Shown here in pieces: positions 1-44,510 of a DNA stretch of 44,510 nt. The notes beneath the pieces were generated by a model that was not told where the DNA came from, did not search any database, and saw only the letters and a program-made list of their open reading frames with translations. Made by a program: the position numbers and the translations under genes. Source of the DNA: a virus; IMG/VR virus record IMGVR_UViG_3300020596_000041, positions 1-44,510 of that record, one strand, 5' to 3'. Every line of letters starts with the position of its first letter. Position 1 is the first letter of the stretch.

Positions 1-7
1 GGATAAT

Positions 8-424
8 ATGAATGACAAATATATAGCTGAGAGTAAGAACAACGCCGTAAAGGTAGATATTATGCGACAGAAAAAAAGACAATCAATTAAATCAACATAT
101 GACAGTCATAAGGACGGCTTTCAGTACATGGTCAGTACATCCGTAAACGATAAGCCACTAGACAGTAGAGATATTGCAGACCCGTTTGTGATACAAACCG
201 TTCATGTCTCTCTTTGGGACACTCTCAAAGGCTTGCTTAGAGGTGGTGTTAAGCTTGTGGTAAATATTAATCCAAAGAACAATCGTATTGTCGAGGATGT
301 AATGGAGTTGGACGATCAGTATTTGGGACTAGGTGCGAACACGAGAAGAGAAAATTTCAATAATCAGATCATGAATAGTGGGATTCGGCAAATGGATAAT
401 ATGGAAGACATGAGTAAAAACTGA
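8..424 (+). CDS. hypothetical phage protein, 138 aa
   Basis: I do not recognise the family. The protein is soluble, mixed charged, with a Trp/Leu-containing segment at about residues 68-82 (VSLWDTLKGLL) and an acidic stretch near 98-104. It starts at ATG 8, only seven bases from the window edge, so any upstream control or longer start cannot be judged. No Shine-Dalgarno is visible in the seven bases. It is the first gene of the left early block. If the window is circular, its frame would be continuous with the gene truncated at the right edge. Confidence 0.7.
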   Translation: MNDKYIAESKNNAVKVDIMRQKKRQSIKSTYDSHKDGFQYMVSTSVNDKPLDSRDIADPFVIQTVHVSLWDTLKGLLRGGVKLVVNINPKNNRIVEDVMELDDQYLGLGANTRRENFNNQIMNSGIRQMDNMEDMSKN

Positions 425-459
425 GTCGCATAACTCAACGCCAGACGACATGAGCTAAC

Positions 460-479
460 TAAACCTTTACTTATATGAA
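460..479 (+). repeat. start-linked repeat, copy 1
   Basis: TAAACCTTTACTTATATGAA. Identical 20-base sequence found four times; its ATG (475) is the start codon of the next gene. There is no Shine-Dalgarno, so the element itself may set initiation. Confidence 0.9.
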
Positions 480-747
480 ATACAGAAAAAAACCAGTATT
501 TATAGACGCTTATCAGTGGTTTCCTAGGAAAGTTACTGATAAAAACCATAGAGAAGGCGTTGGGATGCTTTATAAAGATGTTTATATGGAAAGCAGTACT
601 GAAGAGGGTAGGCCTATTTTCGTGATAGATACTCCTGAGGGTAAGTATATTGTTTCTGCTGGTGACTGGATTATCACAAGCGTTAAGGGAGAAAAATATC
701 CTTGTAAGCCAGACATTTTTGAATTAACCTATGAAAAAGTTAAATAA
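475..747 (+). CDS. phage protein of the 'GDWIITSVKGEKYPCKPDIF' family
   Basis: A 90-aa protein of a widespread but functionally unassigned phage family. The family signature is clear: an N-terminal MKYRKKPVFIDAYQW block and a C-terminal GDWII..VKGEKYPCKPDIFE block (about residues 62-82), with IDTPEG in between. Length fits the family. The start ATG is embedded in the start-linked repeat. The next gene begins after another copy of this repeat. Function unknown; the family assignment rests on remembered motif similarity. Confidence 0.85.
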   Translation: MKYRKKPVFIDAYQWFPRKVTDKNHREGVGMLYKDVYMESSTEEGRPIFVIDTPEGKYIVSAGDWIITSVKGEKYPCKPDIFELTYEKVK

Positions 748-764
748 ACCTTTACTTATATGAA
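745..764 (+). repeat. start-linked repeat, copy 2
   Basis: Second exact copy of TAAACCTTTACTTATATGAA. It begins inside the stop region of the preceding gene (TAA 745-747) and supplies the ATG (760) of the HNH fragment. Confidence 0.9.
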
Positions 765-972
765 AAATAATTACTATATGGTAATGTCTGATTATTTAGG
801 AAGACCACTTTTAAGAAGCGAACAAGTTCATCATAAGAATGGAGATAGAGCAGATAATCACATAGAGAATCTTGAATTATGGTCAACTTCTCAACCAGCA
901 GGACAACGAATAGAAGATAAATTAAAATGGGCAAAAGAGTTTATTAAAATATATGAAAGCATTAAAGTTTAG
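760..972 (+). CDS. HNH endonuclease, N-terminally short (fragment-like)
   Basis: A 70-aa protein carrying the core of an HNH homing-type endonuclease: VMSDYLGRPLL then VHHKNGDRADNHIENLELW (about residues 24-42), with the paired His, Asn/Asp and Asn residues expected of the metal-binding His-Asn fold. Full-length relatives usually carry an additional N-terminal region, missing here, so this is either a minimal form or a remnant. It starts on the start-linked repeat and overlaps the YopX gene by 20 bases, as if inserted between the repeat and that gene. Confidence 0.75.
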   Translation: MKNNYYMVMSDYLGRPLLRSEQVHHKNGDRADNHIENLELWSTSQPAGQRIEDKLKWAKEFIKIYESIKV

Positions 973-1300
973 AATCTACGACAAGGATGCAAAGAAGTTT
1001 CACTATTTGGAAGGCGTATTTAATATGCCAGACCCTTGCTATGATGGAGAAGTTCAACAGTTTACGGGATTATTAGACCGACTCGGAGTAGAGATTTATG
1101 AGGGGGATATAGTTAAATGGCAAGGAGAAAATCGTGTGGTCAGTTATTGCAATTCTTATTCTTGTGGTAGATATGAGCTAGACTTACACGAAGAAGGTAG
1201 GGGTGGGGTATTAAGCGGAGAACCTGAAAATTGGCTTAAAACAGAAGTAATCGGAAACATTTACGAGAACCCAAGGGAAGGATTGAGGAAGAAACTATGA
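953..1300 (+). CDS. YopX family protein (copy 1)
   Basis: A 115-aa protein with the YopX pattern: N-terminal KFRIYDKDAKKF, central QFTGLLDRLGVEIYEGDIV (about residues 37-55) and C-terminal EVIGNIYENP (about 97-106). YopX proteins are common in phages; their biochemical role is not established. A paralogue lies at 42816-43232. The start ATGAAAGC overlaps the 3' end of the HNH fragment. Unlike the paralogue it is not directly preceded by the start-linked repeat; the HNH fragment sits between. Confidence 0.85.
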   Translation: MKALKFRIYDKDAKKFHYLEGVFNMPDPCYDGEVQQFTGLLDRLGVEIYEGDIVKWQGENRVVSYCNSYSCGRYELDLHEEGRGGVLSGEPENWLKTEVIGNIYENPREGLRKKL

Positions 1301-1328
1301 CTAAACCAATAAAGGAGGTGGATAAAAA

Positions 1329-1502
1329 ATGAATATTACATTAACGATGGTATTAAGAGGTATTTACCATATAACAGTTGCCATTATGCTTTTGGGATTT
1401 ATTGTAAACATAATTGATAATCAATCAGATATTTATCAAGTATGGCTGGTATCAGTACTTTTGATTGGATTATATCTAATTGAAAAAAAGAAATTAGCTT
1501 AA
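1329..1502 (+). CDS. small membrane protein, 57 aa
   Basis: Unrecognised. Two hydrophobic helices are evident, about residues 11-28 (IYHITVAIMLLGFIVNII) and 38-51 (VWLVSVLLIGLYLI), followed by a basic tail EKKKLA. A strong Shine-Dalgarno (AAAGGAGGTG) sits 9-10 bases upstream of ATG 1329. A stem-loop follows the gene at 1510-1542. Confidence 0.75.
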   Translation: MNITLTMVLRGIYHITVAIMLLGFIVNIIDNQSDIYQVWLVSVLLIGLYLIEKKKLA

Positions 1503-1509
1503 TAGCTGA

Positions 1510-1542
1510 TAGTAGGGTGGACACAAAGAAGCCACCTTACTA
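1510..1542. other. stem-loop downstream of small membrane gene
   Basis: TAGTAGGGTGG pairs with CCACCTTACTA (11 bp with one G-U) around an 11-base loop. No T-tract follows, so it is not a classic terminator. It could be an RNA-stability or attenuation hairpin. Confidence 0.55.
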
Positions 1543-1555
1543 CGAGCCAGTTAAG

Positions 1556-1575
1556 TAAACCTTTACTTATATGAA
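1556..1575 (+). repeat. start-linked repeat, copy 3
   Basis: Third exact copy of TAAACCTTTACTTATATGAA. Here the ATG (1571) opens only a 9-codon reading frame ending TGA at 1598-1600, so this copy seems to have lost its original gene or to head a leader peptide. Confidence 0.9.
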
Positions 1576-1624
1576 AACTACGAAGTACTATGAAATCTGA
1601 GAAGCGTATCAGGAAGAAGAAAAA

Positions 1625-1777
1625 ATGAAAGAGAAACGATTGCATAAATGTGAGTATTGTTTTGTCTTGATCTCTTTCCGTTCGAAACGGTGTAAGCCTT
1701 GTAGTGCTGATGTTTATGGTATACCGAAGCGAGATATTGATAAAACGTATTTAGGTAATAATGTAAGTAGGAGGTGA
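1625..1777 (+). CDS. small zinc-ribbon-like protein, 50 aa
   Basis: Short basic protein beginning MKEKRLHKC with the pattern CEYC ... RCKPCSAD, giving two CxxC pairs (residues 9/12 and 25/28) that probably bind zinc. A clear paralogue, MKEKKLHKC...RCKPCSED, is encoded at 39897-40025, which supports both as real genes. The stop lies in the ribosome-binding site of the next gene. Function unknown. Confidence 0.75.
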   Translation: MKEKRLHKCEYCFVLISFRSKRCKPCSADVYGIPKRDIDKTYLGNNVSRR

Positions 1778-1782
1778 TTGAT

Positions 1783-2025
1783 ATGGATATTGTAAAAGAT
1801 GAAAACGGAAAGCCAGTATTTATAGGGCAAGAAGACCCGATTAGCGTTCCTGTTAAACATGCTCCATCCCCTCAGATGGAGTGTCCTGTGTGCCTTGGGA
1901 TGTTTGATTATTTGGTAGGTGAAGATAGTGACGGTGGTCGGTTGGGGTGTGAAACTGATTGGCGACCCTCAAAATCAGCAATGAGAGGAGGCGAAGACTA
2001 TGACAAAACACTCGAAATTAGTTGA
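1783..2025 (+). CDS. hypothetical protein with CxxC motif, 80 aa
   Basis: Unrecognised. Begins MDIVKDENGKPVFIG; contains CPVCLGMF (a CxxC pair, about residues 35-38) and a later single Cys. ATG 1783 is preferred over GTG 1774 because AGGAGGTGA lies at good spacing before it. The 3' end overlaps the next gene by 26 bases in another frame. Confidence 0.65.
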   Translation: MDIVKDENGKPVFIGQEDPISVPVKHAPSPQMECPVCLGMFDYLVGEDSDGGRLGCETDWRPSKSAMRGGEDYDKTLEIS

Positions 2026-2227
2026 GTATCATCTGAGTACTGATGAGACTGCTAATATCCTTGGAAGGCAGAAGTTTCAAGGATACGTGCAGGATCTTAT
2101 TAATCGTGATATTCAAATGTATCTTTATACCACTGTCCTTCCGAGGCTTGGGATTGACCCTAAAACTCCCGTTGAGTTATCGGAAGACGGAAAGGTGGTG
2201 AGAATCACTAATGACAAATCAAAATGA
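2000..2227 (+). CDS. hypothetical protein, 75 aa
   Basis: Unrecognised, probably helical. AGAGGAGGCGAA precedes ATG 2000 at suitable spacing. The sequence begins MTKHSKLVEYHLSTDETANIL and ends with a charged tail. It overlaps both neighbours, in a tightly packed early operon. Confidence 0.7.
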   Translation: MTKHSKLVEYHLSTDETANILGRQKFQGYVQDLINRDIQMYLYTTVLPRLGIDPKTPVELSEDGKVVRITNDKSK

Positions 2228-2396
2228 CTTTGATACAGTTGATCCTGCTGTGAAGGCAAACATTCATCTCATCGAAGAATTATCTGCCCTTGATTTTACA
2301 AGTCTTGATAGTGCTGCCCGTGATCTGCTTTTATCTCAGATGAAAAAAACGATTGGAAAGCTGGGAAGTATTATTCAAAAAAATGAAAGTAGATAA
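2211..2396 (+). CDS. hypothetical helical protein, 61 aa
   Basis: Unrecognised. Acidic N-terminal half (NDFDTVDPAVKANIHLIEELSALDF) followed by an amphipathic helix (ARDLLLSQMKKTIGKLGSIIQK). It overlaps the preceding gene by 17 bases and the next by 14, which suggests translational coupling. Confidence 0.65.
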   Translation: MTNQNDFDTVDPAVKANIHLIEELSALDFTSLDSAARDLLLSQMKKTIGKLGSIIQKNESR

Positions 2397-2568
2397 AAAC
2401 GCCTATAACAAGGAGTGGTACAAGAAACACCCTGAACGTAGGAGAATGTATAAGCTTAAATGGTATTATCGCAATAGAATCGTCATAAATCTAATGTGCG
2501 CTAAGGCAAAGGGAATGGAGTTAGATGCAGCGGATAAATGGTATGCGGAGAAGTTCCCTGAAGGTTAA
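2383..2568 (+). CDS. hypothetical basic protein, 61 aa
   Basis: Very Lys/Arg/Tyr-rich (KEWYKKHPERRRMYKLKWYYRNR), so probably a nucleic-acid-binding protein. ATG 2383 is chosen over an upstream TTG because it overlaps the previous stop region in the usual way. It is the last gene of the left plus-strand block and converges with the minus-strand gene ending at 2565 (4-bp overlap). Confidence 0.65.
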   Translation: MKVDKNAYNKEWYKKHPERRRMYKLKWYYRNRIVINLMCAKAKGMELDAADKWYAEKFPEG

Positions 2569-2855
2569 TCGAAATTTAAGACTTTAACCTTGCCTTTTGA
2601 AGGGGCTTTTAAGAGACGTTTCCTTACTATCCGTTCTATCTCTACCTCTGCAATACTTACACCGAGAAAAATTTCCTTACCTCCTATGAAGATTGCAGCA
2701 CCAAATTTTCCGTTGAATGAGGGAATAGTTAACTGTTTTCCTTTTTTTGGGGAATCATGGAGTTCTATATCTGTGGAGAGTAACTTATGACTCATAGGCT
2801 TGCATTGTATCCGTCCGCGTATTATACATCTTTCTTTTTTCGTTTCGTACCCCAT
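2565..2855 (-). CDS. hypothetical protein, 96 aa
   Basis: Unrecognised. Contains a PSFNGKFGAAIFIGGKEIFLGVS segment resembling a small beta-barrel, then a Lys/Arg-rich helical tail. Last gene of the minus-strand block; its start overlaps the 3' end of the gene before it. The Shine-Dalgarno is weak, consistent with translational coupling. Confidence 0.6.
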   Translation of the reverse strand: MGYETKKERCIIRGRIQCKPMSHKLLSTDIELHDSPKKGKQLTIPSFNGKFGAAIFIGGKEIFLGVSIAEVEIERIVRKRLLKAPSKGKVKVLNFD

Positions 2856-2989
2856 CTCGCAATCATGCCTTTCCGTCCGGCATTTGCGAAGTGTTCGGAA
2901 CCGTGGATTTCTTTAGTTTTCTTACCGCCTAGGCTCCCCGTATACTGAGATATTTTCTTGATGTCCTCTTTGCTTATTATCCGTCCCAT
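2822..2989 (-). CDS. small basic protein with KGG-like motif, 55 aa
   Basis: Begins MGRIISKEDIKKISQYTGSL, then GGKKTKEIHGSEHFANAGRK, GMIARWGTKRKKKDV. The GG-K...GSEHF..AGRKG arrangement loosely resembles the short KGG (stress-induced/conidiation) motif, but this is weak. Its ATG overlaps the stop of the upstream gene as TAATG, a coupled arrangement. Confidence 0.6.
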   Translation of the reverse strand: MGRIISKEDIKKISQYTGSLGGKKTKEIHGSEHFANAGRKGMIARWGTKRKKKDV

Positions 2990-3156
2990 TATTTTAATCT
3001 CTTATCCAAGGGTAGCACATTTTGACAGGTTTCGTCATATCCATTTGTTGCACATACATGAGAATTATATTGCTTCATGCGTCCAGGATAGTCGCTATAA
3101 GTATATATTACGATTAATACCATTATTGCTAGTAAAAAGTACATAAAGTTATTCAT
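2989..3156 (-). CDS. small membrane-anchored protein, 55 aa
   Basis: N-terminal hydrophobic helix (residues 4-18, FMYFLLAIMVLIVIY), then a short polar domain with two cysteines (residues 35 and 44), a layout that suggests an anchored or exported domain with a possible disulphide. Possibly an envelope or superinfection function (inference only). Its stop overlaps the next start (TAATG). Confidence 0.6.
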   Translation of the reverse strand: MNNFMYFLLAIMVLIVIYTYSDYPGRMKQYNSHVCATNGYDETCQNVLPLDKRLK

Positions 3157-3247
3157 ATTTTCTTTAGTCTCTCTATTGTTTTGTTTGTTTTATATCTTAT
3201 TTCTGCTTACTTATTCATAATAAGCAGTATATAAAGTATAAAGCTAT

Positions 3248-3441
3248 TTAACGTCTGACTTCATTACACTTAAAAGGACTATTGTTAAAAAACTTATCAT
3301 TTAGTAATCTTTTGATAACTTTATTTTTGTCGTCATCCGTTTTAAGTACTTCGTGAATTATCGAACCAGGCAACAGTTGACTAGAAAATATAACATTCCT
3401 AGATTTTTGCTCTACTGTTAGCTTTAAGTATTTTTTTTCAT
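3248..3441 (-). pseudogene. small gene interrupted by a one-base shift in an A-run
   Basis: A strong ribosome-binding site (GTGAGGTGAATAAT) precedes ATG 3441, but the frame stops after five codons. The run of eight A (plus-strand T 3431-3438) directly follows the ATG. With nine A the frame would open to about 64 residues: MKKKYLKLTVEQKS..., ending at TAA 3248-3250 with ...CNEVRR. Frameshift, sequencing error or slippage at the A-run are all possible. Confidence 0.6.
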
Positions 3442-3475
3442 ATTATTCACCTCACTTTCCGCCTCATGATTGAGA

Positions 3476-3712
3476 CTATGCCATTTTGTTTGTATCCTTA
3501 TCAAAAACGTATTGCCTAAATGCCGTTATAGCTTCGAATAGCATTTTTTTATTTTTGCTTTTCTCTTCTAATGAATAGCCATAGCATAATACTGTTGCCT
3601 CATTGTCTCTATAGTTTATTTTTGGCTTCATTCCATAATGGGAAAATAAAAATTCCCTAAAATCATCCCGTTCAACTTTCATTACCTCTACTTTATAAAT
3701 ATAGTTATACAT
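3476..3712 (-). CDS. hypothetical protein, 78 aa
   Basis: Unrecognised soluble protein. Charged, with FREFLFSHYGMKPK near residues 18-31 and an amphipathic C-terminal helix. Preceded by an excellent Shine-Dalgarno (AGGGAGGTGA, 7 bases before ATG 3712). A 16-codon leader frame and a stem-loop lie just upstream. Confidence 0.7.
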   Translation of the reverse strand: MYNYIYKVEVMKVERDDFREFLFSHYGMKPKINYRDNEATVLCYGYSLEEKSKNKKMLFEAITAFRQYVFDKDTNKMA

Positions 3713-3755
3713 ATATATTCACCTCCCTTCTGTTTGGTTTATATAAGTTTTTCAT
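3705..3755 (-). CDS. possible 16-aa leader peptide
   Basis: ATG 3755 opens a short frame (begins MKNLYKPN, ends NIYV) that overlaps the start of the 78-aa gene by 8 bases. Its potential ribosome-binding site (AAGAGGATAGAA) is the 3' arm of a 13-bp hairpin. Could control the downstream gene, or be chance. Confidence 0.3.
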   Translation of the reverse strand: MKNLYKPNRREVNIYV

Positions 3756-3803
3756 TTCTATCCTCTTGTCGGTTAAATAGTCACACGAATCAAGAGGATA
3801 GAA
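3756..3803 (-). promoter_or_regulatory. 13-bp inverted repeat masking a ribosome-binding site
   Basis: TTCTATCCTCTTG (3756-3768) and CAAGAGGATAGAA (3791-3803) are perfect inverted repeats around a 22-base loop. Read leftward, the 3' arm ends one base before ATG 3755. No T-tract follows, so this fits a translational hairpin better than a terminator. Confidence 0.55.
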
Positions 3804-3811
3804 TCAAAAAC

Positions 3812-4117
3812 TTAAACTTTACTAAAAGATACGTTAAAATCTTTACTTTTTATATAATCTATGGCTTGTCCTTCAGATTTATGTAGGTTTTTGGGTATGT
3901 CGGACCTTACTAGCCGTCCATAATTAGACGGTGTATAAAATTCAGTGTATCCTCTAGCTTTTAATGCTTGCGATACTCTCTCTTCAGACCCATATAGCCC
4001 GTAATGGTTTATTGACCTTTTTTTGCTACCGTTAATTATGATAGTCGTGAAGTATTCGCCAGAACATCCGTATATACCCGCTGTGTAACCTACTTTTAGT
4101 GTTGTGAATGATTTCAT
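3812..4117 (-). CDS. hypothetical early protein, 101 aa
   Basis: Unrecognised. Begins MKSFTTLKVGYTAGIYGCSGEY. ATG 4117 is chosen over an upstream in-frame ATG at 4174 because GAAAGGAGGTGA lies just before it and the promoter's -10 box (4145-4150) lies between the two. It has a strong sigma70-like promoter with a 20-bp palindrome between -35 and -10, so it is probably tightly regulated. Confidence 0.75.
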   Translation of the reverse strand: MKSFTTLKVGYTAGIYGCSGEYFTTIIINGSKKRSINHYGLYGSEERVSQALKARGYTEFYTPSNYGRLVRSDIPKNLHKSEGQAIDYIKSKDFNVSFSKV

Positions 4118-4144
4118 ATAACTCACCTCCTTTCTGTTAAGAAG

Positions 4145-4174
4145 AGTATAACAATGCATTGTTATAGATGTCAA
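4145..4174 (-). promoter_or_regulatory. sigma70-like leftward promoter
   Basis: Reading leftward: TTGACA (4174-4169), 18-bp spacer, TATACT (4150-4145). Full match at -35 and five of six at -10. The spacer is filled by the palindrome at 4147-4166, so a bound repressor would block RNA polymerase. Confidence 0.75.
4147..4166. promoter_or_regulatory. 20-bp perfect palindrome, probable operator
   Basis: TATAACAATGCATTGTTATA is perfectly self-complementary and sits between the -35 and -10 boxes of the leftward promoter, overlapping the -10. This is the usual arrangement for a dimeric repressor site. The repressor is not identified. Confidence 0.75.
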
Positions 4175-4220
4175 GAGGGCAATATCCTATTATGTGAAGG
4201 TAAATGGGAAATAGAAAAGA

Positions 4221-4433
4221 TTAATCTTCTTCGATGGTAGCAACGCGGCCTGTACCTCTTGTTACATGATCGGGAAATTCATCTCTTAGATTACGATCAA
4301 TGATTTTTATTGTCTGTGCTATGTTTTTTGTTGGGTCATTTTTTAGATCAAAAATAATGCTTATCTTCCATGTATACCGGCCATGATTATTCAATTTAAC
4401 TTCAATTGAAGAGGTTCTAGGTTCCATAAGCAT
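4221..4433 (-). CDS. hypothetical protein, 70 aa
   Basis: Unrecognised. Begins MLMEPRTSSIEVKLNNHGRYTW and reads as a small beta-rich protein (WKISIIFDL) followed by a helix (AQTIKIIDRNLRDEF). It overlaps the upstream gene by 17 bases, part of a three-gene coupled unit read from the promoter near 4900. Confidence 0.65.
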   Translation of the reverse strand: MLMEPRTSSIEVKLNNHGRYTWKISIIFDLKNDPTKNIAQTIKIIDRNLRDEFPDHVTRGTGRVATIEED

Positions 4434-4722
4434 AAGATCTAAGGTTCCGGCTTACTTCAATAAGTGTTTCCTTTCGGGATTGTAGCAAGCGATACTCAAG
4501 CTTCGTAGATAGATATTTCTCGGTTTCATCTTCTATTTGCATTCTTTGCCTCGCTTCCGCTTCGCGTAGTGGCGCTGATCCCATCCCCGAATGAAGAAGA
4601 AAGTCATTATACTTTGATGAATAGGCTATTTCCGCCCTTATGTATTGGGGCAACTTCGATTGAATAGCATCTTCAGTTTCAAGAAGTTTATTATTAACAT
4701 CAAGCAAGGTAAGATCAGCCAT
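4417..4722 (-). CDS. hypothetical coiled-coil-like protein, 101 aa
   Basis: Unrecognised. Strongly helical and charged throughout (for example EAEARQRMQIEDETEKYLS, then LEYRLLQSRKETLIEVSRNL), so a coiled coil or helical bundle is likely. Its start overlaps the end of the 53-aa gene upstream and its end overlaps the next gene. Confidence 0.65.
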   Translation of the reverse strand: MADLTLLDVNNKLLETEDAIQSKLPQYIRAEIAYSSKYNDFLLHSGMGSAPLREAEARQRMQIEDETEKYLSTKLEYRLLQSRKETLIEVSRNLRSYAYGT

Positions 4723-4876
4723 TATCTTTGTCTCTTGTTGGTAAAAACCATTTTTTCTTACTTCTTCCGACAGTAAACCATGCGATCTTCTCGTTTTTCA
4801 TCCTATAGGTTATAGCACGTACTAACACGCCTTCAATGATTGCCTTCTCTTTTTTAGTAATTAATCTTGTTTCCAT
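4715..4876 (-). CDS. small basic protein, 53 aa, probably leaderless
   Basis: Begins METRLITKKEKAIIEGVLVR, with a second half rich in Lys, Arg and Trp (WFTVGRSKKKWFLPTRDKDN). First gene of the leftward block. There is no Shine-Dalgarno, and a good -10 (TACAAT) ends 8 bases before ATG 4876, so the mRNA should start at or within 2-3 bases of the start codon. Confidence 0.65.
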   Translation of the reverse strand: METRLITKKEKAIIEGVLVRAITYRMKNEKIAWFTVGRSKKKWFLPTRDKDNG

Positions 4877-5665
4877 TAACTCTTATTGTATAGGGAATAG
4901 GGATATTGACAAGTGGCAAAAGATAAGAACTTAACAGAATAACAACATATAGGAACATGAGTAACAATTATATACGCGAATGACTAATACAAGTATAACA
5001 ATGGTGACATAGGCGTTTATGTAAATGAAGAGGTGAGATTGTACAGGGTATCACGGTATCGTGTCTTAGATTGCATCCTATGACGTTGTTTTAGCTTACA
5101 TTTTCTCATTAAATAGGAAGCTAGGCATAAGGAAGATAAAAGAAGAGAGAAAGGATTATAGGAAAGGAAAGGGACAATAACAGATAAGAGTATGAGAATA
5201 GAGAATAAAGAATAGAGAATAGCTAGTTGAGAGTAAGTAAGAGTAATAAGTGATAAGGATTAATATTTATTGAGTGTTAGGAATAATACAGGAGGATAAA
5301 GCGAAAGCGTATTGATGAAGAAGAGAATAGAGCGAAGAGAATAGAAGGGATCACGTCATTCTATTTGCCTACACCCTTTACGTACAAACAAACGCTCCAA
5401 CCGTTCCTAGATTATCACCTCTATAGGCTCTATCAACCATCGTTCACCCTTATTTAGCCTCAGAATTATGTCGTATAACTTTTATTGTGCGACATGATAG
5501 CCTCAAATACCTAGGGGGTAGTGGTAGCACGTGAGCTGACCGTGCGTGCCTGTAAATTTAGTTATCCTCTCAACATGAACTCAACATGACCAACTGTGGG
5601 GAGCGGGTACCGCCAGCGTTGGTAAATGAGCATTTTATGAAGACTCACATAGAGCGAGATCCTTA
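4877..5665. other. gene-poor region: possible origin, packaging or regulatory site
   Basis: No convincing gene; open frames are all shorter than about 15 codons. It contains a long purine-rich tract (about 5128-5345) with repeated AGAATAG-like units (5194-5222 and 5321-5345), an AT-rich patch near 5259-5271, ATGTCG/CGACAT inverted repeats (5468-5473, 5490-5495), GCACG/CGTGC (5527-5531, 5541-5545) and a direct repeat CTCAACATGA (5569-5578, 5580-5589). Being just upstream of the terminase genes, it could hold a packaging site or an origin; neither is proven. Confidence 0.45.
4885..4912 (-). promoter_or_regulatory. sigma70-like leftward promoter
   Basis: Reading leftward: TTGTCA (4912-4907), 16-bp spacer, TACAAT (4890-4885), then 8 bases to ATG 4876. 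Predicts a leaderless or nearly leaderless transcript for the 4876-4221 genes. Confidence 0.6.
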
Positions 5666-5703
5666 GTTGTCTAATATCCCACTTTACTCTCAAGACCTAG
5701 AAT
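5666..5703 (+). promoter_or_regulatory. late promoter-like element 1 (terminase)
   Basis: GTTGTCTAAT (5666-5675), then TAGAAT (5698-5703) 25 bases after the TTGTCT core, then 9 bases to ATG 5713. No Shine-Dalgarno before that ATG. Confidence 0.75.
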
Positions 5704-5712
5704 ACTCCCACT

Positions 5713-6201
5713 ATGTCCAAGAATGCCGGAGTATGCAAGCTCTGCCTCTCTCCTTATCGGGCTGAGGTATTGGCCCTGAAAGCTCAGAAGCTACCGATAC
5801 GTAAGATCTACAACAAGTACGCAAACCCGATGGGATACACCGGAAGTGTTTATGGATTAAATATGTTGATAAGGAGGCATATAGCAGCCAAGCACAATAA
5901 CAAGGCTATTTTACTTCCTGATAAGAAACACAACATTACTCCTGCAACAATTGAAGCTTTTTCCCAAAAGATGCTGGATCTGGGGATGATGAAGGTTGAG
6001 AATATTAATCCAGATAATCCGATGGATATGGCGAATCTTAGGTTGGGGGATGTTGTTGCAGCACAGAAGCTTTCTCTTGAGGCGAAGAAGTTGAGACTGA
6101 CTGAAGATGCTATGGATGTTATGCTTGGGAAGATGTTTGCTCCTCCAAGCCTCAATGAATCGTCTGTAGAGGGGGAGATCGTCAGTGATACAGCTCGATA
6201 A
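5713..6201 (+). CDS. terS: probable small terminase subunit
   Basis: Assigned mainly by position: directly upstream of, and overlapping by 17 bases, the large terminase gene. Small terminases recognise the phage DNA and regulate the large subunit. The 162-aa length is typical. The N-terminus has a CKLC pair and a basic helical region (LPIRKIYNKYANP...IRRHIAAKH) suited to DNA binding; the C-terminal half is acidic and helical. The start has no Shine-Dalgarno and follows late promoter element 1 by 9 bases. Sequence similarity alone would not prove the call. Confidence 0.65.
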   Translation: MSKNAGVCKLCLSPYRAEVLALKAQKLPIRKIYNKYANPMGYTGSVYGLNMLIRRHIAAKHNNKAILLPDKKHNITPATIEAFSQKMLDLGMMKVENINPDNPMDMANLRLGDVVAAQKLSLEAKKLRLTEDAMDVMLGKMFAPPSLNESSVEGEIVSDTAR

Positions 6202-7804
6202 CGAAAAGCTCTCGGATATTAATAAGAAGATCTTCGCCTCCCCTATTGCCTTTGCTGACCTAATGCTCGGCGTTAAGCTCCACAAGGGGCAGGAGGAGTG
6301 GGAGAATAACTCTACCAAGACAATTAATATTCTCCGTCCCGGTAACAGGTTCGGAAAAACCTTCGTTGCTGCGGTTAAGCACGGCTGGCATGGGATGTGT
6401 AAGCCGCTTTTGAACGGAAAAGTGATGTCGGTTGAAGAGTGGAGGCGGATTGAATACAACACCCTTAATTTCGGGCCGACCTACGAGCTTGGGCGTGGAG
6501 CGCTGCAAGTTTGTCGGGAGTTGTTTCAGGGGAATATGCTCGTTCCCGTCTGTCCCTCATGTGATCTGCACAGAATCGGTAAGAAGGATAAGTATATCTT
6601 TACCTGTGATAACTGCCTTATGGAGTTTCCTGAGCCTCAGTGGAGAACCAATAAATCCCTCCTGAAGGATTGGGCGATTATTGATGACCGGGCTGATGCT
6701 CAGGTGATGCCGTTTATTGAGTTTAAGACGGGAGCAAGGATGTTGGGAAGATCAATGTCTGAGATGGGAGTTGCTTTCAAGATGAGGAAATTGGCCTACG
6801 TAACGGGAGATGAGTGTGGGGATATTCCTGATATCTGGATCTTCACCAACAATACGCTCTTAATGCGCGTTGTTGATTTCGGAGGACAAATTGATCTTGT
6901 CGGAACTCCGCAGCCCGAAGGTCACGATTACATGACGATGATTGAGATGGCAGAGGAGGATATGAGTAAACCCGACTGGAAGAAAAACGGCATGTTTTAT
7001 ACCCAGAAGGGAACGACCTATGAGAACGTGAGTTTACCAAGAAGGGCAATTGAGGAGATTGAAAAGATCGCAGATCCTGTCATGCGGGAACAGATTATAC
7101 GGGGTGAACACGTTGAGACAGGTGAGAAATACTTTGGTCATAAACGTATTCAGAATGCTGTCTTAAAAGATATTGAGTTATTGGAGTTTGCTTTACCGGG
7201 AAGGAAATACATTACGGTTGCTGATTACGCAGGAGGCGAGTCAGTGTGGGCTGACTACACCGTCATCATGGTCATTGACTACACAGACGAGCCTTACAAA
7301 ATCGTCTACTTTAATAGGTTCAAGGGAGGAGATATGCCGATTCCGATGCAGTACTCCTTAACAGAAGATGTGACGATGCGGTTTGGTGGGAAGGGAAAGC
7401 TGATTATTGACTCTTCGGCGCTTGGTGGGAAGAATGCGATGGCATTTCTCGGACACCTGAATCCTATATCCGCTGAATATGGTCCGACAAAATCCTCAAC
7501 GCTTAAAGCAAATATGCTCGCAACCCTAAAAATTGCATTTGATGGAGGACAGTCTGAGACAAGGAAGCGGATCAGGGAGAAGAATGAGCAGGGAGATTGG
7601 GCTGACAGGACAATGGATTGGGGATTAATTAGATTTTCTGAAATCCTTCCTCTTATCAACGAACTTCAAAACTACAAGATGGATGATACAAAGCTCAGGA
7701 CTGATTGTGTAATGACGTTGGCAATGGGTATTCACTGGATTGAGATGCGGCGTGTTAAGCAGACTCGGAAAATCGCAATTGATTTTGATTTCCTGGGGGT
7801 TTAG
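6185..7804 (+). CDS. terL: large terminase subunit (packaging ATPase/nuclease)
   Basis: Motor that translocates DNA into the capsid and cuts it. Walker A RPGNRFGKT at residues 51-59; Walker B-like LAYVTGDE at 203-210; an RNase H-like nuclease domain opening with ITVADYAGGES (Asp about 347), followed by KLIIDSSALGG, and a C-terminal TDCVMTLAMG. Length 539 aa is normal. Between Walker A and B is an inserted four-cysteine ribbon, CPSC...CDNC (Cys 123, 126, 141, 144). The start is GTG 6185 behind GAGGGGGAGA, overlapping the small-subunit gene. Its stop TAG supplies the first base of the next late promoter box. Confidence 0.93.
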   Translation: MIQLDNEKLSDINKKIFASPIAFADLMLGVKLHKGQEEWENNSTKTINILRPGNRFGKTFVAAVKHGWHGMCKPLLNGKVMSVEEWRRIEYNTLNFGPTYELGRGALQVCRELFQGNMLVPVCPSCDLHRIGKKDKYIFTCDNCLMEFPEPQWRTNKSLLKDWAIIDDRADAQVMPFIEFKTGARMLGRSMSEMGVAFKMRKLAYVTGDECGDIPDIWIFTNNTLLMRVVDFGGQIDLVGTPQPEGHDYMTMIEMAEEDMSKPDWKKNGMFYTQKGTTYENVSLPRRAIEEIEKIADPVMREQIIRGEHVETGEKYFGHKRIQNAVLKDIELLEFALPGRKYITVADYAGGESVWADYTVIMVIDYTDEPYKIVYFNRFKGGDMPIPMQYSLTEDVTMRFGGKGKLIIDSSALGGKNAMAFLGHLNPISAEYGPTKSSTLKANMLATLKIAFDGGQSETRKRIREKNEQGDWADRTMDWGLIRFSEILPLINELQNYKMDDTKLRTDCVMTLAMGIHWIEMRRVKQTRKIAIDFDFLGV

Positions 7805-7841
7805 TTGTCTAATACGAGTTTACAACCAATTCCTCTAAAAC
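7804..7841 (+). promoter_or_regulatory. late promoter-like element 2 (portal)
   Basis: GTTGTCTAAT (7804-7813), 25 bases after the core to TAAAAC (7836-7841), then 6 bases to ATG 7848. The box begins on the last base of the terL stop codon. Confidence 0.75.
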
Positions 7842-7847
7842 TTACTC

Positions 7848-9695
7848 ATGGAAGACAAAGAGTTACTAGACCTCAAAGAGTCCAGACTTATTCTTGAAGG
7901 CACACCTGAAGATCAAAAACAGTGGGGTATCCGTATCGGAAATTTTGCTGATGATTTGGCTGGCGATAGGGCAGAGCGGAAGAATACCTACGTTAAAAGG
8001 AGGGATTTCTACACAGGTAATCAAGGGGACTACTCAAACATTGTCGGTATTATTAAGGACACCAAACAGAAGCGGGGTCACACGAATCAAGTAACTAACT
8101 ATGCAGGAAAAACAGTCGTAAAAATTGCGTTCGGTATAGCCAACAATCCTCCGAAGTACACTGTAACCCCTTCAGATGCAAATGATGATCTGGAGACAGT
8201 ACGAACGCAGGCAGTTGAAGATTACATTGATACAGTTTTTGAACACAAAAAGAACCGCTTCTGGAGAAAGACTTTTAGACGGCAGGCTTTCCACCAATCG
8301 GAGTTCGGTGACGCAGCAATTAAGACGTACCCCAATGTTGAGAAGAAAGAGATATGTATTGAGGGACACGATGATATGTCAACAATCATGGTCGGTTGGA
8401 ATGGTAATCCGGGAGAGTTTGATTTCGTCATTGCTGAGATGGAGATTACACCGCAGGCGGTGTTTGATAAGTATGGTGTTAGGGTGAACGAGAAAGCTCT
8501 GGGATCACTCCCGAAGGACGACTCGCAATCAAGTGGATCATGGGACAATAACCAGTGGGGAACGAAGAGTCCGGGAAAGAAAGGAACGTCTGATCTTCCA
8601 TCGGGTAAAACAAAGCTCCCCAAGGTAAGGGTACAGGAGTTTGACTCTGAGGATGTTTACGCAATTAAGATCGAAGGAGAACTGGTACAACTTGTCTTCA
8701 AAGACGATAGAACCTATCCGAAGGTGAAGTACTGGACAATCATATCTAATATCCCCAATCCTCCATCCCCTTGGTCGATTGCCGATATTGATTACCTCAT
8801 GGATTCTCAGATCGAGCTAAATGAAAATGATAATAGATCATCAGACCATCTACGAGTCGGAAACGTACAGCGCTATGTTGCCTACAACATGAATGATTTT
8901 GATCCGGAAAGTATTAAAACCTCGTCAGGTCAGGTTATCTTTGTCAATGATAACGGGGATGGAAAAAGTAGATTTGAGCCGCTTCAGACAAACATCAATA
9001 ACTTCCCTGACGATCAGTACCATAACCGTAAGATGCAGCAAATGTATGATCTCGGACTGCCGAAGGTGAACTATGGTTCGTCTGGTGCTGATTCCGGACG
9101 GTCAAAGGCGATTGATTACCAGTCCTCAATTGACCTTACGCAGTTTAAGCGTGATTCATGGGAGCTGGCTTTACAGGAAATAGCTGAGAAGATTCAAATA
9201 TTTGGAAACTTCCTGCATGGTGAGGAGTATGACTGGTTTACCAATGCTGATGGCGAGTTTGTCGTGAGGAATATGGAATTTGACTGGACGGATATTTTGC
9301 CTGTTTCGCAGTCGGATAAGATCGTGAATATTGCGAACAAGGTAAACATGATCGGTCTTTCAATTAAGACAGCTCTCAAGGAATTGGGATATCGTAATGT
9401 CGATGCTGAAATTGCACAGATTAAAAAAGAGCTGCAAGATCCTGAGCTTATGATTCTCAGGTCAAAAATGTGGCAGCTCTCAACAGGAATCCTTCAGGCA
9501 AACAACATGGCTGCAATGGCATCGCAGGGACAGGTGGGAGATAACCCGAATCCTAATCAAGCCTCCCCAACTTTGACCTCTGAACAGAATACAGGCGCAT
9601 CAAAGCCGATGGCATCAAAAGGAGGAACGACTTCCTACTCATCAGCAGCGGGGGCAATTGATAAGGCTAGACAGAATCAAGGAGCGAAAGGATAA
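7848..9695 (+). CDS. portal protein
   Basis: A 615-aa protein directly after terL, the standard portal position; portals form the dodecameric ring through which DNA enters. N-terminal NTYVKRRDFYTGNQGDY and TNYAGKTVVKIAFGIANNPPKYTV match the style of SPP1-type portals; SGADSGRSKAIDYQSSIDL and the long helical segment after it (about residues 405-450) resemble the stem/crown region. The last ~70 residues are low-complexity (Gln/Asn/Ser/Ala). It starts on an ATG with no Shine-Dalgarno, 6 bases after late element 2. Confidence 0.85.
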   Translation: MEDKELLDLKESRLILEGTPEDQKQWGIRIGNFADDLAGDRAERKNTYVKRRDFYTGNQGDYSNIVGIIKDTKQKRGHTNQVTNYAGKTVVKIAFGIANNPPKYTVTPSDANDDLETVRTQAVEDYIDTVFEHKKNRFWRKTFRRQAFHQSEFGDAAIKTYPNVEKKEICIEGHDDMSTIMVGWNGNPGEFDFVIAEMEITPQAVFDKYGVRVNEKALGSLPKDDSQSSGSWDNNQWGTKSPGKKGTSDLPSGKTKLPKVRVQEFDSEDVYAIKIEGELVQLVFKDDRTYPKVKYWTIISNIPNPPSPWSIADIDYLMDSQIELNENDNRSSDHLRVGNVQRYVAYNMNDFDPESIKTSSGQVIFVNDNGDGKSRFEPLQTNINNFPDDQYHNRKMQQMYDLGLPKVNYGSSGADSGRSKAIDYQSSIDLTQFKRDSWELALQEIAEKIQIFGNFLHGEEYDWFTNADGEFVVRNMEFDWTDILPVSQSDKIVNIANKVNMIGLSIKTALKELGYRNVDAEIAQIKKELQDPELMILRSKMWQLSTGILQANNMAAMASQGQVGDNPNPNQASPTLTSEQNTGASKPMASKGGTTSYSSAAGAIDKARQNQGAKG

Positions 9696-9697
9696 CT

Positions 9698-10501
9698 ATG
9701 TGGGATAAGATCAAGAGAGCAGCACAGAACGATTTATACAGGGGTGTATTCAGTAAGCAGCAACCTTCTGTTATAGGAAATGTTCTTTTGGGAAATCCTG
9801 CCAATCAAGGTATTGCTACGTATGGTGGGAAAGAGGCTGCAAAAATGCAGTATAAAATGCAGAAGGTAGGACCAATCATGGGTCAGCCAAAAGTTACGCC
9901 TACACCTACAAGCGTTCCCCTTCCTAAAGCAATCAAAGTAGCTCCTACGAAGGTTCCAAAAGCTCCAGGAATAGGTACAAAGATTATCTCACCGCTTGGA
10001 AAAGATGGACTTAATATAAGGGTAAAGGCAAAAGCTCCACCTCCAGTACCAACACCAGTACCTGATAATTTTGAGTCACGGATGATGGGAACAGCGGATG
10101 AACAGAAAATCCCACGAGAAGTATTCTTCGGTATTGCTGCTGCTGAAAACGGAAAGATAAATAAGTTTAATCTCGGTGCAGTCGATTCAAACCCAGGCAA
10201 AGCAGTTAAATTTGACTCTGATCTTGCAGCAGCTACTTCAGCAGCGAAGTTTCTTAAAGGAGAAATGAATACTGAATTTTATGGAAATAAAGAAGAAGGA
10301 AAGAAGCAATTCACTGATGCTTATAAATACCGTAAAGATCCATCTAAATATCTTCAGGCAATCCGTGACGCAGGGTACGCAGGAGATCCTGCAACATGGA
10401 AGCAACGTTCAGTCGATGCGAAGGGAGCAGGATTGCATTTTGATACGTGGGATGAGTTTGTAAAGAATACTCCTGCATATAAAAAGTGGAGTAAGAAGTA
10501 A
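9698..10501 (+). CDS. virion protein with probable lytic (lysozyme/transglycosylase-like) C-terminal domain
   Basis: 267 aa. About residues 65-130 form a Pro/Lys/Thr-rich linker; residues ~140-267 form a compact domain (GIAAAENGKINKFNLGAVDSNP ... YLQAIRDAGYAGDPATWK) that reads like a phage muramidase or glucosaminidase-type lytic domain with an AAEN motif carrying a candidate catalytic Glu. Position after the portal suggests a virion-associated enzyme that opens the wall during DNA entry rather than the lysis enzyme, which is a separate amidase at 35.9 kb. It abuts the next gene with no gap. Confidence 0.55.
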   Translation: MWDKIKRAAQNDLYRGVFSKQQPSVIGNVLLGNPANQGIATYGGKEAAKMQYKMQKVGPIMGQPKVTPTPTSVPLPKAIKVAPTKVPKAPGIGTKIISPLGKDGLNIRVKAKAPPPVPTPVPDNFESRMMGTADEQKIPREVFFGIAAAENGKINKFNLGAVDSNPGKAVKFDSDLAAATSAAKFLKGEMNTEFYGNKEEGKKQFTDAYKYRKDPSKYLQAIRDAGYAGDPATWKQRSVDAKGAGLHFDTWDEFVKNTPAYKKWSKK

Positions 10502-12742
10502 ATGGCAAATGCAAGAATCGCGCAACTTCAGGAACAAAGAAACGCAGCACGGGGGATCTCTTCAGGAAAGATCAGATTATTAAGCGCTGCGAATACCTCC
10601 ATTGCTTCAATTGCCAAACGGACAGCCTCCAGTGAGTTGAACATCATGGTTTCCCGCTATAACGCTGGAGAAATAGAAAATGATGAGATGCGGGAGTTTC
10701 TTGCAAAAACGCAGTCCAATCCTTCGCTCTCAGCAAGCGACAGATTGGACATCGATACCCAGATAAAAGAGTTTGATAACCGTATTCAGAAGGACAAACT
10801 AGAGGCAACCTACAGGGCAGCTCCCGATAATTCGATGCAGCAGTATCAGGCAGCCGGAGCGCTATCGCAGTACTACAAAACAAAAGCTGCGGGAATGGCT
10901 TCTGAGACTCCGGCACAATCTGATGCTTTTACAATGGCTGCTCAATACGATCAGCGAGTAGCTGATATCCAGCAGAATGTACAAACTAAAGCACGGCAAA
11001 ATCAGAGGTATATTGCTGAACAGCAGATAAACCAACTTCCTAATAGCTCAAGTGAAAGAAGTGGGAAAAGGGCTGAGATGTATAAGCAGCTATACGATCA
11101 GGCAGTAGCAGATGGGGATCAGACTGATGCAAATAAATACGCAGCAGCGTATCAGCAGGAACTAACAAACACTCAAGCACAGGCAAATCAGGAAGCAGAG
11201 GCAGCTTCAAAGGAAGAAATAAGTACTGAGAAAAAAACGCTTCGGGACTATATGGGAAGTCTGGTTAATGATTATCATGACGGAAAGATAGGAGAAGCAC
11301 AATACCTTCAGGCACTCTCCGAGATCTCCCCGCGTATTGACGCAACTAATGATTACGGCTTAATTAACTCACTCAATAGGACGACTGATATCATCCAGAA
11401 GAATCTTGATAAAGGGGGAGTAAGAAGAGGGACAACAGTATCGGGTCTTCCATTTGTTCTCGGTAAGGGTAAGGGCGGTGGGGTTGGCGGCGTGGTGACT
11501 GATTGGGACAAGCAGGATTATGACTACTCGGATAGCATGAGGAAACTTACCTCAGCACTTAATGATGGCACGAAGTCTCCTGCTGATGTCTTGAAGACAA
11601 TGCAGCTTGTTATTAAGCAGCGGAATGATGACATTCAGACGCAGATACAAAATGTTGAAGCAATAGCTGCGGAGAATCCGAATGCAAAAGTACTCTTCAA
11701 TGGTAGAAAGACAAGAGCTGCTGATGTCGTTGATTCACTCTATAAGGAGTACCAGAAGCTTGAGGATCAGGCAGGAGTCGTCCTGAATGGTAATCCGAAG
11801 AACCTTGCTCTCGTTATGGTACCCCCCGGTGAGTTTACCACTACAGGAAACATAGCAAAGAATGGGAAGAGTTTTTCTACGTTTGAGTTGATTGATAGGA
11901 CAAATGTACCATCTGATACAGCAGGACAGCCTCAGTACTTTTCAGATAACCAAGGAATATTCCACAAGGGAGAGAATCGTAAGGTAGCAATCAGTAAGGA
12001 AGATTACGACATTAATGTTATGAGCGATCCGGCAAGGTTCACGCAAGACAAAAAAACAGGACAGTATCTCTACCTTGAAAACGAGAAGACAGTAAGGGTC
12101 TACGATCAAAAGACAAACAAGTATTTTGATACAGCTCCTGATAAAGACGGGGTTGTTCCTAATTACGCTTCTTCGCTTGCAATGAAGACGCAGGATGAAG
12201 TTACAAAGAAGATGGCGGCAAGACGGGAAAAAGAGAAGCAAACAAGTCTGGACCTTGTCACCAAGCAGAAACAATCCAATGCAAAACAGCCATTAGAACA
12301 GTTTAAGAATGCTTTCGGTGCTGCCAGACCAGTTCTTAATTCAGTGAACCCCGCTCTTGCATTAGCAACTGATGTGGTGAAGGGAGCTGTCGGTGTGGTA
12401 CAGCCTACTGCTACCGCTCAGGAACCTGTGACTTCCAAGAATCCAGTGGTCATTGCTCCGAAAACTGCACAACAGATTGGTATTTCTCAGAACACACAAA
12501 TATCTATGCCTAAACAGATCATACCTACTCAAACTGGTACAATTCTTCCGCAGGTAAAAACACCGACCCTCAAGGTAGCGGTACCAGCACCAACTCCAAT
12601 CCAAAAAGCAGTAGCAAGCGGTCAGCTACCGAAGAATGTGAAGATTCAAGCTCCTCTGATAACTCCGGCACGGGCAGCACAGAAGCCTCAAATTAGTCTC
12701 GGACCTGTCGATTTTTTCAAGAAGTTACTCAAGATAAAATAA
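10502..12742 (+). CDS. large internal virion protein, 746 aa
   Basis: Ala/Gln-rich and strongly helical in its first ~250 residues (for example AQLQEQRNAARG, then ANKYAAAYQQELTNTQAQANQEAEAASK), with a Gly-rich patch near 320 (GKGKGGGVGG) and a Pro/Gln/Thr-rich tail ending SLGPVDFFKKLLKIK. No enzyme motif seen. Position between portal and scaffold and composition suit an ejected internal or tail-associated protein of a short-tailed phage. Whether it is ejected is inference. Confidence 0.55.
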   Translation: MANARIAQLQEQRNAARGISSGKIRLLSAANTSIASIAKRTASSELNIMVSRYNAGEIENDEMREFLAKTQSNPSLSASDRLDIDTQIKEFDNRIQKDKLEATYRAAPDNSMQQYQAAGALSQYYKTKAAGMASETPAQSDAFTMAAQYDQRVADIQQNVQTKARQNQRYIAEQQINQLPNSSSERSGKRAEMYKQLYDQAVADGDQTDANKYAAAYQQELTNTQAQANQEAEAASKEEISTEKKTLRDYMGSLVNDYHDGKIGEAQYLQALSEISPRIDATNDYGLINSLNRTTDIIQKNLDKGGVRRGTTVSGLPFVLGKGKGGGVGGVVTDWDKQDYDYSDSMRKLTSALNDGTKSPADVLKTMQLVIKQRNDDIQTQIQNVEAIAAENPNAKVLFNGRKTRAADVVDSLYKEYQKLEDQAGVVLNGNPKNLALVMVPPGEFTTTGNIAKNGKSFSTFELIDRTNVPSDTAGQPQYFSDNQGIFHKGENRKVAISKEDYDINVMSDPARFTQDKKTGQYLYLENEKTVRVYDQKTNKYFDTAPDKDGVVPNYASSLAMKTQDEVTKKMAARREKEKQTSLDLVTKQKQSNAKQPLEQFKNAFGAARPVLNSVNPALALATDVVKGAVGVVQPTATAQEPVTSKNPVVIAPKTAQQIGISQNTQISMPKQIIPTQTGTILPQVKTPTLKVAVPAPTPIQKAVASGQLPKNVKIQAPLITPARAAQKPQISLGPVDFFKKLLKIK

Positions 12743-12743
12743 T

Positions 12744-15404
12744 ATGGCATACGATTTCGTTGACAGTTTTCTCAGTGAGAATAAGGCGACTCCAAAGCCT
12801 GCTTCTCCTGCTACGTCAAAGGTTACTCCGAAGGCTGCTACTACTACATTCAGACCGCCTGCTAGACCTGAACAGAATTTCGCTTCTCCCTTTACAAAAA
12901 CATCAGCTTTAAAACAAGCCAACGTACATGGGAAATTGTTTGAGGGAGGGACTATCTCAAAGGGATTGGATGTTCTCCGATTACCTGAATATGCACTTAA
13001 CAGCTACGCTAAAGGAGTGAGGGATTCGGCTGACAAGAACGCTCCGATGGTGAAAGCGGGAAAGAAACAGTTGTTTCCTGCCGTTGCAGAGGACTTCAGA
13101 GCAGGGGTTAAAAACATTCTTCCGGGTGTCCAGAATCGTACACAGATTGGGCGAGAAGAAGGGGATTACAACGCAGCAAGGGATCTGGTCAAAGGTGAGA
13201 AGGCTCAGACTGCAATCAACTTTGGGATGAGCTTGGGTATGCCTAGCACTCCTGTTGGTAAAGTGCTAAATACAGGCAGCAAGATTGTTTCGAAAGTTCC
13301 CGGAGCCAGTAAGGTATCTCAGGTTGTTCAGAAAACGGGATCAATAGCTCAGGACTATCTCAAAGATAATCCAACTGTAGCAAGAAGCATTGAAAGGATA
13401 CCATTTCTTGAGAATGTTAGAAACCCAGAAGCAGGAAAAATACTTGAAAATTCAAGCCGTGAAGTAGAAACAAGGATTAGTTCGTTATATAACCAAATTA
13501 GTAGTATGTCAAAAGGACTATCCTCTGCTCAAAGAGTTAAGGTTGGAAACATAATTGAGGGTGGAATAACGACAAAGTCTAACAATTTTCTTGTTATAAG
13601 GGCCAACAGGGTGAAAGAAATTTCAGATGGTATTGCAAAAGAATTAGTTGAGTCTGGACTTATGAGTAAGGAGTCATTTAGTAAATTCCAGGGTAAATAT
13701 ATGGCTCATATAGCAGATGTAGTAAGAACTGAAGAGAAACAAAAGTTTGCAAGTAGGGGTCTTAAATTTACAAGTGATTCATTAAAGCAAAGAAAGAATC
13801 TTTTGGGTAAAAATGGTCTTCCAGATTATGTAAGAGAATTTCAATTTCCTACTTTTAAAGCTCTATCAGGAGAGGTGCAGAATATCGAATCAGTGAAGGC
13901 TGTTAAGGAATTGGTAGAGAAATTTGGTACTAAACTTGGTACGACAACGAGAAAGGCAATGAAAACAGGAGATGTTATCAAGAACTTCAGGGGTCCAAGA
14001 ACAACAAAGGATGGTCAAATACTTCTAAAAGATGAATTACCCGAAAATATAAAAAGTCAATTCAAGGACATCTCGGTTCCGCAGGAAATAGTTGATTACG
14101 TAACCAGAAAATATGCAAAAAACGATCCGGGAATATTCTTAAAAATCGCGGATAAGGCTCTTAATGTTTGGAAGATGGGGAAAACTATCTACTCAGGACC
14201 CGGATATCACACAAGAAACCTTATGAGTAACCAGATTCTCTCCGATTATGCGACAGGAGCAGGGCTTGCAAAGACGATTGCAGGATATGCGCGTGCAGTA
14301 AAAGCATATACAGGTAAGGGAGATACAAAGATGATTGCGTACATGCAGGAGTTGAAGGACGCAGGGATATTGGGGAGGGTTAGTATATCAGAAGGAGTTG
14401 AAAATCTGAGGCCGGAAGTGTTTGGTCAGGGCGAGAATGTTCTGAAAAAGATTTTTAACTCACCAAAGAAGTTTCAGCAGGCTTCAGAAGAGACAGCGAA
14501 GATGAACGTGTATGCGTTTTTCAGGGATAAAGGACTAACGATCAAGGCTGCTGCTGCTAAAGCTGAGGAAGCGATCTTCTCACCCTACAAGATTAACCCT
14601 GCTGAACGTCAGCTATTACGTGGAGCTATTCCTTTCTACTCTTTTACGAGACAGGCTGTTCCCTCAGTCATCAGGACCGGTATTAATCGGGGTGGGACTC
14701 TTACGAAATATGAAAAAGCAAAGACGGCTGTTGAAGGAATGTCCCCTGAAGGAGCGAAAAACAATCAGAATCTTCCTACGGGGATGCGGGGACAAGTAAG
14801 GCTACCGATAAAAGATAAGAATGGGAATTATTCCTATGCTGATCCTTCATATATTATTCCTCATGGAAACTTTGATAGCAAAGCAGGGGGACAATTACCC
14901 TTCGGGATGGGTTTAAATCCGTTAATAACTGAAGCTGGCTCGCAAATGTACAATAAAGACCTTTATTTCGACCAACCTATAGCTAAATCAGCTATTCCAG
15001 AAAGAGCTAATGTTCAGAGAATCCAACATGGTGTTCAGACATTTGCACCAAACTTATTACCATCAGATGCTTTTGGCGGGATTCCTTCAGGTCAACCTGG
15101 TATAAATTACAAAACCCGTGGTGGTAGCAAACTCTATGATGCCTTTACAGGCCAGAAAGACTACGCAGGGCGTACCAGAAGCAAGGTACAGGCACTTCTT
15201 GATACTTTCGGACTCAAGAGCGTAGTGTATGATCCAGCTACACAGGCGAAGTTTGACAACATAGACAAGGCAAAAGCTGTAAAATTAATCACTTCTGAGA
15301 TAAGAGGTATCATGAAAGATAACCGTCTTTCTCCCGATGAGAAGAAAGAAATCATTGACCAGCTCACTGAAGCGCGAAAGCGCATCTTCTCTCCAATCCA
15401 TTAA
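12744..15404 (+). CDS. large virion-associated protein, 886 aa
   Basis: Begins MAYDFVDSFLSENK with a Pro/Thr/Ala-rich N-terminal region, then a long helical middle. The segment near residues 625-720 (GAIPFYSFTRQAVPS, then GGQLPFGMGLNPL) reads like large polyvalent-protein-associated regions of other phages, an attribution I hold loosely. Codon style between about 13.4 and 13.9 kb looks more AT-rich than its flanks. Probably packaged in the capsid or ejected with DNA, like its neighbour. Followed by late promoter element 3. Confidence 0.55.
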   Translation: MAYDFVDSFLSENKATPKPASPATSKVTPKAATTTFRPPARPEQNFASPFTKTSALKQANVHGKLFEGGTISKGLDVLRLPEYALNSYAKGVRDSADKNAPMVKAGKKQLFPAVAEDFRAGVKNILPGVQNRTQIGREEGDYNAARDLVKGEKAQTAINFGMSLGMPSTPVGKVLNTGSKIVSKVPGASKVSQVVQKTGSIAQDYLKDNPTVARSIERIPFLENVRNPEAGKILENSSREVETRISSLYNQISSMSKGLSSAQRVKVGNIIEGGITTKSNNFLVIRANRVKEISDGIAKELVESGLMSKESFSKFQGKYMAHIADVVRTEEKQKFASRGLKFTSDSLKQRKNLLGKNGLPDYVREFQFPTFKALSGEVQNIESVKAVKELVEKFGTKLGTTTRKAMKTGDVIKNFRGPRTTKDGQILLKDELPENIKSQFKDISVPQEIVDYVTRKYAKNDPGIFLKIADKALNVWKMGKTIYSGPGYHTRNLMSNQILSDYATGAGLAKTIAGYARAVKAYTGKGDTKMIAYMQELKDAGILGRVSISEGVENLRPEVFGQGENVLKKIFNSPKKFQQASEETAKMNVYAFFRDKGLTIKAAAAKAEEAIFSPYKINPAERQLLRGAIPFYSFTRQAVPSVIRTGINRGGTLTKYEKAKTAVEGMSPEGAKNNQNLPTGMRGQVRLPIKDKNGNYSYADPSYIIPHGNFDSKAGGQLPFGMGLNPLITEAGSQMYNKDLYFDQPIAKSAIPERANVQRIQHGVQTFAPNLLPSDAFGGIPSGQPGINYKTRGGSKLYDAFTGQKDYAGRTRSKVQALLDTFGLKSVVYDPATQAKFDNIDKAKAVKLITSEIRGIMKDNRLSPDEKKEIIDQLTEARKRIFSPIH

Positions 15405-15416
15405 ATTTACCCTTTA

Positions 15417-15454
15417 GTTGTCTAATTTTTATCCCTCTCTTGCGTTGCTACTAT
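15417..15454 (+). promoter_or_regulatory. late promoter-like element 3 (scaffold/capsid)
   Basis: GTTGTCTAAT (15417-15426), 25 bases after the core to TACTAT (15449-15454). Unlike the other nine copies, the ATG is distant: the predicted start near 15461 leaves about 57 nt of leader containing a CGAG/CTCG hairpin and a strong AAAGGAGGTGA site. Confidence 0.75.
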
Positions 15455-15517
15455 CAACCCATCGAGGCGGTAACTCGTTAAATACGTATCACTCTCAAGA
15501 AAGGAGGTGAATCATCA

Positions 15518-16174
15518 ATGGACGATGTAAAACCAGATGTGTCAAATGCTCAGGAAGCACCAGTAGAGTCCGAACCTACTGTTCAGGTTCCACAATCTGA
15601 AAATGAAACGGCTGATGTTCCGACAGTTGCGGAGAAAACTGTGCCTTACCAAAGGTTTCAGGAAGTAAACAAAAACTATAAGGAAGCTCAGAGGAAGTTA
15701 GCAGAAGTGGAGGGAAACCAAAAACTTCAACAGTACGATCCGGAAGATATGGACGCTGTATTAAGCAATCCATTCGTACAGGAATTACTGCTGAAGGATG
15801 CAAAGAGGGAACTAGCTGATTTTGCCAGGGACGAGTTGGATAAACATCCCAACTTTCACCCACAGCTCAAGAAGGCCATTCTTTCAAACGCAAGGGGTTT
15901 CGTGAACGAAAGTACCACCGATGTAGAGTCAGCGAAGTTAGATTTGCTCGAATACATTGAAGGTATTGCTGAAGAAGAAGCAGGGACACAAACTCCTACA
16001 ACCACACTTACTAACAAGTCCTTTCCAATAGCGTCAACGAACATTTCGAAAACGGATGTACCAGGAGCCAGGCCAGCAGATATTGCGAAATTAATGCTCA
16101 AGCCGATGGAAGAATGGACACCCGAAGAAGGAAAAGCTTTTGACGATTACAAGAGACTTAATCCTTCAAAGTGA
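15518..16174 (+). CDS. capsid scaffolding protein
   Basis: 218 aa, highly acidic and helical, immediately upstream of the major capsid gene. N-terminal ~45 residues are disordered (Glu/Pro/Val-rich); a coiled-coil segment follows (RFQEVNKNYKEAQRKLAEVEG); the C-terminus is charged. These are scaffold hallmarks, directing capsid assembly before removal. Strong Shine-Dalgarno (GAAAGGAGGTGA). First gene of the high-expression capsid transcript. Confidence 0.8.
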   Translation: MDDVKPDVSNAQEAPVESEPTVQVPQSENETADVPTVAEKTVPYQRFQEVNKNYKEAQRKLAEVEGNQKLQQYDPEDMDAVLSNPFVQELLLKDAKRELADFARDELDKHPNFHPQLKKAILSNARGFVNESTTDVESAKLDLLEYIEGIAEEEAGTQTPTTTLTNKSFPIASTNISKTDVPGARPADIAKLMLKPMEEWTPEEGKAFDDYKRLNPSK

Positions 16175-16192
16175 AGGGAGGTGAATTAAAAC

Positions 16193-17152
16193 ATGGCAGC
16201 AATAAATTTAGGATCATTAACAGATCTTGAAAAAGTAGATTACGTACGCAAAAGCCTACCAGTGGCGAAACCTAAACTCATTTATTCTCAATACGCCGTT
16301 AAGGATCGTGTTGCGAAGCGTGAGGGTAAGACTCGTCAGTGGTTTAGGATGACCAAGATTGGATTAGCCAATCAGTCTGGAGACTTCTCTGGTACCTCGT
16401 ATCAGTATGTGAAAAACACTACTGGCGCTTCTCCAACATGGACACCAGCGACTCCAGCCGATACAACAATCTCAGCGCAAGTTGAGTTCTTATTCGGTCA
16501 AGGTCATGAGTGGAATGAGTCAGTCGAGTACACATCTTTTGCCGATATCCCAATGGAACTGAAGAACCTCAATACTCTGCAAGCCGCAGAAGCTATTGAT
16601 ACCGAAGTCCGGGACGTAGCAAAGGTAGGTACGAACGTATCGTATGCAAACGCAAAATCAACCAGACCCAACCTTCAGACAACTGATACGGTTGATATGG
16701 TTGACTTCTTCAATGCAGCAACGACACTGAGAAACAACGATGCACCTGAAATTCAGGGCATGTACTCAGTTCTTTGTTCAGCAAACGTGATCTCGCAACT
16801 GATGCAGGATACCGCTTTCCAAAGCGCAATCCAGTTTCAGAAACCCTACATTTTTACAGGAACGATTGCAGAGCTTTATGGATTGAGGTTCAACTTCAGT
16901 TCACGAGCAGCAACGGCCTCAAATGGAGGGTCCGCATCTCAGATCGCAACCATCGAACAAACTCTTATTCTCGGCGACAACGCCTTGGGTAAAACCGCAT
17001 GGATGTATGATGACTACGATGTCGTTTACACCAAACCGGGAGGTTGGGGCGATGAATGGGCAAACCGAAACGCATTGACGTGGAAGTTTGCTTTCAAGTC
17101 TGTAATTTTGAACCAAAGTTGGATGTTACGTCTTGAATCTTCAAGAGCGTAA
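16193..17152 (+). CDS. major capsid protein, N4-gp56 family
   Basis: 319 aa. The overall pattern is that of the N4-gp56 major capsid family: early VRKSLPVAKPKLIYSQYA, a WTPATPADTTISAQVEFLFGQGHEW segment, MYSVLCSANVISQLMQD in the middle, and the C-terminal ALTWKFAFKSVILNQSWMLRLES. Forms the icosahedral shell. Behind GAAGGGAGGTGAATTAAAAC, an ideal ribosome-binding site, 18 bases after the scaffold gene. A GC-rich hairpin follows at 17178-17198. Confidence 0.9.
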   Translation: MAAINLGSLTDLEKVDYVRKSLPVAKPKLIYSQYAVKDRVAKREGKTRQWFRMTKIGLANQSGDFSGTSYQYVKNTTGASPTWTPATPADTTISAQVEFLFGQGHEWNESVEYTSFADIPMELKNLNTLQAAEAIDTEVRDVAKVGTNVSYANAKSTRPNLQTTDTVDMVDFFNAATTLRNNDAPEIQGMYSVLCSANVISQLMQDTAFQSAIQFQKPYIFTGTIAELYGLRFNFSSRAATASNGGSASQIATIEQTLILGDNALGKTAWMYDDYDVVYTKPGGWGDEWANRNALTWKFAFKSVILNQSWMLRLESSRA

Positions 17153-17177
17153 TCTCCGAACCGGGGATGAATTGATG

Positions 17178-17198
17178 GGGGGAGCTAAATACTCCCCC
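17178..17198 (+). terminator. GC-rich hairpin after the capsid gene
   Basis: GGGGGAG (17178-17184) pairs with CTCCCCC (17192-17198) around CTAAATA. Followed by TGTCTTG, a poor U-tract, so it may pause or partly stop transcription, or protect the 3' end of the capsid mRNA. Confidence 0.55.
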
Positions 17199-17210
17199 TG
17201 TCTTGCAGAT

Positions 17211-17549
17211 ATGAAAATCAAATGCGATCAATGTAAGCAGAAGAATAAGTTAAAATACTCCTCCTTTTTCTACGCAGGAAAACTCATTACTCTTTGTGAA
17301 GAATGCCGATGGGGCGTACCAGTTGACGCGAAGGCAAATAAAGACAAGAAGACATGGGAACACATTAATACCCCTTTCTGGAAACTCATGGGTCTTCCTC
17401 CAAAGGACAAGGATATCAAACTAGATCAATATCTCAAGAACCGTAATATGACGTATGGTGATTATAGGAAGGAAAGAGATTACTACACAGCGAAAGAACC
17501 TTCTGCACTTCCGCAATTTCAGAAACACGTAAAGGAGGGGGGCAAGTGA
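17211..17549 (+). CDS. zinc-ribbon-like protein, 112 aa
   Basis: From ATG 17211: MKIKCDQCKQKNKLKY, then LCEEC about 28 residues later; two CxxC pairs give a probable zinc ribbon. The rest is charged and helical. Longer in-frame starts exist (ATG 17175, TTG 17133), but they would put the capsid hairpin inside the coding region and none has a good ribosome-binding site, so the start is uncertain. Location beside the capsid gene hints at a structural or assembly role. Confidence 0.6.
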   Translation: MKIKCDQCKQKNKLKYSSFFYAGKLITLCEECRWGVPVDAKANKDKKTWEHINTPFWKLMGLPPKDKDIKLDQYLKNRNMTYGDYRKERDYYTAKEPSALPQFQKHVKEGGK

Positions 17550-17803
17550 ACCGTAGTGTAAAGCAGGTTATATCCCTCAAGGAATGTATCGGTGACAGGT
17601 ACTTCTTCGTCCCTAAATCCGCAGCTAACTCATTTGACCGGGTGAATGGAGTTCCTTGCGTTTATGTTTCGGTGAATGGACAAGAATACATGATTCCTGT
17701 TGATAAGCGTACCCCTATTCCCTACAACGCCTTCTGTGTTCTCAAAGATATTGGGTTTCTTTCACGCTATGATAATTTTGAAGAAGGTGAGGAGATAAAA
17801 TGA
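17546..17803 (+). CDS. hypothetical protein, 85 aa
   Basis: Unrecognised. GTG start overlapping the preceding stop (GTGA), behind AAAGGAGGGGGC. Compact, with VNGVPCVYVSVNGQEYMIPV, a pattern of short beta strands. Likely a small structural or head-associated protein, given its position directly downstream of the capsid block. Confidence 0.6.
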   Translation: MNRSVKQVISLKECIGDRYFFVPKSAANSFDRVNGVPCVYVSVNGQEYMIPVDKRTPIPYNAFCVLKDIGFLSRYDNFEEGEEIK

Positions 17804-17863
17804 GAAATGAAAATAGAAAAATTGACATTTGTGGTTTTGCTTTTTTGAGAGGAGGTGGTTGTC

Positions 17864-17920
17864 GTGCGTATCAGTAACGATTCTGATTATTCAAAGTTAG
17901 GATTGAACTGGTACGGTTGA
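17864..17920 (+). other. in-frame N-terminal segment of the first glycosyltransferase, ended by TGA
   Basis: GTG 17864 lies 7 bases after a strong Shine-Dalgarno (GAGAGGAGGTGG) and encodes MRISNDSDYSKLGLNWYG before TGA 17918-17920. The following codons, in the same frame, are G-W-M-N-A-L-S-G-Y-G, the next part of a typical glycosyltransferase N-terminus. So the natural gene start appears to be here, cut by one stop codon. Confidence 0.55.
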
Positions 17921-17926
17921 GGTTGG

Positions 17927-18940
17927 ATGAATGCTCTCTCAGGGTATGGCATCGTCAATCTGGAGTACGCTACTGCGCTTGAGAGGTTACTCGGTACTGT
18001 TTCAATCGGTTGGGAAAGAAAGGGAGACATGATAGTTGAGCATTTCACCTTAATGACTGATGAGCAACAGAAGCTCATTGAAAAACCATATACGAGAGAG
18101 CGTATCGGAATTATTAAGACAACTCCGCAGCTTTTCACAAAAAATACCTCAGAGTTTCGTATAGGTTACACGATGGTTGAGAACACGAAGATGGGGAAGG
18201 AGTGGGCGCGTATGTGTAATGAGATGGATGCTATTCTAGTTCCCTCCGCATACCTCATTGATGTCTTCAAGGAATCAGGCGTTACAGTTCCGATTAGGGC
18301 AGTAAAACAAGGAATTGATTCAAGAAAGTTTCCCTACATACAAAGGAGGGAGAAGCCTGTGTTTACTTTCGGGACAGTAGGTTACATGGACGAACGGAAG
18401 AACTGGAAGGATCTCATACAGGCATTCTGTTCGGAGTTTGATAGACGTGAGCCAGTGGAGTTAATCCTCAAGAACTCAAACAAGTATTTCGAACACGTAC
18501 AATTTCTCGATAGAAGAGTAAAGATAATCAACGGGAACATGACGTTTGATGAGATTACAGCTCTCTATGCCTCCTTTGACTGCTTCGTCTTCCCAAGCCA
18601 TGCTGAAGGCTCTGGATTGCCCCCTAGAGAGGCGATGGCTACTGGCTTACCTACTATTCTCACCAACTGGTCCGGCTTGTCTGAAGTTTGTAATCTTGAT
18701 TTCAATTATCCGCTTACACCGATTGCTATTGATTATCCCGATGATCGGGGAATTGAGCAACCTGGATTTCAGGCAAGGCTGGATGTACAGGAAATAATGT
18801 ATTACATGCGCTATGTATACGAACACAGAGATGAAGCGAAGGAAAAGGGTCAAAAGGCATCAAGCTATATCCATAAGGAATGGAATTGGGATGTGTGCGG
18901 TGTTGATCTTCTTGAAAAAGTGAAGGAGGTGATTGTATGA
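17927..18940 (+). CDS. GT4-like glycosyltransferase (N-terminus broken upstream)
   Basis: Transfers a sugar from a nucleotide donor. NALSGYG near the N-terminus is the Gly-rich acceptor/donor loop; FTFGTVGYMDERKNWKDLI opens the second Rossmann domain; the donor-site region reads DCFVFPSHAEGSGLPPREAMATGLPTI with the E..G...E arrangement of GT4 enzymes. Starting at ATG 17927 leaves out the first beta strand, which is encoded in frame just upstream behind a TGA. Its stop overlaps the next start (ATGA). Probably glycosylates a virion protein or host surface polymer (inference). Confidence 0.8.
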   Translation: MNALSGYGIVNLEYATALERLLGTVSIGWERKGDMIVEHFTLMTDEQQKLIEKPYTRERIGIIKTTPQLFTKNTSEFRIGYTMVENTKMGKEWARMCNEMDAILVPSAYLIDVFKESGVTVPIRAVKQGIDSRKFPYIQRREKPVFTFGTVGYMDERKNWKDLIQAFCSEFDRREPVELILKNSNKYFEHVQFLDRRVKIINGNMTFDEITALYASFDCFVFPSHAEGSGLPPREAMATGLPTILTNWSGLSEVCNLDFNYPLTPIAIDYPDDRGIEQPGFQARLDVQEIMYYMRYVYEHRDEAKEKGQKASSYIHKEWNWDVCGVDLLEKVKEVIV

Positions 18941-19593
18941 AATGGTTTGAAGAAGAATACAAAGAGAATTTAGGGCTTCGATACAATACAATGCTCAAAG
19001 CTCTCGAAATCTACAAAGAAAACAAAGGCGAGGTGATTCTTGAAACAGGAACAACACGATTGGCTAATGATTGGGGAGCAGGATACTCAACAATTGTTTT
19101 TGGTCATTTTCTAAGACACAATTTGGGGAAGCTGATTACGGTTGATATTGCACAGGAGAATATTGATAAATGCAGGGATCTGACTATTTTATTCGCAAAG
19201 AATATTGAGTACGTGGTATCTGATTCACTGGAGTACTTAGAGAATTATAAGGGGAATATCGACCTTCTTTATTTGGATAGTTATGACTATCCGATGGGTG
19301 AACTGCTGACGATTTACAACGGGCAGGAGAATGTCGAAGAAGCGATGAAAGCACTTTATAGCATGACCGAGGAAGAGATTGTTTCAAAGCACCTGAGTGT
19401 CATCAATGATTCTCAGGAACACCAGCTAAAAGAGTTTAAGCTGGCTGAGAAGTTTCTTGAGAAAGGAACACCAATTCTCCTTGATGACAGCAGGCTTCCG
19501 GGCGGTGGAAAGACAAGGCTGACGAAGAAGTATCTTAAAGAGATCGGAGCAACGTGCGTTCTTGATGAATATCAGAGTTTGTGGGTCCTATGA
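18937..19593 (+). CDS. SAM-dependent methyltransferase-like protein
   Basis: 218 aa with a class I methyltransferase layout: VILETGTTRLANDWGAGYST holds the Gly-rich SAM loop (motif I), ITVDIAQEN is the second-strand acidic motif, and IDLLYLDSYDYPMG is motif IV-like. Similar proteins act on sugars or small molecules; the substrate here is unknown. Overlaps the upstream glycosyltransferase by ATGA, so the two are co-translated. Its TGA stop directly abuts late promoter box 4. Confidence 0.75.
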   Translation: MKWFEEEYKENLGLRYNTMLKALEIYKENKGEVILETGTTRLANDWGAGYSTIVFGHFLRHNLGKLITVDIAQENIDKCRDLTILFAKNIEYVVSDSLEYLENYKGNIDLLYLDSYDYPMGELLTIYNGQENVEEAMKALYSMTEEEIVSKHLSVINDSQEHQLKEFKLAEKFLEKGTPILLDDSRLPGGGKTRLTKKYLKEIGATCVLDEYQSLWVL

Positions 19594-19631
19594 ATTGTCT
19601 AATTTTATCTAACGTGTCATTGGACTATGGT
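19594..19631 (+). promoter_or_regulatory. late promoter-like element 4
   Basis: ATTGTCTAAT (19594-19603, one change from the consensus), 25 bases after the core to TATGGT (19626-19631), then 6 bases to ATG 19638. The box starts right after the preceding TGA. Confidence 0.65.
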
Positions 19632-19637
19632 ATATCC

Positions 19638-19937
19638 ATGCCTACAGGTCATTTCCTTAGAACAGACGAACATAAAAAGAACATCTCCATCGCACTAAAG
19701 AATAAGCCTAAACCTTGGTTGGAAAAAGAGAAAACTGCATTTAATTGTCCTTGTGGAAACATATTCCAATTAACACCTGGACGAATTAGGAAGGATCATG
19801 GCAAATATTGTAGTCGGCCCTGTTATTATCAATTTAGAACTCCAAATAGCTATGGATGGAAAATCTGGAATAATTATTTAAATCCTTCAATAGAAGGTAA
19901 GGCTGATAGTCTTAAAGGAGGTGGGTTAGGGGAATGA
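19638..19937 (+). CDS. NUMOD3/zinc-finger fragment related to homing endonucleases
   Basis: 99 aa. TDEHKKNISIALKNKPKPW resembles the NUMOD3 DNA-binding repeat of homing endonucleases, followed by a four-cysteine finger FNCPCGNIF...YCSRPCYYQ. No HNH or GIY-YIG catalytic motif is present, so it is probably a remnant. ATG 19638 is preferred over upstream starts because it is 6 bases from the late -10 box, as in the other late genes. Its stop overlaps the next start (ATGA). Confidence 0.6.
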   Translation: MPTGHFLRTDEHKKNISIALKNKPKPWLEKEKTAFNCPCGNIFQLTPGRIRKDHGKYCSRPCYYQFRTPNSYGWKIWNNYLNPSIEGKADSLKGGGLGE

Positions 19938-20012
19938 ATATTTTGTATTTGAGTTGTCACTCAATTCTCGAATTTTGACGAAACTAAGCTCTTTACCGAG
20001 CTAGGTCATGAT

Positions 20013-20957
20013 GTGTTCTCGTTTGGTGGATACAGGAATCCTCAGAAGCCTCATGACTATAAGAGGCCAGGGTTCAGGGGATTTTACAGCAATCAGCTTG
20101 AATCAGTTGCGATGCAATGCTCACAGGAAAATTTGCATGAGGAACTGATTGCGTGGGCTGATGCTATTATCTTCATGCACAGGCCCGACTGGATTGAGTC
20201 TAATTGGGAAAAGATAAAGCATAAGAAGATAATCCTCCGAACCATAGGGCAGAGTAGACCTGATGATGAAACGAGGGTAACAATCCCGAAGATGCAAGGA
20301 CTCAAGATAGTTCGCTATTCTCCTGAAGAGCAAAGAATCACGAATTTTGCCGGGCAGGACGCTATTATTAGATTTTACAAAGATCCTGATGAGTTTCGTG
20401 ATTACAACGGAGAGATTCCGGCTGTCCTCTCAGTCAGTCAATCTATGAAGCAACGAGGACAATTCTGCGGATACGATATCTTCAATGAGGTTACTCATGG
20501 ATTAACCCGAAGCCTCTATGGTACACAGAGCAAGAACCCTGATCTGACTCCGATGGATGATCCATTATGGCGGGGTGAATTGACCTTCGAGGAACTGAAG
20601 CAAGCCTACAGGGATCACAGAGTCTATTTCTACACAGGTACGTATCCAGCCTCGTATACCATGAACTTCATGGAGGCAATAATGACCGGGATTCCAATTG
20701 TTGCTATCGGAAGATCGTTAGCTGATCTAAAAATCCATGAAGGTATGGATGTGTATGAGGTGGACAAGATTATTAAAAACGGTGTGAATGGCTACATATC
20801 AGATAACAAAGAAGAGTTGAGAAATTATCTTAACGAGTTGCTGTCTAATCCTAAAAAGGCGAGATTGATTGGAGAAGCAGGACGAAAAACAGCAATAGAG
20901 CTTTTTGGGAAAAACAAAATTAAAAGAGAATGGGAGGTGTTTCTCAATGAATTATAA
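20013..20957 (+). CDS. glycosyltransferase (N-terminus shifted out of frame)
   Basis: 314 aa in the open part. The true N-terminus seems to be at ATG 19934: MNILYLSCHSILEF, then a T-run of four (19973-19976); with three T the frame continues DETKLFTELGHDVFSFGGYR into this gene. As it stands, translation from 19934 ends at TGA. The body has GT-B features, with TYPASYTMNFMEAIMTGIPIVAIG as the donor-side E..x7..E-like region and a Rossmann-type C-terminal half. Sits between methyltransferase-like genes in the glycan cassette. Confidence 0.75.
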   Translation: MFSFGGYRNPQKPHDYKRPGFRGFYSNQLESVAMQCSQENLHEELIAWADAIIFMHRPDWIESNWEKIKHKKIILRTIGQSRPDDETRVTIPKMQGLKIVRYSPEEQRITNFAGQDAIIRFYKDPDEFRDYNGEIPAVLSVSQSMKQRGQFCGYDIFNEVTHGLTRSLYGTQSKNPDLTPMDDPLWRGELTFEELKQAYRDHRVYFYTGTYPASYTMNFMEAIMTGIPIVAIGRSLADLKIHEGMDVYEVDKIIKNGVNGYISDNKEELRNYLNELLSNPKKARLIGEAGRKTAIELFGKNKIKREWEVFLNEL

Positions 20958-21549
20958 TGAACGGGACATTGAGCATCCCAGTCTTATCTCTTTTATCAAA
21001 AGTCATCCTGATATCGTAACAATGCTTGATGTGGGAGCTTTCTACAGCCACTATACGTATGCAGGAGAGGTGCGGAAACTTATTGACCGCTATGTGGGAA
21101 TAGACATTGATCCTGATCCTGAGACAGCCAAGATTCTCGATCATTACATCGTTGGAGATGTGAAAAAACATACAGGAAAATATGACTTGGTTGCCTGTGT
21201 TTCAACGATTGAACACTCAGGAATCTCCTCATATAAGAGGCAGGATTATCAGAAAGAGCAGCGAGCAGTATTCAAGAAGCTGGTTGAGTTGACAGGGAAA
21301 TATCTCTTTGTCACATTCCCCTATGGTACGTCTGGACATCATGCAGATGAGTTTGCCAATATAGACAAGGAGCAACTGGCGAAGTTTAGGGAGATGGTGA
21401 AAGGAAAGATTAAAACGAGGTTTTATTACTCTCCTGCTCCGCAGATTCAATATGCGTTTGAGGAGGTAGATGAAGATGAGGCAGGAAATGTTGAGTATAT
21501 TCAGAAGCTTGGTACACGATGCGTTTGTATAATGGAGGTGGACGTATAA
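20947..21549 (+). CDS. SAM-dependent methyltransferase-like protein
   Basis: 200 aa from ATG 20947, behind GGGAGGTG and overlapping the glycosyltransferase stop. TMLDVGAFYSHYTYAG is motif I, YVGIDIDPDPE the strand-2 acidic motif, and YDLVACVSTIEHSG matches the methyltransferase VLEH-type motif. Substrate unknown; operon position suggests sugar or glycan modification. Confidence 0.75.
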   Translation: MNYNERDIEHPSLISFIKSHPDIVTMLDVGAFYSHYTYAGEVRKLIDRYVGIDIDPDPETAKILDHYIVGDVKKHTGKYDLVACVSTIEHSGISSYKRQDYQKEQRAVFKKLVELTGKYLFVTFPYGTSGHHADEFANIDKEQLAKFREMVKGKIKTRFYYSPAPQIQYAFEEVDEDEAGNVEYIQKLGTRCVCIMEVDV

Positions 21550-22565
21550 AAGTCCTCGCAGATTATCATCATGGCAACCTCTATAACTCATTTCACATGC
21601 TCTTTGAGGAGAGGCTTGGGTATGAGCTATATCGTCCCATTGGGATGGACTGGCTGATTCATGGATTTTTCAAGATTGCTGAACCTTACGGAAATGCACG
21701 GGACACAGTAGATCAATATCTTGCGATTGATAATCGCGAATGGGATGCGTATAAACGATTGAACGGAAATTATCGTTTGGAGGATGATGTTTACCACATC
21801 TACGATAGGGAAAACGGATTCACGCATAAAGCAATAACGCTCTCAACTTTTAGAAAGATGCAGTTTGATCTAGTTATAGCTAGTTATCCTTCGCATGGGG
21901 ATTGGAAGGAATTGCTCAAGTTTCAACCGAACGCAAAGTTTGTCATGCAGCTTGGAAATGAGGGACAGAATACCGATGCGGCGAATGTTCTTTGTTCAAC
22001 AACTGAGTTTTTACCCAAGGAAAACCAGAGGGTTTACTACTACCATCAGGAATTTGACTTGAGTGATTATCGGTATGAGCCTCCCATCTCCAATAATAAG
22101 ATTAGCTCATTTGTCGTATTACTTCCTGAGCGAGAACGGTTCATAGGATTCAAGAAGGCAATGCCGGAATATGACTGGAAAGCATACGGTCCGGGAGCAA
22201 TAGATGGGATCATGGGAGATGGGAAGGGTATATCAACTGAGATGCGAAAGAGTGCTTTCGGCTATCACAACAAACCGCAGGGGGATGGATTCGGTCACGT
22301 AATCCACAAGTTCTACGCATCAGGACGACCTTGTATCGTCAACTACGGTGCATATGCTCACAGACTTGCAGGAAAACTTCTGATTCCCGATGTCACCTGC
22401 ATCAACCTCGATGAGCCATTTGATACGGTCTGCAAGAAAATACGCTTCTTTTCTCGTCCTTCGGAACATAAAAAGATGTGTAAGGCAGCGTATGTCCGTT
22501 TCAAGGAAGTGGTTGATTTTGATCGGGAAGCAAAAGAAATCAAAGATTGGCTACGAGTTGTCTAA
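21546..22565 (+). CDS. glycosyltransferase-like protein with apparent ATA start
   Basis: About 339 aa. The only well-placed ribosome-binding site (GGAGGTGGACGT) precedes ATA 21546, giving (M)KVLADYHHGNLYNSFHMLFE, a natural-looking beta-strand start; the in-frame ATG 21519 would put the Shine-Dalgarno inside the gene. The ATA overlaps the previous stop as GTATAA. C-terminal half has FGHVIHKFYASGRPCIVNYG, a GT-B style donor-site region. Its own stop TAA lies inside late promoter box 5. Confidence 0.7.
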   Translation: MKVLADYHHGNLYNSFHMLFEERLGYELYRPIGMDWLIHGFFKIAEPYGNARDTVDQYLAIDNREWDAYKRLNGNYRLEDDVYHIYDRENGFTHKAITLSTFRKMQFDLVIASYPSHGDWKELLKFQPNAKFVMQLGNEGQNTDAANVLCSTTEFLPKENQRVYYYHQEFDLSDYRYEPPISNNKISSFVVLLPERERFIGFKKAMPEYDWKAYGPGAIDGIMGDGKGISTEMRKSAFGYHNKPQGDGFGHVIHKFYASGRPCIVNYGAYAHRLAGKLLIPDVTCINLDEPFDTVCKKIRFFSRPSEHKKMCKAAYVRFKEVVDFDREAKEIKDWLRVV

Positions 22566-22594
22566 TTTTTATTCCTCCAATCCCCATGCAAAAT
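22557..22594 (+). promoter_or_regulatory. late promoter-like element 5
   Basis: GTTGTCTAAT (22557-22566), 25 bases after the core to CAAAAT (22589-22594), then 6 bases to ATG 22601. The box contains the stop codon of the preceding gene. Confidence 0.65.
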
Positions 22595-22600
22595 GAGTGC

Positions 22601-22876
22601 ATGGTAAAAAAGAAACTCGAAGCGTCAGCAGAACAACCAAGAAATGAGAAGATAAGCGACAGCATGATGATGGACGCAATGATTCCATCAAAGCCTGCTA
22701 AGCTCGCAACGACTTCTGAGTCAAAGAGTATCACCTTAAAGTTTACGAAAGCTATTGAAGTAACTATCAACGGAATATTGTATTCCGGGAAAGAGATTAA
22801 AGTGACTGATATGGAAACAGCCTCTGAGATAGTTCGCATCGCAAAAGATGCCTATGGTTGGGAGATTCTGGAATAA
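22601..22876 (+). CDS. hypothetical late protein, 91 aa
   Basis: Unrecognised. Lys/Glu-rich first 40 residues, then a compact region, ITLKFTKAIEVTINGILYSGKEIKV, with short beta strands. ATG 22601 is chosen because it is 6 bases after the late -10 box and there is no Shine-Dalgarno; an in-frame ATG at 22586 is also possible. Confidence 0.6.
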   Translation: MVKKKLEASAEQPRNEKISDSMMMDAMIPSKPAKLATTSESKSITLKFTKAIEVTINGILYSGKEIKVTDMETASEIVRIAKDAYGWEILE

Positions 22877-22879
22877 GCT

Positions 22880-23254
22880 ATGGCAAAAAATACCTACGAA
22901 ACCAAGTATTCGATGCAGGAGGTTTTAAATAAAATTTTCGACCCTGATCGAAATACGATTGACATCGGCTTTGACGGAGGCGGCGGAGCAGCCGTCCATA
23001 CCGCAGTCAACGTTACTGCTTCAGATAGCACTCTCCTCGCAGCCAACACCGCCCGTCGATTTCTCCTCTTGATCAACAGCTCAGACACCGACATGTATCT
23101 CACGCTCGAAGGCACCGCGGCAGCGCTCAACACGGGCATCCGGATCAATGCAAACGGCGGTTCTGCAATGTTTGACTCCTATTGCCCTGTGGCTGCGATC
23201 AAAGGGATTCATGGTGGATCAGGTAACAAGGTGCTTCTGATCACATACGCATAA
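22880..23254 (+). CDS. virion surface or fibre-like protein, 124 aa
   Basis: Unrecognised by family. After MAKNTYETKYSMQEVLNKIFDPDRNTI there is a Gly-rich patch (FDGGGGA) and beta-rich, Thr/Asn/Ala-rich sequence typical of phage structural proteins (RRFLLLINSSDTDMYLTLEG). The DNA here and in the next gene is visibly more C-rich than the flanks, hinting at a separate origin. Confidence 0.55.
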   Translation: MAKNTYETKYSMQEVLNKIFDPDRNTIDIGFDGGGGAAVHTAVNVTASDSTLLAANTARRFLLLINSSDTDMYLTLEGTAAALNTGIRINANGGSAMFDSYCPVAAIKGIHGGSGNKVLLITYA

Positions 23255-23257
23255 TTT

Positions 23258-23758
23258 ATGAGTTCATTCTCTAATCCATCACTACCGACGACACTTCGTT
23301 CAACCATCGCTACGCTTACCGGGAGCAATGCAACCGTTGCAGTTCCGATCTTTCGGATCACAGGCACGGTTCACGTCGTCATGCTGGCAGGAGTTGTCAC
23401 CACCGTCCTCGGCTCTAACAACACCGCTGCACACTGGAGACTCAACGATCAGACAGCCCAACCCGTCATTACCGCAGCGGCAGGAACAACGCTCTCTGCA
23501 GCAGGCGTAGGATCAAGCCTCTACAAGATCGTATCCGCAGGATCTGCTTTGACGCTTCTCACCTCCGCAGCAGGAAGGTTTCAAGAAACATCTTCTAGCC
23601 ACATGGACTTTCAAGAGTTCACCCTCGTCGAAAAATCTGGAGCGAACACCGACATCGAGTTTGTTTACACCACGACTAACACCCCAACCTCTGGGGCGAT
23701 CCAGTTCTTCTGTCGCTATATCCCGGTTTCAGCTACTGGTGCTGTAACTGCCCTCTAG
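23258..23758 (+). CDS. probable virion structural protein, 166 aa
   Basis: Ser/Thr/Ala/Gly-rich beta-type sequence without charged helices (for example TLTGSNATVAVPIFRITGTVHVV), as in phage fibre or decoration proteins. No catalytic motif. Four bases after the preceding gene, sharing its C-rich base composition. Confidence 0.55.
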   Translation: MSSFSNPSLPTTLRSTIATLTGSNATVAVPIFRITGTVHVVMLAGVVTTVLGSNNTAAHWRLNDQTAQPVITAAAGTTLSAAGVGSSLYKIVSAGSALTLLTSAAGRFQETSSSHMDFQEFTLVEKSGANTDIEFVYTTTNTPTSGAIQFFCRYIPVSATGAVTAL

Positions 23759-23767
23759 CGATCACCT

Positions 23768-23857
23768 ATGGCAGATCCAGGAGACTCTGAGCGGGCAGGA
23801 ATGTACGCCACGGGAGGTTCAGCGTGGATTTACCACGGGGAACGTCGCATTTGGTAG
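23768..23857 (+). CDS. possible 29-aa peptide
   Basis: MADPGDSERAGMYATGGSAW... ends at TAG 23855. No strong ribosome-binding site. It lies in the otherwise non-coding gap between the fibre-like genes and late promoter element 6. Could be a gene remnant or chance. Confidence 0.25.
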   Translation: MADPGDSERAGMYATGGSAWIYHGERRIW

Positions 23858-23901
23858 GCGAGTGCGGGTGTCATAGTTTCTCCCTAATCAGTTCCAATCG
23901 A

Positions 23902-23939
23902 GTTGTCTAATTTTTATTCGATAGACAAACACTTATAAA
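23902..23939 (+). promoter_or_regulatory. late promoter-like element 6
   Basis: GTTGTCTAAT (23902-23911), 25 bases after the core to TATAAA (23934-23939), then 6 bases to ATG 23946. One of the clearest copies. Confidence 0.75.
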
Positions 23940-23945
23940 CGTATT

Positions 23946-24176
23946 ATGAAATTCAAAATCGGAGATACAGTTAAAGTCATTGCTGATGGAGAAATAGGGG
24001 AAATAGTTTCTGTAAATATGAATGCAGACGGTATCCGCTATACCATCACCTCAAAAGAGGTTGATATGGAGAGAAAGAGGATCGTTCATGGAGTCAAACA
24101 TTGTATGGAAGAAGAACTTGAAGAGGCTGATGAATTAAAAGAAGTGGAAGATATTGAAGCTGAAGAAGATGAATAA
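23946..24176 (+). CDS. small KOW-like acidic-tailed protein, 76 aa
   Basis: MKFKIGDTVKVIADGEIGEIVSV has the look of a small SH3/KOW-type barrel (GDxVKV..GEIGEIV). The C-terminal third is almost all Glu, Asp and Lys. Function unknown. It overlaps the next gene. Confidence 0.6.
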   Translation: MKFKIGDTVKVIADGEIGEIVSVNMNADGIRYTITSKEVDMERKRIVHGVKHCMEEELEEADELKEVEDIEAEEDE

Positions 24177-24723
24177 AAAATTCAAAAGTGGTTCAAAGAT
24201 AATTGGAAAAACAAGCTTCGCTCTGTTTGATAAGGACGGAAACCGCAAGAAGCTTTTTCATCCTAATACCTTATGGAAGGTCATCAAGAAACATCTCGGT
24301 CATGATCTTCAGATTCCAGTACTTTTGGGAATGTGGTCAACTAACTCAGTCCGATATAACACAGTTACAACAGTAGGCAAAAAAGCCTCAGCAGATCAAA
24401 TTGGTGGGACAACCACAACCCCATTTACCGCAATAGCTCTTGGAGTAGGTACTCCCTCGACTACGGCTCTTGGCTCTGAATCATCAACTAATGGCGGATC
24501 AAGAGGAGCTGCAACAGTAACCAATACAACTACAACGCTTACAGGCGATACGGAACAATGGGTAAAGACATTTACCTTCACTGGATCCTTGGCTTTGATA
24601 GAAGAGGGTATTTTTAATAATAATACTTCAGGAGGAATCATGTTAGCCTCTCAAACCTTCTCTGCTGTCAATGTGGTGAACACTGACACGCTTCAAGTTA
24701 CTCATCAGGTGAAATACGCTTAA
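24169..24723 (+). CDS. probable virion/tail fibre protein, 184 aa
   Basis: From ATG 24169 the N-terminus is basic (MNKKFKSGSKIIGKT); the rest is Thr/Ser/Gly-rich beta sequence: IALGVGTPSTTALGSES, GGSRGAATVTNTTTTLTGDT, and IEEGIFNNNTSGGIMLASQTF, a pattern seen in phage structural proteins that coat or tip the tail. No enzyme motifs. Overlaps the previous gene by 8 bases. Confidence 0.55.
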   Translation: MNKKFKSGSKIIGKTSFALFDKDGNRKKLFHPNTLWKVIKKHLGHDLQIPVLLGMWSTNSVRYNTVTTVGKKASADQIGGTTTTPFTAIALGVGTPSTTALGSESSTNGGSRGAATVTNTTTTLTGDTEQWVKTFTFTGSLALIEEGIFNNNTSGGIMLASQTFSAVNVVNTDTLQVTHQVKYA

Positions 24724-24726
24724 CTT

Positions 24727-25227
24727 ATGCTGTATTCAATTTTTAATGGTCCGATGCCGACAACCGCAGCTCAAGCTGTAGTTACTACTGGTACAGCAAT
24801 AAAGACAATGCTTCAGGTAAAAGGCATTACAGCTCTTCAATTTAAAATAAAAGAGTGGGGTATCTCATTTGATGGAAGTGCAGCAGCAGCTCCGATAAAA
24901 TGTGAACTTTTAGAAACTGGTACAGTATTTGCAACAGTTACAGCAGCAGCAGCAGCAGATATCACAAAGTTTGAAAATCCAAACAATCCCACTTCAACAA
25001 CTTACTTTTCGGTAGGAGTAGCAGCAACAGGTTATACAGCAACGGCAGAAGGCACAATAACAGCAGTAAGAATGTTTGATGCTCAACTTATTGCTCCTAC
25101 TAATCAATATGTAAAACAATTTCCACTAGGACTAGAGCCAATGGTTAATGCCGATTCGGCTCTTAGAATTAGAGTTACAGCAGCAGCAGCAGTAAACGCA
25201 TATTGTTATATAATTGTGGAGGTGTAG
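24727..25227 (+). CDS. probable virion structural protein, 166 aa
   Basis: Ala/Thr/Val-rich beta-type protein. Two Ala runs are encoded by GCA/CAG trinucleotide repeats (near 24942-24957 and 25179-25191). Ends NAYCYIIVEV; a 14-bp part of the 3' end is repeated just after the stop, suggesting a small local duplication. Confidence 0.55.
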   Translation: MLYSIFNGPMPTTAAQAVVTTGTAIKTMLQVKGITALQFKIKEWGISFDGSAAAAPIKCELLETGTVFATVTAAAAADITKFENPNNPTSTTYFSVGVAATGYTATAEGTITAVRMFDAQLIAPTNQYVKQFPLGLEPMVNADSALRIRVTAAAAVNAYCYIIVEV

Positions 25228-25241
25228 GCATATTGTTATAT
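25198..25241 (+). repeat. 14-bp direct repeat at a gene 3' end
   Basis: GCATATTGTTATAT occurs at 25198-25211 and 25228-25241, 30 bases apart, the second copy just past the stop codon. Confidence 0.6.
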
Positions 25242-25286
25242 TGGTAGAATACTTTCAGGTCGTCTATGGCTTGAGGTTTAATATGT

Positions 25287-25346
25287 ATGGCGAATATAGC
25301 AATTTTCAAATCAGGACAATTTCCTCAATATCTACAAAGGAGGTGA
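25287..25346 (+). CDS. possible 19-aa peptide or 5' gene remnant
   Basis: MANIAIFKSGQFPQYLQRR ends on TGA within the ribosome-binding site of the next gene. The N-terminal sequence looks natural, so this may be the start of a gene whose remainder was lost, or a coupled leader. Confidence 0.3.
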   Translation: MANIAIFKSGQFPQYLQRR

Positions 25347-25349
25347 ATT

Positions 25350-25811
25350 ATGCCAAACGAAATACGAACAAAACCAATAACAAAAGCAAACTTCACAATT
25401 ACTTTGGCGTCACTCGCTAACGCTACAGCACGTCAATCAACTTTGTTGACCAACAGTAGCAATTATCCAGGTGCACTTCTCTATTTTAGAATTAAATCAA
25501 ATGCAGCTCCCACAGCAGGGTCAGTCTATGAGATTTATTTACTTAGAGCAGACGAGACACCAACACTTGCTGACGATAACGCTGGCGCGTCAGACGCAGC
25601 TATTACGATTGAAAATTCTCCATTACTAGGCACAATCGTCTTAACGGCAACAGCAACAAAGAATTTCTACGGAGTCTTTGATACATCAGCACTCGGCCCA
25701 TTAGGTCCGAAATGGGGAATCGCAGTTAAAAACAGTTCTGGACAAACGGTGTCTATAACTGAAGGGGATCACGGATACGAGTATGTTTACTACTTACCCG
25801 AAATCCAATAA
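25350..25811 (+). CDS. probable virion structural protein, 153 aa
   Basis: Strong ribosome-binding site (AAAGGAGGTGAATT). Beta-rich, Thr/Ser/Ala-rich sequence (LASLANATARQSTLLTNSS, then VYEIYLLRADETPTL), ending GYEYVYYLPEIQ. No catalytic motif. Lies in a run of structural genes. Confidence 0.6.
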   Translation: MPNEIRTKPITKANFTITLASLANATARQSTLLTNSSNYPGALLYFRIKSNAAPTAGSVYEIYLLRADETPTLADDNAGASDAAITIENSPLLGTIVLTATATKNFYGVFDTSALGPLGPKWGIAVKNSSGQTVSITEGDHGYEYVYYLPEIQ

Positions 25812-25817
25812 TGACTG

Positions 25818-26432
25818 ATGAAAATTGCGATTACTCTGGTGCACAACAAATCAGACGCTGAAAATGCGGCTCAAATTGAGTCGATGTTCTCTCTTGTTAC
25901 AGAACAAACTGAATTAATAGATGGTACAGATGACGAGGGCAACGTAATAATTGGTGCATTTGAGAGACATTTCTACACGCTAAACGATCTTGGTATCCCG
26001 CACGAAATTGAGTTCTTCCATGTAATCCCCTTTCAACCTGAAAACCTGAGCGATCCATATATCGCAGTCTTGCCAAGTAACCTCTCTTTACTTAAAGGAA
26101 GAAATGTACAGTATGGCAAAGGGGATGAGGATAAGATTGGCGATCATCCGAGATTTTACAATTGGGGGTTAAAACGTGCTACGGACTATGGAGCTGAGGC
26201 CGTAATTCATATGGAGGACTATAAAAAGTTCTCAGTTGCAGACCTAGCCTTCCAGCTTAATACACTTATTGATCCAAATGATAAAACTGAATTTTTAGAA
26301 GATAAAGCGGTTAAGATAACCACATTAGATTTATTAAAAGAAGTTGGTCAACTTGATGAAGCAAAAAGTAAAGAACAGGCAATTATTGATCTTAAACAAA
26401 GGAATATAGAAAAAGGAGGCAAAAATGGCTAG
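25818..26432 (+). CDS. hypothetical protein, 204 aa
   Basis: Unrecognised; unlike its structural neighbours it is charged and reads like a soluble globular protein: MKIAITLVHNKSDAENAAQIE opens as a Rossmann-type strand-helix, and HPRFYNWGLKRATDYGAEAVIHMED has the feel of a GT-A-like nucleotide-sugar domain with an MED acidic motif. That enzyme call is weak. Overlaps the next gene by 8 bases. Confidence 0.5.
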   Translation: MKIAITLVHNKSDAENAAQIESMFSLVTEQTELIDGTDDEGNVIIGAFERHFYTLNDLGIPHEIEFFHVIPFQPENLSDPYIAVLPSNLSLLKGRNVQYGKGDEDKIGDHPRFYNWGLKRATDYGAEAVIHMEDYKKFSVADLAFQLNTLIDPNDKTEFLEDKAVKITTLDLLKEVGQLDEAKSKEQAIIDLKQRNIEKGGKNG

Positions 26433-27588
26433 ATTATGGAGTAGCGGATTGGAATTAAATTCAACAACTTCTGCCATGGAGTTTGAATCCATTTCGGCAG
26501 GTGGAACGACTGTCTCTAGCATTATTAGAAGTGGCATATATGCTCTTAGATCTAATTCAACAGGATCAGGACAGCAAAGCAGATTCGCCTTTAAATCAGC
26601 AGCCACGGCAGACGGTTTTTATGTTCGTGCCTACGTGAGAATAGATTCATATGCTAATGCAATAGCTAGTTTTATTGCATTGTGGCAAGCAACGGGATCA
26701 AACCAAAAAGTTGCTATTCAAATGAATAGCGATGGAACATTGGAGCTATGGAACATAGAAGATTCGGCTCAAATTGGTTCTGATTCTTCGGTTTTATCCT
26801 TGAATACATGGCATTTATTGGAGTTGAAGGTTGATTGCACAACAATTGCAAGCACAGCAATTGAAGCCAAAATTAATGGGACTGCCTTTGCTTCTGGAAC
26901 AATAAATTTAGCAGCAGGAATATCAAGCATTCAATTAGGTTTTCAGGGATCTATTACGGGAGATTTATACTTTGACGACATTGCCATCAACGATGATACA
27001 GGCTCTTTCCAAAACTCCTGGCCTGGAGAAGGCAAAATTATCCATCTCAAGCCAAACGCAGCAGGAGATAATTCAGCATGGACGAATGACTATCTCAGTG
27101 TAGACGAGGTAACGCCTGATAATGCAACTACTCTTGTTTCCTCGAATACTCTTGATCAGATTGATGACCATAATATCGAAGCACCTGCTTCACTTGGTAC
27201 TAGTGACACCATCAACGTAGTTCAAGTGGGTGTGCGCTTTAATGGGGTAGGTGCCTCAGCCAACGCCTCATTTGTTCTTAGGATCAAAGCCTCAGCAAGT
27301 GGGACGGTTGAGGAGTCTAGTGCAATCACACCTTCAGATGCGACGTGGGTAACAAATGCAGCCGCAGCACCTCGTAATTATTCCCTCACTCTTTATGATC
27401 TCCCTGGAGGCTCTACAACTGCATGGACGAAAGCAGATCTTGAGGCAGCACAGATCGGGTATCGACTCAGCGCAACAAGTACAAACGCAGCTCAAGTATC
27501 AACAGTTTGGCTACTTGTGGACTACACACCAGTCTACGGGACACTCAAAGCGAAACCGCGCAGACCTGTGATTAACTGGAAAATATGA
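26425..27588 (+). CDS. probable receptor-binding/fibre protein with lectin-like fold, 387 aa
   Basis: GSGQQSRFAFKSAATADGFYVRAYVRI and GDLYFDDIAINDDTGS are the beta-sandwich style of concanavalin-like lectin/LamG domains (about residues 40-195); the C-terminal half (from about 210) is a second beta domain ending KPRRPVINWKI. Such modules bind sugars at phage tail tips. Preceded by AAAAAGGAGG and overlapping the gene before it; its stop overlaps the next start (ATGA). Confidence 0.6.
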   Translation: MARLWSSGLELNSTTSAMEFESISAGGTTVSSIIRSGIYALRSNSTGSGQQSRFAFKSAATADGFYVRAYVRIDSYANAIASFIALWQATGSNQKVAIQMNSDGTLELWNIEDSAQIGSDSSVLSLNTWHLLELKVDCTTIASTAIEAKINGTAFASGTINLAAGISSIQLGFQGSITGDLYFDDIAINDDTGSFQNSWPGEGKIIHLKPNAAGDNSAWTNDYLSVDEVTPDNATTLVSSNTLDQIDDHNIEAPASLGTSDTINVVQVGVRFNGVGASANASFVLRIKASASGTVEESSAITPSDATWVTNAAAAPRNYSLTLYDLPGGSTTAWTKADLEAAQIGYRLSATSTNAAQVSTVWLLVDYTPVYGTLKAKPRRPVINWKI

Positions 27589-28355
27589 TAACTAAAGACC
27601 TTGTATTAGATTTACCTTTTGCAGATGGTGGAACCAGTCGTTTTACGGATACTGTTACTGGAAAAGTCGGAAAATGGAATAATACACCTATTACAGGCTG
27701 GGACTCACGTTTGGGGACATATATGGATCTCAACGGGAGTAATCAGGATGGAGTACTCAACCTAACAGGAAAACAAGTAGCACTTCAACAGGTCACTATA
27801 GAGATTATCCACAGAGCCGATTCAGTCAGTCAATATAAAAGAGTTTTCCATGTTGGCGTAACGGCAGATCGTACCCACTCAATTGAATTTGACGATGGGT
27901 GGGGGTATGTTTTTAATGCTGGGTGGTCAGGAGGCGGAGGTTCTTGGTCTATCCCTAAGCCGGCTGTTGGAGATATTGATCACTTCTTCTGGACATACGA
28001 TTGGGGATCAACAGCCAACAATCCGATTATCTACAAGAACGGCATTTCACAGACCGTTACAGTGCGCGGAGCACCATCAGGTACTGCAAACAATGACTAT
28101 ACAAAGCTGACGATTGGTTCAGAATTAAGCACGGGTCAATACTGGGATGGGCGCATATATCTTGTTCGGATGTGGAGGCGTGTTCTTACAGCAGGCGAAG
28201 TAACACTTCTAACAAATAACCCCTGGGCTATTTATGGAAACAATCCGAAAGCATTTATGCAGGTTGGTAAGGCACCAGCCGCAGCAGGAGCAGGTTTTAT
28301 TCCTAATAGAATCTATAATGTGAATCAAGCAATCAATAGAAGTAATACTTATTAA
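27585..28355 (+). CDS. LamG/concanavalin-like domain protein, 256 aa
   Basis: Single LamG-like beta sandwich spanning about residues 5-220: YMDLNGSNQDGVLNL, QVTIEIIHRADSVSQYKRVF, NPIIYKNGISQTVTV and WDGRIYLVRMWRRVLTAGEV, the last being the classic LamG ending. Likely sugar-binding part of the adsorption apparatus. Start overlaps the upstream stop as ATGA. Confidence 0.75.
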   Translation: MITKDLVLDLPFADGGTSRFTDTVTGKVGKWNNTPITGWDSRLGTYMDLNGSNQDGVLNLTGKQVALQQVTIEIIHRADSVSQYKRVFHVGVTADRTHSIEFDDGWGYVFNAGWSGGGGSWSIPKPAVGDIDHFFWTYDWGSTANNPIIYKNGISQTVTVRGAPSGTANNDYTKLTIGSELSTGQYWDGRIYLVRMWRRVLTAGEVTLLTNNPWAIYGNNPKAFMQVGKAPAAAGAGFIPNRIYNVNQAINRSNTY

Positions 28356-28357
28356 AT

Positions 28358-28885
28358 ATGAGACGAGGACGATCACAACCATTTAACCCCATCATTAAGA
28401 GAATATGGTTTGGAACAAGATACACAAAAAGTTTTACGGAAACTCTAACGATTACAGAACCTGCTTTTTTACGTGCTTTGGGGAAATTATCCAAAGAAAC
28501 AATAACGATAACCGACGCAATTATTAAAACATCTACCCGGATAGTTACTGATACTGTGACAATTACTGATACCCTCTCAAAGATATACGCACGGTTAGTC
28601 AGCTATACAGAAACAATCAATATCTCTGATTCCATATCCAGAGCATTCACGAGACTGCGTACCGAGATAATAATTATCACCGATAGCTATTCACAGTTTA
28701 TTCCTCTTCTCAAAAGCTTCACCGATACCATCACTATGAGCGATACGGTATCCAAGATATTCATTCTCATCCGCAACTTTACTGACACAGTAAGAACACG
28801 AGACTGGCTGTGGAGACAGATCAGGAAAGCAAGAAGGACCTGGAGAAAGGAGAACGGTCAGGATCTCACCTCTGACTGGAGCTAA
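28358..28885 (+). CDS. T-x-T-I-T-[DE] repeat fibre protein, 175 aa
   Basis: About six repeats of roughly 20 residues, each built on [SF]T[ED]TxTI[TS][DE]: SFTETLTITEPAF, KETITITDAII, VTDTVTITDTLS, YTETINISDSIS, FTDTITMSDTVS. Such short regular beta repeats suggest a beta-solenoid or extended stalk. The last ~35 residues are basic. The same repeats recur in the C-terminus of the next gene. Confidence 0.7.
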   Translation: MRRGRSQPFNPIIKRIWFGTRYTKSFTETLTITEPAFLRALGKLSKETITITDAIIKTSTRIVTDTVTITDTLSKIYARLVSYTETINISDSISRAFTRLRTEIIIITDSYSQFIPLLKSFTDTITMSDTVSKIFILIRNFTDTVRTRDWLWRQIRKARRTWRKENGQDLTSDWS

Positions 28886-30091
28886 ATGGATTTATATACG
28901 AAACATCAACAGTTAATTAGATGGTTTGCCAATACCTCTTTAGGTAGAGATTATTTATCGGGTAGAGGTATTGATATAAAGAACGAAAAAGTCTGGAAGT
29001 TAAATCGTAATAGCGTTACCCTAATTAAGGGTGTGCATAAAGATACAGTAGAAGCACAATTAATTGCTTCAGTTGATGGTAATTTTTATGACCGTAAACT
29101 TTTTACGGCCTTAGTAGCAATAGATTCAATAGCCCCTTTCTTGAATAGTTTTCAAGATACAAAAGAGATTCTCTTATGGAGATTGGGACTGAGAACTGAT
29201 TCTTTTCTACCAAGTTTTATTAAGCAATTTCACTTTGCACAATCAACTTTTACGCCTAATGCAAGTAACGTTGATGGCCGTGTAGGAAGGTCAGCGGGGA
29301 ATGAATCATGGGCTAATAAGCGAGGCAATGCGGGAGATATAGCGCAGACCGCTTCAGGTTCCGGTCCACAGATAAACGCAAGCGCAGATGTAGGGAATCC
29401 GTGGGGTGAGTTATTCAGGAGACCTGAACCAGCCGACACCTCTGCTCTACCTGATACTGCAACCATTCAAAATACTTCGAAATTCCGTGTTTACGTCAAT
29501 ACAAAAACAACAACCCTTGCAAGTCAAAGCCTCGCCTTGGTTACAACAACTGGCCCTGCTAGCCTTACTGCGTTAGCTAATGGCGATTACGACGTGGCAG
29601 GTTGGGGTAGTACAAGGCAGGCTACCGACCTAACACTAGCAGGCATTACAACGAGCGCATTCAATGACTTTACCCTTAATAGTACAGGTGTTGGAAATAT
29701 CAGCAAAACAGGGGTAACGAGGTTGGGACTTCGGATAGCAGCGGATGCAGATAATGCAGAGCCTTCCTGGTCATCAGGTGTAATTGCAGGATTGACAGTT
29801 GATCCATATAACGGCACAAATCCCATGCAGTATGTGATTGATTACACAACCTCAGTTGCGCATACGAAAAGCTTAACAGAAACCATTACAATTACCGAAC
29901 CTTCATTTAGGCGAGCCATGACTAAATCTTCAATTGAAAATATAACGATAACTGAAACTATTATTAAGGCAGTTACCCGTAGATTCTCAGACCTTGCAAC
30001 CATATCAGACCGCATCATAGCAAGGATGAGGAAAACCTCTCGTTTTACAAGGGAGTCAACACAAGCGAGCAATTGGGAAAGAGAGGGCTAG
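28886..30091 (+). CDS. large fibre-like protein with shared C-terminal repeats, 401 aa
   Basis: N-terminal ~110 residues are globular and charged, the centre is Thr/Ser/Ala/Asn-rich beta sequence, and residues ~325-385 repeat the neighbour's pattern (SLTETITITEPSF, IENITITETII, RFSDLATISDRI). Both genes also end in short basic/Trp tails. Probably interacting or recombining tail-fibre parts. Its TAG stop supplies the first base of late box 7. Confidence 0.65.
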   Translation: MDLYTKHQQLIRWFANTSLGRDYLSGRGIDIKNEKVWKLNRNSVTLIKGVHKDTVEAQLIASVDGNFYDRKLFTALVAIDSIAPFLNSFQDTKEILLWRLGLRTDSFLPSFIKQFHFAQSTFTPNASNVDGRVGRSAGNESWANKRGNAGDIAQTASGSGPQINASADVGNPWGELFRRPEPADTSALPDTATIQNTSKFRVYVNTKTTTLASQSLALVTTTGPASLTALANGDYDVAGWGSTRQATDLTLAGITTSAFNDFTLNSTGVGNISKTGVTRLGLRIAADADNAEPSWSSGVIAGLTVDPYNGTNPMQYVIDYTTSVAHTKSLTETITITEPSFRRAMTKSSIENITITETIIKAVTRRFSDLATISDRIIARMRKTSRFTRESTQASNWEREG

Positions 30092-30127
30092 TTGTCTAAT
30101 TCTCTTGTTTATGCTCAAAAGTAAGAA
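30091..30127 (+). promoter_or_regulatory. late promoter-like element 7
   Basis: GTTGTCTAAT (30091-30100), 24 bases after the core to TAAGAA (30122-30127), then 6 bases to ATG 30134. Confidence 0.65.
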
Positions 30128-30133
30128 TAACTT

Positions 30134-30781
30134 ATGACTTCACAAACAACATCAAGGGGAGATCTCAGAACTGAGATACGGGACAACATACAGGAAGCAT
30201 CTGGTGTTTCAGGTGCTATCTTCACTGATGCCTTGATAAATCGTCATATCACACGGGAAATCAGATCTCTTCCAAGGAAGAATATTTATCTTGAAGAGTC
30301 ATGGACACAAACTCTCAACACAACCGATGACTATACGATTGGAATTGTTTTGCCTGAAGGTACGGAGAAGGTTGAGCTGGTTGAAAGGGATGAAGGAAAT
30401 ACAACAACTTCTCACTGGACAACGATTAATGGCTATGACTTTTACGGAGGGAATCTCTTTCTACCCTATACCGTATCAACAGCATTTGATCTCAGGGTGA
30501 AGATCAAGAAAGGTTTTACTATTCCCACGGATGACTCAACTGATCTTGATGTTCCCGATGATATGTGTGAAGTAGTGGTGTGGGGAGTGACAATCAGGCT
30601 GTATAAGATCCTCATGGGATACCTGAGAGGTTCCCAGAGTTGGGATTCTGTAACGAAACCGGGGGACTTGCAGATGACAGTCGTGCAAAACTGGATACGG
30701 GAAGCGAGAGATGAATATCAAGAATTAATAAAGCTATATTCTTTCTCTCCCCGTCCGAGAGATATCTCACTTGTCGATTAG
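30134..30781 (+). CDS. probable head-tail adaptor (connector) protein, 215 aa
   Basis: Begins SRGDLRTEIRDNIQEAS, a helical opening typical of phage adaptor/gp6-like connector proteins, followed by a beta domain (VELVERDEGNTTTSHW, then YGGNLFLPYTV) and a long C-terminal helix (VVQNWIREARDEYQELIKLY). These seal the portal and join the tail. Separate transcription unit between late elements 7 and 8. Confidence 0.6.
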   Translation: MTSQTTSRGDLRTEIRDNIQEASGVSGAIFTDALINRHITREIRSLPRKNIYLEESWTQTLNTTDDYTIGIVLPEGTEKVELVERDEGNTTTSHWTTINGYDFYGGNLFLPYTVSTAFDLRVKIKKGFTIPTDDSTDLDVPDDMCEVVVWGVTIRLYKILMGYLRGSQSWDSVTKPGDLQMTVVQNWIREARDEYQELIKLYSFSPRPRDISLVD

Positions 30782-30817
30782 TTGTCTAATTTCAGATTCA
30801 GAGAAAGATCATAAAAT
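30781..30817 (+). promoter_or_regulatory. late promoter-like element 8
   Basis: GTTGTCTAAT (30781-30790), 24 bases after the core to TAAAAT (30812-30817), then 6 bases to ATG 30824. The box begins on the last base of the TAG stop. Confidence 0.75.
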
Positions 30818-30823
30818 AAAAAC

Positions 30824-31507
30824 ATGTATCCCACTAACCAACAGAGCAACATAGGGAATCTTCTTCGCTTAATTCAAGAGGAAAAGTCAACCAATCCTGC
30901 TATTGCCTCACCGGGCAATGAGGTTGCATCCCCGATTCGTGATGTTATTCAGGGTCCAATCCAAGCTCCTGAATCCCCCGGATCATCAAGAACTATTTCA
31001 GCCAGACCAGAAGGTATCGCAGCTCCGGGGTCAGAAACACCGGGTCAGGTGGTAGCGCCAGTAGCTCCTGTACCCGTAGCAGCTCAAGCGGGTCCTGTTG
31101 CTCCTATAGCTCCCGTAGCTCCCGTATCTGGGTTAGCTTCTTCAGGAAGCATTTCAGCTCCAGCAGTTTCATCACCGAGCATTAATAGAAGCGTAGCGTT
31201 ATCAGCAAAACCATCAGTACTGTCTGCAACCATCTCTTCACTACCTAAGCTCAGCACAGCAATTAAGGCTTCGGCAGCGGTGAATAAACCGAGGAACATT
31301 CCTGCACCATCAAGAATAGGTCCCGCAGGAGCAATAGGGGGAACATTGGCAGCAGCTTCAAAAAAAACAACCAATCTTTCAAGCCTATTACCAGAAATAG
31401 GATCAAGGGTCCTGAACAAATTACTCCTCCCTCTCTCGTTTACTGTGCCTGGGTTGATAGCTCCAAAGGGAAGTCCATCACGAACAACAGGGAGCAAGGT
31501 TTACTGA
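30824..31507 (+). CDS. Pro/Ala-rich low-complexity protein, 227 aa
   Basis: Unrecognised. About residues 60-110 are dense in Pro, Ala and Val (APVAPVPVAAQAGPVAPIAP), the rest Ser/Ala-rich; predicted disordered. Could be a virion linker or decoration protein. Its last 7 bases overlap the 3' end of an inverted membrane gene. Confidence 0.55.
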   Translation: MYPTNQQSNIGNLLRLIQEEKSTNPAIASPGNEVASPIRDVIQGPIQAPESPGSSRTISARPEGIAAPGSETPGQVVAPVAPVPVAAQAGPVAPIAPVAPVSGLASSGSISAPAVSSPSINRSVALSAKPSVLSATISSLPKLSTAIKASAAVNKPRNIPAPSRIGPAGAIGGTLAAASKKTTNLSSLLPEIGSRVLNKLLLPLSFTVPGLIAPKGSPSRTTGSKVY

Positions 31508-31803
31508 ACGGCTAGTTTCTTTTTAAAGAATCTCTCAGCAAGAGCAATTCCCCAGACAATAAAGGTAACTCCCCAGAATGCCTCTGAAGACAGAGGTAGT
31601 ACGACGTAAAATATAGAAACAAAAATGAGAAAAATATTGTAAGCAAGAACGAAGAAGTAGAAATATTTGTAGAAGATATTGCTGTAGCTTTTTGTGAGTA
31701 TCCCCTTTATTACTCCAATCGTGAGGATAACATTGATGACGAGGAAGGGAATAGTGTCTCCTGTCATGGAAAATTGAAAACCATATGGCAGTATTTCGTT
31801 CAT
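31501..31803 (-). CDS. inverted membrane protein, 100 aa (possible moron)
   Basis: Three hydrophobic segments, about residues 17-34 (IPFLVINVILTIGVIKGI), 45-66 (KYFYFFVLAYNIFLIFVSIFYV) and 74-88 (AFWGVTFIVWGIALA), with a basic tail FFKKKLAVQ. It is the only minus-strand gene in the late region and has its own strong promoter. Such isolated inverted genes are often expressed in a prophage or early stage (exclusion, immunity); no function shown. Confidence 0.65.
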   Translation of the reverse strand: MNEILPYGFQFSMTGDTIPFLVINVILTIGVIKGILTKSYSNIFYKYFYFFVLAYNIFLIFVSIFYVVLPLSSEAFWGVTFIVWGIALAERFFKKKLAVQ

Positions 31804-31810
31804 ATTTCCT

Positions 31811-31840
31811 GTTATACCCTATAAGAGAGGAAATTGTCAA
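31811..31840 (-). promoter_or_regulatory. sigma70-like promoter for the inverted membrane gene
   Basis: Reading leftward: TTGACA (31840-31835), 18-bp spacer, TATAAC (31816-31811), then AGGAAAT to ATG 31803. Predicted to be nearly leaderless. It is divergent from late element 9 just to its right. Confidence 0.65.
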
Positions 31841-31851
31841 GGAGTATTTCG

Positions 31852-31888
31852 GTTGTCTAATACGAGTTTCAAGCTGGAGAAGTAAAAA
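31852..31888 (+). promoter_or_regulatory. late promoter-like element 9
   Basis: GTTGTCTAAT (31852-31861), 24 bases after the core to TAAAAA (31883-31888), then 6 bases to ATG 31895. Shares CGAGTTT after the box with element 2. Confidence 0.7.
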
Positions 31889-31894
31889 TACCTC

Positions 31895-32179
31895 ATGGGT
31901 TATTCGACTTTCAAAAGCTCTCCAAAGAACGTCACTCAATCATCTGATATCGGACCGGGGCAGATACAGCTTCAGCATTTAGATCCGGGTCTTTTCAGTG
32001 AGATACGCAACATCGCTCTCCACAACCACTCAGGAACAAGGTCACGAAGGGTGAAGATCAAAGATCTTGAAGGACCTTTCGGAGTAGAGGGTTTTTACAT
32101 GTACTCATCAGATGGCACAAAACGCTATCACGTCACGATTGATTCAGTTACAAACGTGTTTGTATTAACGGAGGCTTAA
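31895..32179 (+). CDS. small virion-like protein, 94 aa
   Basis: Unrecognised. IGPGQIQLQHLDPGLFSEIRNI followed by LHNHSGTRSRRVKIKDL reads like a short domain found in phage tail or neck proteins, then a beta region (GFYMYSSDGTKRYHVTID). ATG 31895 follows the late -10 box by 6 bases; a weak GGAGAAG lies 14 bases upstream. Confidence 0.55.
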   Translation: MGYSTFKSSPKNVTQSSDIGPGQIQLQHLDPGLFSEIRNIALHNHSGTRSRRVKIKDLEGPFGVEGFYMYSSDGTKRYHVTIDSVTNVFVLTEA

Positions 32180-32234
32180 TTATGAGAAATGAAAAGAGAC
32201 AATAAGAAGACATATGAAAGGAAGGTGAGTTAAA

Positions 32235-35200
32235 ATTTCAGCATACGCATCAAAATACCACATTGGACTCAACGGACAAGGCTATATCGTTTCTCAAAAG
32301 AACGGTGTCAGACAGTATCAAAAAAAACGCTCGCCAAGCTTTGTAAATAAGTTTGGTGGTGGGGACTCCTCATACCGTGATGCTACTTTCTGGCAGTATT
32401 TCGTACAAACCAACTGGAGAAATGGAGCAAAGCAGCTCAAGTTTGATGATCCGGGAAAGTACTGGAAGTCATCTGATGTTGACACCACCATCCTTGAAGA
32501 GCTGACTCTCTCAAGAGCTTTCGTCTCAGCAGGACGACTAGCAGCGGGAATCAAGGTCAACTGCATGGAAGCGTGGAGATCATCAACTAACTGGTGGGAC
32601 AACAACTATGGTTACAGGCAGCAGATAACTGTCACAGCGGGTGCTACAGCAATACCATCAGGGTATCCTGTCAAGATTACTATCGACAATGCTGTATTAC
32701 AGACAGCTACAAAGGTACGCTCAGACCGCAAGGACTGGAGAGTACTCTATTGGAATGGGTCAGCGTGGGTGAATATCTTCCATGACTACGTTGGTACGAC
32801 TGTGACGTTCTTTGCTACGCAGGCATCTATTTCAGCGACAACCTCTGATTCAAATTACTACGTTTACTACGGATACGCTGCCGAATCGACTACAAAGCAG
32901 GCATCGGCTGAGGCTGATTACAACGCTGTATACGGTATGTTCGGAACAACACCAGATGCGAACTCAGTCGGAATCTGGCACATGAGGGAGGGTACAGGGA
33001 CGACAGCAAACGATGACTCTACCAACTCCAATACCATGACATTTTCCAATTCACCATCGTGGAGGACAAGCGGGTATATAGGGCGTGATATAGCTTTCAC
33101 TGATGTTGGAAACCATTATTTTGAAATTTCATCAAGTGCTGTGTTTGATCTTGGTTCATTCACCATCGAGGGATGGTGGATCTTTGATGATTTCGGGGAC
33201 GGGGTAATGATCGCGAGAGCAGGTACTACCTCCAGTCAGGCATATGAGCTTGGTGTCTTTTCGGGAAACATTCGCCTTACTGTACTCAATAATTCAGGAT
33301 CTCCTAGCTTACAGGCAATTAACTACTTAACCTCAAACCTCACAACAGGAACGCTTTACCACATAGCTGCAAGTTATGACGGATCTTCTTCCATGAAGAT
33401 TTTTGTGAACGGCGTACAGGTAGCAATAGGAACATTTACCGCAGGAACGGAAACTTCAACAGGGGTCATTTATGGGGCAAGAGATAGATTCAATACTAAT
33501 GGGCAGCTTGACGCAAAGTTTAACCACATCCGCATCTCAAACTCAGTTAGAACCTCGTTTCCCTATGCGCTGTCGCAGGCAGATCAGCCGACAACTAACT
33601 ATGGAGCGGAAACAACAACACAACCCCCCTCAACCTCGTTTGATCTCTACGGGGGAGGCTCAGACGGTAAAGTCTACAAATGGGACGGGACAACGACATG
33701 GACCGAACAATTTGATGCCAACAGGCTCATCTGGTATGAGACAGGAAATGACTCAGACAAAATAGTCGGGGACACGGGCGGGACGGAAACCGCTCAGTCT
33801 CAGGGGTTTCAAGTAAGTGCTTCGCAAACGGTACGAACTGCATCATTATATATCAAAAAGAACGCAGGTACACCCGGAAACATTACGGTCAGAATTGAAA
33901 CAAATAATGCGGGAGTACCGTCAGGAACACTTGCTGATTCTAATGCTACGGGTACAATTACGGCTTTCTCAACCACCTCATATGGTTGGGTGACAGTAAC
34001 CTTTGCGGCGGCCTTTGTCCTCTCAGGTTCTACAACCTATCATGTTGTTCTTAAAACTGCCGCTGCTGCGAACGATACTAACTACGCTTGGGCCGCTGAT
34101 GGCTCATCTCCTACTTTCTCAACAGGTGCAATGTCTGCATCAACCGATGGAGGTGCTACGTGGTCTGCTGTTGCTGCTGCTGATGCCTTCTTCAGGTTGT
34201 TAGGACAAGGTACTGAGATAAACTCCATGCTTGTATCTTCCCTCTCTTCACAGAAGCTCTATGTAGGTGTCGGAAACCCAACAGGACAGACAAATGGAGA
34301 TGCCCGAATCTATGGGTTTGACGGTACAAACTGGACGCTCACTAAAGTCTTCGCAACCGCGACTGAATCTATGGTGACTTCAATGGCTGAGTACTCAGGA
34401 GCAACGAAGGCATATATCGGCATCGGACCGCAGGCAAAGATCTATGAGACGGCAGATTTCTCGACCTTCACTATATCAAAAGATGTCAATATACCTCAGA
34501 ATCCAGGGTATGTCTATGCTCTAAAGGAATATAATAGAGTACTTCACGCGGGTGGAGGATCACCTGAGTTTCTACCCACTCAATTTTATAACGGGTTTCT
34601 GAATACCTATGATACGACCTCGTGGAACATCCTCTACCCATTTGACTTCACAGTCATCAAGTCGCTTGAGTTTTATGATGCTTACCTCTTCATGGGGACG
34701 TATCACGGGCATCTGTATGTCTACGATACGTCAACACTTAATCCACTTTTTAACTTCAAAGATCAGTACGCCTTCCGTGTGACAATACAGGCGATGAAAT
34801 ACTTCGATGACAAGTTATACCTAGCACTCTATCCACAGCTTAATTCAAACGAAACCAATGTAGGCGTATGGCTCTTTGATAGGAGAGGACTATCCTTGGC
34901 TCATACCGTCTCAGGTGTAACGGGATATCGGTGTTTCTCGGTAGTGAATGGATTTTTGATGGTAGGAACAGGTGATAACGGATACATATACAAGCTTGAT
35001 CCAAATACTTACAAGACACAGGGTTGGGAGCAGTCTTCATACTTTGATGCCAATCTCCCATCAATCGACAAGCTCTATAACATGGTAACGATCAAGCATG
35101 ACGCTCTTGCTGAAGGACAGAGCATCCTCGTTTACTACAAGTTCAAAGAGACTGACTCATGGACGCTCCTTGGTACATCAAACACAGTAGGTGACACATC

Positions 35201-35588
35201 AAAGGAGATAACTTTCCCGACAGGTATTTATTCTAAAAAGATCACACTCAAAACGGAACTGAATACCACTGATGTTACAGCTTCCCCGAAGCTTACCGAG
35301 CGAATACTCCAGTACTCACTCTACCCGACAAGGAAATGGCAATGGACGATGAAGCTCAAAGCCAAGAAGAATATGAAGCTGCTTGATAATTCAGATGAGT
35401 CACGAACGGCTGAGCAGATTAGAGCTACCCTTGAAGATCTTCTTGTTACACAGCAGCTCTATAACTTCGTAGATGTTGATGGAACAAATTATAGCGTGCT
35501 GGTGAATGACATCGACAATACCTCATGGGTAATAAACCAAAACGATACAAACGAGGATGAGATTGTTGTAAGCCTCCTTGAGGCATAG
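32235..35588 (+). CDS. very large tail/fibre protein with apparent ATT start, ~1117 aa
   Basis: The first in-frame ATG is at 32565, but about 110 codons upstream read as natural protein (SAYASKYHIGLNGQGY, then YRDATFWQYFVQTNWRNGA) down to an in-frame TGA at 32226. No ATG, GTG or TTG lies between; ATT 32235 sits 7-8 bases after AAGGAAGGTGAG, so it is the likely start. Features: DUF2341-like opening (WDNNYGYRQQITVT), a LamG-type lectin domain (about residues 235-370: FTIEGWWIFDDF, DGSSSMKIFVNGV), a choice-of-anchor-like beta domain, and a C-terminal propeller-like region (KLYVGVGNPTGQTNGDARIYGF). Probably tail tip or receptor binding. Confidence 0.7.
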   Translation: MSAYASKYHIGLNGQGYIVSQKNGVRQYQKKRSPSFVNKFGGGDSSYRDATFWQYFVQTNWRNGAKQLKFDDPGKYWKSSDVDTTILEELTLSRAFVSAGRLAAGIKVNCMEAWRSSTNWWDNNYGYRQQITVTAGATAIPSGYPVKITIDNAVLQTATKVRSDRKDWRVLYWNGSAWVNIFHDYVGTTVTFFATQASISATTSDSNYYVYYGYAAESTTKQASAEADYNAVYGMFGTTPDANSVGIWHMREGTGTTANDDSTNSNTMTFSNSPSWRTSGYIGRDIAFTDVGNHYFEISSSAVFDLGSFTIEGWWIFDDFGDGVMIARAGTTSSQAYELGVFSGNIRLTVLNNSGSPSLQAINYLTSNLTTGTLYHIAASYDGSSSMKIFVNGVQVAIGTFTAGTETSTGVIYGARDRFNTNGQLDAKFNHIRISNSVRTSFPYALSQADQPTTNYGAETTTQPPSTSFDLYGGGSDGKVYKWDGTTTWTEQFDANRLIWYETGNDSDKIVGDTGGTETAQSQGFQVSASQTVRTASLYIKKNAGTPGNITVRIETNNAGVPSGTLADSNATGTITAFSTTSYGWVTVTFAAAFVLSGSTTYHVVLKTAAAANDTNYAWAADGSSPTFSTGAMSASTDGGATWSAVAAADAFFRLLGQGTEINSMLVSSLSSQKLYVGVGNPTGQTNGDARIYGFDGTNWTLTKVFATATESMVTSMAEYSGATKAYIGIGPQAKIYETADFSTFTISKDVNIPQNPGYVYALKEYNRVLHAGGGSPEFLPTQFYNGFLNTYDTTSWNILYPFDFTVIKSLEFYDAYLFMGTYHGHLYVYDTSTLNPLFNFKDQYAFRVTIQAMKYFDDKLYLALYPQLNSNETNVGVWLFDRRGLSLAHTVSGVTGYRCFSVVNGFLMVGTGDNGYIYKLDPNTYKTQGWEQSSYFDANLPSIDKLYNMVTIKHDALAEGQSILVYYKFKETDSWTLLGTSNTVGDTSKEITFPTGIYSKKITLKTELNTTDVTASPKLTERILQYSLYPTRKWQWTMKLKAKKNMKLLDNSDESRTAEQIRATLEDLLVTQQLYNFVDVDGTNYSVLVNDIDNTSWVINQNDTNEDEIVVSLLEA

Positions 35589-35589
35589 G

Positions 35590-35627
35590 GTTGTCCAATT
35601 CTTGTCATTCCTGCATAAACATATACT
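35590..35627 (+). promoter_or_regulatory. late promoter-like element 10 (lysis block)
   Basis: GTTGTCCAAT (35590-35599, one change), 25 bases after the core to TATACT (35622-35627), then 9 bases to ATG 35637. Confidence 0.7.
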
Positions 35628-35636
35628 AAGCAACAC

Positions 35637-35936
35637 ATGAAAGAAAGATATTCAGCATCAGACGCTAATGAAATCGCAGTCAAAGCAGCTATAGACTCAG
35701 CAACCAGTAACGCAAAGATGGGTGAACAAATAACATATCTTGTCAAAGGATTTGATATTTTGAATATGAAAGTCGATAGCTTCTCGAATGCGTATGTCTC
35801 GGTACGGGATTTTACGCAGATAGAGGATCGAGTAAAACAAGCTGAGAATAAGGTTGAGACAATGCAGAAGTATCTTTGGCTAGGTGTGGGTGGACTTACT
35901 GTTATAACTTTTTTCCTAAAGTTTTTCGTAAAATGA
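35637..35936 (+). CDS. XhlA-like holin-associated protein, 99 aa
   Basis: Coiled-coil body (IEDRVKQAENKVETMQKYL) ending in one C-terminal membrane helix (about residues 80-97, LWLGVGGLTVITFFLKFF). This matches the layout of hemolysin XhlA-type proteins paired with phage amidases. Its stop overlaps the amidase start (ATGA). Confidence 0.65.
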   Translation: MKERYSASDANEIAVKAAIDSATSNAKMGEQITYLVKGFDILNMKVDSFSNAYVSVRDFTQIEDRVKQAENKVETMQKYLWLGVGGLTVITFFLKFFVK

Positions 35937-36796
35937 ACATACAATGGGTTCCAAGCCCAAACTTCGATAAGAATAGACTGCCTATTACGCACATCTTCAT
36001 TCATTGGATTGTAGGAAATCTTGCTGCTGCTGATGCACAGTTCAAGAAAACTACCCCAGGAACCTCAGCCCATTATGGGATAGAGGATGACACAATACAC
36101 CAATACGTTAAAGATGATGCAGTTGCTTATCATGCAGGGGTATATTCGTGGAATCAAAAAAGCATTGGCATTGAACATTCAGCAGCACCAGATAGATTAG
36201 CCTCTGAGAAGACCTACAAGACATCGGGACAGCTTATTGCCGAGATATGTACCAAATACCACATTCCGTTAAATCGTGAGCATATCAAGGGTCATAAAGA
36301 GGTACGCAACACACAATGCCCAGGCACGATGGATATTGATAAGCTCATTCGGGTAGCTAAGACGTTTATGGGAGTCGATCCGCAGATTGAGCTGGATAAA
36401 CTTCGCACAGAGCGAGATCGTAATTGGACCTACTTTGCCGGACTTTGCGACATCATGCAAGTACAGCCTAACTACGATATTGCAGCGGGAGAGTTAAAGA
36501 AGCTTGTTAGCTTTCAGGATGTATTGTTTCATAAGGAATCGCAACTGAAAGATGCTGATAAGAAAATCTCAGATCTTCAGATAGACCTAGTGAAGATAAC
36601 AAAGGAACACGATAAGACAGTAGCCGAGAATACAAGCCTTGTCGAAGAAGCTAGGAGACAGAGTGACCGTATCAGCAAGCAGGAAGGGCAGATCAACACA
36701 GTCTCAGAGCAGCTAGATCAGTTGAAAAAACAATGCAGTATGACTGTTCTGACAGGTTATAAGAAACTAATCTATGACCTGTTAATAAAGGGGTGA
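35933..36796 (+). CDS. N-acetylmuramoyl-L-alanine amidase (endolysin), Amidase_2 type
   Basis: 287 aa. Cleaves the bond between MurNAc and L-Ala of peptidoglycan for host lysis. N-terminal catalytic domain (about 1-150) with zinc ligands His24 (FIHWIVG), His120 and Cys128 (GHKEVRNTQCPG), plus AHYGIEDDTIHQYV and SIGIEHSA typical of the family. The C-terminal ~110 residues are a long coiled coil (KKISDLQIDLVKITKEHDK) instead of a usual wall-binding domain. Start ATG 35933 overlaps the holin-associated gene. Confidence 0.9.
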   Translation: MNIQWVPSPNFDKNRLPITHIFIHWIVGNLAAADAQFKKTTPGTSAHYGIEDDTIHQYVKDDAVAYHAGVYSWNQKSIGIEHSAAPDRLASEKTYKTSGQLIAEICTKYHIPLNREHIKGHKEVRNTQCPGTMDIDKLIRVAKTFMGVDPQIELDKLRTERDRNWTYFAGLCDIMQVQPNYDIAAGELKKLVSFQDVLFHKESQLKDADKKISDLQIDLVKITKEHDKTVAENTSLVEEARRQSDRISKQEGQINTVSEQLDQLKKQCSMTVLTGYKKLIYDLLIKG

Positions 36797-36800
36797 TGCT

Positions 36801-36863
36801 ATGGGAATATTATTAACCATATTAGCGATACTTATTATTTTAAAACTCTTTGGAGTTATATAA
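36801..36863 (+). CDS. 20-aa hydrophobic membrane peptide
   Basis: Almost wholly hydrophobic after the start (GILLTILAILIILKLFGVI), so a single membrane segment. Begins just after the amidase; a small holin-like or lysis-timing peptide is possible but unproven. A weak GGGGTGATGCT precedes the ATG. Confidence 0.45.
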   Translation: MGILLTILAILIILKLFGVI

Positions 36864-36879
36864 AGGAGGTGAGTTATTT

Positions 36880-37071
36880 ATGAGTCTTTCAAATACCATT
36901 ATTAAGGTTATCGGTATTATTCTTGCGATTGTGGGACTTCTTCTTATTCTTTCAATTGTAGGACTAGGGTTTGGAGTATCACTTCAGCCTTGGTTTCTCG
37001 CATTGATTGTAGGAGTCGTTTTCTTAGGAGCTGGAATATATATTATCCGAGGGGGAAATTTTACCCTCTAA
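36880..37071 (+). CDS. small two-helix membrane protein, probable holin
   Basis: 63 aa with two hydrophobic helices (about residues 8-28 IKVIGIILAIVGLLLILSIVG and 36-56) and a short loop, the size and layout of class II holins, which permeabilise the membrane for the amidase. Strong AAAGGAGGTGA before ATG 36880. Holin assignment is by position and topology only. Confidence 0.6.
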   Translation: MSLSNTIIKVIGIILAIVGLLLILSIVGLGFGVSLQPWFLALIVGVVFLGAGIYIIRGGNFTL

Positions 37072-37084
37072 AGGAGGTGAGTAT

Positions 37085-37324
37085 ATGAGACCTAGTAAGT
37101 CAATGTCACTTAATCATACCGACTGGAAAAATATTCTTCGCGGTGGTGTTATCTTTGTTGCGCCTGTTATCTTAATTTATTTTGCACAAGTCACAGGAGC
37201 ATTATCAGTTGAGGGTCATGCCTTCTCAGTGAGAGATTTTATTCCCTCTACTTTTACACAGGGAAGCATGGTGCTTTTCGTTCTAAATAGACTGACAGAT
37301 ATACTTCGTAAATTTGTTAGCTAA
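37085..37324 (+). CDS. small membrane protein of the lysis block, 79 aa
   Basis: Begins MRPSKSMSLNHTDWKNILRGG; one clear hydrophobic helix near residues 20-40 (GGVIFVAPVILIYFAQVTGAL) and a weaker one near 57-70. Similar N-terminal layout to phage holins of the HI1416 or dit-like groups, not firmly placed. Preceded by AAAGGAGGTGA; its stop overlaps the next ATG. Confidence 0.6.
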   Translation: MRPSKSMSLNHTDWKNILRGGVIFVAPVILIYFAQVTGALSVEGHAFSVRDFIPSTFTQGSMVLFVLNRLTDILRKFVS

Positions 37325-37794
37325 TGGCAGTCGAGAAATATATCCGTGGTAAAAAGGATGATTGCTCTCACCACGGCAGACGTTCAGAAGTAAGACGGCT
37401 GGCAGAGAGCAACAATCAATTAAAGGAATATATGAGTCACGAGCGATATACACCAGAGGATAGAACTAGAGTGCCTTTCCGCAATGAGGAGTGGCATGCG
37501 TTGAGTGGTAGAGAGAATCGTATGCCTAACCAGTTCGGGCAACCAGACGCAGCAGTAGTGTTTGTTTATGGACTAGGAGAAGGATCTGGGGGCTTTAGGC
37601 ATACAAACCATCATGGAGAGGCTTTCATCGTTCCTGGTGTGAACTGTGACGCTGAGGAGGCATCCCAATTAGCGGCAAGGGGGGCTGTTTTTCCTCTTGA
37701 GATAGCGCAACCAGTACCTGCTGCATCATTTGAAACCGAAGCACAATGGTTTAAACCTATCCATAATCTCAGCGATGACAGGAAAAATACGTAA
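37324..37794 (+). CDS. hypothetical protein, 156 aa
   Basis: Unrecognised. N-terminal half is rich in Arg, Glu and His (HHGRRSEVRRLAESNNQLKEYMSHERY); then a globular part AAVVFVYGLGEGSGGFRHTNHHGEAFIVPG. No known catalytic motif identified. Directly overlaps the preceding membrane gene by one base, in the lysis operon. Confidence 0.6.
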   Translation: MAVEKYIRGKKDDCSHHGRRSEVRRLAESNNQLKEYMSHERYTPEDRTRVPFRNEEWHALSGRENRMPNQFGQPDAAVVFVYGLGEGSGGFRHTNHHGEAFIVPGVNCDAEEASQLAARGAVFPLEIAQPVPAASFETEAQWFKPIHNLSDDRKNT

Positions 37795-37939
37795 GCGATA
37801 TATATGCCGAACGTGCCAGGTGAAGTTTCAGAGCCTTGTTGTAATTCCATTTCGCTATAGAGTGTGTCTGAAGTGTACGGAGAAAGTAGAAGAAACTTTC
37901 GATGACTTCATGAGTAATCTCTTTACGAGAATCACCTAA
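37775..37939 (+). CDS. small zinc-ribbon protein, 54 aa
   Basis: MTGKIRKRYICRTCQVKFQS, then CLKC about 20 residues later: two CxxC pairs, probably a zinc ribbon, with a basic start and acidic tail. Overlaps the previous gene by 20 bases. A fragment resembling an integrase N-terminus lies antisense to its 3' part; only one of the two can be favoured, and this one has the clearer motif. Confidence 0.55.
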   Translation: MTGKIRKRYICRTCQVKFQSLVVIPFRYRVCLKCTEKVEETFDDFMSNLFTRIT

Positions 37940-38044
37940 CCATGCTATAAAAATCCTAGCTCTCGAATGACGCGTAGCAATAGTTCCAGCACTAAGCCTC
38001 TGTTTGCTGGACATGTGCTGAATTAGGTCTTTCTCGTTAATCAT
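37880..38044 (-). pseudogene. possible remnant of a tyrosine recombinase N-terminal domain
   Basis: From ATG 38044: MINEKDLIQHMSSKQRLSAG, TIATRHSRARIFIAWLGDSR, KEITHEVIESFFYFLR. The 'LSAGTI..RHSRARIFIAWLG...ITHEVIESFFYFL' pattern resembles the core-binding SAM-like domain of phage integrases. No catalytic domain follows; the frame then runs antisense to a zinc-ribbon gene. A decayed fragment or coincidence. Confidence 0.4.
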
Positions 38045-38260
38045 ATTTGTCGTCTATACAATATTTTCCTAGAAAATTATACGAACATGCAAGGTAGACA
38101 AAGAAAGTCACAATAGACAAAAACTGTATCAACATCCTTATGAGACAGCAAAATCATTCTTTTTATAACATTGATATAGTTTGACATCTTGACTTTAAAA
38201 CACCAAACATGCCATTATAGGAGTCAGAAACTTCTTTTCTTCTATATTCAAACAGCACTA

Positions 38261-38279
38261 TTGACAGCGAGGCTGTCAA
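38261..38279. promoter_or_regulatory. 8-bp inverted repeat overlapping a -35 box
   Basis: TTGACAGC-GAG-GCTGTCAA, perfect arms around three bases. The left arm is itself TTGACA, so binding would occlude the rightward promoter. Confidence 0.5.
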
Positions 38280-38290
38280 GAGGCTAGTAA
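38261..38290 (+). promoter_or_regulatory. candidate rightward early promoter
   Basis: TTGACA (38261-38266), 18 bp, TAGTAA (38285-38290). The -10 is imperfect; start would be near 38297, giving a short leader with AAGGAT before ATG 38323. Confidence 0.4.
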
Positions 38291-38322
38291 AGCTAGAAGT
38301 TCCGAAGTAAGGATTCTAGCAT

Positions 38323-38523
38323 ATGTCCCATAATAAACGCAAATATAGGAAATACGACTCTTCGCAGGATGCCTTTCTCAAGTTGGTTGAGGACCTTCAA
38401 ATGGCACTCCACTATCTCCCCACCGTCGAAGATCTTTTTGAGGGATTCGGCATGCCGCATCGAACAACGTACAACAAGCTGAAGAAGCGCAAGGAAGCAA
38501 AGGAAGGTAAATCACAGCGATGA
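38323..38523 (+). CDS. small basic protein, possible DNA-binding, 66 aa
   Basis: MSHNKRKYRKYDSSQDAFLK opens it; about residues 35-58 (VEDLFEGFGMPHRTTYNKLKKRK) could be a helix-turn-helix. First gene right of the control region, so a regulator is plausible but unproven. Overlaps the next gene (ATGA). Confidence 0.55.
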   Translation: MSHNKRKYRKYDSSQDAFLKLVEDLQMALHYLPTVEDLFEGFGMPHRTTYNKLKKRKEAKEGKSQR

Positions 38524-38714
38524 AATACATAGCAATCAACAAAGCAGACTACCTTATTGCGTCAACCATTCGGATCATGAATATTTCGGAAATAGGACTA
38601 AAACAGGAAAGGAAACTATCTCACGCAGTATCACTTGATGTGTTGGCTGCGGTGAATGAAAACATCGAAGCAGATGAGGAGTTTGAACAGCGCATGGAGG
38701 AATCATCTGAATAA
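38520..38714 (+). CDS. hypothetical protein, 64 aa
   Basis: Unrecognised; Ile/Ala/Glu-rich helical protein (NKADYLIASTIRIM, VSLDVLAAVNENIEADEEFEQR). ATGA overlap with the upstream gene. Another frame overlaps its 3' end. Confidence 0.6.
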   Translation: MKYIAINKADYLIASTIRIMNISEIGLKQERKLSHAVSLDVLAAVNENIEADEEFEQRMEESSE

Positions 38715-39135
38715 CGAAGAGGTACAGTCACAGACAGAGAATCTGAACGAAGCTCCGGCATCGGTCAACACAAGAATGAAAAGTGTGAATGGCTTTGTCT
38801 ATCAATGGACAATACGGGATGAGAAAAACTCCAACCTTTTTTTCAAGATAAAAAAAATGGAAGAGAAATGGCTGGAATCAGGATTTACTCCAGTTGAACA
38901 GGCAACAGGCCGCTTTCCTATAAAACCGAAAGAGTATGTCGAGAATAGAGCTTGTCCTAAATGCGGATCAAAACTCGTCTATTCGATAAAGAAGGACGGA
39001 ACAAAGTTCATCAAATGTGAAACGAATAGGTGGAATGCCGCTACGAAGCAGGCAGAAGGTTGCTCATTTATTGAATGGCCTAATCAAAATACGACTCCTT
39101 CAGGTCACAGCAATGGAAACGTGGAGGACTATTAA
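38656..39135 (+). CDS. protein with four-cysteine zinc ribbon, 159 aa
   Basis: Central helical part (FFKIKKMEEKWLESGFTPVEQ) then a ribbon: CPKCGSKLVYSIKKDGTKFIKC followed by C about 17 residues later, resembling topoisomerase-type ribbons that bind single-stranded DNA. Start uncertain: ATG 38656 or 38674, neither with a clear ribosome-binding site, both overlapping the previous gene. Possibly a recombination or single-strand DNA protein. Confidence 0.6.
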   Translation: MKTSKQMRSLNSAWRNHLNNEEVQSQTENLNEAPASVNTRMKSVNGFVYQWTIRDEKNSNLFFKIKKMEEKWLESGFTPVEQATGRFPIKPKEYVENRACPKCGSKLVYSIKKDGTKFIKCETNRWNAATKQAEGCSFIEWPNQNTTPSGHSNGNVEDY

Positions 39136-39154
39136 TTTCTTAATTTCGGTTGAG

Positions 39155-39191
39155 TTAGGGGGGGGAGGTATCTCTCTGCTCCCCCTCCTAA
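39155..39191 (+). terminator. strong GC-rich hairpin, possible terminator
   Basis: TTAGGGGGGGGAG (39155-39167) pairs with CTCCCCCTCCTAA (39179-39191), 13 bp with one G-U, loop of 11 bases. No U-tract follows; may act as attenuator or RNA-stability element before the next gene. Confidence 0.55.
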
Positions 39192-39207
39192 TACATAGGG
39201 TTGGACT

Positions 39208-39522
39208 ATGAAAACACAACAAGATAAAGTTTTACAGTTACTAAAAGCATCAGGATCTAGGGGTGTTAATTCCTACGACCTTACATATCTCCACGCAATT
39301 AAACAAGCACCGACTCGAATCTCCGAATTAAAAGAACAAAATCATCGGATATTTTCACGCACAGAGAAGAATAGAAGCGTTACCTACATTTTACAAAGCA
39401 ACTTTGTCCCCACCACCAAGAACAAAGAAACTGATGAAGAATATGTTTGGATATACGAAGGCGATTCAGCGAAGCGGATATTGCTATCGAAAATAAAACC
39501 GATACAGACATCAATAGTATGA
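39208..39522 (+). CDS. probable helix-turn-helix protein, 104 aa
   Basis: MKTQQDKVLQLLKASGSRGV, NSYDLTYLHAIKQAPTRISE, LKEQNHRIFS is the typical winged-helix-style opening of small phage proteins that use a helix-turn-helix (about residues 5-48). Likely a transcription or replication accessory; the target is unknown. About 250 bases without a clear gene follow. Confidence 0.65.
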   Translation: MKTQQDKVLQLLKASGSRGVNSYDLTYLHAIKQAPTRISELKEQNHRIFSRTEKNRSVTYILQSNFVPTTKNKETDEEYVWIYEGDSAKRILLSKIKPIQTSIV

Positions 39523-39772
39523 AGAGTTGGGATAAAGCAGCGTAGATTAAACGCAACCTACGGCATGAGCGCAGTATGGGGATGAAACAAGCCGTTTCCC
39601 GTCCAATAAACCATATCGAATTTTGAAGCGAAACAGAGGGGATAAAGTCTACCGACATCGTTTCTATAAAACTAAAGCTCTGGTATATCATACTTCTCAG
39701 TTAAGAAGACATTAGGTAACAGTAGGGGGCGTGAGCCTTAGTTGATTGATACAGTAAGTATTATTTAAGTAC
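39523..39772. other. 250-base gap without a clear gene, some structure
   Basis: No convincing gene. One frame (about 39567-39711) is open for over 40 codons but lacks a start codon at its beginning. Short inverted pairs are present: CGTAG/CTACG (39541-39545, 39558-39562) and GAAAC/GTTTC (39584-39588, 39594-39598). Could be a leader RNA or a decayed gene. Confidence 0.35.
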
Positions 39773-39919
39773 ATGAATATTATCAATGATTTAAAAGAAA
39801 GATTAGAGAAGTTAAGGAAGGAATGGGTAGATCGTCCTGCAATGAGAAGTCTTACTGAGAAACGGGCGAAGATACTAAAAACCTTGTTGGAAAAGTATGA
39901 AGGAAAAGAAATTGCATAA
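39773..39919 (+). CDS. small helical protein, 48 aa
   Basis: Charged, alternating Lys/Glu/Leu sequence (NDLKERLEKLRKEWVDRP, then LLEKYEGKEIA), so probably a coiled coil. No known family. Overlaps the next gene by 23 bases, where the following ATG begins inside it. Confidence 0.55.
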   Translation: MNIINDLKERLEKLRKEWVDRPAMRSLTEKRAKILKTLLEKYEGKEIA

Positions 39920-40025
39920 GTGTTTTGATTGCAAAGCCCTAGTTCATATGAACGCGGATAGATGCAAGCCCTGCTCAGAAGACCATAGGGAGCAGAAAGC
40001 AAGAGAGTACTCAAAAAGTAAATGA
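39897..40025 (+). CDS. small zinc-ribbon-like protein, 42 aa (paralogue)
   Basis: MKEKKLHKCFDC ... DRCKPCSED: two CxxC pairs (residues 9/12 and 24/27). Closely resembles the protein at 1625-1777, which supports both. Its stop overlaps the rusA start (ATGA). Confidence 0.7.
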   Translation: MKEKKLHKCFDCKALVHMNADRCKPCSEDHREQKAREYSKSK

Positions 40026-40390
40026 AAAATTGTATTTTTATCATCCCTGGAGAATTAACTGATCTGAATACGTATATAAACGCTGAGAGAACAAATCGTT
40101 ATAAGGCAGCGAGTATCAAGAAAGCTGAAACGCAGCGAGTTTGGGGAGAGTTAGAGAATCAGAAGGTAAAACCGATTAAGGGAATAGTTGAGATGATCTG
40201 TACATGGTATACCAAGGATCTCAAGAAGGATAGCGACAATGTAGCATTTGCTCTCAAATACATATTAGATGGCATGGTGCTTGCGAAAGTGTTGCCGGAC
40301 GATAGCAGGAAGTATACAGGCTCGATTGTGCATATATTCGATGTTGACGCTAAGAAACCAAGAGTTGAGATAGATATAACGCAGAGATAA
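40022..40390 (+). CDS. rusA: RusA-family Holliday-junction resolvase
   Basis: 122 aa, normal for RusA. Cuts four-way DNA junctions during phage recombination/replication to free DNA for packaging. The family core is evident: KKDSDNVAFALKYILDGMVL and VLPDDS, with acidic residues Asp70, Asp72, Asp83 and Asp93/94 in the right places and a basic N-terminal half. Overlaps the small zinc-ribbon gene (ATGA). Best-identified DNA enzyme in the early region. Confidence 0.88.
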   Translation: MKNCIFIIPGELTDLNTYINAERTNRYKAASIKKAETQRVWGELENQKVKPIKGIVEMICTWYTKDLKKDSDNVAFALKYILDGMVLAKVLPDDSRKYTGSIVHIFDVDAKKPRVEIDITQR

Positions 40391-40405
40391 TTTTCATACT
40401 GTCCT

Positions 40406-40525
40406 ATGAAAAACAATCGAACAGCAAAAGCTGTGTACAGGGTACTTGAGTATCTTGCGAAAAGATATAACAGTCAGATGTGTAGAGATCTCTGCTATAG
40501 AATCTATTGGGAGTTTACAAAATGA
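40406..40525 (+). CDS. hypothetical small protein, 39 aa
   Basis: Basic and Tyr/Arg-rich: MKNNRTAKAVYRVLEYLAKR then YNSQMCRDLCYRIYWEFTK. No recognised family. First in a chain of ATGA-overlapped small genes. Confidence 0.5.
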   Translation: MKNNRTAKAVYRVLEYLAKRYNSQMCRDLCYRIYWEFTK

Positions 40526-40674
40526 ATATAGTTAGTTACATGGCAGGACTTTTAACTTTTCCGGCAATACTCGTTGGGCTGAGTATCTTATTAGGAGCAA
40601 TCAGTAGTGTTGAGGATAGGGAGCGAGAAGAAGAATTATTCGATTGGAAAAATTCGTATAAGGATAAGCTATGA
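40522..40674 (+). CDS. small single-helix membrane protein, 50 aa
   Basis: Hydrophobic segment at about residues 4-27 (VSYMAGLLTFPAILVGLSILL) followed by an acidic/basic tail (EDREREEELFDWKN). Start and stop both overlap neighbours as ATGA. Confidence 0.55.
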   Translation: MNIVSYMAGLLTFPAILVGLSILLGAISSVEDREREEELFDWKNSYKDKL

Positions 40675-40745
40675 GGTGTATTTTAAATGTAATTATGTTT
40701 TTTGTTATTCTTTTTAGCTTGGCTGTAGTTTGGGTATTGTTATGA
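40671..40745 (+). CDS. 24-aa membrane peptide
   Basis: MRCILNVIMFFVILFSLAVV is nearly all hydrophobic, so a lone membrane helix. Coupled to both neighbours by ATGA overlaps, which supports it as real. Confidence 0.5.
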   Translation: MRCILNVIMFFVILFSLAVVWVLL

Positions 40746-41269
40746 AAAAACTAACACTTAAATACTACTTCCATATCCACCACGAAATACTTGTTGAGGC
40801 TTTAACCGAGCCTCTCAAGAATAGGATTAAATACATTAAGGAGAATAAACCAAAGGATGAGATTGAGTTAAGGCTAAAACTTATCAAACCTGTCAAGGGT
40901 AAGTTACCTAGTGAGCTTATTAAAGCAGACCAAGCACGGGATAAAGCAAACCAAGCATGGGGTAAAGCATACCAAGCATGGGATAAAGCAAACCAAGCAT
41001 TCATTAAAGCATACCAAGCACGGGGTAAAGCAAACCAAGCATGGGGTAAAGCATACCAAGCATGGGATAAAGCAAACCAAGCATTCATTAAAGCATACCA
41101 AGCACGGGGTAAAGCAGACCAAGCACGGGATAAAGCAAACCAAGCATGGGTTAAAGCACTAGAAGATAACATGCCAGCTCTTGAGAAGTTACATAAGATT
41201 GAGTGTGGATGTGCTTATGACTTTAAAAAGAAAACTATCTTTACTAAAGAGAATGGGTTGGAGAAATAA
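40742..41269 (+). CDS. heptad-repeat protein (11 x KA-QA--), 175 aa
   Basis: Residues ~61-137 are eleven copies of a 7-residue unit [KA(D/N/Y)QA(R/W/F)x], with a larger four-unit block repeated. Predicted as one long amphipathic helix or coiled-coil rod; flanked by an N-terminal domain MKKLTLKYYFHIHHEILVEAL and a C-terminal part with Cys (ECGCAYDF). Start ATG 40742, overlapping the previous stop. Function unknown. Confidence 0.7.
   Translation: MKKLTLKYYFHIHHEILVEALTEPLKNRIKYIKENKPKDEIELRLKLIKPVKGKLPSELIKADQARDKANQAWGKAYQAWDKANQAFIKAYQARGKANQAWGKAYQAWDKANQAFIKAYQARGKADQARDKANQAWVKALEDNMPALEKLHKIECGCAYDFKKKTIFTKENGLEK
40922..41152 (+). repeat. 21-bp tandem repeat array, 11 units, within a gene
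   Basis: Unit AAAGCAnACCAAGCAnnnnn(T), in frame with the heptad protein. An 84-bp superunit of four is itself repeated, suggesting recent slippage or unequal recombination. Confidence 0.85.
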
Positions 41270-41271
41270 CT

Positions 41272-41355
41272 ATGAAAAAATGGACAACGCAATCAGGAGA
41301 AGACATAACTACAACTGATATTAAAAGTCCGATATATCACAAAAATAGAGAATAA
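41272..41355 (+). CDS. hypothetical peptide, 27 aa
   Basis: MKKWTTQSGEDITTTDIKSP then IYHKNRE. No family. Starts two bases after the heptad gene; no strong ribosome-binding site beyond GGAGAAAT. Confidence 0.4.
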   Translation: MKKWTTQSGEDITTTDIKSPIYHKNRE

Positions 41356-41371
41356 CTAACGTACTAAATAT

Positions 41372-41599
41372 ATGAACTACACAGAAAAAGGATTTATTTG
41401 GAAAAAAGGCAAACGAGCATGTGTTGTTTTAATTAGTAATGAAAATAAAACCTATCAAGTTGCTCTCAATAATGAGCAAATGGACTCTTTGATTTTTATA
41501 TTGCCACAATTATTCGATGACCACGTAATAAAAGTATTAGAAGAACCGCTGGATATTACTTTAGACAAACCATTATCAGACAAGGAGAAGAAAGCATGA
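41372..41599 (+). CDS. hypothetical protein, 75 aa (paralogue of the right-edge gene)
   Basis: FIWKKGKRACVVLISNENKT YQVALNNEQMDSLIFILPQL is a compact alpha/beta region; the tail is ITLDKPLSDKEKKA. A strong paralogue is encoded at 44308-44510, sharing most positions. The DNA for DKPL carries the shared TAGACAAACCATTA repeat. Function unknown. Confidence 0.65.
   Translation: MNYTEKGFIWKKGKRACVVLISNENKTYQVALNNEQMDSLIFILPQLFDDHVIKVLEEPLDITLDKPLSDKEKKA
41561..41575 (+). repeat. 3'-end seam repeat, copy 1
   Basis: TTAGACAAACCATTA encodes the LDKPL tail of the preceding gene. TAGACAAACCATTA recurs near the ends of three other right early genes. Confidence 0.75.
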
Positions 41600-41958
41600 T
41601 TCAGCAAACAATAATTAAGTTTTATAAAGCACCAAAAATAGGCGATTATCTGGACATAATGCTTGTTAAGCATGAAATGGGCAAGTCATTTAATGGATAT
41701 TTAGAAAAGGGGAGAATTGTTTGGGAGGATATTAAAGAGGGTGCGGAGTGGAGAGACTACACGCCATTTATGGTTATTCCACATTATTTTCCCATTCAAG
41801 AACTTATTGACGCATTAACAGACAAAGCAGTTTTGCCGAGCACTATACAGGTAGAAACAATCGCTGAACTTAGCGCCACCAAATACCATCTAGAAGATAT
41901 GAGAAAGCTAGTATTTAGAGAGCAGGAATCATACGAGAAGAAAGGCCAAGATGAATAA
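41596..41958 (+). CDS. hypothetical protein, 120 aa
   Basis: Unrecognised. Begins MIQQTIIKFYKAPKIGDYLD, then IMLVKHEMGKSFNGYLEKGR; charged, mixed fold, with a helical C-terminus (ISATKYHLEDMRKLVFREQE-like). Start overlaps the previous stop as ATGA. Confidence 0.6.
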   Translation: MIQQTIIKFYKAPKIGDYLDIMLVKHEMGKSFNGYLEKGRIVWEDIKEGAEWRDYTPFMVIPHYFPIQELIDALTDKAVLPSTIQVETIAELSATKYHLEDMRKLVFREQESYEKKGQDE

Positions 41959-42085
41959 CTTTATAAGCCCAGCAGAGGCAAAGAAAATGGGTATAAACAT
42001 AAAGTTTAGGAGAATTAAAAGGCTTGGCAGACCAGCAAAAGTATATGGAAAAAGACAAAGAGGGTGGGTAGAAAGGCCATTGTGA
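41951..42085 (+). CDS. hypothetical basic protein, 44 aa
   Basis: Very basic (INIKFRRIKRLGRPAKVYGK) so probably nucleic-acid binding, with a GRPAK stretch similar to an AT-hook core. Overlaps both neighbours. No known family. Confidence 0.5.
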   Translation: MNNFISPAEAKKMGINIKFRRIKRLGRPAKVYGKRQRGWVERPL

Positions 42086-42369
42086 TGAATAACTTAATAG
42101 CTGAGAGTATCAAGGATCTTGAGTTCATCCTAACTGAGTGGGAGGGGGATACCAACGCTCTACTAGGTGCCGTAAGAGTAAACGCTAGATTGGACAGAAT
42201 AACCCCCATCCTCACAGCCATAGCAGAAAAGACGAGGGAGGAAACATTATGGGAAGTCTCAACTGAAGTTCATAAGATGACAAATAAATATGAGGAGGGA
42301 TACATGGCAGCCGTGGTTGATGTTAAGTCAATCCTTGCCTCTCTCGATGCAGACAAGGAGAGTAAATAA
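42085..42369 (+). CDS. hypothetical helical protein, 94 aa
   Basis: MNNLIAESIKDLEFILTEWE opens a fully helical protein (ARLDRITPILTAIAEKTREE, VVDVKSILASLDADKESK). ATG 42085 overlaps the previous stop as TGATG. No known family. Confidence 0.6.
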   Translation: MNNLIAESIKDLEFILTEWEGDTNALLGAVRVNARLDRITPILTAIAEKTREETLWEVSTEVHKMTNKYEEGYMAAVVDVKSILASLDADKESK

Positions 42370-42370
42370 T

Positions 42371-42523
42371 ATGAAAACTAAACAAGAACAGAAAGAAGAG
42401 GCGATGGAAGCCTATGAAGCAATAGTGAACCCAATAAACAAATTCTACGATGCAATAGTAGACCCCGCAACGAAAGCCTACATAGCAAAGTGCAAAGAGA
42501 TAGACGAACAGGAGGAGGAATAA
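42371..42523 (+). CDS. hypothetical helical protein, 50 aa (KQEQK family)
   Basis: MKTKQEQKEEAMEAYEAIVN is repeated in style by the gene at 43729 (KQEQKREALEAYEAI), so these are paralogues. Highly charged helix. Function unknown. Confidence 0.55.
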   Translation: MKTKQEQKEEAMEAYEAIVNPINKFYDAIVDPATKAYIAKCKEIDEQEEE

Positions 42524-42524
42524 T

Positions 42525-42803
42525 ATGAAAACATTCGGATTTAAGACAAGAAAAGAATTTAGGGAGAAGTTTCCAGATAGATGTGCAGATACCAAAGAAG
42601 CGGAATCCTTCCTCTCCGAATCAATCCAACAAGCAGTAGCAGAAGAAAGGGAGAGGTTGGTGAGGGAGGTAAAGGAAATGAGGATAAGATTTAACAAAAA
42701 GAATATATTGATGTATAAAATCGAGATAGAAAATTACAATATGGCGATTGATGATGTTATCAGTTCCTTCCTAGACAAACCATTAACAGACGGGGAGAAA
42801 TAA
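42525..42803 (+). CDS. hypothetical protein, 92 aa, with DKPL tail
   Basis: MKTFGFKTRKEFREKFPDRC then a Glu/Arg-rich helix (QQAVAEERERLVREVKEMRIRF). The C-terminus SSFLDKPLTDGEK carries the shared DKPL(T/S)D seam. Its TAA stop is the first three bases of the start-linked repeat of the next gene. Confidence 0.6.
   Translation: MKTFGFKTRKEFREKFPDRCADTKEAESFLSESIQQAVAEERERLVREVKEMRIRFNKKNILMYKIEIENYNMAIDDVISSFLDKPLTDGEK
42772..42785 (+). repeat. 3'-end seam repeat, copy 2
   Basis: TAGACAAACCATTA, encoding the DKPL tail, 15 bases before the start-linked repeat at 42801. Confidence 0.75.
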
Positions 42804-42820
42804 ACCTTTACTTATATGAA
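42801..42820 (+). repeat. start-linked repeat, copy 4
   Basis: TAAACCTTTACTTATATGAA, the same 20 bases found three times at the left end; supplies the stop of the previous gene and the ATG (42816) of the next. Confidence 0.9.
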
Positions 42821-43232
42821 AAGAGAAATTAAATTCAGAGCGTGGGTAAAAAAAGAAAATAGTATGGTTGATATAACCTGTATTGATTGGACTAAACAAG
42901 AGAGTCAACCAAATGGGTGGTGTGCTTGTTCTTGGGAGGATGGATTTAATGAAAGTGTAGATACCCAAGAGAAAGATTGTGTTTTTCCTTTAGATCAAGT
43001 TGAACTTATGCAATTTACAGGCTTGCTTGATAAAGACGGAAAAGAGATTTACGAGGGAGATATAGTTGAAAGGCCAGATGGGGGCAATCCAGGTTTGGTT
43101 CGATGGTTTGATGGTGGTTATTGGGGCGTTGAAGTTGAGAGTGATGTTTGGAGCTACATGTTCGATTGCAATCATCCCGAAAACCATGAAGTCATTGGAA
43201 ACATTTATGAAAATCCTGAGTTATTAGCCTAG
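42816..43232 (+). CDS. YopX family protein (copy 2)
   Basis: 138 aa with the family pattern: MKREIKFRAWVKKENSMVDI at the N-terminus, LMQFTGLLDKDGKEIYEGDI in the middle and HEVIGNIYENPELL at the end. Paralogue of the protein at 953-1300. Here the start-linked repeat sits directly before it, without an intervening HNH gene. Function of YopX proteins is unknown. Confidence 0.85.
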   Translation: MKREIKFRAWVKKENSMVDITCIDWTKQESQPNGWCACSWEDGFNESVDTQEKDCVFPLDQVELMQFTGLLDKDGKEIYEGDIVERPDGGNPGLVRWFDGGYWGVEVESDVWSYMFDCNHPENHEVIGNIYENPELLA

Positions 43233-43246
43233 GAGAAGTAACATAT

Positions 43247-43384
43247 ATGAAAAGAAAAGAATTTATTGAAATATTTGGAGAATTACCAGAGGATATGCTG
43301 GGAAATGATTGGGAGAATGATATCCAGGAGTTAGAAGTATTGAAGGAAATAACCTATAAATTTAAAGAGAAGGCGAAGGAGTAG
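43247..43384 (+). CDS. hypothetical acidic protein, 45 aa
   Basis: MKRKEFIEIFGELPEDMLGN, then NDWENDIQELEVLKEITYKF. Charged helical; no family. A possible ribosome-binding site AGGAGAAG precedes it. Confidence 0.5.
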   Translation: MKRKEFIEIFGELPEDMLGNDWENDIQELEVLKEITYKFKEKAKE

Positions 43385-43386
43385 AT

Positions 43387-43551
43387 ATGAAGATACTTGA
43401 AATAAAAATCAAAGAAATGTTTGACGCAGTATTTGAACCTAGAGAAGAATTTATGAAACTGTCTAAGTCTAGTCAAGATTTATTGTTAGGACAATTACAG
43501 GATGCAATTATTGATGGAATCAAATTGTTAACCCCTGACTTAAAGGAGTAA
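43387..43551 (+). CDS. hypothetical helical protein, 54 aa
   Basis: MKILEIKIKEMFDAVFEPRE, then DLLLGQLQDAIIDGIKLLTP. Amphipathic helices; no known family. GCGAAGGAG lies shortly before its ATG. Ends 3 bases before the next gene. Confidence 0.5.
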   Translation: MKILEIKIKEMFDAVFEPREEFMKLSKSSQDLLLGQLQDAIIDGIKLLTPDLKE

Positions 43552-43553
43552 AT

Positions 43554-43745
43554 ATGAAAAAACAATACTTTATAACAAGCAGGTTAAATAAAAAGACAGG
43601 AATGTACGACTTCTTCTTTAATGGCAAGAATGTAACTTGCTTATGGATGGATTTCTTTAGCGGTCTGAGTATGGAGCAGGAACTAAGTTGTACCAAGTTA
43701 TTTATTAAAAAGTATGGCAGAAAACTATATGAAAAAATTAACTAA
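43554..43745 (+). CDS. hypothetical protein, 63 aa
   Basis: MKKQYFITSRLNKKTGMYDF, FFNGKNVTCLWMDFFSGLS: short beta then helix. TTAAAGGAGTAAAT precedes the ATG. Overlaps the next gene by 17 bases. Confidence 0.55.
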   Translation: MKKQYFITSRLNKKTGMYDFFFNGKNVTCLWMDFFSGLSMEQELSCTKLFIKKYGRKLYEKIN

Positions 43746-43929
43746 ACAAGAACAAAAAAGAGAGGCACTGGAAGCTTATGAAGCTATAGATAAGCAAAGA
43801 GTGGAAGCTTGCAAAGCAAACGATTACTCAGCATGGGAAACCTGCGAAGCAACAAGAGCCGAGGCACTACAAGCCTATGACGATAGAATAGACGAGATAG
43901 ACAAACCATTACAAGTTGATAAAGAATAG
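43729..43929 (+). CDS. hypothetical helical protein, 66 aa (KQEQK family)
   Basis: MKKLTKQEQKREALEAYEAI followed by Glu/Ala/Asp repeats. Paralogue of 42371-42523 and also ends with IDKPLQVDKE, a DKPL seam. ATG 43729 is preferred over an upstream in-frame ATG at 43714 by similarity to the paralogue's start. Confidence 0.55.
   Translation: MKKLTKQEQKREALEAYEAIDKQRVEACKANDYSAWETCEATRAEALQAYDDRIDEIDKPLQVDKE
43898..43911 (+). repeat. 3'-end seam repeat, copy 3
   Basis: TAGACAAACCATTA encoding DKPL, near the end of the preceding gene. Confidence 0.75.
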
Positions 43930-43933
43930 ACCT

Positions 43934-44290
43934 ATGACAAAAGAAATCGAACAAATAACAGTTTGCACAACATGTAAAATACCACTTATCTGGACATTCT
44001 TGTGGGCTTACAGCGAATATTACTGTATCAACTGCGGTGGACACTGGGGAATGATGGGCGCAGGAGAATGTGTTGATCTTACACCAGAACTAAAAGCGCA
44101 AAACAAAGTCATTTTGAGGGTTTGGAATGCGCTAAGATGTAATCTTATTGTTAGGGGTGATTTTGGCAGAAGTAACTGCAAAAAGTGCACTGGTAGCTTT
44201 ACCCACAGAAATCATCTATCTAAGTCAGAAATCAGAAAAAACAAACTAGCAACCAGTATGCTTAAAAAATTGATAGGTGCTTGGAACTAA
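43934..44290 (+). CDS. zinc-ribbon protein, 118 aa
   Basis: Three CxxC pairs: CTTC (about residues 11-14), CINC (about 31-34) and CKKC (about 82-85), with GGHWGMMGAGEC between. Likely two zinc sites. Basic C-terminus suggests nucleic-acid binding. Start ATG 43934 follows the previous stop by four bases. Function unknown. Confidence 0.6.
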   Translation: MTKEIEQITVCTTCKIPLIWTFLWAYSEYYCINCGGHWGMMGAGECVDLTPELKAQNKVILRVWNALRCNLIVRGDFGRSNCKKCTGSFTHRNHLSKSEIRKNKLATSMLKKLIGAWN

Positions 44291-44307
44291 CTAAAAAGGA
44301 CTAACCT

Positions 44308-44510
44308 ATGACAGACACAAAAGAACTTATCTGGAAAAAAGGCAAACAAATATGTGTTGTTTTGATTAGTCATGGAAAAAAAACCTACCAAGTTGCTCTC
44401 AATAATGAGCAAATGAACTCTTTGATTTCTATATTGCCACAATTATTTGATAACCATGTAATAAAAATATTAGAAGAACCACTGGGTATTATTTTAAACA
44501 AACCATTAAC
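44308..44510 (+). CDS. hypothetical protein, 3'-truncated by the window edge
   Basis: MTDTKELIWKKGKQICVVLI, then TYQVALNNEQMNSLISILPQ: a clear paralogue of the protein at 41372-41599. The frame is open at the right edge after ...LNKPL. Joined to the left edge the next codons would read T-D-N-M-N-D, which restores the DKPL(T/S)D seam and runs in frame into the gene starting at 8. Confidence 0.65.
   Translation, partial: MTDTKELIWKKGKQICVVLISHGKKTYQVALNNEQMNSLISILPQLFDNHVIKILEEPLGIILNKPL
44495..44508 (+). repeat. 3'-end seam repeat, copy 4
   Basis: TAAACAAACCATTA, one base different from TAGACAAACCATTA, at the truncated right end. Confidence 0.65.

Follow-up and report, generated by a model that had tools for sequence, protein, structure and literature searches.

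The locus and its gene

The DNA analysed here (the window) is a virus record of 44,510 bases with a G+C content of 41.6%. It carries a large tail-like gene that, in its first 110 or so codons, offers the ribosome none of the start codons ATG, GTG or TTG. The features needed to follow the argument are these.

16193 to 17152, plus strand: major capsid protein (PHROG 1357)
21546 to 22565, plus strand: gene of 339 codons with an ATA start, placed by homologue starts and by the Shine-Dalgarno sequence TGGAGGTGG (-14.0)
32182 to 32205, plus strand: intergenic short frame of seven codons (MRNEKRQ, then stop) behind an ACGGAGG site (-9.5, spacing 6)
32217 to 32229, plus strand: Shine-Dalgarno sequence AAAGGAAGGTGAG (-13.7 kcal/mol, spacing 5 to the ATT at 32235)
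32226 to 32228, plus strand: in-frame TGA that closes the short frame ATG 32214-AAA-GGA-AGG
32235 to 32237, plus strand: proposed ATT start codon, which pairs with the ATG or GTG starts of homologues and follows the Shine-Dalgarno sequence
32235 to 35588, plus strand: tail-like gene in full, from its open frame, its coding score and two ends common to homologues
32235 to 32564, plus strand: N-terminal domain of about 110 codons without ATG, GTG or TTG (six-homologue profile; tblastn)
32565 to 32567, plus strand: first in-frame ATG, which a standard gene caller would choose (1007 aa)
33108 to 33554, plus strand: LamG/ConA-like lectin domain (Laminin_G_3, Pfam PF13385, E = 3.6e-16), residues ~292-440 counted from the ATT
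35022 to 35585, plus strand: C-terminal domain, residues ~930-1117 (BLASTP E 4e-17; phmmer domain E down to 1e-18)

After the TGA at 32226, the frame from 32229 to 35588 is open for 1119 codons, or 1117 counted from the ATT. Its domains run in the order N-terminal, DUF2341-like, LamG/ConA-like, a propeller-like middle, and C-terminal. When the full 1117-aa protein was given to hmmscan, no Pfam family was returned, while a fragment gave the LamG domain at 3.6e-16; length-related filtering may hide domains in long proteins from this program. AlphaFold models of the N-terminus had pLDDT values of 36 and 43, too low for a fold search, and a search of the PDB found no relative, its best match (a defence protein, E 0.018) being judged chance.

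A coding region without a usual start

The first-pass annotation had described codons 32235 to 32564 as natural protein lacking ATG, GTG and TTG, and this description holds. No in-frame ATG, GTG or TTG precedes 32565, and the near-cognate codons of the lead are, in full, ATT 32235, ATT 32262, ATC 32286, ATC 32490, CTG 32502 and ATC 32550. Such a lack is by itself only mildly unusual, because codon frequencies give a chance of about 0.9% that 109 gene codons would be without these three, and 172 of 6148 windows of 110 codons inside real genes (2.8%) are without them. Among good coding frames of the window, the long lead is unique, at 112 codons against 25 for the runner-up.

The region is also written as genes are written here. 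In its own frame it has a codon-usage score of 0.155 bits per codon, where real genes have 0.141 +/- 0.073 and wrong frames within genes reach at most 0.058. The remaining five frames over the same bases score between -0.20 and -0.68, with 3-7 stops apiece.

Homologues place the start

Relatives of this N-terminus are not easily found. With the window protein as query, searches of IMG/VR, GTDB genomes and GenBank phages gave no usable N-terminal relatives; two weak matches, one on a capsid gene (L007) and one on a gyrase-like contig (MT839101), were judged chance. The family was instead reached with a hand-made motif, WQ[YH][FW][AV]Q..W..G, and was then tested by BLAST and by profile. In six IMG/VR records, the motif drew out an N-terminal domain of clear kinship; all six were confirmed by a search based on their alignment, which added L076. 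The seven homologous phage records (L074, L076-L081) form an uncharacterised tail-like family.

Against the relatives, the window's N-terminal sequence gives tblastn E values from 2e-10 to 3e-12. A profile built from six homologues, with the window sequence left out, has a single match among the 1299 frames of the window (E = 2.2e-13), and its envelope opens on the ATT codon, residue 3 of the open frame, with the aligned core running from residue 8. In pairwise BLAST with L077, L079, L080 and L081, the ATT as residue 1 lies opposite the ATG or GTG at which each of these genes begins, and in the alignment of six homologues, five have a start codon at this position. The exception (L066/L078) carries the N-terminal domain inside a longer protein. 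Thus, an ATT start with an N-terminus of about 110 residues, as first proposed, is now strongly supported by the aligned starts and the profile.

The family resembles the window protein in its N- and C-terminal domains, in its start position and in the capsid family upstream, relatives of the capsid protein lying ahead of the tail gene in 7/7 records (blastp E down to 6e-29). The C-terminal domain is common to the five complete relatives (E down to 1e-18), L074 and L077 being cut off. Where complete, the relatives are about 630-660 aa long (943 in L078); the extra length of the window protein comes from a large insert with the DUF2341-like stretch and the LamG domain. The ATT start also sets it apart, the relatives compared having ATG or GTG at that position and ATN in none. 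All of them are, however, distant, at 26-29% identity to the window protein, and the collections searched may leave out near-identical records.

Since every relative has the N-terminal domain, a start at the ATG at 32565 would remove an entire conserved domain. What usual gene calling would miss is the start and not the gene, which would be called as a 1007-aa protein from that ATG.

The initiation signal at ATT 32235

The good ribosome-binding site ascribed to the ATT is there, in the form of the 13-base AAAGGAAGGTGAG, and the initiation region around the codon is unstructured (z = +0.4). Every plus-strand position of the window was scanned for an ATN codon with a Shine-Dalgarno sequence of -12 or stronger, at the head of a long frame and with no canonical start near. 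Just two sites emerged, ATA 21546 and ATT 32235. In 0.95 Mb of surveyed phage DNA, strong Shine-Dalgarno sequences before ATN codons arise by chance, within genes or antisense to them, and that survey contained no second frame as long as this one in which canonical codons are absent upstream and the next strong one is 110 codons away.

Just upstream of the tail gene, the short frame MRNEKRQ is possibly a leader peptide or a remnant. Ribosomes might also be imagined to arrive at the N-terminus from upstream, through readthrough of the TGA at 32226 from the in-frame ATG closely upstream at 32214, or by a frameshift from the mini-frame ATG 32189-TAA 32233, whose stop ends one base ahead of the ATT; this is highly improbable, as TGA is an ordinary stop in the window, closing 6 of 16 large genes (so that recoding was dropped), the ATG at 32214 has a Shine-Dalgarno sequence that is nearly nil (-2.9, spacing 14), the ATG at 32189 sits 13 bases from its own, and homologues aligned at their starts show no sequence conservation ahead of the ATT position.

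A second ATN start, and whether start choice is relaxed

The first-pass annotation had counted an ATA start alongside the ATT. That start, identified here as ATA 21546, is as well supported as ATT 32235: in 18/18 cases, viral relatives, again found by motif, begin with ATG or GTG no more than one codon away from the ATA. An ATG nine codons upstream has almost no Shine-Dalgarno sequence (-3.0) and would add a stretch found in no relative. Because the preceding gene ends in a TAA that the ATA overlaps, translational coupling may help here. In re-initiation, Shine-Dalgarno sequences and short distances enhance the process (PMC2268962). For the product of 21546-22565, putatively glycosyltransferase-like, a Pfam search matched no family.

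From two such starts, relaxed start-codon choice in the phage or its host had been suggested. This suggestion fares poorly. Starts were tallied for 47 other genes, giving 44 ATG and 3 GTG, so that ATN codons begin 2 of some 49-58 genes. Among frames of at least 100 codons in a sister phage (G001, IMGVR_UViG_3300020057_000069), no credible ATN start was found; of its two candidates, one is antisense and the other, a sense-strand ATT with a strong Shine-Dalgarno sequence, is a chance site internal to the terminase. The tally and the sister phage argue against a general relaxation, in a small sample and on the assumption of a shared host. It is doubtful that phage or host discriminates unusually weakly among start codons, or that strong Shine-Dalgarno sequences with AUA and AUU are a deliberate low-output setting for glycosyltransferase-like and tail-tip genes.

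Was the codon, or the domain, lost?

Two further explanations accept that the domain once began at 32235. In the first, ATG stands there in the true or dominant sequence, the ATT being a consensus error or a minority or strain variant, and the start is ordinary. The ATT was, after all, read from one consensus sequence; MSAYASKY would be a natural beginning, homologues carry ATG or GTG, and a single base (32237) would differ. However, the same contig has the ATA start, whose position is likewise backed by homologues and whose Shine-Dalgarno sequence is strong as well, and two independent third-base errors among some 58 start codons are unlikely. Base quality looks good as well, because the adjoining 2.2 kb (35637-37795) are 99.86% identical to an independent assembly. 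We consider this explanation unlikely, if worth keeping in mind.

In the second, a mutation truly removed the ATG, and little or none of the N-terminal domain is made, leaving either a 1007-aa form or a defective phage. The ATG at 32565 is in frame to begin that form, with a weak Shine-Dalgarno sequence (-6.6). Against this, codon usage in the domain is intact, stops have not accumulated, the Shine-Dalgarno sequence before the ATT is still strong, and the position and sequence pattern of the domain are kept in 7/7 relatives. Loss of the domain is thus improbable.

Genomic surroundings

The sister phage is 95-100% identical to the window in the lysis and downstream genes and in one tail-side segment, and has an entirely different structural module; between the two phages, module swapping is strong. 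Modules were compared over 25280-28293 and 35637-42659 of the window, against L002, L019, L020 and L004, the last of which has the same junction at ~28293. Internal repeats lie at 40919-41158, where several self-similar matches to the sister phage overlap. Just ahead of the capsid gene, in 6185-15404, five genes are without a PHROG match, one of 267 aa and four large ones of 539-886 aa; the four large genes had no Pfam match above threshold.

Probable initiation at AUU

We place at roughly three in four the probability that the gene encodes a virion protein, of the tail or tail tip, whose N-terminal domain is translated from the AUU at 32235. Location of the product in the virion is, of course, a prediction from sequence. 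Initiation would proceed as follows. The long Shine-Dalgarno sequence, in an unstructured and A-rich leader, would place the 30S subunit, and fMet-tRNA would pair imperfectly with the AUU, so that the initiator residue would be fMet. The long Shine-Dalgarno sequence and open leader would probably compensate for the AUU sufficiently to give a modest output, probably below that from AUG, a level that would fit a tail component present in few copies. The ancestral codon was very likely ATG or GTG, and the change to ATT would have been tolerated because the Shine-Dalgarno sequence is strong.

We infer use of the AUU in cells, and reduced output from it, by analogy with known genes. IF3 holds back initiation at AUU, a poor start codon, and the known natural cases are low in output and reliant on strong Shine-Dalgarno sequences (PMC5472188, PMC13009471). 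In E. coli, infC has an AUU start (PMC5472188) and pcnB is cited as another case (PMC13009471). Like the tail-like gene, each begins a long conserved protein with AUU and offers no canonical codon as an alternative where the start is conserved; unlike it, they are cellular genes. The AUU of infC gives autoregulation by IF3, whereas the tail-like gene carries no hint of feedback. In S. aureus, cvfC1 (AUU) and ccpN (AUA) likewise have extended Shine-Dalgarno sequences that direct the start to such codons, the output in poor medium being some 10% of that from AUG (PMC13009471). Relatives of these two genes keep the unusual codon, whereas the known, distant relatives of the tail-like gene have ATG or GTG.

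Anchored by homology, the locus would thus exemplify AUU initiation in a structural gene of a phage whose genome also contains an AUA case. It illustrates that standard gene callers can silently drop a whole conserved domain of a tail protein, here one common to all relatives. Scanning for strong Shine-Dalgarno sequences and ATN codons before long start-less leads, and comparing these with the starts of homologues, could gauge how frequent such initiation is in phages.
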